Shown here: positions 1 through 38,631 of the stretch, one piece after another | How positions within the stretch are numbered: the first letter of the stretch is position 1 | Layout: every line of letters starts with the position of its first letter | Made by a program: the position numbers and the translations under genes | Notes under the pieces: model-generated | Database searches by the model: none | What the model was told of the DNA's origin: nothing | Seen by the model: the letters and a program-made list of their open reading frames with translations, nothing else | Origin: an uncultured Bacteroidota bacterium | Lineage (GTDB): Bacteria > Bacteroidota > Bacteroidia > Chitinophagales > LD1 | Reading direction: 5' to 3' | DNA length: 38,631 nt | Assembly (NCBI GenBank): GCA_903861145.1 | Contig: CAIOTH010000016.1 | Span: forward strand, 1 to 38,631

Positions 1-852
1 CTTAAAGCGTGTCTTCTCATCATTGCCCCACCAACCGGCCAAGCGTGGTAAATCAAAGTTATTGGCGTGTTTACGGTTTACAAAAACCCCACTCACCCCG
101 CCGGGGCCCGAGTTGAGATATTTGTAAGAACACCACGTGGCGAAATCAACACCCCATTCGCTCAGTTTTATTTCAACATTACCAATGGCGTGGGCCAGGT
201 CAAGTCCAAACGTGATATTGTGTTTTTGGCAAGCCTTAGCAATTTCAGCACACTCAAAAAACTGACCGGTATAATAGTTAACTGCGCTAAACATTACTAG
301 CGCTAATTCATCTTTGTGCTGCTCAATTTTGGCAACTATGTCTTCTGTGCGTAGCGTTACTTCACCCTCTCGTGGCATCGCTTCAATAATACAATCAGCA
401 GGGTTTAAGCCATGCAGTTTTATTTGCTGCTCAATAGCATAAAAATCCGAGGGAAATTCATTGGCCTCCACCAGTATTTTATTTCTTTTTCCTGCCGGGC
501 GGTAAAACGAAATAAGCATCAGGTTAAGGTTAACCGTTAGCTGGTTCATCACTACAACTTCATCCTCTTTAGCTCCAACTAATTTGGCTATCGACTTAGA
601 AAAAAAATGGTGATAATACAACCACGGCCGCTTACCGTGTACGTGTCCCTCAACACCCAAATTGCGCCAATCGTTCAGTTCAATTTGCAATTGTTTCTCA
701 ACCCCCTTTGGCTGCAATCCCAACGAGTTGCCACACAAATAAATATACTCCTTACCTTTTTTGGCAGGCACATGAAACAAATTTCGGTAAGACTTTAATG
801 GATCTTGCTTATCCAGCTGACGAGCGAACGAAAGAGAATTTTCAAATTTCAT
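1..852 (-). CDS. kynU: Kynureninase, C-terminal part cut off by the window edge
   Basis: This PLP enzyme cleaves kynurenine or 3-hydroxykynurenine to (3-hydroxy)anthranilate plus alanine in the cytoplasm. The frame is open from the ATG at 852 to base 1 (284 codons) with no stop, so roughly the last third lies outside the window. Visible family features are the N-terminal YLCGNSLGLQP segment, the substrate-loop region RPWLYYHHFF, the cofactor-binding stretch FGLDLAHAMGNV, and SYKYLNSGPGG, whose Lys244 is the expected Schiff-base lysine. The gene lies downstream of ACMS decarboxylase on the same strand, with a 157-bp gap, so the two may be co-transcribed. It feeds the 3-hydroxyanthranilate dioxygenase encoded at 35.2 kb. 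The assignment is secure; the preference for 3-hydroxykynurenine is inferred from the neighbouring pathway genes. Confidence 0.95.
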   Translation of the reverse strand, partial: MKFENSLSFARQLDKQDPLKSYRNLFHVPAKKGKEYIYLCGNSLGLQPKGVEKQLQIELNDWRNLGVEGHVHGKRPWLYYHHFFSKSIAKLVGAKEDEVVVMNQLTVNLNLMLISFYRPAGKRNKILVEANEFPSDFYAIEQQIKLHGLNPADCIIEAMPREGEVTLRTEDIVAKIEQHKDELALVMFSAVNYYTGQFFECAEIAKACQKHNITFGLDLAHAIGNVEIKLSEWGVDFATWCSYKYLNSGPGGVSGVFVNRKHANNFDLPRLAGWWGNDEKTRFK

Positions 853-1009
853 GTTATGGTTTTCGTGATTGGCGTCCCCGTCCCCCCACTTTATAATTCT
901 TTAAACAGTTTGATTTTGTATTCTTCGCATTTTTCTTTGTGCCTTTGTGGCAAAAAATGTATTTGCTTAATTTCTTAGAGGTTCTTAGTGCCTTAGTGGT
1001 AAACCGTCA
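853..1009. repeat. Intergenic gap with two copies of a GTGCCTTNGTGG word
   Basis: The 157-bp gap between ACMS decarboxylase and kynureninase contains TTTGTGCCTTTGTGG at about 936-950 and CTTAGTGCCTTAGTGG at 984-999, in direct orientation. The same word recurs at 27153-27169 and, degenerate, at 32831-32844. I see no open frame or convincing TAnnTTTG promoter here, so kynU may depend on readthrough from the upstream gene. Confidence 0.5.
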
Positions 1010-2014
1010 TTACACAAATTTCTTCTTATCCAGTTTCAACCAATCCAAAGCATTTTTATAAAGCAGTTTTTCCTTTGGCTTTTTAGCCAGTTTTAAACGC
1101 TCAATTTCTTCACCTGGTATTGATTCACCCAATGGGAAAGGATAATCACTACCCAAACAAACCCGGTCTTCACCCACCAAATCAATTACATACTTCAAAA
1201 ATTTTTCATCATGCATCAGCGAGTCCACATAAAAGTGGCCAAGGTATTTACTTGGGCTAACGGCATTATCTACTGCAGTCAAATCCGGTCGCACGTCAAA
1301 GCCTCTTTCAATCCTACCGAGATGCGCCGGGAAAGACCCTCCACCATGCGCAAATGCAAACCGCAGCTTCGGGAATTTTTCAAACACCCCACCAAAAATA
1401 AGCGAGCAAATAGCGCGGCTTGTTTCAGCTGGCATACCTACTAGCCAAGGTAGCCAGTACTTGCTCATTTGTTTGGTGCCCATCATATTCCACGGGTGCA
1501 CAAAAACGGCCATATCCAATTGCTCGGCTGCTTCGTATATCGCAAAAAACTGCGGCTCGTTCAGGTTAACATCGTTTATGTTAGTGCCAATTTGAATGCC
1601 AACCAGTCCTGCTTTTTTACATCTTTCCAATTCAGTAATGGCCAGCTCGGCAGATTGCATAGGTATAGTTCCCAGCCCAATAAATTTTTTGGGATATCGC
1701 TCAACAACTTCAGCTATATGGTCATTCAAAAATCTTGACACCTCCAGGCAATCATGTGGCCTCGCCCAGTAATTAAACATCACCGGTATAGTCGAAAGTA
1801 CTTGCACATCAACTTCAGCATGCTTGCATTCTTTCATCCGGGTTTCAGGGCTCCAGCAGTTATCCTGTATCTCCCTAAAAAACTCATCGTCCTTCATCAT
1901 CCTGGCGCAGCATGGTTTGTGATGGTCCAGATGTATAAAGCCGCCGTAGCCAAACTTTTCGCTCCAGCGGGGCAAATGTTCCGGTATAATATGGGTATGT
2001 ATATCAATTTTCAC
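1010..2014 (-). CDS. nbaD: 2-amino-3-carboxymuconate-6-semialdehyde decarboxylase (ACMSD)
   Basis: This metal-dependent amidohydrolase-fold decarboxylase converts ACMS, the unstable product of 3-hydroxyanthranilate dioxygenase, to 2-aminomuconic semialdehyde. It thereby prevents quinolinate formation. The metal ligands are visible: the N-terminal HxH (DIHTH), FVHPW near residue 173, FAHGGG near 223 and GSDYPFP near 290, with spacing as in the Pseudomonas enzyme. The frame can be read from a TTG at 2020. I prefer the GTG at 2014 because it gives the family-typical start MKIDIHTH. A TATATTTG box at 2022-2029 (minus strand) sits only 7 nt upstream of that GTG. The gene works with kynU next door and with the remaining pathway genes at 32-36 kb. 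Confidence 0.93.
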   Translation of the reverse strand: MKIDIHTHIIPEHLPRWSEKFGYGGFIHLDHHKPCCARMMKDDEFFREIQDNCWSPETRMKECKHAEVDVQVLSTIPVMFNYWARPHDCLEVSRFLNDHIAEVVERYPKKFIGLGTIPMQSAELAITELERCKKAGLVGIQIGTNINDVNLNEPQFFAIYEAAEQLDMAVFVHPWNMMGTKQMSKYWLPWLVGMPAETSRAICSLIFGGVFEKFPKLRFAFAHGGGSFPAHLGRIERGFDVRPDLTAVDNAVSPSKYLGHFYVDSLMHDEKFLKYVIDLVGEDRVCLGSDYPFPLGESIPGEEIERLKLAKKPKEKLLYKNALDWLKLDKKKFV

Positions 2015-2021
2015 CTGCAAT

Positions 2022-2029
2022 CAAATATA
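2022..2029 (-). promoter_or_regulatory. Bacteroidota -7 box (TATATTTG) of the ACMSD gene
   Basis: On the minus strand this matches TAnnTTTG exactly and ends 7 nt before the preferred GTG start at 2014. I do not see a good TTG/TTTG -33 element at the usual 19-22 nt spacing, so confidence is moderate. If it is real, the transcript would start at or within a base or two of the start codon. Confidence 0.45.
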
Positions 2030-2090
2030 GAATTGATTTAAGAATTTGATAGGCAGAATGAAAAATAGATGTGCCAACCAGTTTATAGTT

Positions 2091-2170
2091 CCCCTCTTTG
2101 TCGATTGCTTTGCGCAGCTTAGCTTTCGAAAGAGAGGGGATGCCGACAGGCAGGGGTGAGTTGGCTGTTG
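2091..2170. repeat. Structured intergenic repeat, copy A
   Basis: A hairpin with arms CCCCTCT (2091-2097) and AGAGGGG (2133-2139) is followed by a mini-stem TGCC/GGCA (2141-2152) and then the tail GGGGTGAGTTGGCTGTTG (2153-2170). The tail recurs in the other intergenic gaps at 5053-5069, 18772-18785 and 24482-24496. It lies between the ACMSD start and the end of the lipoprotein gene at 2192. Confidence 0.55.
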
Positions 2171-2191
2171 GGCCATTTTCCGATAAGCCTA

Positions 2192-2737
2192 CTACTGTTT
2201 TCTAAACGATTCCGTGCAGGTATAACTGGTTCCCTGATAACTATAATTCATGGTAACCGTCATAGTAGGCTTGGCACCTGCATTAACCGCCGGCGAATAA
2301 TACCCCTGCGAACCCGCCAATATCGCTACGCCATTGCTTAAGGTTTGAGGTGGTATATAAATGGTAGTACCCTCCGAGGTTGCCGAAGTATTCAATATTT
2401 GCGCATAAACAGGGCCGGTGCCAAACAGGATATCAAAGTATATCACATTAGGTGCGTAATAAGTGGTGCCTACGATGGTTGCCCTGATATTGGTATAATA
2501 AACTCCAAAGTTCGAAGGGTCGGGCGCGCAGTTTTCAAGCACTTGCCAGTCACCAATAAATTTGGTTGAACTGAGTACCGAGCAGGTATCCCCCTCATAA
2601 CCATTCAGGCAAAGACATGCTCCCTGGTAGCAGGTTTGGTACGAAGCACAAACCACATTTTTGCAGCTCTTCTTTTCGCAAGCCGAAATTGCCAGTAACG
2701 ATAAAGCAACGAATAAAACTTTGGTTAAACCTTTCAT
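2192..2737 (-). CDS. EGF-like lipoprotein, tandem paralogue 1
   Basis: This 181-residue protein is predicted to be exported and lipidated. A hydrophobic N-terminus ends in the lipobox AISAC with the lipid-carrying cysteine at residue 20. Directly after it are six cysteines at 25, 30, 36, 41, 43 and 52, with C-x4-C-x5-C-x4-C-x-C-x8-C spacing, which is an EGF-like module. The remaining ~125 residues look like a beta-rich domain with one further cysteine pair (LENCAP and YTCTESF). The protein is a clear paralogue of the gene 18 bp upstream, with identical cysteine positions. No specific function is recognised; a surface or periplasmic role is inferred from lipidation and the EGF fold. Confidence 0.85.
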   Translation of the reverse strand: MKGLTKVLFVALSLLAISACEKKSCKNVVCASYQTCYQGACLCLNGYEGDTCSVLSSTKFIGDWQVLENCAPDPSNFGVYYTNIRATIVGTTYYAPNVIYFDILFGTGPVYAQILNTSATSEGTTIYIPPQTLSNGVAILAGSQGYYSPAVNAGAKPTMTVTMNYSYQGTSYTCTESFRKQ

Positions 2738-2755
2738 GTTGTTTTGCTACTACTC

Positions 2756-3280
2756 TTATTGCTTATAAAATGTTTCCTGGCACGAATAATTGAAACTATT
2801 ATAGGTATAGTTCAAAACAATAATCATTTGCGCGGTACCATTGGTGGTTGTATAATAACCATACGAATCGCTAATTGTAATGCCACCCTGGCTTTGCGCA
2901 AAAATGTGAATTTGAGTGCCCTCGCTACTTGGGTAGGTATTATATAACTCCGCCGTAAAATCGCTACCCAGGTTAAACAAATTTGAGATAACTAAATTGC
3001 TAACCGACCCACCATTGGTTGCTATATACACCGAGTAGCTGGAAGGGTTAGGAGAGGTAACGCCACTCCCGCAATTTTCCGTAACAGTCCAGTTGCCTAT
3101 GTATTTAGTCGAGCTAAGCGTGCTGCAATCAGTCCCTTCATAGCCATTAAAGCAAGTACATTCGCCCTGGTAGCACCCTTGGTACGAAGGGCAAACCACC
3201 TTTGTGCAACTCTTTCTATCGCAAGCCGAAATAGATAGTAAAAATATGGCGGCGAAACCTAATTTTGCGAACCACTGCAT
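2756..3280 (-). CDS. EGF-like lipoprotein, tandem paralogue 2
   Basis: This 174-residue lipoprotein precursor has the lipobox SISAC (Cys20) and then EGF-like cysteines at 25, 30, 36, 41, 43 and 52, exactly as in the next gene. A beta-rich C-terminal domain shares the motifs SSTKYIGNWTVTENC, SSEGTQIHI and the closing ETFYKQ with its neighbour. It is the first gene of the pair, which is separated by 18 bp, so one transcript is likely. The start is the ATG at 3280, 50 bp from the divergent DUF3089 gene. Function is not recognised. The pair has diverged mainly in the C-terminal domain, while the lipobox and EGF part stay aligned without gaps. Confidence 0.85.
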   Translation of the reverse strand: MQWFAKLGFAAIFLLSISACDRKSCTKVVCPSYQGCYQGECTCFNGYEGTDCSTLSSTKYIGNWTVTENCGSGVTSPNPSSYSVYIATNGGSVSNLVISNLFNLGSDFTAELYNTYPSSEGTQIHIFAQSQGGITISDSYGYYTTTNGTAQMIIVLNYTYNSFNYSCQETFYKQ

Positions 3281-3330
3281 AAGGGAATTAGTTTATTGTT
3301 CAACGAAAATAAAACAACTGCTGTAACCGA

Positions 3331-4305
3331 ATGAAATCTTTAAACATTTTGGCTTTTATGTTAACGGCCCTGGCATTGCAGGCCCAAACCTTTAATGCCG
3401 CAAAGCAACCCGCCGCCCCCGATTATTCATCAGAAACCAGTTGGTCGGCCCTTCCATTCAGGCTCGATGCCGCCGATAAAATACCCGATGATGAGAAGTG
3501 GATTAGCGACTCGCTAAAGGATGTGGATGTATTCTACATCTATCCCACACTCTACATGGCCGGCAAAACATGGAACGAAGACCTGGCCAACAAAAAGCTA
3601 AACAAAAGTATTGATAACAAACCTGTAAAATACCAGGCCAGTGTTTTCAATGCAAGTTGTCGTGTATATGCGCCTCGCTACCGCCAGGCAATAATTAAAG
3701 CCTTTTACGAAAAAGAAAATGGCGATAAAGCACTCGACTTTGCCTACCAGGATGTAAAACGTGCCTTTCAATATTACCTCGACCACTACAATCATGGCCG
3801 GCCCATTATTATAGCCTCACATAGCCAGGGCACCCACCATGCACGCAGGTTGTTGAAGGAATTTTTCGACTCAACCGCCTTGCAAGGCAAACTGGTAGCT
3901 GCTTATGTAGTTGGCTATGGGTTCGACGAGAGCATGTATAAAAGCCTCAAGCCTTGTAACCAACCAACCCAAACCGGTTGCTATATTACCTGGGCCTCAT
4001 TCAAAAAAGGTTTCGAGGCCCCTAAATCCGGCCTCATCGGTTCGGTGTGCGTTAACCCCGTTAGCTGGACCCGCGACACCGTTACCGTCGACCGGTCAAA
4101 AAGCATGGGCGCCATACTACTCGACTTCAACAAAAAATACGACGGCGCATGCGAAACCGAAATACATAAAAACTACCTCTGGGTTAACGCACACGTACCA
4201 ATTGTTGGCTCGTGGCTGGTGCTACACGTAGCCGACTACAACCTCTTTTGGTACGACATCCGCAAAAACGTGCACGACAGGGTGCAGGCGTACTTAAAAA
4301 AGTAA
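3331..4305 (+). CDS. DUF3089 family secreted alpha/beta hydrolase
   Basis: This 324-residue protein has an N-terminal signal peptide ending near ALALQAQ, so it probably acts in the periplasm or outside the cell. The core matches DUF3089: VFYIYPTLY near residue 67, the tract SCRVYAPRYRQA near 109, and the nucleophile elbow IIASHSQGT with Ser165. The late WLVLHVADYNLFW segment probably supplies the catalytic histidine. The SHSQG pentapeptide fits the GxSxG-like elbow of esterase/lipase-type hydrolases, with Ser in the first Gly position. The substrate is unknown. The gene is divergent from the lipoprotein pair, with 50 bp between the start codons. Confidence 0.85.
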   Translation: MKSLNILAFMLTALALQAQTFNAAKQPAAPDYSSETSWSALPFRLDAADKIPDDEKWISDSLKDVDVFYIYPTLYMAGKTWNEDLANKKLNKSIDNKPVKYQASVFNASCRVYAPRYRQAIIKAFYEKENGDKALDFAYQDVKRAFQYYLDHYNHGRPIIIASHSQGTHHARRLLKEFFDSTALQGKLVAAYVVGYGFDESMYKSLKPCNQPTQTGCYITWASFKKGFEAPKSGLIGSVCVNPVSWTRDTVTVDRSKSMGAILLDFNKKYDGACETEIHKNYLWVNAHVPIVGSWLVLHVADYNLFWYDIRKNVHDRVQAYLKK

Positions 4306-4394
4306 TCACCGGCAAAACTGCTTTTGAAATTTCAACGGTTTGTATTAACGTTATCACTTTAAATGGCAGGGAGGTGTAAGCCTTAAAACTAAAA

Positions 4395-4428
4395 ACATGA
4401 ACACGTGAACACCTGCGCACGTGAACAC
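4395..4428 (+). repeat. Three short direct repeats ACRTGAACAC
   Basis: ACATGAACAC at 4395-4404, ACGTGAACAC at 4403-4412 and ACGTGAACAC at 4419-4428 lie just upstream of the ATG at 4438. The two CACGTG hexamers within them are palindromic. The GTG codons in the repeats extend the downstream frame, but I do not regard them as starts. Confidence 0.5.
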
Positions 4429-4437
4429 ACTGACAAC

Positions 4438-4980
4438 ATGAGCGATAGTAACTTAGGAACCGGTTCACGCATTGAGCACCCAAAATTTGGCAAAGGCGTT
4501 ATTGTCGATGTGGATATGGAGTTTTACACCGTTTGGTTTAAAGATGGAAACAGCACCCGCGGCATAGCCCGCGATTTCGATGGCTTCACCGTGCTCGAAA
4601 AAACTTCAGCCGACTCGGTGCCTATAACCCTCGAACACATCAAACAAGCCATTGCCGAAGTAATAACCGAAAAAAGCGACATACAGGAAATCGTGCCCAT
4701 GGGCAACAAATGGCTGCACGGCACGCTGGTATTTAAACCGCTCGATAACAGCCTGCAAGGCAAAGAAATTCCTATCGAAGCCTTCTTCCACAAAATAGTT
4801 ATGCTTCGCGACCGCCTCCGCGTGCTCGAGCAAAACATCAACTCACATAAGGTATTAACCGATGAAGAAAAGATAGACCTTCAACAATACATCACACGTA
4901 TTTATGGCTCACTAACCACCTTCAACGTCCTTTTCAAAAACACCGACGACCAGTTTAAAGGCACCGGTGGCGATAAATAA
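4438..4980 (+). CDS. Conserved hypothetical protein with N-terminal small beta (Tudor-like) segment
   Basis: The protein is about 180 residues, starting at MSDSNLGTG. The N-terminal ~45 residues (SRIEHPKFGKGVIVDV ... YTVWFKDG) resemble the short beta-barrel tail of UvrD/PcrA helicases and related proteins (HxxFGxGxV), which can contact protein or nucleic acid. The rest is acidic to mixed and probably helical (ITLEHIKQAIAEVI; HKIVMLRDRLRVLEQNIN; ending in a region with two short helices). There is no signal peptide or membrane segment, so it is cytoplasmic. The frame is open from a GTG at 4405, but that stretch consists of the GTGAACAC repeats, so the ATG at 4438 is chosen. I do not recognise a named family, and no function is assigned. 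Confidence 0.75.
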   Translation: MSDSNLGTGSRIEHPKFGKGVIVDVDMEFYTVWFKDGNSTRGIARDFDGFTVLEKTSADSVPITLEHIKQAIAEVITEKSDIQEIVPMGNKWLHGTLVFKPLDNSLQGKEIPIEAFFHKIVMLRDRLRVLEQNINSHKVLTDEEKIDLQQYITRIYGSLTTFNVLFKNTDDQFKGTGGDK

Positions 4981-5295
4981 TCCCGGACCATCTGCCCACA
5001 GTAGTGGCTAAAGATCCCCTCCTTTTTTTAAGGAGGGGTGGCACGAAGTGACGGGGTGGTTAGCTGTTGAGGTTTTGCCTGCAACCGCAAACCCAAAGCC
5101 TAGCGATTGCCAATTGCATTATAAACGCATAAAACCTAACACTAAATAAGCGGCTTTAAAATCTGCACACGGTTTACAAAATCAAAAAGTGTAAACCACG
5201 CCTTTTTGCAAACAGCTAAAAATCAATTACATATAAAAAATTCGGTGTAAACCATCCTTGCCATTCCTTTGCAATTCTTTTGCAGGCGCAAACGC
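4981..5295. other. 315-bp convergent gap holding repeat copy B
   Basis: The left part holds the hairpin repeat described separately. The right part is AT-rich and carries three related words: ACGGTTTACA at about 5168, and GTGTAAACCA at about 5190 and about 5245. At its right edge a hairpin with arms AGGCG/CGCCT (5284-5297) overlaps the stop codon of the peptidase gene but lacks a U-tract on that strand. I see no gene or RNA here. Confidence 0.5.
5016..5069. repeat. Structured intergenic repeat, copy B
   Basis: A perfect 9-bp hairpin, CCCCTCCTT (5016-5024) and AAGGAGGGG (5030-5038) with a TTTTT loop, is followed by a mini-stem CAC/GTG around 5042-5050 and the tail GGGGTGGTTAGCTGTTG (5053-5069). 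The order stem, mini-stem, tail is the same as in copy A at 2091-2170, although the stem bases differ. It could also act as a terminator between the convergent genes, but there is no strong U-tract after the stem. Confidence 0.6.
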
Positions 5296-6990
5296 CTACA
5301 AAGCCCTATCATCCACCGAATCCAGGTGCGCTTCAAGTTCCTTAAACAAAGGCCCAAAAGCACCCTCATCAAACGGCGATTGCAGCTTAGCCAGCTTCAC
5401 CAAATCTAAAAACGATTGGCTACCTCCTGCTTTGCATAAAGTAAGATAATCCTGCCATGCGCCTTTAAAATCCTTTTCGCTCTTGCTCCAAAATTGCAGA
5501 GCGCAAAGTTGTGCAAGGCAGTAGTCAATATAGTAAAACGGGCTGCGGTAAATATGTGCCTGGCGCTGCCAAAATCCACCGCGCTCTAAATAATCAAGGC
5601 CATCATAATCAACCCATGGGCGGTACTTCTTCTCCATATCCAGCCAAACCTGTTTGCGTTGGGCAGGGGTAAGGTCCGGGTTCTCATAAATAATATGCTG
5701 AAACTCATCAACCGCCACACCATAAGGTAAAAAAAGGATGTTCGATGCCAGGTGCACAAACTTGTATTTCTCGGTGTCCTTACCAAAAAACAAATTCATC
5801 CACGGGTAGGTAAGGTGCTCCATACTCATGCTATGTATTTCGCAGGCCTCCATGGTGGGGAAAATATACTCCTCCACCTCAAATCCCCGGCTTTCATAAC
5901 ACTGAAAAGCGTGCCCGGCCTCATGCGTCAACACATCAACATCTCCCAGCGTACCATTAAAATTGGCGAAAATAAAGGGCGCCTTGTACTTGTTAAACAT
6001 CGTGCAATACCCCCCGGCGGCTTTGCCTTTTCTGTTCACCAGGTCCATCAGGTCATTCTGCACCATAAAATCAAAAAACTCTTTAGTCTCAGCCGATAGC
6101 TCACTGTACATCTTTTGGCCATTAGCCACTATTTCTTCGGGTGTGCCAATCGGTTTCGGGTTGCCCGAATTAAAATTATGCGCCCAATCGTACAACTTCA
6201 GCTTATCAACCCCAATCCTTATCCTTTGCTTTTCGCGTAATTTCGCCGCCAGCGGAACAACATGCTTTAAAACCTGCTCGCGGTACTTCGCCACCATCTT
6301 AGCATCATAATCCGTTCTCGACATGCGGAAATACGCCAGTTCCACAAAATTTTTATAGCCGAGTTTATGGGCAATGCGCGTACGCACTTTTACCAATTTG
6401 TCGTAAATTCCATCAAATTTGGCCTCATTAAAGGCAAAAAACCGCCATTTTACGGCTAAAGCCTCTTTTCTCGTTTCCCGGTCTGTCGATTCCTGGTAAG
6501 CATCCAAAGCCGATAGGTTTAGCTTTTGCCCCCTAAACTCCACCTCGGCACTGGCAACCAGCTTAGTGTACTCAGTACTTAGCTTATTCTCTTCTTTTAA
6601 ATCATCAATTACCGATGGGTCAAACGTCTTAACACTTATATCAGCTAGCTTAAATAGTTGATTACCAAACTTGTTCTCCAATTCAGCCTTATACTTCGAG
6701 TTGCCCAGCGCCTTGTAAAACTTAATGTTCAGGTCTTTCATTCGGGGCTCATTGCTATCAAAAAACTCCTGTTCGGCCTCATAAAACGCATTGGTAGTAT
6801 CAATCGAGTTACGCACTGATGCAATAGACGAGTAGGTTTGAAACTCATTCTTTAACTCATTCACCTTCATCAATATCTCTTCCTGTTCGCTGGCATTGTT
6901 TGCCCCATCAAAGCGGGCAAGTAAATCGTTATACGCCTTTTCAACCTGCGGCAAATCAGGCCTTTTGTATTCCATTTCCGAAAACTTCAT
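5296..6990 (-). CDS. M3 family oligoendopeptidase (PepF type)
   Basis: This 564-residue cytoplasmic zinc metallopeptidase degrades short peptides. The zinc motif HEAGH is at residues 356-360, and the downstream glutamate ligand lies in EACEIHSMSMEHL around 381-391, the usual M3 arrangement. The N-terminal half is a long helical region (PepF/M3_N type). The C-terminal catalytic segment contains RSPFYYIDYCLAQLCALQFW, typical of the M3 oligoendopeptidase family. Length fits that family. There is no signal peptide. The gene follows a membrane-protein gene on the same strand with a 36-bp gap. The start MKFSEMEYKRP is the first ATG and fits the family. Confidence 0.93.
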   Translation of the reverse strand: MKFSEMEYKRPDLPQVEKAYNDLLARFDGANNASEQEEILMKVNELKNEFQTYSSIASVRNSIDTTNAFYEAEQEFFDSNEPRMKDLNIKFYKALGNSKYKAELENKFGNQLFKLADISVKTFDPSVIDDLKEENKLSTEYTKLVASAEVEFRGQKLNLSALDAYQESTDRETRKEALAVKWRFFAFNEAKFDGIYDKLVKVRTRIAHKLGYKNFVELAYFRMSRTDYDAKMVAKYREQVLKHVVPLAAKLREKQRIRIGVDKLKLYDWAHNFNSGNPKPIGTPEEIVANGQKMYSELSAETKEFFDFMVQNDLMDLVNRKGKAAGGYCTMFNKYKAPFIFANFNGTLGDVDVLTHEAGHAFQCYESRGFEVEEYIFPTMEACEIHSMSMEHLTYPWMNLFFGKDTEKYKFVHLASNILFLPYGVAVDEFQHIIYENPDLTPAQRKQVWLDMEKKYRPWVDYDGLDYLERGGFWQRQAHIYRSPFYYIDYCLAQLCALQFWSKSEKDFKGAWQDYLTLCKAGGSQSFLDLVKLAKLQSPFDEGAFGPLFKELEAHLDSVDDRAL

Positions 6991-7026
6991 ATGTATCTCG
7001 TTTTAGTATTTTCTACATTAACACAC

Positions 7027-7530
7027 CTAATCCTCTAGCAACAAATTAGCCTGGTGCTTATAATATTGCCAGTACGAAATAATCAGCCGTATCTGAAAAG
7101 CCGATAGCATAATAAGACTCCCTGTGCTAAACACCACAATTTCGGTATACATGTATTTAAAAAGCCCCCTTTTCATAATATCTGTAATAAACACCTTGGG
7201 AAAGCCAAAGTCCTCCAGGTAAAAATTATCGGCCAGCGATATAAGCCGCTGTTCGTACCCGGCCAAATAAATAAACAGGCTAAGGTTAATGGCAAAAAGA
7301 AGAAATCTTACCCACGAAGGCCTTAAAAACGGCAGGCTCTTAAACATTACCGAATACCTGAAGTAGGTAAACGTAAGGAAAATGAACAGCGCATTTATCT
7401 TCCAGTATATATAGTATATTTTCGAGGTTATGGGGTAAAGAATGGCATAAATAAGCATCGCTGTTATCAAAAGCCATAAAATTTCACGCGCAAAATGGTA
7501 GTTATTCTCCTTATTCAACAAAAAACCCAT
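7027..7530 (-). CDS. Hypothetical four-helix membrane protein
   Basis: The protein has 167 residues with about four hydrophobic segments: ILWLLITAMLIYAILYPI near 17-34, INALFIFLTFTYF near 45-57, VRFLLFAINLSLFIYLAGY near 73-91, and a C-terminal one around 130-152 (TEIVVFSTGSLIMLSAFQI). No known family motif is recognised. It is 36 bp upstream of the oligoendopeptidase gene on the same strand, so co-transcription is possible. It is divergent from the giant SprB-repeat gene. Function is unknown. Confidence 0.7.
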   Translation of the reverse strand: MGFLLNKENNYHFAREILWLLITAMLIYAILYPITSKIYYIYWKINALFIFLTFTYFRYSVMFKSLPFLRPSWVRFLLFAINLSLFIYLAGYEQRLISLADNFYLEDFGFPKVFITDIMKRGLFKYMYTEIVVFSTGSLIMLSAFQIRLIISYWQYYKHQANLLLED

Positions 7531-7705
7531 ACAATTAAATATTTCTAAATGCTTTGCTTTTTATGACTAATCGCCTTAAAAATCAAATAAAAACGTGAAA
7601 TAAGGATTATTCCCGCAAAAACAATAAATTAATCTACAAGCATTTTTTTCCCAAATGTTAAGGTATATTTCTATTTTCGCTCTTCTAAAACTAAAATTTC
7701 GTCTG
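7531..7705 (+). promoter_or_regulatory. Upstream region of the giant gene
   Basis: This AT-rich region lies between the divergent membrane-protein gene and the giant gene. Two near-matches to TAnnTTTG are visible, TATATTTC at about 7662 and TATTTTCG at about 7671. Either would place the transcription start downstream of the ATG at 7655, which supports the ATG at 7706 as the real start. Neither match is exact, so this is tentative. Confidence 0.25.
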
Positions 7706-10700
7706 ATGAAAAACATTTTACGAGTTGTTACCCTTGTATTTATATTATCTGGATTTACAATTGTACAAGCTCAACCTGGCTGTCCTGAAGTAAATACAAC
7801 AGCCATTGTAAATATCCCATGCGGTCAAACTTGCGCTAACCTTACTGCAACGGCTTTCTCAGGTGCAACTACAACTTCCTATACTGTGGGTGCAATTACA
7901 TACGCGCCACCTTTTACTTTTAACTCAGGCACTCAGGTTCTGGTAGCAATCGACGACAGATGGTCAAGTGTAATTAACCTGCCCTTCAATTTCTGCTTTT
8001 ACGGCAATACTTTTAATAAGGCTATTGTAGGTTCAAACGGGTGTATTTCGTTTAACACAGGCAATGCAGGCCTCCTTAATAACTGGAGCATACCTGCAGG
8101 CGGTGCACCATTTACCGGCGAAACCGACATGCGTAACAGCATTATGGCCCCTTGGCAGGATTTGGACCCTACTAATGCAGGTCAAATATTTTATAATGTG
8201 GGCGGTTCGGCCCCTTGCCGTTATATGGAAGTTTCATGGTACCATTGCCCAATGTACGGCGACCCTAATAGCGTTGCTACCGGCTTTTGTACTACTTCTT
8301 ATCAGCAAACGCAAATGGCGGTTATTTACGAAACCTCAAATGCAATTGAAGTTTATATACAAGCCAAAGGCACACCGTGTACCGGTTGGAACAACGGATG
8401 GGCTATTGAAGGTTTAATGAACGGAAACGGAACCGCTGCAACAGTTGTTCCCGGAAGAAATGCTACCGTTTGGGGCCCTGTAACTAACGATGCTTACCGC
8501 TTTACCCCTGCCGGCGCACCTAACTATACTATTGCTTGGTTTAATGCCGGCGGAACTCAAATCGGAACAGGTTCTGCTATTACAGTATGTCCTCCTGCCG
8601 GTTCTACCAAATATGTAGCACAAGCTACTTATACCAATTGCGACAACTCAACAGTTGTTGTTAGCGCCAACGTTTTTGTAGGCTTATCAAATTTAAGTGT
8701 AGCCCATTCTCAAACACCTATTACTTGTTATAACGATAATAACGGCTCGGTTACAGCAACAATTAACTCAACTTCAGGCCTTATTTCTTATGGTTGGGCG
8801 CCGGGCGGTGCAGGGCAAACCACGCTTAGCAACTTGGCGGCGGGCACTTATATCTTTACCGTTACCGATTCATTAGGTTGTGTAGCACGCGATACCGAAA
8901 GGATAACTAACCCCTCTCAAATAATTTCCAGCGTTGCTAATGATACCGTTGCATCTTGTACCGGTAACACTACTAATGGCTCACTATTAGCTACTGTAAG
9001 CGGCGGTGCACCTGGCTATACTTTCCGTTGGACAGGCGGCGCTACCACAAACCCGCTTACCGGTTTGGGTATTGGTACGTATGGTGTTCGGATTACCGAT
9101 AGTCACGGTTGTAAGGATACCGCCTTCGGAACAGTTTCAGTAAAAGCCCACTTGGTTTCTCTTGGGGTTGGACAGGTTACCCCGGCCTCGTGTTTTGGAG
9201 GTAGTAACGGTCAAATTATTGCTGGCAACTTAACGGGTGGTGTAAACCCTGTAACTTTTAGTTGGTCATCGGGCACAAGCACTACCGATACTTTGCCGGG
9301 TTTAGCTGCCGGCACATATACTGTAACGGCTACCGACGCTAATGGTTGTTCGGCCAGCGCACAATATACGGTTGGCCAGGCTACGGCAATTGTTGTAACG
9401 GTGCCTAACGATACCGTCCCTTCTTGTAACTCTTTAACTAATAATGGTACCCTCACTGCTTCAGCCACTGGCGGAACTCCCGGCTATACTTATAGCTGGA
9501 CCGGTGGCACAACCACTAATCCGGTAACCGGGTTAAGTGTAGGTGCTTATACCGTAACAATAACCGATAGCCACGGTTGTACTGCAACAGGCAGCGGCAG
9601 CGTTTCGGTAAGCGTTCATCCTATAACATTTGGTCAACCTCAAATTACCAATGCCTCGTGCTTTGGTGGAACTAACGGCCAGGTTATTGCTCCTATAAAC
9701 GGCGGCTCTAATCCTATTACTTATTCATGGTCTGTGGTTAGCAGCACCACCGATACTTTATCGGGTGTTGGTGCAGGCACTTATACAGTAACAGCAACCG
9801 ATGCTAATACTTGCTCGGCAACTGCTTCGTTTACTGTTGGCCAGGCTACAGCAATTGTTGTTACTGTACCTAACGATACAGTTCAATCTTGCAGCCCTAC
9901 AACTACGCATGGCACACTTACAGCTACGGTTTCTGGCGGAACTCCCGGCTATACTTATAGCTGGACCGGTGGCTCAACCACCAACCCGGTTTCAAGCCTT
10001 GGTGTAGGTACGTACGTGGTCACGGTTACCGATAGAAATAACTGTACCGCAAGCGCAAGTGCTGCTGTTTCGGTAAGTGTTCATCCAATCACATTTAACC
10101 AGCCTCAAATTACCAATGTAACCTGTTTGGGCGGAAGCAATGGCCGCATTATTGTTACGGTTACCGGTGGTGTTAATCCTATTACCTACAACTGGTCTGT
10201 TGGTAACGGCCATACCGATACTTTGGCAAATCTTGCTGCGGGCACTTACACCGTTACGGCTATAACCGCCGATGGTTGTTCTGCAACAGCTTCATATACT
10301 ATTACCCAGCCTTTAACCGGCGTTTCTGCAACAGTGGCTAACGATACCGTTACTTCTTGTAGCGGCAACTCTAATATCGGAACTTTAATTGCAGTTGTAA
10401 CCGGTGGCACTCCGGCTTATACTTATAGCTGGACCGGTGGTTCAACTACTAATCCTATTAATAACCTTCTAGCCGGCACTTATACTGTAACCGTTCACGA
10501 TGTTTTTGGTTGCTCTGCAACTGCTTCGGGTAGTGTTGTTACACATGTTAGTTCACTGGGTATTACCGGTGTAGTAAGCAATCCTATTTGCTTCGGCCTT
10601 AAAGGACAAATTATTGTTACTGTAACCGGCGCAACACCTCCTATTACTTATAGCTGGAATCCCGGCAACAGCACAACCGATACCTTATCAGGTATTGGCG

Positions 10701-13700
10701 GCGGCGTTTATAATGTAACGGCTACTGATGCCAACGGATGTTCTATCAGTGCTTCATTCACGGTAAACCAACCAACAGCTTTAGTTGTAACCGTTCGTAA
10801 CGATACTATCATTACTTGTAGCGGTGTTACCACTGCGGGCACATTAACTGCCGGCGCAACCGGTGGCACACCTACATATACTTATAGCTGGGGAAATAAC
10901 GCTACCACAAACCCTATTACTGGGCTTGGCGCTGGCACTTATCCGGTAACAGTTACCGACTTTGTAGGTTGTACTGCAACCGGTTCAGGTTCGGTTATCG
11001 TTGTCGGCAATCCGGTAACGTTCAACGCACCTCAAATTACCGAAGCTACCTGCGCAGGTTCTTCAACCGGCCAGATTATTCTTAGCATCAGCGGAGGAAC
11101 TCCTCCAATTACATTCTCTTGGTCTGGTGGAACAACTCAAAATGATACTTTAAGAAATCTTGGTGCGGGCACATATGGTATAACGGCTACCGATGGAACA
11201 GGTTGTTCAGCAACTGCTTCTTATACAATTACACAAGGCAGTCCTATCACTTTTGGTCAACCTACAATTACTAATGTAGGTTGCACCGGTGGCAATAACG
11301 GAGCTATCACAGTTTTAGCTTCTGGTGGCAACGGTGTCTTTACTTATAGCTGGAGCAATAGTATGACAGGCAACTCCATTACCGGTTTAGCAGCAGGTGG
11401 CATATCAGTAACTGCAACCGATGGCAACGGATGCTCTGCATCGGCTCTTTTCACAATCGGCCAATCAGCGCCAATATCAATTGGCACACCAACAGTAACC
11501 GGTGTTTCTTGTACCGGTAACGACGGAACAATTTCTGTAACTGCAACCGGTGGTACTGGCACTCTTACATATCACTGGAATCCGGGTAACCATACAGGTA
11601 GCTCAATTACCGGCCTCGCTGCAGGTGGTTATACCTTAACCGTAACCGATGCAAATGGCTGTAGCGCTACTGCTTACTATATAGTGGGCCATACCGATTG
11701 CGGTTGCCCTGAAGTTATACCTGGCAGCAATAACGTAAACATACCTTGTTCTCAAACATGTGCTACCTTAACTGCAACAGCATTTAGTGCAGCACAAACA
11801 ACAAACTATACAGCAGCAGCAATAGCTTATAACCCTCCATTTGCCTACAATGTTGGAACACCAATATTGGTTGCTATTGATGACCAATGGTCTGGTGTAA
11901 TTAACCTACCGTTTACTTTCTGTTTCTGGGGTGTGGCTCACAACCAAATCGTAGTGGGTTCAAACGGCGAAGTTTCTTTCAATACCGGTAATGCTGGTGG
12001 TTTCGATAACTGGAGCATACCTGGCCCGCTGCCTCCTACGCAGGCTGACCAGCGTAACGTAATCATGGCTCCATGGCAGGATTTGGACCCTACTTATCAC
12101 GGCCATATTTATTATAACATAACAGGCACCGCACCTTGCCGTAAATTCGAGGTATCATGGGATGATGTTCCTATGTTCGGCGACTCTGGTAGCGTTGATA
12201 ACGGCTACTGCTCTCATACCCTGCATCAAACTTCAGAAATGGTGCTTTATGAAACCACTAACGCAATTGATATTTATATTCAGAAAAAAGACATCGCTTG
12301 TACCGATTTAAGCGGTGGTACTTACTGGAATGGCGGTTTGGCAATTGAAGCTATTACCGGCCCTGTCAACCAGTTTGTTGCCGTACCGGGAAGAAACGGA
12401 ACGCAATGGACAGCTGCCAACGATGCATGGAGATTTACACCATCTGGTGCACCTAACGTTACCATAGCTTGGTTCCAGGGTGGTAACCAAATTGGTACCG
12501 GCCCTTCAATAAATGTTTGTCCGTTAGTTCCTACTACTTACGTTGTTAATGCCACTTATACCGACTGTGCAAACAACCAGGTAATTGTAGGCGATAGCGT
12601 TTATGTTACACCGGGTGGTAGCTTAACAGTTAACATCGACTCTATTCACAACGTACTTTGCAATGGCGATAGCAACGGAGCTGTTTATGCTTCATACACC
12701 GATACCGGTGGCACTATTACCTCATTTGGCTGGAGCCCGGGTGGTGCAAACCAAACTTCATTGGTTGGTATACCAGCAGGTACTTATATTTTCCATGTAA
12801 CTACTTCTACAGGCTGTACTAAGTCAGATACTGTGGTGCTTACAAATCCTGCACCGGTTGTTGTAACTGTTCCTGACGATACATTTAATAGCTGTTCGGT
12901 TAATAACCTTGGCACACTTACTGCCACCGGTTCGGGTGGCACACCGGGTTACACTTACTCATGGAGTAACGGTGCTACTACTGCAACTATTACCGGCCTT
13001 ACACCCGGCACTTACCATGTTACCACTACCGATAGCCACGGCTGTACCGGTAGCGCTGTAGCAACAGTTGTTCAAATCAGCGGCAACTTAACGCTTACTT
13101 CCAGCCAGGTTAAAAATGCTACCTGCACAACAGGCGGTTCAATCATCATTGGTGTAACCGGTGGTGTAGCTCCAATTACCTACTCATGGTCGCCAAGCGA
13201 ACCTAATAATGATACTATCACCGGTTTAGCAGCAGGCACTTACACAGTTACTGCTACCGATGCCGGCGGATGTACGGTTTCAGCTTCATTCACTATCACT
13301 GCACCGGCACCGGTGTTTATTGGTGCACCGGTTATTAAGAATGTTACTTGCAATGGCTCAGCTAACGGCGGCATCATTGTTCGTGCAAGCGGCGGTACTC
13401 CTCCACTTGGTTTTACATGGGCTCCAACTGAACCTAACACCGATACCCTTACCGGCTTAGCACCTGGTTCATACTGCGTAACCGTTACCGATTCGACAGG
13501 TTGTACCGCAAGTGCTTGTTACAACATTACCCAGCCATCTCCAATAGCTAACGATTCAGTAGTTATTGATAGCGTTACTTGTACCACAGGTGGTTCAGTA
13601 TTTGTTTACGATACGGGAGGCATTGCACCTTTAACCTATTCATGGTCTAACGGTTCAACTACCGATTCAATTACCAATGTAGGAGCAGGCACCTATACAC

Positions 13701-16700
13701 TTACTGTTACAGATGCACACGGATGTAGCATTACTGCATCTTATGTAGTACCTACGGCAGCGGGTGCAATCGTATTTGGCCCTCCTGTAATTGTAAATAC
13801 TTCATGTAACGGCGATAGCACCGGTAGCATTACAGTTACTGCTACAGGCGGCGGTGGCACTATTACTTACAGTTGGAGCAACGGTGCTACAACTGCAACT
13901 ATATCAGGTTTACCTGCCGGTACTTATACCGTTACGGCGTCCGATAACATCAGTTGTACCGCAACTGCTTCTTATACAATCATTCAACCCGTTGCTATTG
14001 CGTTTGGCAATGCAATTATCGATAGCGCTTCATGTAATGGCGCAAGCGATGGTAGCATTATCGTAACGGCTACAGGCGGGGTTAATCCTATAACTTATGC
14101 CTGGTCTAATAACATGACAGGCGATACCATCACAGGCTTAGCTGCAGGTGTTTACTGTGTTGTTGCTACGGATAGCGTTGGCTGCTCTGCAAGCATTTGC
14201 TATGGCGTTAGCGAGCCTGCACCTATCGTGGTTGATAGCGCAGTTATTACGCCGGTATCTTGTACTGCATCTGGCAAGGTTGTTATTTACCCTTCGGGCG
14301 GAACAGCTCCTTATACTTATAGCTGGACTACCGGCTCAACCGGCGACAGCACTATAGTTGCTCAGTCTGGAACAGTAACAGTAACTATTACAGATGCACA
14401 CCATTGCACTGGCACAGCAAGCTATACATTAAACGCTGGTGTGGGTGCTGTTAGAATTGATAGCGCTGCTATTACCAACGTAAGCTGTAATGGCGGAAAT
14501 AACGGTGGTATCATTGTATACGCAAGCGATAGCCTCGGCGGTCCTATAACTTATGTTTGGAACAACCAATCTACCAGCGATACTTTAACTGGTCTTTCAA
14601 TCGGCACTTACACAATTACTGCTACAGATTCATCAGGTTGTTCAGTAACTGCTTCTTACAACATCACTCAACCAAACGCAATAACTTTTGGTACACCGGT
14701 AATTGTTTCTCCGGCTTGTAACGGAAACAACAACGGCAGCATTACTGTTACCGCAACCGGTGGCACAGGAACTATTACTTATAGCTGGACCGGTGGTGTT
14801 CTAGGCGCAACCGATACCGCCCTTGTAGCAGGAACATACACAGTTACAGCAACCGATTCATTGGGTTGCTCAGCAACTGCTTCATACACTGTAACTCAAC
14901 CACAGCCAGTAACTTTTGGTAACTCAATAGTTGATAGCATTACGTGTAATGGTGCCGGCAACGGTAGCATCACAGTAGTGGGTAATGGTGGAACAGGTTC
15001 ATTTACTTATGCTTGGAGTAATCAATTAACCGGAGCCACTATATCAGGCCTTTCAGCCGGCCAATACTGTGTAACTGCAACCGATAGCCTTGGCTGTTCT
15101 GCAAGCACATGCTTTACACTCACCGATCCTCCTTTGCTAACTATCGATTCAGCACATGTTACTGAAGCTACCTGCGTATTGGGTGGAACGGTAGTTGTTT
15201 ATGCAAGCGGCGGAACCGGTGCATTAACTTATAGCTGGTCATCAAGCGCTTCAGTAATCGATTCAGCAGGTGGCCTTGCAGGCGGACCAATAACAGTAAC
15301 TGTTACCGATTCAAGAGGCTGCACTGTAACTGCAACTTATACAGTTCCTTCAGCTCCTAACACGGTGGTTATTGATTCTGCAACTATTGTAAACGTAACT
15401 TGTAACAGTGGAAACACCGGAAGCATAACCGTTTACGCAAGCGGTGGCACCGGTTCGTTACATTATGTATGGAACCCTAACGTTGGCTCTACTTCAACCG
15501 TTACCGGTTTAGCTGCTGGCAGCTACGGTGTGGTTGTTACCGATAGCCTTGGCTGTTCGGCAAGCGCAACATACAACGTAACTCAACCTAACCCGCTAGT
15601 AGTTACAAACGCCAATATACACGCAGCAAGCTGTGTTGTTGGTGGAACAATTGTGATTACTGTTGGTGGCGGAACTACTCCTTATACTTATAGCTGGTCA
15701 GTTAGCAATTCAACAACCGATTCTGTTGGCGGCCTTTCAGGCGGTCAGTCTATTACAGTAACAGTTACCGATAGCAATAGCTGTAGCTTAACAGCAACGT
15801 ATGTTATACCTAACCTGCCTAACAGCGTGGTTATCGACTCGGCTAACGTAACCAACATTTCATGTAACGGCTTAACTGACGGTCACATCACTGTATATGC
15901 AAGCGGTGGCGTTGGTACACTTACTTATTCATGGAGTCCAAGCGGAACAACTAATACCATAACCGGTCTTGGTGTTGGCACTTACTCAATTACTATAACC
16001 GATAGCCTTGGTTGCACGGCAAGCGCTCAATACAACATAAGCCAACCGGCTGTATTAACCATAACAAACGACGTTATTACCTCAGCAACTTGTGCAAAAG
16101 GTGGTACCATACTTCTTACGGTTACCGGTGGCACAACACCATACGTATTTAGCTGGAGTCCTGGTAGCTCTGTTGTAGATTCAGTAACCAACCTTGCAGG
16201 TGGTGTTGTTAACGTAACCGTTACCGACCACAATGGTTGCAGCACTACAGCAACATACACAGTACCGGTAATACCTAATACGGTTTCAATAGATTCAGAC
16301 CATATAACCAACGAACTTTGCCATGGTGGCAATAACGGTAGCATTGCCGTATTTGCAAGCGGCGGCAACGGCACACTTGGATATACCTGGACACCTACTG
16401 AGCCAAGCTCTTCAAGCATAAGCTCGTTGCCTGCAGGCAGCTATACAGTTACTGTAACCGATAGCCTTGGTTGTACAGCTACTGCAACGTATGCTGTAAC
16501 CCAACCTACTGCACTTAACATCGATAGCCTTGTTATGACACAGGTAACTTGTACCAATCAAGGTTCGTTAGATGTTTATGTTTCAGGTGGTACACCTGGA
16601 TATACTTATAGCTGGACCGGTGGTGCTACTACCGACTCAATAGGTGGTCTTAACGCGGGAACTTATAATGTTACTATTACTGATGCTCATGGTTGTTCAA

Positions 16701-18652
16701 TCACCGGAAGCGGCACAGTAACTACTGCACCTAACTCAATTGTTCTTGGCTTCGACTCGCTTGAGCCTACCTGCTTCGGATTAAGCAATGGCACATTAAC
16801 AGCTCAGGCATCTGGTGGTGCTGGTGGCTTTACATACTCGTGGGGTGGTGGCCAAACAACGGCTACTATTACAGGCTTAGCTATTGGCACTTATTGTGTA
16901 ACAGTAAAAGATGCCAACGGTTGTACCAAGAATGCTTGCTACACTTTAAGCCAGCCTGCGTTGTTAGCTATAACAAGCTTCACCAATATTCAGGCAACTT
17001 GTAACACGCTTGGCTCAATGTTAGCTGTGGTACAGGGCGGAACGGGCCCTTACGCTTACGTATGGTATAACGGTGCAACTACCAATCCTATTACAGGCTT
17101 AATTGGTGGTTCTATCGAATGTGTAACAGTTACCGACCATAATGGATGCGCGGTTAATGCGTGCGATACCTTACTTCCTGCACCTGCTCCATTAGTTATA
17201 ATCGATTCAGCAATTGCAAATAACTTGTGCTACGCAGGTAGTGCGGGTAGTATTTCAATTACAGTTGCTGGTGGCCTTGGCGGTTACACTTATCTGTGGA
17301 GCCCTAACGGCGCCACTTCTAATCCTATCACTGGCCTTGTTGCAGGAACTTACCATGTAACAGTTAACGGCACCGGTGGTTGTCAGTTAACCGATTCATT
17401 TACTGTCACACAACCTGGCCCTTACTCGGCAACAGTTCAGGCCGCACCTAGAGTTTGTCCTGGTGCATGCGATACGGCTAACGTAACTATAGTTGGTGGC
17501 ACACCTGGCTATACTTATAGCTGGAGCAATGGTCAAACTACTCAATTAGCTGAGTTCTGTAATCTTACAACAGTTCCAACAGCAGCTGGCGTAATAGTAA
17601 CCGATAACGTAGGTTGCACAGTATCTGCATCTCGTAATGTAAGTGCTGCAGCTCAAATTACCGACACGGCCGAAGTAGTTCCTCATCCATGTGCGGGTGG
17701 TGGTACTGTAACGGTAGTTGCAACCGGTGGTGCTGGTGGCCCATTAACTTATATCTATACACCGGGGGGCACTCCAACTAACAGTGGTGCATTCGGCAAC
17801 TTAGGTTCAGGTCCTTATACTTACACAATTACCGATACATTAGGTTGTTCAGTAAGTGGTGCATTCGTTGTTCCGCCTTCTGCTCCGGCCGATGTGGATT
17901 CAATCTTTGCCGATTCAACAAGCTGCTTTGGATTCAGCGATGGTAGCATCACGGTTATTGAAGATAGCCTGCAAAATGCGCCATTCACTTATTCAATCAA
18001 TGGTGGTGCATTTGGCAACAGCAATGTATTCGATAGCTTGGGTGTTGGTACTTACCAGGTTATAGTTCATAACAGTCATGGTTGTGCCGATACGTTATCT
18101 GCTACTGTAGGTCAGCCTGCACAAATGGGAATATCGTTCAACCCAGATACGATACAAGGCATTGCTAACTACGCAACTCCATTAAACCCTACGGTTGTTA
18201 ATGCTGTAAACCCTGTTTACTCATGGACTCCGGCAACAGGCTTAAGCTGCACTAACTGTGCCGATCCTACTGCTACACTTACTGCACCGCAGTTATACTT
18301 TGTAACTGTAAGCGATTCATTGAATCCTAAGTGTCATGTAAGCGACTCGGTTCTTGTTTACTTAAAAGGACCTCTTGTTATGCCTGATGCGTTTACACCA
18401 AACGGTGACGGTAAGAACGACTTCTTCGGACCTGTTACACATACTTACGTAATTGTTAAAGAATTCCACATCTACAATCGTTGGGGTCAATTAATACACA
18501 ACTCTACCGATCCATGGGATGGTAAATTCGATGGCAAAGAACAGCCTTCAGGTACTTATATCTACTACATAGTAGGCGAGTACGAAGATCCTGCTAACCC
18601 TGGTAATTATATTACCGGTAAACAGGAAGGCGCTGTTACCTTGTTGAGATAA
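7706..18652 (+). CDS. Giant SprB-repeat surface protein with T9SS type B sorting domain
   Basis: This cell-surface or secreted protein has about 3,648 residues. The start at 7706 gives a clean signal peptide (KNILRVVTLVFILSGFTIVQAQ); an in-frame ATG at 7655 adds 17 residues and spoils it. In numbering from 7655, the order is: a Cys-rich beta domain (~43-344), 13 SprB-type repeats of ~77 residues (345-1348), a second copy of the beta domain (1349-1653), 24 more repeats (1654-3489), a Cys-containing Ig/PKD-like segment (3490-3575), and the sorting domain (3576-3665; PDAFTPNGDGKNDFF, IYNRWGQLIH, PSGTYIYYI). Each repeat has the form S/TC-x-GG-x-NG ... YSW ... GLAAGTYTVTVTD-x-x-GCSA, usually with two cysteines. 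Known relatives include the gliding adhesin SprB of Flavobacterium. An adhesin or motility role is inferred, not shown. The gene is monocistronic, ending at a terminator. Confidence 0.93.
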   Translation: MKNILRVVTLVFILSGFTIVQAQPGCPEVNTTAIVNIPCGQTCANLTATAFSGATTTSYTVGAITYAPPFTFNSGTQVLVAIDDRWSSVINLPFNFCFYGNTFNKAIVGSNGCISFNTGNAGLLNNWSIPAGGAPFTGETDMRNSIMAPWQDLDPTNAGQIFYNVGGSAPCRYMEVSWYHCPMYGDPNSVATGFCTTSYQQTQMAVIYETSNAIEVYIQAKGTPCTGWNNGWAIEGLMNGNGTAATVVPGRNATVWGPVTNDAYRFTPAGAPNYTIAWFNAGGTQIGTGSAITVCPPAGSTKYVAQATYTNCDNSTVVVSANVFVGLSNLSVAHSQTPITCYNDNNGSVTATINSTSGLISYGWAPGGAGQTTLSNLAAGTYIFTVTDSLGCVARDTERITNPSQIISSVANDTVASCTGNTTNGSLLATVSGGAPGYTFRWTGGATTNPLTGLGIGTYGVRITDSHGCKDTAFGTVSVKAHLVSLGVGQVTPASCFGGSNGQIIAGNLTGGVNPVTFSWSSGTSTTDTLPGLAAGTYTVTATDANGCSASAQYTVGQATAIVVTVPNDTVPSCNSLTNNGTLTASATGGTPGYTYSWTGGTTTNPVTGLSVGAYTVTITDSHGCTATGSGSVSVSVHPITFGQPQITNASCFGGTNGQVIAPINGGSNPITYSWSVVSSTTDTLSGVGAGTYTVTATDANTCSATASFTVGQATAIVVTVPNDTVQSCSPTTTHGTLTATVSGGTPGYTYSWTGGSTTNPVSSLGVGTYVVTVTDRNNCTASASAAVSVSVHPITFNQPQITNVTCLGGSNGRIIVTVTGGVNPITYNWSVGNGHTDTLANLAAGTYTVTAITADGCSATASYTITQPLTGVSATVANDTVTSCSGNSNIGTLIAVVTGGTPAYTYSWTGGSTTNPINNLLAGTYTVTVHDVFGCSATASGSVVTHVSSLGITGVVSNPICFGLKGQIIVTVTGATPPITYSWNPGNSTTDTLSGIGGGVYNVTATDANGCSISASFTVNQPTALVVTVRNDTIITCSGVTTAGTLTAGATGGTPTYTYSWGNNATTNPITGLGAGTYPVTVTDFVGCTATGSGSVIVVGNPVTFNAPQITEATCAGSSTGQIILSISGGTPPITFSWSGGTTQNDTLRNLGAGTYGITATDGTGCSATASYTITQGSPITFGQPTITNVGCTGGNNGAITVLASGGNGVFTYSWSNSMTGNSITGLAAGGISVTATDGNGCSASALFTIGQSAPISIGTPTVTGVSCTGNDGTISVTATGGTGTLTYHWNPGNHTGSSITGLAAGGYTLTVTDANGCSATAYYIVGHTDCGCPEVIPGSNNVNIPCSQTCATLTATAFSAAQTTNYTAAAIAYNPPFAYNVGTPILVAIDDQWSGVINLPFTFCFWGVAHNQIVVGSNGEVSFNTGNAGGFDNWSIPGPLPPTQADQRNVIMAPWQDLDPTYHGHIYYNITGTAPCRKFEVSWDDVPMFGDSGSVDNGYCSHTLHQTSEMVLYETTNAIDIYIQKKDIACTDLSGGTYWNGGLAIEAITGPVNQFVAVPGRNGTQWTAANDAWRFTPSGAPNVTIAWFQGGNQIGTGPSINVCPLVPTTYVVNATYTDCANNQVIVGDSVYVTPGGSLTVNIDSIHNVLCNGDSNGAVYASYTDTGGTITSFGWSPGGANQTSLVGIPAGTYIFHVTTSTGCTKSDTVVLTNPAPVVVTVPDDTFNSCSVNNLGTLTATGSGGTPGYTYSWSNGATTATITGLTPGTYHVTTTDSHGCTGSAVATVVQISGNLTLTSSQVKNATCTTGGSIIIGVTGGVAPITYSWSPSEPNNDTITGLAAGTYTVTATDAGGCTVSASFTITAPAPVFIGAPVIKNVTCNGSANGGIIVRASGGTPPLGFTWAPTEPNTDTLTGLAPGSYCVTVTDSTGCTASACYNITQPSPIANDSVVIDSVTCTTGGSVFVYDTGGIAPLTYSWSNGSTTDSITNVGAGTYTLTVTDAHGCSITASYVVPTAAGAIVFGPPVIVNTSCNGDSTGSITVTATGGGGTITYSWSNGATTATISGLPAGTYTVTASDNISCTATASYTIIQPVAIAFGNAIIDSASCNGASDGSIIVTATGGVNPITYAWSNNMTGDTITGLAAGVYCVVATDSVGCSASICYGVSEPAPIVVDSAVITPVSCTASGKVVIYPSGGTAPYTYSWTTGSTGDSTIVAQSGTVTVTITDAHHCTGTASYTLNAGVGAVRIDSAAITNVSCNGGNNGGIIVYASDSLGGPITYVWNNQSTSDTLTGLSIGTYTITATDSSGCSVTASYNITQPNAITFGTPVIVSPACNGNNNGSITVTATGGTGTITYSWTGGVLGATDTALVAGTYTVTATDSLGCSATASYTVTQPQPVTFGNSIVDSITCNGAGNGSITVVGNGGTGSFTYAWSNQLTGATISGLSAGQYCVTATDSLGCSASTCFTLTDPPLLTIDSAHVTEATCVLGGTVVVYASGGTGALTYSWSSSASVIDSAGGLAGGPITVTVTDSRGCTVTATYTVPSAPNTVVIDSATIVNVTCNSGNTGSITVYASGGTGSLHYVWNPNVGSTSTVTGLAAGSYGVVVTDSLGCSASATYNVTQPNPLVVTNANIHAASCVVGGTIVITVGGGTTPYTYSWSVSNSTTDSVGGLSGGQSITVTVTDSNSCSLTATYVIPNLPNSVVIDSANVTNISCNGLTDGHITVYASGGVGTLTYSWSPSGTTNTITGLGVGTYSITITDSLGCTASAQYNISQPAVLTITNDVITSATCAKGGTILLTVTGGTTPYVFSWSPGSSVVDSVTNLAGGVVNVTVTDHNGCSTTATYTVPVIPNTVSIDSDHITNELCHGGNNGSIAVFASGGNGTLGYTWTPTEPSSSSISSLPAGSYTVTVTDSLGCTATATYAVTQPTALNIDSLVMTQVTCTNQGSLDVYVSGGTPGYTYSWTGGATTDSIGGLNAGTYNVTITDAHGCSITGSGTVTTAPNSIVLGFDSLEPTCFGLSNGTLTAQASGGAGGFTYSWGGGQTTATITGLAIGTYCVTVKDANGCTKNACYTLSQPALLAITSFTNIQATCNTLGSMLAVVQGGTGPYAYVWYNGATTNPITGLIGGSIECVTVTDHNGCAVNACDTLLPAPAPLVIIDSAIANNLCYAGSAGSISITVAGGLGGYTYLWSPNGATSNPITGLVAGTYHVTVNGTGGCQLTDSFTVTQPGPYSATVQAAPRVCPGACDTANVTIVGGTPGYTYSWSNGQTTQLAEFCNLTTVPTAAGVIVTDNVGCTVSASRNVSAAAQITDTAEVVPHPCAGGGTVTVVATGGAGGPLTYIYTPGGTPTNSGAFGNLGSGPYTYTITDTLGCSVSGAFVVPPSAPADVDSIFADSTSCFGFSDGSITVIEDSLQNAPFTYSINGGAFGNSNVFDSLGVGTYQVIVHNSHGCADTLSATVGQPAQMGISFNPDTIQGIANYATPLNPTVVNAVNPVYSWTPATGLSCTNCADPTATLTAPQLYFVTVSDSLNPKCHVSDSVLVYLKGPLVMPDAFTPNGDGKNDFFGPVTHTYVIVKEFHIYNRWGQLIHNSTDPWDGKFDGKEQPSGTYIYYIVGEYEDPANPGNYITGKQEGAVTLLR
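7781..8686 (+). repeat. Globular domain copy 1 within the giant gene
   Basis: This encodes ~302 residues from CPEV through the end of the first beta-rich domain. Matched blocks shared with copy 2 include IPC-x-QTCA-LTATAFS, VAIDD-x-WS-VINLPF, VGSNG, FNTGNAG, NWSIP, IMAPWQDLDPT and VPGRN. It directly precedes SprB array 1. Confidence 0.85.
8687..11698 (+). repeat. SprB repeat array 1 (13 repeats)
   Basis: This encodes thirteen ~77-residue repeats. Repeats 2-11 alternate between two subtypes, one beginning VVTVPNDTV-x-SC and the other beginning PITF-x-QPQIT-x-A/VSC. This makes a two-repeat unit with a period of about 465 bp, seen five times. Repeats 4-5 and 6-7 share long nearly identical DNA stretches, for example around 9479-9515 and 9944-9980. 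Confidence 0.85.
11699..12613 (+). repeat. Globular domain copy 2 within the giant gene
   Basis: This begins CGCPEV directly after repeat 13 and matches copy 1 along its whole ~305 residues, although the DNA has diverged. It encodes the same landmarks (IPCSQTCA, VAIDDQWSGVINLPF, VGSNG, IMAPWQDLDPT, VPGRNGTQW) and, like copy 1, is followed by a repeat of the GWSPGGA type. Confidence 0.85.
12614..18121 (+). repeat. SprB repeat array 2 (24 repeats)
   Basis: This encodes twenty-four repeats averaging 76-77 residues. Long repeats with CNGxxNG and shorter ones with CxxGGT alternate regularly from about 15.1 to 16.7 kb. Five repeats (array-wide numbers 17, 20, 24, 32 and 33) have an extra cysteine pair at fixed positions, YCV or ECV, then ACY, ICY, TCF or ACD. 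The last three repeats are the most divergent. Confidence 0.85.
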
Positions 18653-18671
18653 AAACTTACAAAATGATTTT

Positions 18672-18705
18672 AAAGCCCGGGGGTTCATATCTCCGGGCTT
18701 TTTTT
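18672..18705 (+). terminator. Rho-independent terminator of the giant gene
   Basis: Arms AAAGCCCGG (18672-18680) and CCGGGCTTT (18693-18701) form a perfect 9-bp stem with a 12-nt loop, followed by a run of seven T. It lies 19 bp after the stop codon. Confidence 0.9.
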
Positions 18706-18709
18706 ATAA

Positions 18710-18785
18710 CCCCTTCCGTCCCCTAAAGGGGAAACCAGAGCCGGCTTTGGTTTCCCCTTTAGGGGACGGAAGGGGCTGGCTGTTG
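18710..18785. repeat. 66-bp near-perfect palindrome plus shared tail, copy C
   Basis: Positions 18710-18736 and 18749-18775 are perfect 27-bp inverted arms. The 12-nt centre is itself self-complementary except for one G/T pair, so the whole 66 bp folds into one hairpin. It is followed by GGGGCTGGCTGTTG (18772-18785), which matches the tail of copies A and B. Confidence 0.85.
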
Positions 18786-18862
18786 CGATTGCATAGTTTG
18801 ATTGGCTCCGTTGATAAAACTATGCGGCCTGTTTGCATCACTTTTTATATTTTCAGTTACAA

Positions 18863-20125
18863 ATGGAAGTCTTTGTTATCCTTATTGCGCTACTGCTTAT
18901 CGCCTTTTTTTCGGGCATTGAAATTGCGTTTGTATCTGCCAACAAACTCCGCATCGAATTACTAAAAGAAAAAGGCTCGCACCAGGCGCGTATCGTTTCC
19001 GAGTTTGCCAATAACCCCTCTAAGTTTATAAGCACTATGCTTATTGGCTTAAATATTTCGCTGGTGTTATTCGGTAGTGTTACCGCAAATTACTTGGTAA
19101 ACGATAACTTCCACTTTCTACCAACGCGCGAGTTGCCATTGTTATTAATACAAACCCTCATAACTACTTTCGTAATATTGATTTTTGGCGAATTGTTGCC
19201 CAAAATACTTTTTAGGGTTAATGCCGATCAAACATTGTTGTTGTTTTCTATTCCCACAAAATATCTTTTCTACGTTCCCCTTAAACCGCTTACCAACGTG
19301 TTCCACTACCTTTCACGCTGGTTTATTAAACGCATAATAGGCACCGAGCTGGTTGAAAGCAAACCATCCTTCACCAAAGAAGATTTGGAGTACCTGGTTA
19401 AAGAAACCGCAGTTACTGATGAAACCGGTAATGACGAGGCGGACCACCTCAATTCCGAAATGTTTGAAAAGGCACTTTACCTTAAGGAAGTTAAGGTGCG
19501 TAGCTGTATGGTTCCACGGCCCGAAATTCAGGGGCTTGATATTAACGAAGGCCTTGAGGAATTGAAAAAGAAACTAATTGAAACAAAGCTCTCGCGTATT
19601 ATTATTTACGATGAAGTTATTGATAAAGTAATTGGCTACGTCCACCACTTCGACCTGATAAAAAACCCGCAAACATTAAAACAGGTAATTCGCCCCTTGC
19701 AGGTAATACCCGAAAGCATGACTGCTAATGATTTAATGTTGCAGTTCATCCGCGAAAAGAAAAACATAGCTTGGGTGGTGGATGAATATGGTGGTACAGC
19801 GGGCATTATTACGCTTGAAGATTTAATGGAAGAAATTTTTGGCGAGATTAAGGATGAACACGATGAAGAGAATTTGACGGAAAAGAAAATATCGGAAGAC
19901 GAGTTCATTTTTTCCGGACGACTGGAAGTTGATTACCTGAATAACGAATACCACCTCAATATTCCCGAAGATGAATACACTACCCTATCGGGTTATATCA
20001 TCAGCGGCTTTGAAGATATACCCGAAGCGGGAACAACCTTAGATCTCGACCGCTTCCACATCAAAATCATGAAAGCCAGCGATAAAAGAATTGAGCTGGT
20101 AAAGCTCAAGCTGATACCTGAATAG
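18863..20125 (+). CDS. CNNM/CorC (HlyC) family membrane protein with CBS pair
   Basis: This 420-residue inner-membrane protein has, in order, a DUF21/CNNM transmembrane domain (~1-190; first helix VFVILIALLLIAFFSGIEIAF, then helices near SLVLFGSVTANYLV and LLIQTLITTFVILIFGELLPK), a CBS-domain pair (~205-325; VRSCMVPRPEIQGL ... NIAWVVDEYGGTAGIITLEDLMEEIFGEI), and a C-terminal CorC_HlyC domain (~340-415). Relatives are implicated in Mg/Co homeostasis, and the Bacteroidota gliding protein GldE belongs to this superfamily. I cannot assign GldE because gldD is not adjacent. The ATG at 18863 is chosen because it gives the family-typical hydrophobic start; upstream in-frame codons add only ten residues. 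Confidence 0.9.
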   Translation: MEVFVILIALLLIAFFSGIEIAFVSANKLRIELLKEKGSHQARIVSEFANNPSKFISTMLIGLNISLVLFGSVTANYLVNDNFHFLPTRELPLLLIQTLITTFVILIFGELLPKILFRVNADQTLLLFSIPTKYLFYVPLKPLTNVFHYLSRWFIKRIIGTELVESKPSFTKEDLEYLVKETAVTDETGNDEADHLNSEMFEKALYLKEVKVRSCMVPRPEIQGLDINEGLEELKKKLIETKLSRIIIYDEVIDKVIGYVHHFDLIKNPQTLKQVIRPLQVIPESMTANDLMLQFIREKKNIAWVVDEYGGTAGIITLEDLMEEIFGEIKDEHDEENLTEKKISEDEFIFSGRLEVDYLNNEYHLNIPEDEYTTLSGYIISGFEDIPEAGTTLDLDRFHIKIMKASDKRIELVKLKLIPE

Positions 20126-20288
20126 GTGTTTTCGGATTGGCCCGCATAATTTTAAATTTATTTTTCACTACGCAAGTACATTGCGCACTGCTACCTTATT
20201 TTTACATTCATAAGCATCAGATAGCTGATGGGAATAAGAAAATACTAAAAAGGCTACTAATTATTTTAGTTTATTGGAAAACTTATTT

Positions 20289-20296
20289 TACATTTG
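20289..20296 (+). promoter_or_regulatory. -7 box (TACATTTG) of recA
   Basis: This exact TAnnTTTG match lies 30 bp upstream of the recA ATG. No good -33 element is found at 19-22 nt; the nearest TTG (20274) is too close. No SOS-box-like palindrome was recognised in the 201-bp gap after the preceding gene. Confidence 0.4.
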
Positions 20297-20326
20297 CCTA
20301 CGATGATTTTTTTCTAACCTTACAAC

Positions 20327-21364
20327 ATGAACAAAATGGCTGACGAAAAGAAGGAAAAGCTCAAAGCGCTACAAATGACGCTTGACAAACTGGACAAGGC
20401 TTATGGCAAAGGAACCATCATGAAATTGGGTGATTCCAAGATTATGGCCGCCGAAGTTATTTCAACAGGCTCATTGGGTCTGGACATCGCCCTCGGTATT
20501 GGCGGTTTGCCTAAAGGCCGGGTGGTTGAAATCTACGGGCCTGAATCTTCGGGTAAAACCACATTGGCTATCCAGGCTATTGCAAGTAGCCAGCGCCTTG
20601 GCGGTATAGCTGCCTTTATAGACGCAGAACATGCCTTCGACAAGGCTTATGCCGAAAAGCTGGGCGTCAACGTTAATGAGCTTCTAATATCGCAACCCGA
20701 TGATGGCGAGCAGGCTTTGGATATTACCGAGCACCTGATACGTTCAGGGGCCATCGATATCATCGTTATTGACTCCGTAGCAGCTTTGGTGCCACGTGGA
20801 GAGTTGGAAGGAGAAATGGGTGAATCGAAAATGGGTTTACAGGCACGTTTAATGAGCCAGGCCATGCGTAAGCTAACCGGTACCATTTCAAAAACAGGTT
20901 GCTGCTGCATATTCATCAACCAGTTACGCGAAAAAATAGGCGTAATGTTTGGTAACCCCGAAACCACAACTGGTGGTAATGCACTAAAATTCTATGCTTC
21001 GGTACGTTTAGATATCCGCCGCATCGGCCAGATAAAAGACGGCGATACCTTAACAGGTAACCGCACCAAGGTTAAAGTGGTTAAAAATAAACTAGCCCCT
21101 CCTTTCCGCACCTGCGAGTTTGACATCATGTATGGCCTGGGCGTTTCAAAAACCGGCGAAATAATTGATATAGGAACCGAACTTGGGGTAGTGCAAAAAA
21201 GTGGCTCATGGTTTAGCTACGAGGGCACTAAACTGGGCCAGGGCCGAGAAGGGGTTAAACAACTGTTAGAAGATAACCCCGAGCTGGCTAATGAAATTGA
21301 AAACAAAATTAAAGCCAAACACGCCCAGGGCGTTGAGGTTGTAAAAGTTGAAGTAGAAGAATAA
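20327..21364 (+). CDS. recA: Recombinase RecA
   Basis: RecA is the cytoplasmic ATPase that forms filaments on single-stranded DNA for homologous recombination and triggers LexA-type autocleavage where such repressors exist. This 345-residue protein has Walker A GPESSGKT at 71-78, a Walker B stretch [12 protein letters not shown], the L1/L2 DNA-binding loop regions ([41 protein letters not shown]), and the C-terminal domain with an acidic tail ending VEVEE. A second ATG three codons in (20336, MADEKKEK) is an equally plausible start. The gene stands alone between its own promoter and a terminator. Confidence 0.98.
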
Positions 21365-21390
21365 CAAAGATTTCTTGGTAGTTGATTGAT

Positions 21391-21430
21391 AAAAAGAGGT
21401 GCCGCAATTTATTTGCAGCGCCTCTTTTAT
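21391..21430 (+). terminator. Terminator between recA and the HD-domain gene
   Basis: The stem AAAAGAGG-TGCCGCAA pairs with TTGCAGCG-CCTCTTTT (two imperfect pairs) around an 8-nt loop and is followed by further T residues. A-rich sequence on the other side lets it serve both convergent genes. Confidence 0.75.
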
Positions 21431-21433
21431 TTT

Positions 21434-21970
21434 TTACCGCTTCATCATCGGCAACGGATTAAGCGGATGCTTAAAAGTATTTTTTATAGCCTGCCAAACA
21501 ATAAACCGGTGAAATCCCAATGAAGGAAATAACCGGTTCAATTCTTTCCTCCGTTCCTCTTCAATTCCAAAACTGAAAAGCCCAAACGAAAGATCAATCA
21601 GGTCCGCTTTTCGAAAGGCCTCAACCAATGAGCTCAACTTGTAGGTGCCTAGTTTGTGGTGATTGCTAATGATTTCGCTAACCTGATTTGCTAAGCCCGG
21701 CCGTGCGTTTTGGATAAGATACTTGTTAGATAGGGCTATTGAAGGTTCTATATAATCAAACGCCTTTTCAGTCCATATCCCTAAATCGTGAAACGCAGAG
21801 GCTATTTCTAAAGCCTTGTAATTATCACCATCTGCGGTACAAAGTTGTAGTGTTAAATTAAATACCCGGTAAACGTGGTTCCGGTATTTGTCATAATCGG
21901 CGGCCAAATCCACTTTGTACGAAAGTAAAATTTCGTCAATTGTTTGATTACTTGAAATATATACAACCAT
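21434..21970 (-). CDS. HD-domain protein (predicted phosphohydrolase)
   Basis: This cytoplasmic protein has 178 residues, read from the ATG at 21970. A TTG two codons upstream is also in frame but less likely. HD-superfamily metal-ligand candidates are the histidine in YRNHVYRV (~32), the HD doublet in SAFHDLGIW (~61-62), the histidines of ISNHHKLG (~104), and the aspartate of RKADLIDLS (~123). The usual pattern H...HD...D is present. Relatives hydrolyse phosphate esters or nucleotides, and the substrate cannot be told from the sequence. The gene is convergent with recA and shares its terminator region. Confidence 0.8.
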   Translation of the reverse strand: MVVYISSNQTIDEILLSYKVDLAADYDKYRNHVYRVFNLTLQLCTADGDNYKALEIASAFHDLGIWTEKAFDYIEPSIALSNKYLIQNARPGLANQVSEIISNHHKLGTYKLSSLVEAFRKADLIDLSFGLFSFGIEEERRKELNRLFPSLGFHRFIVWQAIKNTFKHPLNPLPMMKR

Positions 21971-22066
21971 GTGCAACTATAGATTGTTAATGAATAAGTA
22001 AGTTATTAAATTATCTGCATCCGCCTTTGATGTGCCCTGGCTCAATGCATCTCTTACATAAGGTCT

Positions 22067-24436
22067 ATGTTCAAAGTCAATCGCCCGGTAAAGCGGGTTC
22101 TTATTGGAATAACCATTGCAGTTATTGTGTTTTTTATCATCCTGGTGGCCTGTATTTCTCCTATTGCCAAATACCTGATTGAAAAATATGACGATAAAAT
22201 ATTGGGGCGGAAAATTGAAATGAGCTGGATATACGTTAATCCATTAACCGGCCATATCTACATTAAAAACCTGCGTGTTTACGAAAACCATAGCGACAGC
22301 CTGTTTTTTACCGCTCAGTCTGTAACGGCAAATTTCAGTATGCTTAAACTGTTTAGTAAAACGTATGAAATAAGTTCTATTACTGTTTACAAGCCTTGGG
22401 GGCGCATAATTCAAGCCAAAGGGGCTATCAACTTTCAGGATATTATTGACCACTACCGAAAGAAGGATAAGACGCCAAATAACAATCCGCCCACAAAGTT
22501 TAATATTTTGAATTGCGTAATACAGGATGGAGAGTTTCATTACGACGAAATCAGCATACCCGTTACGTACTACATTAAGCACGTTAATATAGAATGCCCC
22601 GGCCACTGGTGGAATGTAGACTCTATGTTTTATAAAGTAGCCCTTCAATCGGGTCCGGAATCAGGTCGTATAAACGGCACCTTTTCGCTTAACTTTAAAA
22701 GCCTTAACTACTACATTAGGGCTACCGTTGATAGCTTTGACTTAAAACCTTTAAGCCAGTATATGAAGGAGTTGAGCAACTACGGCAACTTTGGCGGCTG
22801 GGTTGATTCAAAAGTACAGATAGAGGGTTGCATGAAAGATAGGCTGGCTCTAAAAACGCGTGGTATTGTTACTATCGACCGCTTTCATTTTGGACCCTCA
22901 ACACATGAGGACTATGCTTCGTTTCAGCATTTTGTATTAGACCTAATAGAAGGCGATCCCGGTGGCAAAAAATACCTGATAGACAGCGTTATGATAGACA
23001 GGCCGTATTTTAGATATGAGCGTTACGACCACAGCCTTGATAATTATACCCTCATGTTTGGCAAAGCTGGTAGCAAACCCGGCATCCATTCCGACCAAGA
23101 GCAATTTAACCTCATCCTCAAAATAGCCGAATATCTGGTGGAACTGGCTCGTAACTTTGAACAGAGCTATTATAGAATAAACAAGTTTACCCTGCATAAG
23201 GGCGATATTATTTTTAACGACTACTCCTTACGCGAGAAGTTTGCCGTAGAAGTAATGCCCGTAAGCTTAAGGGCCGATTCCATTGATAAAAACAATGAGC
23301 GCATGAACTTTAAACTAAAGGGAACGCTCAAGCCCTATGGCGATATTGGTATGGACATGAGTCTTGACCCAAACGATTTTGGTTTTTTTGATGTGAGTTA
23401 TGATATTTTTAAAGTACCAGTGTCGGTTTTTAATCCATATCTTATTTCTTATACCTCTTTTCCAATGGATAAGGGTACCCTGCAGTTAAAAGGCCAGTGG
23501 TCGGTAGCCGATAGTATGATTAACAGCACTAACCATTTATTAATTATGGACCCGCGCATTGGCCGCAGGGTTAAACGTAACGATACCAAATGGTTACCGA
23601 TGCCTTTCATCATGTCGTTGGTGCGCGAGCCGGGCGAAGCCATTCAGTATGATGTGCCGGTGAGCGGCAATCTCACAAAACCAAAATTTGCCTTTAAAAA
23701 TGTAATAGCAACCATAGTACAAAACATTTTTGTAAAGCCCTTTACCGCGCCTTACCTGGTGCAGGTAAAAAAGCTGGAAACTACTGTTGAAAAAATGCTT
23801 ACCCTGACATGGCAAATGCGCGAGGCCACGCTAACCACAACCCAGCAAGCCTTTGTTGGTAAAATGGCCAAATTTATGAAGCAACACCCTGGCTATACCA
23901 TTAGCATATCATCCCAGGTTTATACCGATAAGGAAAGGGAGCACATTGAATTTTTCGAGTTCAAGAAAAAGTATTATTTGTCAACCTTGCCCAAAGGGCA
24001 TCAATTAAATGAGGCGGATTCTTTGCTGATAGAAAACTTATCGGTTAAAGATTCGTTGGTTGAGCGATACTTAAATTCTTTATGTCGCGATACCATGATG
24101 TTTAACGTGCAGCAAAAATGCGAGTATGTATTGGGCAATAAATTCATTACGGTCAAACTACATCAACTGCTGGAAACAAGAAAAAATGCCTTTTTGCAGG
24201 CGTTTAAAGATAACGGCACCGATACACAAATAAAGTTTACGAAGCCTGAACCCGGCATTCCCTTCAACGGCTATTCGCGCTATAAAATTGATTACAACGG
24301 CAACGTGCCCGATGAACTTCGTAATGCCTATGAAAAAATGGACGGACTAAATAATGATGCGCCGCGCACTAAATATAAAAGTGAGCGTTGGTTACCAAAG
24401 GTGAAGGGGCTGAAGAAGGAGAAAACCGAAAATTGA
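22067..24436 (+). CDS. DUF748/AsmA-superfamily envelope protein
   Basis: This 789-residue protein has one N-terminal membrane anchor (VLIGITIAVIVFFIILVACI, ~10-29) and a large predicted periplasmic body. The beta-repeat pattern typical of AsmA/DUF748 proteins is visible (LTGHIYIKNLRVYEN; VSVFNPYLISYTSFPMDKG; LQLKGQWSVADSM). The C-terminus has the DUF748-style segment MAKFMKQHPGYTISISSQVYTDKEREHIE. Members are thought to bridge the inner and outer membrane and to influence lipid transport or envelope integrity; the role here is inferred. The gene ends within its own terminator stem. Confidence 0.8.
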   Translation: MFKVNRPVKRVLIGITIAVIVFFIILVACISPIAKYLIEKYDDKILGRKIEMSWIYVNPLTGHIYIKNLRVYENHSDSLFFTAQSVTANFSMLKLFSKTYEISSITVYKPWGRIIQAKGAINFQDIIDHYRKKDKTPNNNPPTKFNILNCVIQDGEFHYDEISIPVTYYIKHVNIECPGHWWNVDSMFYKVALQSGPESGRINGTFSLNFKSLNYYIRATVDSFDLKPLSQYMKELSNYGNFGGWVDSKVQIEGCMKDRLALKTRGIVTIDRFHFGPSTHEDYASFQHFVLDLIEGDPGGKKYLIDSVMIDRPYFRYERYDHSLDNYTLMFGKAGSKPGIHSDQEQFNLILKIAEYLVELARNFEQSYYRINKFTLHKGDIIFNDYSLREKFAVEVMPVSLRADSIDKNNERMNFKLKGTLKPYGDIGMDMSLDPNDFGFFDVSYDIFKVPVSVFNPYLISYTSFPMDKGTLQLKGQWSVADSMINSTNHLLIMDPRIGRRVKRNDTKWLPMPFIMSLVREPGEAIQYDVPVSGNLTKPKFAFKNVIATIVQNIFVKPFTAPYLVQVKKLETTVEKMLTLTWQMREATLTTTQQAFVGKMAKFMKQHPGYTISISSQVYTDKEREHIEFFEFKKKYYLSTLPKGHQLNEADSLLIENLSVKDSLVERYLNSLCRDTMMFNVQQKCEYVLGNKFITVKLHQLLETRKNAFLQAFKDNGTDTQIKFTKPEPGIPFNGYSRYKIDYNGNVPDELRNAYEKMDGLNNDAPRTKYKSERWLPKVKGLKKEKTEN

Positions 24437-24458
24437 TTTTGTATTTCTCCGCTTTTTT
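24418..24458 (+). terminator. Terminator overlapping the end of the DUF748 gene
   Basis: Outer arms GGAGAAA (24418-24424) and TTTCTCC (24444-24450) enclose an inner AAAAT/ATTTT stem, and a run of six T follows at 24453-24458. The 5' arm and the stop codon at 24434-24436 are inside the stem. Confidence 0.7.
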
Positions 24459-24481
24459 AAAGAGATGGCATCTTTACGACC

Positions 24482-24496
24482 GGTGAGTTGGCTGTT
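24482..24496. repeat. Isolated tail of the intergenic repeat, copy D
   Basis: GGTGAGTTGGCTGTT matches the last part of copy A (2154-2168) without a hairpin of its own. It lies in the 64-bp convergent gap just after the DUF748 terminator. Confidence 0.4.
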
Positions 24497-24500
24497 TTTA

Positions 24501-25457
24501 TTACACCTTCTTCAACCCAATCTCAATCAACCGCTCGTTCAAATAATCTCCCGCAGTAATAGGCTCGTAAGCCAAAGGGTTCCTTTCCGAAACGCACGAT
24601 GGTAAACAGTCCAAGGGCATTTCGCTACGCGGGTGCATAAAGAAAGGGATTGAGAAACGCGGAGTGCCCCATCTTTCCTTGGGCGGGTTAACTACGCGGT
24701 GCGTTGTAGATTTCAATTTGTTATTGGTAAGGCGCTGTAACATATCGCCAACGTTTACAACAATGCTGCCTTCAGGTGCTGTCACATCAATCCACGTGTT
24801 CGACTTATTCAACAACTGCAATCCTTCGGCCGAGGCCCCCACTAATAATGTTATCAGGTTTATGTCCTCATGCTGCTCAGCACGGATTGCATTTTTAGGT
24901 TCTTGTGTTATAGCAGGGTAATAAATGGCCCGCAAAATCGAATTGCCGTTATGCACGTGCCTGTCAAAATAATACTCACCAATTTCCAAATGAATGCCAA
25001 TGGCCTGCAACAAATGCCTGCCCGAGTTTTCAAAGGCTTTATAAAGTTGGTTGCCCAGCACCGAAAACTCAGGCAATTCGGCAACGCTCACGTTATCGGG
25101 ATAATGTTCTGTAGGCATGTTTTCTCCTTCTACCGTTTGCCCTAATTGCCAAAACTCCTTTAAATCCGGCGCCTCACTTCCCTTAGCATGTTCCTTGCCA
25201 AACGAAGTATATCCTCTTTGCCCGGCAAGCTCCGGTATCTCATATTTTCTTTTTGTCTCGGTAGGCAGCGAAAAGAAACTTTTAACCACCGCATAATATT
25301 CATCAATCAATTGTTGCGAAACGCCCGAACCTTTAACTGCTACAAAGCCCACATCTTCAAAAGCTTTGCCCAACTCGTTTACAAAACTATACTTACCGGC
25401 TTCGGTGCCATTTACAAAATCATTCAGGTCAACAACAGGTATGGTATGCGAACTCAT
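24501..25457 (-). CDS. 2-oxoglutarate/Fe(II) oxygenase, isopenicillin N synthase family
   Basis: This is a 318-residue cytoplasmic non-haem iron oxygenase. The N-terminal DIOX_N-type segment (IPVVDLNDF ... AFEDVGFVAVKGSGV) is followed by the double-stranded beta-helix with iron ligands H196 and D198 (EQHEDINLITLL) and H253 (TTHRVVNPP). The 2-oxoglutarate-binding pair is R267 and S269 in PRFSIPFF. All catalytic residues are present, so it should be active. The substrate is not predictable; such genes occur in Bacteroidota without a biosynthetic cluster, and none is visible here. It is separated by 33 bp from the upstream membrane-protein gene on the same strand. Confidence 0.9.
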   Translation of the reverse strand: MSSHTIPVVDLNDFVNGTEAGKYSFVNELGKAFEDVGFVAVKGSGVSQQLIDEYYAVVKSFFSLPTETKRKYEIPELAGQRGYTSFGKEHAKGSEAPDLKEFWQLGQTVEGENMPTEHYPDNVSVAELPEFSVLGNQLYKAFENSGRHLLQAIGIHLEIGEYYFDRHVHNGNSILRAIYYPAITQEPKNAIRAEQHEDINLITLLVGASAEGLQLLNKSNTWIDVTAPEGSIVVNVGDMLQRLTNNKLKSTTHRVVNPPKERWGTPRFSIPFFMHPRSEMPLDCLPSCVSERNPLAYEPITAGDYLNERLIEIGLKKV

Positions 25458-25490
25458 GTGTCAGGTAGTTTAAGCGTTTTAAATAATTTT

Positions 25491-27083
25491 CTAGTTATGT
25501 TGTTTTCCGGGATCTAAATTAGCGGAGCCATTATTGATTCCCCCTTCAAGAATCGGCCCTTCGGCATCAGGTGTAACTTTTTGAAATGAATAACCCCTGT
25601 CGCGCACATAAAAAATGACCCCTTGTTTTAATCCATGCTTAACTAAAAAAGCCCGGGCATCATCGGTACTCTTTATATACTTAATGTTGCGTTGCGCATA
25701 AAAAACCAATTGCGGCTCTACCTGTTCGTTCGGCCAAAAAATAACATCTTCTTTAGTCGAGTTTTTGGCGATAATGTCCTCTCCAACCACTTGTGCAAAA
25801 TGTGTATCAAGCCTGTAATTCATCAAGTAATATTGCCCAACCAAAATCACTACAGTAACCACCAATCCAATCTGCAAAGCCCTGATAGGCACCGCGCCCG
25901 ACTTTTTAACCTTATCATACAAAATGCCCAGTAAAACACTAAAAAACAGCGAGGCATACAAAGCCGTAAAATCCTGCACCGAGTAATTCAGAAAGAAAAA
26001 GTGTAGCAATAAAACCGGTAGCACCGATAGCCATATAAACCGGTAACCATTCTCGCTAAAAACAATTTTTAATTTTTTACGCGATGCTGCCAGGTACATA
26101 AACAAACCAATAATGAGGTACACAACTATGTAGTGTATAACGTAGTTGTAAAGCAACGTCTTAATCAGCCATAAATACGAAAACATAAAGTGGAAAATTC
26201 CCTGGTCGGTACCCTCTAAACTTCCGCGCTGTATGTACCGGTTAAACATTTCGCTTAAGTAAGCCTCAACACCATTAATTTGAGAATACTGATACGTAAT
26301 AAGCCGTAACATTAAAATGCTGGTAATTACCGTAATCCAAAGCAATACGTTAAACCCCTTATTGGCATGAAGGCGTAGCAGAGAGTAAATAACAATACCG
26401 GTAGCAAAAAACACCCCCAGCCACGATGTATACAGCATCAACGCAAGGCATACCGTGTACAGAAAAATATATTTGGGCGAATAGAATTTCTCCCTGATAA
26501 TCATTTTAAGCGCCGTATAAACACCGATAATAAACAGCAGGTGCACGGCCATATCGCTCATATAAACATTACCCTGAAACCACATAGTAACCGGCAAAAA
26601 AGTATAAACCACAAATGCCACCACCGCCGGGCGGTAAGGCAAGCTACGTGCCCGGTTAAAACTTAGCAGGCACACCATAAAATACACAAACAGGCCGCTT
26701 ATAAAATGGAATATGAGGTTGAGTATTTGCAAAGGCAGCACAGCCGGCCTTATACGCAGTATTTTAAAAATGGCAAACGGAAAATAATAAGCAAATGGCG
26801 GGTGCGAAACATAATAAAAATTGCCGCTGCTATCAACCATTTTGCCCGAAGCATTAGCACTGTTGTTAATGTACTTATCTGCCGGGTTGTTGAAGGTCAT
26901 TACCGGGTTGTAACCGTATTTTTCAATACCGTTATCGTACCATATTTGCATAGTGCGCAACGAAATAGAAGTGCAAAACTCATGGTGTTTCGATAAGGGC
27001 CTGTTCAACTCAGGCAAACGAACCACCACCGAAATCAGGAAGATTCCGAAAAGGAGCGGAAAGGTTCGTTTAATAAAATCCAT
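25491..27083 (-). CDS. Polytopic membrane protein, GT39/ArnT-like glycosyltransferase candidate
   Basis: The protein has 530 residues from the ATG at 27083 (MDFIKRTFPLLFG). The frame continues upstream into the 3' end of asnS, but that part is rejected as a start. There are about 10-12 hydrophobic segments and then a soluble C-terminal domain of ~120 residues (FAQVVGEDIIAKNSTKEDVIFWPNEQVEP...). The first extracytoplasmic loop carries the acidic motif KHHEF, in the position where GT-C transferases place their catalytic acidic residues, and VSHPPFAYYF resembles the HPP motif seen in GT39-like proteins. If the assignment is right, it transfers a sugar from a lipid carrier in the periplasmic leaflet. 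The acceptor is unknown. Confidence 0.6.
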   Translation of the reverse strand: MDFIKRTFPLLFGIFLISVVVRLPELNRPLSKHHEFCTSISLRTMQIWYDNGIEKYGYNPVMTFNNPADKYINNSANASGKMVDSSGNFYYVSHPPFAYYFPFAIFKILRIRPAVLPLQILNLIFHFISGLFVYFMVCLLSFNRARSLPYRPAVVAFVVYTFLPVTMWFQGNVYMSDMAVHLLFIIGVYTALKMIIREKFYSPKYIFLYTVCLALMLYTSWLGVFFATGIVIYSLLRLHANKGFNVLLWITVITSILMLRLITYQYSQINGVEAYLSEMFNRYIQRGSLEGTDQGIFHFMFSYLWLIKTLLYNYVIHYIVVYLIIGLFMYLAASRKKLKIVFSENGYRFIWLSVLPVLLLHFFFLNYSVQDFTALYASLFFSVLLGILYDKVKKSGAVPIRALQIGLVVTVVILVGQYYLMNYRLDTHFAQVVGEDIIAKNSTKEDVIFWPNEQVEPQLVFYAQRNIKYIKSTDDARAFLVKHGLKQGVIFYVRDRGYSFQKVTPDAEGPILEGGINNGSANLDPGKQHN

Positions 27084-27111
27084 GTGATTTTGAGTCAGGT
27101 GTTTAAATACT

Positions 27112-27166
27112 ACAAAGGCACCCTGACACAAAGAAAGAAAAATACTTAGTGTCTTGGTGCCTTTGT
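27112..27166 (-). repeat. Inverted repeat built from the GTGCCTTTGT word
   Basis: The arms 27112-27129 and 27149-27166 are complementary over 18 bp with two mismatches and contain ACAAAGGCACC and GGTGCCTTTGT. It lies between the asnS stop and the start of the GT39-like gene on the same strand. It could be an attenuating hairpin, but neither side has a clear U-tract for the minus strand. Confidence 0.55.
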
Positions 27167-27205
27167 GGCTAAATTTATCAATGAATAGGGCTAATATGAA
27201 ACTAA

Positions 27206-28726
27206 CTACGGCAGCAATCTTCCGTACGAACGCGGAAAAGGAATTGTTTCCCTGATATGCTGTAATCCGCAAATCCAGGCAACCAATCTTTCTAACCCCA
27301 ATCCGAAGCCCGAATGTGGAACGTTACCAAATCGGCGCAAATCCAAATACCATTCAAAGGCCTGCATAGGTAAATCGTGCTCAACAATTTTGTGCTTTAG
27401 GCGCTCAATATCCGTTTCGCGCTCGCCGCCACCTACAACTTCGCCGTAACCTTCGGGTGCCAACAAGTCAACGCCTTTGGCGTAGCCCTTATCATGCTCG
27501 TCTTCCTTCATGTAAAAGGCCTTCACTTCCTGCGGCCAGTTGTACACCATAACCGGTTGCCCGAACATTTTGGTTAATACAGTTTCATCACTTCCGCCAA
27601 AATCATCGCCGCGTTTAAAGTTGCGCGCGCTGTTTAACCAGGCTGGTATATTTTGCTCTTTCTCTTCAATATCTTTCAGCTGGTTCTTAAGTTGGTCAAC
27701 TTTGCTGCGGTTAAAGTTAACCTCGCCTTTTTTCAATTCGCCGCTGTTAATCTTAGCCTCGCGCCCATCTACTTCCTTTTGCACCTGCTCTTTTTCCGCT
27801 TTCAACTGCGCAATTTCTTCTTCAAGCATTTGCAGCGTGGTTTTGCCGTTCACTTCTTTTTCGCCTTTAATAATGCTAACCGCATCTTCATATTTCATAC
27901 GAATAAACGGCAGGCGCACTTTTTCAAGGTAGGTAGTATCACGCTCAATAATTGCCAACTCCGATTTGCATTTTTCCAACACAGTTGTTACTACCGAGCG
28001 CACAAACTCTTCAATAACATCCATGTCCATTTTCAAATCGTAAAATGCCATTTCAGGCTCTATCATCCAAAATTCCGATAAGTGCCTGCGTGTCTTCGAT
28101 TTTTCTGCCCTAAAAGTAGGCCCGAACGTGTAAATAAGACCTTGTGCCATAGCCATAGCCTCGCCATAAAGCTGCCCCGATTGCGACAGATAAGCAGGCT
28201 CCTCGTAAAACTCAGTTTCGAACAAAGTACTAGTTCCTTCGCAGGCGTTGCCCGTTAATATGGGCGCATCCATTTGCACAAAACCCTTTTGCTGAAAAAA
28301 GCAGTGTATGGCAAAAATGATTTCATTTCTAACCCGCATAATGGCCCACTGCCTTTTCGAGCGTAACCATAAGTGGCGGTTATCCATCAAAAAATCTACG
28401 CCGTGCTCCTTAGGCGAAATAGGAAAATTTTCTTCCGCTTCGCTAATAACCTTTAGTGAGGTTACCTGTAATTCGTATCCTCCAACTTGTCTTTCATCTT
28501 TAACCACATTTCCGGTTAACGAAAGCGAACTTTCCTGCGGCAATCGCTTGGCAGCCTCAAACTGGTCGCTGCCAACTGTATCTAAATTTATAACGCACTG
28601 CACAAAACCGGTGCCATCGCGTAAGGTCATAAATACAAGGCCTTTGCTATCGCGTTTTTGTGCGTTCCAGCCTTTTAGTTCTACTTCTTTTCCTTCAAAC
28701 TGCTCAAGTTCTTTAATGTAAGCCAT
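27206..28726 (-). CDS. asnS: Asparaginyl-tRNA synthetase
   Basis: This 506-residue class IIb synthetase charges tRNA-Asn with asparagine. The N-terminal OB anticodon-binding domain covers ~1-100. The catalytic domain has motif 2 (FRAEKSKTRRHLSEFWMIEPE, ~205-225) and motif 3 (GFGLGLERLVAWICGLQHIR, ~473-492). Between about 296 and 372 there is a charged, coiled-coil-like insertion (EEEIAQLKAEKEQVQKEVDG) absent from the E. coli enzyme but seen in Bacteroidota. The start MAYIKELEQ fits. The gene is divergent from rpoN. Confidence 0.96.
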   Translation of the reverse strand: MAYIKELEQFEGKEVELKGWNAQKRDSKGLVFMTLRDGTGFVQCVINLDTVGSDQFEAAKRLPQESSLSLTGNVVKDERQVGGYELQVTSLKVISEAEENFPISPKEHGVDFLMDNRHLWLRSKRQWAIMRVRNEIIFAIHCFFQQKGFVQMDAPILTGNACEGTSTLFETEFYEEPAYLSQSGQLYGEAMAMAQGLIYTFGPTFRAEKSKTRRHLSEFWMIEPEMAFYDLKMDMDVIEEFVRSVVTTVLEKCKSELAIIERDTTYLEKVRLPFIRMKYEDAVSIIKGEKEVNGKTTLQMLEEEIAQLKAEKEQVQKEVDGREAKINSGELKKGEVNFNRSKVDQLKNQLKDIEEKEQNIPAWLNSARNFKRGDDFGGSDETVLTKMFGQPVMVYNWPQEVKAFYMKEDEHDKGYAKGVDLLAPEGYGEVVGGGERETDIERLKHKIVEHDLPMQAFEWYLDLRRFGNVPHSGFGLGLERLVAWICGLQHIRETIPFPRSYGRLLP

Positions 28727-29038
28727 ATCCGTTTTTTATAAATCCGATTCAAAATACTAAATGCAAATAAGAATCTGTACAACAAAAACACATAACGTTT
28801 GTTTTTGTTGTGGCGACTTTTATTGGGGATTGCGAATATAGAAAAGCATTTTATCTGAGTATAATTTTACTTTATCGGCAGATAGAATTCGGCAAACTGC
28901 ATTCGTTTACAAGAGTAAAATCTCGTTGTTGGCCCTATTTTGGATGATGAAATGCTTGATTGGGCAGGCAAAATCGTTTATCTATGCGGTAAGAACCACT
29001 CATGGCGGTTTGATACGGGATTTTGAAAATTCGGGAAG
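28727..29038. other. 312-bp divergent gap between asnS and rpoN
   Basis: This contains an inverted repeat with 12-bp arms ACAACAAAAACA (28779-28790) and TGTTTTTGTTGT (28800-28811), separated by 9 nt. No exact TAnnTTTG box was found for either gene, and no small ORF or RNA was recognised. Confidence 0.5.
28779..28811. repeat. 12-bp inverted repeat upstream of asnS/rpoN
   Basis: The arms are perfect and the loop is 9 nt. Its position about 53 bp upstream of the asnS start would suit an operator, or a terminator blocking antisense readthrough. The sequence alone does not decide. Confidence 0.45.
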
Positions 29039-30556
29039 ATGCTTAACCAGAGATTACAACAAAAATTATTACAAAAACTTTCGCCCCAGCAGATTCAGTT
29101 AATGAAGATGCTGCAGATACCTACGGCCCAGTTAGAACAACGCATTAAGGAAGAAATAGAGGCCAATCCCGCGCTTGAAGAGGGTGAAAACCTGGAGGAC
29201 GAAACACCCGAAGTTCAAAACGAAACCGAACCCTCGGAGGCTGAAAAAACTGAAACCGAAACCAGCGATGATGTCGAACCCGTTGAGGAGGAGCCAAAGG
29301 TTGATGATGATATGGACATCAGCGATTACTATGATGAAGATGACGAGGGTGTGGCCGATTACAAGACCGATAACCCCAATGAAGTTTACGACCCGGATGA
29401 TGATAATAAAAGCGTTCCGGTAGCTATATCTTCAACGTTTCACGAATACCTCGAATCGCAGGTGGGTATGTTAGACCTGGACGAGCGTCAGCAGCAGATT
29501 GCCATGCACTTAATTGGCAGCCTGGACGACGATGGCTATTTGCGTCGCGAGCCCGATGCCATTGTTGACGATTTAATATTCCGCCAAAACATTTCAACGG
29601 ATGAGAAGGAGCTGAACATTATACTCCTCCAAATTCAAAAATTTGACCCGGCTGGTGTTGCTGCACGGTCGTTGGAAGAATGCCTTTTGTTGCAATTAAA
29701 ACGCAAAGAAGACCCAACCGTTTATACCGAGATTGCTATTCGGATTGTAGAGAAATACTTCGACCTTTTTGCCAAGAAGCATTACGACAAGCTGGAGTCT
29801 ATTTTTAGTGTTGATTCAGAAAAGCTGAAGAGAGTAATTGACGAAATAACCAAGCTTAATCCACGCCCCGGAAATGCCTTTGCAGGCAGCTCGGCCGATG
29901 CGCGGATTACTATCGTCCCTGATTTTATACTTGCTAACAACAATGGCGAACTGGTGCTTTCACTCAACTCGCGTAACGCACCCGAACTACGCGTAAGTAA
30001 TCATTTTAAAGAAATGATTAACGAGTATAAACGAGCGAAGATTAAGAGCAAAAGCCAAAAGGATGCGATTCTTTTTGTAAAACAGAAAATTGATTCAGCC
30101 AAGTGGTTTATTGATGCCATTCAATCGCGTTACAATACCATGTTACTTTGTATGAACGCCATTTTAGAGTACCAACGCGAATATCTGCTTACTGGCGATG
30201 AAAGCAACCTTAAGCCAATGATTTTGAAAGACATTGCCGATAAAACCGGTCTTGATATTTCAACGGTATCACGTGTTGCAAACAGCAAATATGTCCAAAC
30301 CGAATTCGGCACTATTCAACTCAAATATTTTTTCAGCGAATCACTCACTACCGATAGCGGCGAAGAGGTATCTACCCGCGAAGTAAAAAAGATACTCAGC
30401 GATATGATAGGTGCCGAAAGCAAAGACAAACCCATCAGCGACCAAAAACTTACCGAAACCCTGAACGATAAAGGATACAACATTGCCCGCAGAACAGTAG
30501 CCAAATACCGCGAGCAACTGAATATACCAGTTGCGCGGTTGAGAAGAGAGCTTTAA
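29039..30556 (+). CDS. rpoN: RNA polymerase sigma-54 factor
   Basis: This 505-residue alternative sigma factor directs RNA polymerase to -24/-12 promoters with AAA+ activators. The glutamine/leucine-rich activator-interacting region I is at the N-terminus (LQQKLLQKLSPQQIQLMKML). It is followed by a strongly acidic linker (~50-130), the core-binding region, the helix-turn-helix-like segment (DIADKTGLDISTVSRVANSK), and the C-terminal RpoN box ARRTVAKYREQLNIP. Everything needed for function is present. The stop codon overlaps the stop of the opposite DUF2279 gene within TTAA at 30553-30556. No sigma-54 activator gene was seen in the window. Confidence 0.97.
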   Translation: MLNQRLQQKLLQKLSPQQIQLMKMLQIPTAQLEQRIKEEIEANPALEEGENLEDETPEVQNETEPSEAEKTETETSDDVEPVEEEPKVDDDMDISDYYDEDDEGVADYKTDNPNEVYDPDDDNKSVPVAISSTFHEYLESQVGMLDLDERQQQIAMHLIGSLDDDGYLRREPDAIVDDLIFRQNISTDEKELNIILLQIQKFDPAGVAARSLEECLLLQLKRKEDPTVYTEIAIRIVEKYFDLFAKKHYDKLESIFSVDSEKLKRVIDEITKLNPRPGNAFAGSSADARITIVPDFILANNNGELVLSLNSRNAPELRVSNHFKEMINEYKRAKIKSKSQKDAILFVKQKIDSAKWFIDAIQSRYNTMLLCMNAILEYQREYLLTGDESNLKPMILKDIADKTGLDISTVSRVANSKYVQTEFGTIQLKYFFSESLTTDSGEEVSTREVKKILSDMIGAESKDKPISDQKLTETLNDKGYNIARRTVAKYREQLNIPVARLRREL

Positions 30557-31485
30557 AGCCTGATTTTGTAGCTCGGGAAAGGCATTTTAATAATATTCAA
30601 CGCCTTAAAAGCAGCCTTACCGGTTGGGTCATTTACTCTCAACCGCGGCAAGTCAGCATCTAACGAAAACTTAAGGGTTCTGTAACGAGGCAAATCTGAG
30701 CGGTCATGTGGTTTACCATCTTTATCAACCCACTTGTTTTCAAAACCGCCTAGCATATTTTCGCCGCCATATCCAATGGCAAAACAGCCCCAATCAGGTG
30801 CTTTACCCGGAAAGAATTTTGATGGGTTAACCGATATCCATAAAGTAATATTGTTATAGTCCTTCAAAACCTTTTCAAAAACAGTTCTTCCAAAAAGGTC
30901 ATCAGCCCTTTCTTTTAATTCCGGTGTGGGGTACTTGTATTCATGGCCGTTATATGAAAACTTGCACATAATGCGCTGCTCTTCCCACAGCAAATACTGC
31001 GTCATTGCCATCATTGCTCCTAAAAAATTAGCCGCTAAATCGCTCCACGATGCACCCCACTTTGTTGAGAAACCATCCCAAACCTCAATGGTACTTTCAA
31101 ATCCCATACCTATAAACGCTGCGGTAACGGCCGCGCGCTTATTATCAACGCCCGACCACCTTAATAACTCATAAGCCCAAACAGTTTCAAAATAAGCGCC
31201 GTAAACATGGCCGGCTTTATCAATCTGGTTCCACTCGCCCCTGTCATCAAACCAATGGAAACCGCTACGCGCGTATAACCGGTACCATGCAAAGTTTAAC
31301 CAGGTAAAAATGATTGCGTAAATACCGGCGATAAAAGCACCCACTTTAATAATGCGCGCCCTGTCAGGTAAGGTAGCGCTGGTTACCAGCGCATCGGTTG
31401 AAGACATCTGCCCCGCAACTTTTCCCTTATCGCGCACATAATCGGCATACAGTATATAGGCTATAACAATAAGCAGTATAAACAT
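30553..31485 (-). CDS. DUF2279 family membrane-associated protein
   Basis: The protein has 310 residues. N-terminal hydrophobic segments at 1-16 and ~46-68 (VGAFIAGIYAIIFTWLNFAWY) anchor or export it. The DUF2279 core is clear: IDKAGHVYGAYF, WSGVDNKRAAVTAAFIGMGFE, IEVWDGFSTKWGASWSDLAANFLG. A ~120-residue C-terminal domain follows. The family is described as predicted periplasmic or lipoprotein; no lipobox cysteine is visible here, so it is probably an inner-membrane protein. Function is unknown. The gene lies 102 bp downstream of the GH25 gene (itself running 32388-31588) on the same strand and meets rpoN tail to tail. Confidence 0.8.
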   Translation of the reverse strand: MFILLIVIAYILYADYVRDKGKVAGQMSSTDALVTSATLPDRARIIKVGAFIAGIYAIIFTWLNFAWYRLYARSGFHWFDDRGEWNQIDKAGHVYGAYFETVWAYELLRWSGVDNKRAAVTAAFIGMGFESTIEVWDGFSTKWGASWSDLAANFLGAMMAMTQYLLWEEQRIMCKFSYNGHEYKYPTPELKERADDLFGRTVFEKVLKDYNNITLWISVNPSKFFPGKAPDWGCFAIGYGGENMLGGFENKWVDKDGKPHDRSDLPRYRTLKFSLDADLPRLRVNDPTGKAAFKALNIIKMPFPSYKIRL

Positions 31486-31587
31486 GCAATTGCCGCAGTT
31501 AAGGACTAAAATTATCGTCCGGTGGTTAAATACTTAAATGATGTTTCGAAGATGATTTTTTTTTCGGTCTTTACTCCCCGAAAATTT

Positions 31588-32388
31588 TTATTTAACGAGA
31601 ATGGAATCGAACTGCTGTTTGGTTCCGTTAAATACATCCACATCGGTATTGCCGTTTATACCCAATAGGTCAGATTTGTTTGAGTGCTGCCAGAATAAGC
31701 ACTTCAAACTATCATCATCAATTTCAAGGCTGGGCTGGTCGTAATGCGATACCCAGAAATTATAATCCTTAAAATCATCGGCCAGGTAATCTTCAATAAA
31801 ATTGATGTTGGAGTAAATGATAGGTTTTACTTTGTAATGGCCCTCCAGGTAACCCAAAAATTCTTTAAGCGAGCTAACAATTTCCTGCTTGCTTTTGCCC
31901 TTGTCTTCTTCAATATCTACCGCGGGCGGCAAATCACCCTTGCTTATTTTTACATTGGCAATAAAGTTAAGCGCCTGCACCTGCGGGTTACGGTCGGCCA
32001 TAAAATAATGGTAAGCGCCCCTTACAATATGGTGGTCTTTCGATTCCTCCCAGTTTTCATCAAACATATTGTCCTCAATCAAAACCCCCTGGGTTGCTTT
32101 TATGTAGGCAAACTGAAAGTGTATAGTATCGCCTTTGGTGTTTAAAGCCTGTAATTTATTCCACTCAATTACTTCCTGAAAGTGTGATACATCAATACCA
32201 TGCACCTCGTATCCCTCAGGAAAATCAGATGGCTTTGAAGTGACTTTATAATAGTGATAAAAGAAGTAGCGGTATGCGTGCCGGAAATATTTTTTGTTTT
32301 GGTACGAAACAATCACAACCGCAAGCACCAGCATTAGCCATAAAGAGGTTCTTGTCCAATTAGACAATTTCGATTTCCGCTTTGCCAT
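31588..32388 (-). CDS. Membrane-anchored GH25 lysozyme
   Basis: This is a 266-residue muramidase of glycoside hydrolase family 25, which cleaves the MurNAc-GlcNAc bond of peptidoglycan. One N-terminal signal anchor (SLWLMLVLAVVIVSY, ~15-29) places the catalytic domain in the periplasm or outside. GH25 landmarks are HGIDVSHFQ (~63-71, catalytic Asp66), FAYIKATQG (~93-101), GAYHYF, the acidic pair D158 and E160 in AVDIEED, and the terminal DVDVFNG. The gene starts 3 bp after the ridA stop, so it is presumably translated from the same mRNA as the kynurenine genes, an unexpected partner. No immunity gene is seen. Confidence 0.9.
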   Translation of the reverse strand: MAKRKSKLSNWTRTSLWLMLVLAVVIVSYQNKKYFRHAYRYFFYHYYKVTSKPSDFPEGYEVHGIDVSHFQEVIEWNKLQALNTKGDTIHFQFAYIKATQGVLIEDNMFDENWEESKDHHIVRGAYHYFMADRNPQVQALNFIANVKISKGDLPPAVDIEEDKGKSKQEIVSSLKEFLGYLEGHYKVKPIIYSNINFIEDYLADDFKDYNFWVSHYDQPSLEIDDDSLKCLFWQHSNKSDLLGINGNTDVDVFNGTKQQFDSILVK

Positions 32389-32391
32389 TAA

Positions 32392-32790
32392 TTATATAGT
32401 AGCAATTACTTTTAACTCGATAGCAATAGGAGAGGGCAAGGCAGTTACCTCAACAGTAGTACGGCATGGCGGATTCTCCTTAAAGTATTCGGCATAAATT
32501 TTATTGAATGTCAAAAAATCGCGCTTCATATTTACCAGGAAAATGGTTACATCTACAATCTTATCCCAGCCACTTCCGTTTTCATCCAATGCAGTTTTTA
32601 CATTCTTAAAAACCGAATGCACTTGTTTTTCAAAATCGAAAGTTTTGTAGTTGCCGTATTTATCCAGTTCAAGCCCGGGTATATTATCAGTTCCTGCTTC
32701 ACGCGGGCCCATGCCACTTACAAAAATTAAGTTGCCTGCTTTGCGTGTCATGGGGTAAAGCCCCATAGGTTTAGGTAGTGTATCGCTCAT
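32392..32790 (-). CDS. RidA/YjgF family protein, probable 2-aminomuconate deaminase
   Basis: This 132-residue Rid-fold protein normally forms trimers in the cytoplasm. The family arginine that binds the substrate carboxylate is present in CRTTVEVTALP (Arg110), with LIFVSGMGP near 21-29. RidA itself hydrolyses reactive enamines. Rid proteins encoded beside ACMS-type genes act as 2-aminomuconate deaminases, giving 4-oxalocrotonate plus ammonia. The position directly after the aminomuconic semialdehyde dehydrogenase makes that the best inference. The gap to the upstream gene is 64 bp and contains a degenerate copy of the GTGCCTNNGTG word. Confidence 0.85.
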   Translation of the reverse strand: MSDTLPKPMGLYPMTRKAGNLIFVSGMGPREAGTDNIPGLELDKYGNYKTFDFEKQVHSVFKNVKTALDENGSGWDKIVDVTIFLVNMKRDFLTFNKIYAEYFKENPPCRTTVEVTALPSPIAIELKVIATI

Positions 32791-32854
32791 AACGTTTAAT
32801 TTGTTCTCTTGTATTTCTCTGTATTTTTTCTCTGTGCCTCCGTGCGAAACATTC

Positions 32855-34297
32855 TCAACTCTTGATGCAAATATTTTTTGCCTCCGTAAAAAATTTCATC
32901 GCCTCAAACCCACCCTCTCTACCAACACCCGAAGCTTTTACTCCGCCAAAGGGCGTACGCAAATCGCGCAGTAGCCAGCAATTTATCCAAACAATACCCG
33001 ATTCAATTTTTTCGGCCACCCGGTGAGCGCGCTTTAAATCATTGGTCCATATAGACGAAGCCAAACCATATTTAACTGAGTTGGCCATGGTAAGCGCTTC
33101 TTCCTCCGTATCAAATGGCGTTAAGGTAGCCACCGGTCCAAAAATTTCTTCCTGTTGCGTGCGGCAATTGTAATCAAGGCCTTCAATTACAGTAGGCGCA
33201 ATAAAATAACCATCGCTGCATCTGCCATCCATCTTTAACGCATTGCCACCGGTTAAGATTGTGCCACCTTCTTGTCGTGCAAGCTCAATATACCCCAGCA
33301 CTTTTTCGTGGTGTTGTTTCGAAACAATAGCCCCTAAATTGGTCGTGCTATCATTTGGGTCGCCCACTTTCATTGCCTTTACCCGCGCAACAAAAGAGGC
33401 CTTAAATTTTTCGTAAATCGATCGCTCAACAAAAACACGCGAACCACACAAACAAATTTCGCCCTGGTTGGTAAAGGAGGCCCTTACAGTTTGCGCCACA
33501 GTCTCTTCAAAATCGCAATCTGCAAAAACGAGGGTTGGGTTTTTTCCTCCCAACTCCAACGATAGTTTTTTAAACATCGGGGCAGCAGTCGCTGCAATAC
33601 GCTTGCCGGTTTCAGTGCCGCCGGTGAACGAAATCGCTTTTATTTCCGGGTGCTCGATAATGGCCTGCCCTGCTTTTCCGCCCAATCCATGAACAATATT
33701 TAAAACCCCCTTAGGCAAACCGGCCTCAATACAAACCTGCGATAAAAGGTAAGCGGTGTATGGTGTTATCTCACTTGGCTTGGCAACCACGCAATTACCC
33801 GTAGCCAATGCGGGAGCAATCTTCCAGCTAAAAAGATACAGGGGTAAATTCCATGGCGATATACAGCCCACTATACCCACCGGTTGGCGTAAAGTATAGT
33901 TAATGGCCGTGCCCGGCGTTTGGTGGCTTTCCGATGAAAAATGTTGTAGCGCTGAAGCGTAAAAACGGAAATTGGAAATAGCCCTCGGTATATCCATCGC
34001 CGCCGCCAAATGAATTGTTTTTCCGTTGTCTTTCGACTCTGCTTTTACAAACTCATGAAAACGGCTTTGAATACCATCGGCAATTTTCATCATTACCATC
34101 ATGCGCTCCTCTAAACCTGTTTTGCTCCATTCGGCAAAAGCTCCGCGAGCAGCGTCAACTGCCAATTGTACATCCTGCCCATCACTATCAGGCACCAGCG
34201 AGTAAACCTTGCCTGTGGCGGGCTCATAATTGTCAATATATTGTTTAGAGCTTGGCTCCTGCAATACCCCGTTGATATAGTTTAAAATCTTTTCCAT
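32855..34297 (-). CDS. 2-aminomuconic 6-semialdehyde dehydrogenase (aldehyde dehydrogenase family)
   Basis: This NAD-dependent cytoplasmic aldehyde dehydrogenase has 480 residues from the ATG at 34297 (MEKILNYINGV). A TTG at 34312 is in frame but would add five atypical residues. Family features are GCISPWNLPLYLF, the NAD-binding KPSEITPYTA and SFTGGTETG, the general-base glutamate in LELGGKNPTLVFAD, and the catalytic cysteine in TNQGEICLCGSRVF. The substrate is assigned by context: it sits between an SDR and a RidA-type deaminase, and ACMS decarboxylase and 3-HAA dioxygenase are also in the window. Another semialdehyde substrate is possible on sequence alone. Confidence 0.88.
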   Translation of the reverse strand: MEKILNYINGVLQEPSSKQYIDNYEPATGKVYSLVPDSDGQDVQLAVDAARGAFAEWSKTGLEERMMVMMKIADGIQSRFHEFVKAESKDNGKTIHLAAAMDIPRAISNFRFYASALQHFSSESHQTPGTAINYTLRQPVGIVGCISPWNLPLYLFSWKIAPALATGNCVVAKPSEITPYTAYLLSQVCIEAGLPKGVLNIVHGLGGKAGQAIIEHPEIKAISFTGGTETGKRIAATAAPMFKKLSLELGGKNPTLVFADCDFEETVAQTVRASFTNQGEICLCGSRVFVERSIYEKFKASFVARVKAMKVGDPNDSTTNLGAIVSKQHHEKVLGYIELARQEGGTILTGGNALKMDGRCSDGYFIAPTVIEGLDYNCRTQQEEIFGPVATLTPFDTEEEALTMANSVKYGLASSIWTNDLKRAHRVAEKIESGIVWINCWLLRDLRTPFGGVKASGVGREGGFEAMKFFTEAKNICIKS

Positions 34298-34327
34298 GGG
34301 CGAATTCTGCAACTCTAATTTAACCCT

Positions 34328-35125
34328 TTATAAACTTCCTGTTCTGCCGCCATCTACCGGCACATTAATACCATTAATATATGCAGCAGCCGGCGACGCC
34401 AAAAATGCAACTGCATTAGCAACCTCATCAGCCTTGCCAAATCGTTTCATCGGTATTTCCTTCAGCAGCTCTTCGCGCACTGCCTCAACCGACATTTTGG
34501 TCTTTTCACTTTTGGTTTTCACAATTGCGGTTAACCTTTCAGTTTCAGTTGCGCCGGGCAAAACATTGTTGACCGTAATGCCAAACTCGCCCAACTCATT
34601 AGCCATGGTTTTTGCCCAGTTGGCAACGGCCGCACGAATGGTGTTGCTAACCCCGAGGTTTGGCAAAGGCTGCTTAACCGAAGTTGATATAATGTTTACG
34701 ATACGCCCATAACCACTCTTCTTCATGCCATCTAAAAACAACTTGGTAAGAACATGATTGCATATCAGGTGCGACTCAAACGCCTTGATGAAATCCTTTT
34801 CTTCCGCCTCCTGAATTTTTCCTGAGGCTGGGCCACCGGTATTATTTACCAGTATGTGATAGGTTTTGTTGCTCTTCTTCATGTGCCGCTCCACAGCACT
34901 TTTAACCTTATCGGGATCCGAAAAATCAACGGCTAAATAATCGTGCCGCTGCTCGCTACTACCTATAAAACTCATGTCAATTAAACATTGCATAAGGCTT
35001 GGCTCTTCTCTGCCCACTAAGGTTACGCTGGCACCCAGGCGGGCCAGTTCAAATGCCACTGCTTTGCCAATGCCTTTGCTGCTTCCGCCAACAAAAGCGT
35101 TTTTGCCTTTTAAATCAAGATTCAT
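34328..35125 (-). CDS. Atypical short-chain dehydrogenase/reductase lacking the YxxxK pair
   Basis: This 265-residue Rossmann-fold protein is the first gene of the minus-strand kynurenine operon, 30 bp before the dehydrogenase. The nucleotide-binding motif GGSSKGIG (13-20), the NNTGG structural motif (~94-98) and the C-terminal VPVDGGRTGSL are intact. The catalytic Ser is around 147, but Tyr and Lys, expected at about 160 and 164, are replaced by Ser160 and Arg164 (GVSNTIRAAV). This LSN-x-x-R variant is known as an SDR side branch. It may bind the cofactor without classical reductase activity or use another proton donor. Its step in the pathway is unclear. Confidence 0.85.
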   Translation of the reverse strand: MNLDLKGKNAFVGGSSKGIGKAVAFELARLGASVTLVGREEPSLMQCLIDMSFIGSSEQRHDYLAVDFSDPDKVKSAVERHMKKSNKTYHILVNNTGGPASGKIQEAEEKDFIKAFESHLICNHVLTKLFLDGMKKSGYGRIVNIISTSVKQPLPNLGVSNTIRAAVANWAKTMANELGEFGITVNNVLPGATETERLTAIVKTKSEKTKMSVEAVREELLKEIPMKRFGKADEVANAVAFLASPAAAYINGINVPVDGGRTGSL

Positions 35126-35201
35126 TGTTAGTTCGGTATTTAGAAAACGGGAAATTAGGTGAATAAAAATAAGGCGCTAAATTTATGAATGAATTATGAT
35201 T

Positions 35202-35235
35202 TTTGACTGATAAATCGCTTAGGCACTTAATTTTG
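35202..35235 (+). promoter_or_regulatory. Promoter of the 3-hydroxyanthranilate dioxygenase gene
   Basis: TTTG at 35202-35205 and TAATTTTG at 35228-35235 are spaced 22 bp apart and fit the Bacteroidota -33/-7 consensus. The -7 box ends 5 nt before the ATG at 35241, so the transcript would begin at or next to the start codon. Confidence 0.55.
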
Positions 35236-35240
35236 ATATT

Positions 35241-35756
35241 ATGATAGCACCCGCATTTAACTTTAAGAAATGGATTGACGAACACCGCCATTTGCTAAAA
35301 CCACCCGTAATGAACCAGGTGGTTTATAAAGATAACGACGATTTTATTGTAATGGTGGTGGGTGGCCCCAACAAGCGCAAAGATTTTCACTATAACGAAA
35401 CCGAAGAGTTTTTCTACCAGTTAGAAGGAAATATTGTGGTTAAGATAGTGGAGGACGGAAAAATAAGGGACATCAACATTAACGAGGGCGATATTTTTCT
35501 GTTGCCCGCCCGTACCCCGCACTCTCCACGAAGAACGAAAAACTCTGTAGGCTTAGTAATGGAAATTAAACGCGGCGAAGAAGTTGAAGACGGCTTTATG
35601 TGGTATTGCGAAAACTGCGGCAACAAATTGTACGAAGAAAAACTACCGGTAAACGATATAGTGAAAGATCTACCCGTAGTAATGGATAAATTCTATTCTA
35701 ACTTAGAATTGCGCACTTGCAAAAAGTGCGGAACTGTGTTTGAACCACCGAAATAA
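35241..35756 (+). CDS. nbaC: 3-Hydroxyanthranilate 3,4-dioxygenase
   Basis: This is a 171-residue cupin dioxygenase with non-haem Fe(II). It opens the ring of 3-hydroxyanthranilate to ACMS, the substrate of the decarboxylase at 1-2 kb. Iron ligands are His50 (KDFHYN), Glu56 (ETEEFF) and His94 (RTPHSPRR). The C-terminal rubredoxin-like site CENC (123-126) and CKKC (160-163), typical of the bacterial enzyme, is present. The gene is divergent from the SDR-ALDH-RidA operon and convergent with metF, with only 8 bp between stops. The start MIAPAFNFKKW agrees with the family. Confidence 0.96.
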   Translation: MIAPAFNFKKWIDEHRHLLKPPVMNQVVYKDNDDFIVMVVGGPNKRKDFHYNETEEFFYQLEGNIVVKIVEDGKIRDININEGDIFLLPARTPHSPRRTKNSVGLVMEIKRGEEVEDGFMWYCENCGNKLYEEKLPVNDIVKDLPVVMDKFYSNLELRTCKKCGTVFEPPK

Positions 35757-35764
35757 TAGTATCC

Positions 35765-36718
35765 TTAAAACACCGCTTTAGCAATCTCAATAGTTGCTTC
35801 ACTTCGGCTCATGGTATAGTAATGTAAGCAGGGAACTTTGGCTGCCTTTAATTCTTTGCTCTGTGCAATGGCCCATTCAATACCTATTTTCTTAACTGCT
35901 TTTTCGTCTTTGCAGGCGTCAACGGCGTTGGCTAAGTCATCGGGTATATCAATATGGAACATGCGGGGCAATACGGTTAGCTGTCCTTTTGTTGCCAGCG
36001 GTTTAATACCCGGTATGATAGGGATGTTAATGCCCGCAGCCCGGCACCGGTCAACAAAATCAAAATACTTTTTATTGTCGAAAAACATTTGGGTAACAAT
36101 GTATTCTGCACCGCAGTCAACTTTATGTTTTAACCATTTAAGGTCTATGCTAAGGTTGGGTGCTTCATAATGCTTTTCAGGATAACCAGCTACGCCTATA
36201 CAGAAGTTTGTTTTCAGTTCGTTCTCAGTTTCTTCATGCAAAAAATTGCCCTTGTTCATTTTTGAAACCTGGCTCACCAGGTCGCTGGCATATTTATAGG
36301 CACCATATTTTTCGGGTCCCGACTTTTTGTTTTTATCCGCATCGCCTTGCAAAAGCAATACGTTATTAATTCCCAGGTAGTGCAGCGTGAAAAGTGCATC
36401 CTCTGTTTCCTCTGGTGTAAATCCACCGCATACCAAATGAGGTACGGTATCTACGTTAAACCGGCCTTTTATGGCAGCGCAAATACCTACAGTTCCCGGC
36501 CTGCGGCGCAAAGGCACTTCCTCCATCAAGCCATCTGGCCGCTTTTTATAAATAATTTCTTCGCGATGATAGGTAACGTCAATAAAAGGAGGTTTGAACT
36601 CCATTAAAGGTTCAATTACCTTTAAAAGGTCGTCAATTGTTTTTCCTTTTTGAGGAGGCAATACTTCAATACTGAATAATGTACTAGCTGCCTTTTTAAG
36701 ATGGTCGGTAACGTTCAT
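35765..36718 (-). CDS. metF: 5,10-Methylenetetrahydrofolate reductase
   Basis: This 317-residue FAD-dependent reductase makes 5-methyl-THF, the methyl donor for MetH. The family glutamate lies in LFSIEVLPP (Glu18). The folate/FAD barrel motifs are FIDVTYHRE, HLVCGGFTPEETEDAL, NNVLLLQGD, YIVTQMFFDNKKYFDF and IPIIPGIKPL. The frame extends seven codons upstream to a TTG at 36739, but the ATG at 36718 fits the family. A TACATTTG box at 36725-36732 lies inside the longer version, which also argues for the ATG. The gene is divergent from metH. Confidence 0.96.
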   Translation of the reverse strand: MNVTDHLKKAASTLFSIEVLPPQKGKTIDDLLKVIEPLMEFKPPFIDVTYHREEIIYKKRPDGLMEEVPLRRRPGTVGICAAIKGRFNVDTVPHLVCGGFTPEETEDALFTLHYLGINNVLLLQGDADKNKKSGPEKYGAYKYASDLVSQVSKMNKGNFLHEETENELKTNFCIGVAGYPEKHYEAPNLSIDLKWLKHKVDCGAEYIVTQMFFDNKKYFDFVDRCRAAGINIPIIPGIKPLATKGQLTVLPRMFHIDIPDDLANAVDACKDEKAVKKIGIEWAIAQSKELKAAKVPCLHYYTMSRSEATIEIAKAVF

Positions 36719-36724
36719 GGGGGG

Positions 36725-36732
36725 CAAATGTA
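36725..36732 (-). promoter_or_regulatory. -7 box (TACATTTG) of metF
   Basis: This exact TAnnTTTG match on the minus strand ends 6 nt before the metF ATG. No convincing -33 element was found. If used, it rules out the upstream TTG start and implies a leaderless or near-leaderless mRNA. Confidence 0.45.
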
Positions 36733-36832
36733 AAGGCAAAGAGCTATAATTAGTTAAGAAGAAACTGTTTTATTTCAAATCCATATGTTGGGGTGCTACA
36801 ACTTTTGCAAGGTTTCACGGTTTACAAGGCAC

Positions 36833-36862
36833 TTGATTTTTAGCGCAAAAGCCTTATATTTG
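36833..36862 (+). promoter_or_regulatory. Promoter of the SAM riboswitch-metH transcript
   Basis: TTG at 36833-36835 and TATATTTG at 36855-36862 have the ideal 19-bp spacing for a Bacteroidota sigma-A promoter. The expected start near 36869 is just upstream of the riboswitch aptamer. Confidence 0.8.
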
Positions 36863-36880
36863 CACCGTTCTTTGATTCAT

Positions 36881-36986
36881 GCTATCAAGAAAGACGGAGG
36901 GACAGGCCCTATGAAGTCTTGACAACCCTGGTTCGGCCCGCGTTTGCGGATTTGAATACAGAAGGTGCCAATTCCTGTTTAGATAA
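36881..36986 (+). promoter_or_regulatory. SAM-I (S-box) riboswitch upstream of metH
   Basis: The conserved S-box core is plain: GGAGGGACAGGCCCTATGAAG at about 36897-36917, then GACAACC (36921-36927), then GGTGCCAATTCC (36964-36975). The closing P1 helix is TATC at the 5' side with GATA at the 3' side. The leader continues for about 80 nt to the metH ATG; no strong terminator with a U-tract is seen there, so control of translation is more likely than of transcription. High SAM should repress metH. Confidence 0.93.
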
Positions 36987-37068
36987 CGATGAATAATATT
37001 CCTCGTCTGAACAAATCACCATCCATTTTTGACAGCATGTATTAAGAACAGATTAAAATTCTGATTGC

Positions 37069-38631
37069 ATGAGTAATACCAAGCCGACTTTAGCTGAACA
37101 AATTGAAAAACACATTCTTGTTTTAGATGGTGCCATGGGCACCATGATACAGCGCCATACATTAACCGAAGATGATTTTCGGGCTGAAAGATTTAAAGAT
37201 CATAGCCACGATTTGCGGGGCAATAATGATTTGCTGTCTATCACCCAGCCGCAAATTATTAAAGAAATACACGCCCAATATTTAGAGGCAGGGGCTGATA
37301 TTATTGAAACCAATACCTTCTCGGGCACCTGGATAGCACAGCAGGATTATAAGCTGGAGAAGCTGGCTTACGAACTAAACTTCGAATCGGCCCGCATTGC
37401 TAAAGAATCGGCGGATGAGTACACAGCGAAAAACCCAAAGAAACCGCGCTATGTGGCCGGGGCCTTTGGTCCCACAAATAGAACCGCTTCAATTTCGCCC
37501 GATGTAAATAACCCGGGCTTTCGTGGTATTAATTTCGACCAACTGGTAGATGCCTATTCTGAACAAGCCCATGGCTTAATTGATGGCGGGGTTGATTGGC
37601 TATTGGTTGAAACTGTTTTTGATACCCTCAATTGTAAAGCCGCACTTTTTGCCATTATGAAAGTGCAGGAAGAAAAAGGAACCAATCTTCCTGTTTCTGT
37701 TTCCGGTACTATTACCGATGCTAGTGGGCGTACTTTGAGCGGACAAACTACGGAAGCCTTTTGGATTTCGGTTAAACACGCCAACCTGCTTTCAGTAGGC
37801 TTAAATTGTGCTTTGGGTGCTAAAGATATGAGGCCTTACCTCGAAACCATTTCGAACGTAGCACATACTTGGGTAAGCGTTTATCCTAACGCTGGGTTGC
37901 CAAATGCTTTTGGGGGATACGATGAAACGCCGGACATGATGGGCGAGGACATTGAAGATTTTTGTAAAAGCGGCTTTGTGAACATTGTTGGTGGATGTTG
38001 TGGAACTACGCCCGATCACATTCGTGTGTTTGCTGAGAAGGCTGCAAAATATTCACCACGCAAAAAACCGGTGCGTTTTCCGTTTATGCAATTAAGCGGT
38101 TTAGAACCGGTAACCTTAACTGCGGAATCTAACTTTATGAATGTGGGAGAGCGGACTAACGTAACCGGCTCGGCTAAATTCTTAAAGCTGATTAAGGAGG
38201 ACAAATACGAAGAAGCCCTAACCGTTGCGGCCGATCAGGTAGAAGGCGGAGCACAGGTGATTGATATAAACATGGATGAAGGCATGTTGGATGGTGAAGA
38301 GGCGATGAAAAAGTTTTTGAACCTATGCGCTGCTGAACCCGATATTGCTAAAGTGCCAACCATGTTGGATAGCTCTAAGTTTCACATTATTGAGGCGGGA
38401 CTAAAATGTTTGCAGGGCAAGGGTATTGTAAATTCAATTTCGCTGAAAGGTGGAGAAGAAGAATTTTTGAAACAGGCCCGTTTAATTAATCGCTACGGTG
38501 CCGCTGTAATTGTAATGGCTTTTGACGAAAAAGGCCAGGCCGATAGTTACGAGAGAAGAATTGAAATTTGTGAACGCAGCTATAAATTGCTAACCGAAAA
38601 AGTTGGCTTCCCGGCAGAGGATATCATTTTC
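37069..38631 (+). CDS. metH: Cobalamin-dependent methionine synthase, N-terminal part (runs off window)
   Basis: This enzyme transfers the methyl group of 5-methyl-THF to homocysteine via cobalamin. The first 521 codons are present. The homocysteine-binding barrel (~12-335) starts with [12 protein letters not shown] and has the zinc cysteines Cys247 (GLNCALG) and Cys310/Cys311 (GGCCGTTP), the same numbers as in E. coli MetH. It continues without a break into the pterin-binding domain ([38 protein letters not shown]). So at least these two modules are fused, unlike the split MetH seen in some bacteria. The cobalamin and reactivation domains would lie to the right. It is controlled by the SAM riboswitch. 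Confidence 0.97.

Follow-up and report, generated by a model that had tools for sequence, protein, structure and literature searches.

Among the closest described systems to the repeats considered here are REP units, the defining mark of which is, according to PMC3733652, an unpaired GTAG or CGTC tag at one terminus. Palindromic repeats can also lie in frame within protein genes, as do the Rickettsia palindromic elements, which are about 150 bp long and for which the accessible part of PMC10969869 mentions no nuclease. The DUF559 domain, which enters the present account as the partner of the repeats, has been read in Caulobacter VsrA as a mismatch-repair nuclease and linked to the DNA damage response in cells lacking a methyltransferase, with repeats unmentioned in the available portion of that work (PMC12907096); VsrA and the nucleases described below share this Pfam domain but not that interpretation. 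A search of the open-access literature, outside of which most subscription journals lie, found no paper tying DUF559 to such repeats.

The stretch of DNA analysed here (the window) covers positions 1 to 38,631 of contig CAIOTH010000016.1, forward strand, from an uncultured Bacteroidota bacterium (Chitinophagales; LD1). As in REP/RAYT systems (REPtrons), we find multi-copy palindromic units that are short, lie mostly between genes and bear a tail; a gene for a DNA-cutting enzyme is flanked by such units, and many copies occur without the gene. Unlike in those systems, the enzyme is a DUF559 (Vsr-like) nuclease and not a Y1 HUH transposase, and the palindromes found at the Y1 genes of these genomes are others. 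Insertion in frame within protein genes, seen in relatives and not in the window copies, is shared with the Rickettsia elements, from which the present ones differ in that their hairpins are accompanied by a nuclease gene. We suggest that the repeats are probably ends of a compact mobile element, dispersed without its gene, and that the only gene of this element encodes a Vsr-like (DUF559) nuclease.

The repeats of the window and their dispersal

The type A copy (2089-2170, + strand) is composed of a stem with a long internal loop (2091-2097/2133-2139), a mini-stem (TGCC at 2141-2144, GGCA at 2149-2152) and the tail GGGGTGAGTTGGCTGTTG (2153-2170). The same order recurs in the type B copy (5014-5070, + strand), where the stem is CCCCTCCTT/AAGGAGGGG (5016-5024/5030-5038), the mini-stem CAC/GTG (5042-5044/5048-5050) and the tail GGGGTGGTTAGCTGTTG (5053-5069); a first, sequence-only reading of the window had described this succession of parts, and the mapped coordinates bear it out. 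Type C is a palindrome (18710-18775, no strand assigned) of two 33-nt arms that are 97% complementary. The tail proposed to follow it does so directly, as CTGGCTGTTG (18776-18785, + strand), but the GGGGTG core is absent and only the outer GGCTGTT is common to this sequence and the A/B tail. A lone tail had also been claimed at 24482; the sequence concerned, CCGGTGAGTTGGCTGTTT (24480-24497, + strand), carries three mismatches and is not distinguishable from chance, and the initial observation of four copies holds for three. Over the window, the tail pattern has six matches at up to three mismatches, against 1.15 expected, a count that none of 100 shuffles reached.

Within its own genome, copy A has 11 BLAST matches, eight of them near full length, and copy B has 17, many of them partial. 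A covariance model (R1) was built from four own-genome copies other than window copies A and B, and the genome scan with such a model that had been put forward as a check returned 23 matches, all of them listed, both window copies included (2089-2171; 5014-5070, E 1.3e-16). With eight of these matches on the + strand and 15 on the - strand, the constant orientation noticed in the window carries no signal. R1 gave no match to five divergent type A copies at loci L029-L033. Across genomes it gave at least 150 matches, and the unit of stem, mini-stem and GGGGTG(A/G)GTT tail is present in 30 of the 60 genomes searched, this one among them. For type C there are 82 match rows in the own genome, each palindrome being counted on both strands; the scoring took in at most 40 candidates for G000, G011 and G006.

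The folding of the units is conserved while their bases change. In a model-fitted alignment of 62 distinct copies, drawn from the 88 sources searched out of 158, each of the 13 pairs has changed at both positions, pairing is kept in 97.4% of cells (83.4% when shuffled), and covariation is 0.327 against 0.116 in shuffles, none of 500 being as high. The compensatory change in the stem that had been named as a second check is hence present at every pair, and the claim that bases differ while pairing is kept stands for the alignment as a whole but not for the type A mini-stem, which is near-invariant, with one single change in one of eight copies; mini-stem variation is found among B copies and between types.

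Neither copy A nor copy B is present at the corresponding site of the syntenic relative G006, in which the gap that holds copy B (4981-5296) measures 13 nt as against 316 nt here, and copy A is absent from the corresponding site of a G011 contig as well. The type C site of G006 contains a shorter hairpin-like sequence and a clean empty site was not found there; the empty sites are too diverged for exact element boundaries or a target-site duplication to be read.

Strong hairpins with compensatory change, together with the intergenic position of all 19 own copies examined, would be compatible with regulatory RNA or terminator elements that are kept for gene expression. However, five of the 18 own copies that have a gene on both sides sit between divergently transcribed genes, and for this reason the general association with gene or transcript ends that had been raised for these units is not favoured. 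Copies A and B are, moreover, missing in the syntenic relative, Rfam at gathering thresholds gave no match to the copies (its sole match in the window is a SAM riboswitch elsewhere), and related units occur within open frames in relatives, where the early statement that copies lie in gaps does not extend. On the divergent-gene positions and the Rfam result we reject a general function in RNA regulation or termination, and we regard this reading as highly improbable.

Hairpin repeats flank DUF559 nuclease genes

Most of the stand-alone DUF559 genes scored are bordered by matching hairpin repeats. From 62 such matches, 52 were scored (the other ten being short or incomplete, or located where a contig ends) and three of these had no flank. 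Among the 49 usable genes, the own genome's three included, 34 have inverted flank repeats at a score of at least 40 (31 of 46 without the own three), against 2.6% of 2228 mispaired cross-genome flanks. When direct repeats are counted too, the figure rises to 40 of 49, against 3.6% of the mispaired control, and at this threshold 15 of the 49 are without inverted flanks and nine without either kind. In a gene-level control of 33 ordinary genes, at the same score, inverted repeats were found at none and direct repeats at one. A named set, made up of the best 80 of at least 547 confirmed DUF559 loci, had inverted or direct repeats at 50 of 76 loci (3.5% of 5700 mispaired), and at 45 of 69 once the seven loci common to the first set were removed.

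At several DUF559 loci of relatives, the flanks are the very stem, mini-stem and tail unit of types A and B. Locus L095 of G011 has stem, mini-stem and GGGGTGAGTT on each side, with GGCTGTT on one side and missing from the other; the tail, which had been called constant, is so in its GGGGTG(A/G)GTT portion, common to relatives, and not in this outer part. Type B-like units with the ending GGGGTGGTTAGGCTGTT are found at L111. In the own genome, the DUF559 gene of contig C173 is bounded by both arms of the window palindrome, and the right end of the element runs on as ...GGGGCTGGCTGTTTG. This arrangement recalls MITEs, with inverted ends around the gene in the full element and the gene missing from the short copy at 18710-18775; in this genome, terminal inverted repeats common to a longer element were found for type C, with the C173 element, and not for A and B, and, unlike in MITEs, there is no transposase here.

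Across the 60 genomes, repeat and DUF559 counts correlate (rho 0.61, uncorrected for kinship), and 27 genomes hold both, nine DUF559 without R1 repeats, three R1 repeats without a DUF559 match (G001, G007 and G013) and 21 neither (p 3e-6, likewise uncorrected). At closer range, 17 R1 matches among the 150 listed, distributed over eight loci, have a DUF559 match no more than 500 nt away, and an R1 unit stands beside the gene in six of 51 DUF559 regions, a minority only. In the own genome, the 500 nt on either side of the three DUF559 genes contain no R1 match (of 23) and no type A copy (of eight). Tails point outward from the gene at L095 and, in G006 and G011, in the LeuRS inserts, and toward it at L091, L094, L125 and L147. 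The view of the repeats as orphan ends is weakened by this separation of own R1 and type A copies from own DUF559 genes, by the variable tail orientation, by the small number of DUF559 genes that have R1 beside them, by the stand-alone genes without flank repeats, by the genomes that hold one of the two and not the other, and by the reading of Caulobacter VsrA as a mismatch-repair nuclease.

The repeats might instead be REP-type units that are moved, as folded single strands, by tyrosine transposases of the Y1 (RAYT/TIRYT) kind. Y1 genes occur in 48 of the 60 genomes, this one included, their flanks also bear repeats (inverted at 11 of 29 scored, inverted or direct at 17 of 29), and a Y1 gene at C105 has a type C copy at a distance of about 300 nt. 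In addition, GGGGTGAG fits GGGGWSAS, given in PMC3733652 as a motif of the terminal repeats of some tyrosine transposases, a fit that also counts against DUF559 as the mover. Yet the palindromes beside Y1 genes are often of other kinds, such as TATAGCCCACGGTTTAAACCGTGGGCTATA, and R1 matches at one place in 32 Y1 loci (98 kb), more than 1 kb from the gene, as against its position beside the gene in the six DUF559 regions. A conserved GTAG tag is not seen in types A and B (by eye) or in type C, and GACG, the reverse complement of CGTC, is present in some B copies only. Identity with RAYT/REP was set aside on account of the other palindromes at Y1 genes and the near absence of R1 from their loci, and we consider it unlikely. 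The sequence-only reading, which proposed a mobile REP-like unit with selection on folded DNA or RNA, is partly supported: dispersal, covariation and the lack of both A and B at the syntenic sites of a relative agree with it, but the DUF559 partner had been missed and the units are probably not RAYT REPs.

Nuclease lineages and in-frame insertions

Profile comparison relates DUF559 to 3hrl_A (4.8e-29) and, at 5.6e-4, to 3r3p_A, titled "mobile intron protein", which we take to be I-Bth0305I, and residues D44, E55, D57 and H61 are invariant across 14 DUF559 members. A common hairpin is present in 28 of 47 close nuclease pairs, many of them from one clade, and in 15 of 47 once long or gene-touching flank alignments are dropped; below a nuclease similarity of 0.45 it is present in one of 910 pairs (unfiltered). 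The correlation between nuclease similarity and hairpin sharing falls from rho 0.26 to 0.19 under the same strict filtering, and a tree of 146 DUF559 domains has few columns and an unsettled bootstrap. These comparisons of sequence show a partial link of hairpin type to nuclease lineage.

The invariance and the pairing of lineages bear on the further possibility that DUF559 is cargo or an addiction-like passenger, the hairpins owing their spread to processes of the host (replication slippage, template switching, recombination) or to an unseen enzyme. Repeats outnumber DUF559 genes and occur in three genomes where none was found, and element boundaries are ragged, often with direct flank copies and in varying orientation, all of which such spread would accommodate. 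Against it stand the catalytic residues, invariant in 14 diverse members, the greater sharing of hairpins by close than by distant nucleases, even when strictly filtered, and the correlated counts. We give it a small chance, and return to the DUF559 nuclease as the probable partner of the repeats in movement.

In relatives, nuclease and hairpins also occur in frame within genes for LeuRS, an IleRS-type enzyme, MetH, UvrA and HsdR. The LeuRS site is filled in four of 18 genus members, short in 11 and undetected in three, and of 148 distinct DUF559 domains, 48 belong to ORFs that are 300 aa or longer, these being loci of relatives and not window copies. Pfam scans of 14 host ORFs (four at E 1e-5, ten at E 1e-15) listed DUF559 and no intein or Hint domain. 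Presence or absence at one site in orthologous genes, like the profile similarity to 3r3p, is shared with Vsr-like homing endonucleases, from which these elements differ in their hairpin ends, in the gene-less repeats and in the lack of an intein domain in the inserts scanned.

A proposed route of dispersal

We posit that the full element would consist of one DUF559 (Vsr-like, PD-(D/E)XK) gene with hairpin units on both sides, mostly inverted. For types A and B, this unit would be the stem, the second mini-stem and the GGGGTG(A/G)GTT tail, and other lineages would carry other hairpins. The window copies would then be gene-less derivatives, A and B as single ends and C as both ends joined. The nuclease may recognise its own hairpin type and nick or break DNA there or at a target, after which repair would fill the break with a copy of the element or of its folded end, in the fashion of a homing endonuclease. 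Under this proposal, the folded end would be the substrate and pairing would for that reason be maintained, and the hairpin sequence would drift because each nuclease lineage has its own hairpins. That DUF559 is the mover, and that it moves in this way, we infer from the associations described above.

We would put at about even the chances that these elements form a distinct class, in which a lone Vsr-like DUF559 nuclease, bounded by hairpin ends, spreads by homing through cleavage and repair, leaves REP-like repeats without the gene across genomes, and enters essential enzymes (LeuRS, IleRS, MetH and UvrA) in frame, where nuclease and hairpins would be translated as an unspliced extra domain. 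Such elements would provide a likely origin for a widespread class of structured intergenic repeats, with a candidate other than a transposase for their mobilisation, and would give DUF559 a plausible biological role beyond repair, with the prediction that each DUF559 nuclease acts on its cognate hairpin type. They would also account for the nuclease domains with proline-rich linkers that are found within the aminoacyl-tRNA synthetases of Bacteroidota.

Repeat copies and their base pairing

The window is contig C16 of a genome of 4.7 Mb in 174 contigs, and the order of stem, mini-stem and tail that a sequence-only reading had described for two copies is present in both, copy A at 2089-2170 and copy B at 5014-5070. 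The palindrome that it placed near 18772 was also recovered (type C, 18710-18775, followed by CTGGCTGTTG), and the lone tail at 24482 reduces to a match at 24480 with three mismatches, which is within chance. In its own genome copy A has 11 BLAST matches, 8 of them near full length, and copy B has 17, many of them partial. The mini-stem of eight type A copies is TGCC/GGCA, with one exception; among type B copies it is CAC/GTG, GTCC/GGAC, GCCC/GGGC or GGCC/GGCC. All 19 own-genome copies examined are intergenic, with neighbours that are tandem in 10 cases, divergent in 5 and convergent in 3, and a single neighbour in 1. At C36:35478-35561, at C130:9218-9301 and near C7:45760 of the same genome, B-like copies are composite: an additional stem (TGCTTCATCCCGCGG...GGGCGGGA) separates the main stem from the mini-stem. 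The window also holds a SAM riboswitch (RF00162, 36879-36989, + strand, 60.7 bits), its only Rfam match at the gathering threshold, and a 3665-aa ORF (7655-18652, + strand) with many diverged repeats spaced about 230 nt apart.

A covariance model, R1, was built from four own-genome copies, with the window copies not among them. Scanned over the whole genome it gives 23 matches, including copies A and B, and half of the 60 genomes searched (30, own included) contain matches; five divergent type A copies (L029-L033) gave no R1 match. For the pairing test R1 was run over 88 of 158 sequence sources and 75 matches were aligned. The suggestion that stem bases change while pairing is kept is borne out in the 62 distinct rows, where both-sided changes occur at 13 of 13 pairs and 97.4% of cells pair, against 83.4% when shuffled and 55-75% in slid structures, our second control. 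This effect size is inflated because the alignment was fitted to R1; despite the inflation, the observed pairing is far above both controls.

Repeats are associated with DUF559 nuclease genes

Each of the three genes in the own genome for DUF559, a Vsr-like nuclease, has repeats on both sides (flank scores 98, 78 and 63). The gene on contig C173 is bounded by CCCCTTCCGTCCCCTAAAGGGGAAACCA and a near reverse complement, which are the arms of the window palindrome, and the palindrome reads as the two ends of this element joined, with the gene missing. Its matches are numerous in the own genome and in two relatives (G011, G006) and fewer in G013 and G012, with none at E 0.001 in the 13 other genus members.

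DUF559 gave 92 matches in 36 of the 60 genomes, own included. Fifty-two of 62 stand-alone genes were fetched, our three among them, and 49 had enough flank to score. At a threshold of 40, inverted repeats flank 34 of the 49 (31 of 46 without our own), compared with 2.6% of 2228 mispaired flanks, and inverted or direct repeats flank 40, against 3.6%; 33 ordinary genes gave no inverted and one direct case at this threshold. Among the best 80 of at least 547 confirmed loci, 76 were usable, with inverted repeats at 29 (2.0% of 5700 mispaired flanks) and either kind at 50 (3.5%); without the seven loci shared with the first set, the counts are 25 and 45 of 69. These loci are mostly Bacteroidota. 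Flank repeats also reach the threshold of 40 in records carrying the labels Nitrospirae (L189), Anaerolineaceae (L211), Myxococcales (L223), Stagnimonas (L220) and Sideroxydans (L246), and several of these records are metagenome bins.

Units of the A/B kind lie beside some of these genes. To the right of one DUF559 gene (L095, G011) stands CCCCTCTC...GAGAGGGG, GTCCGC/GCGGAC, GGGGTGAGTTGGCTGTT, the very architecture of the sequence-only reading, and the left flank has a matching unit without GGCTGTT. Another locus (L111) has a pair of type B-like units per side, the outer ones ending in GGGGTGGTTAGGCTGTT with the tail outward and the inner ones inverted; at four more (L091, L094, L125, L147) the tails are directed towards the gene, and unit orientation is therefore not fixed. 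By hand count, 17 of 150 R1 matches listed have a DUF559 match no more than 500 nt away, at 8 loci in 7 genomes, where genome length predicts well under one; five of the 17 are at one partial DUF559 match (G030), three are within an HsdR open frame (G059), and none is in the own genome, whose type A and type B copies are orphans. R1 adjoins the gene in 6 of 51 fetched DUF559 regions, and other hairpins occur at other DUF559 genes.

A rival mobiliser would be the Y1/RAYT tyrosine transposases, whose genes are found in 48 of the 60 genomes. Of 29 Y1 genes scored, 17 have flank repeats of their own, and many of these repeats belong to other kinds. In 32 Y1 loci, R1 occurs at one place, more than 1 kb from the gene. 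The GGGTGAG/GGGGTGGT motif is found in 19 of 49 DUF559 flanks, where shuffles predict 4.5, in 25 of 76 flanks of the larger set, and in 6 of 29 Y1 flanks, where 2.05 are expected; being present beside both, it is alone only a modest separator. Many Y1/RAYT genes (L054, L055, L056, L310-L338) have their own palindromes, such as TATAGCCCACGGTTTAAACCGTGGGCTATA, a second repeat system running in parallel within these genomes. At C105:14690-15287 of the own genome, about 300 nt separate a Y1 gene from a type C copy; dozens of copies exist and chance may explain it.

Syntenic sites and nuclease lineage

Contig C94 of G006 is collinear with the window from 5 to 21364. Neither the syntenic site in G006 nor the G011 contig has copy A, the B-bearing gap is 316 nt in the window versus 13 nt in G006, and R1 has no matches in the examined stretches of both contigs. 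This absence fits insertion of A and B in the window's lineage; for B, loss in G006 may be the explanation instead. The type C site in G006 holds a shorter hairpin-like sequence and is therefore not counted as empty.

Fourteen diverse DUF559 members share D44, E55, D57 and H61 without exception, and profile matches include 3hrl_A (4.8e-29) and 3r3p_A, a 'mobile intron protein' (5.6e-4). Protein and flank similarity correlate across 1068 cross-genome pairs (rho 0.26; Mantel 0/500). Of 47 pairs whose protein similarity is at least 0.6, many of them from one clade, 28 have flank scores of at least 50, versus 1 of 910 pairs below 0.45; with long shared neighbourhoods or gene extensions excluded, 15 of the 47 remain and rho is 0.19. 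We consider this moderate support for co-variation of nuclease lineage with hairpin type. Uncorrected for kinship, DUF559 and R1 counts correlate over 60 genomes (rho 0.61) and inside the genus (rho 0.46, p 0.053); three genomes with R1 repeats gave no DUF559 hit, and nine with DUF559 hits gave no R1 match.

In-frame insertions and the nature of the elements

Open frames of 300 aa or more contain 30 of the 92 DUF559 matches (3 of the 30 weak) and 48 of 148 distinct domains in the loci examined. The 14 ORFs scanned with Pfam comprise five LeuRS, three synthetases that the domain set suggests are IleRS-type, two HsdR (one with GIY-YIG), and MetH, UvrA, an Eco57I-type methylase and a MeaB-like protein, with no intein domain among the matches listed. 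In an HsdR frame (L080, G059:C17), one DUF559 and one GIY-YIG domain occur together with several hairpin-unit copies that are in frame.

The LeuRS inter-motif stretch is 519-582 nt in G006, G011, G012 and G008, versus 84-108 nt in 16 other loci with both motifs (87 nt in the own genome); split matches in 18 genus members gave the short form in 11 and no match in 3. The insert of G006 and G011 runs from a C(C/A)CTCACCCC-like sequence through a hairpin to a second hairpin and GGGTGAGG, and that of G012 and G008 has hairpins at both ends too, with a different outer sequence. A rough tree of 146 domains places 33 of the 47 in-frame domains within a single 37-row clade (97/89). Host labels are clustered on it, with 2 changes for IleRS versus 8.8 when shuffled and 4 for LeuRS versus 11.7. 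In genus members without the DUF559 insert (L257, L258, L261, L263) the LeuRS site has in-frame 7-8-nt tandem repeats, such as TTCAAAG or AATTCAG, as though several kinds of repeat favoured this site; in L255 it has a hairpin-like remnant.

Searches of an open-access library gave no description of DUF559-repeat elements; the closest known systems each have part of their design and, among those found, none has all of it. The repeats are most likely the ends of DUF559-nuclease elements, in which the nuclease, by likeness to homing endonucleases and REPtrons, would have a causal role.
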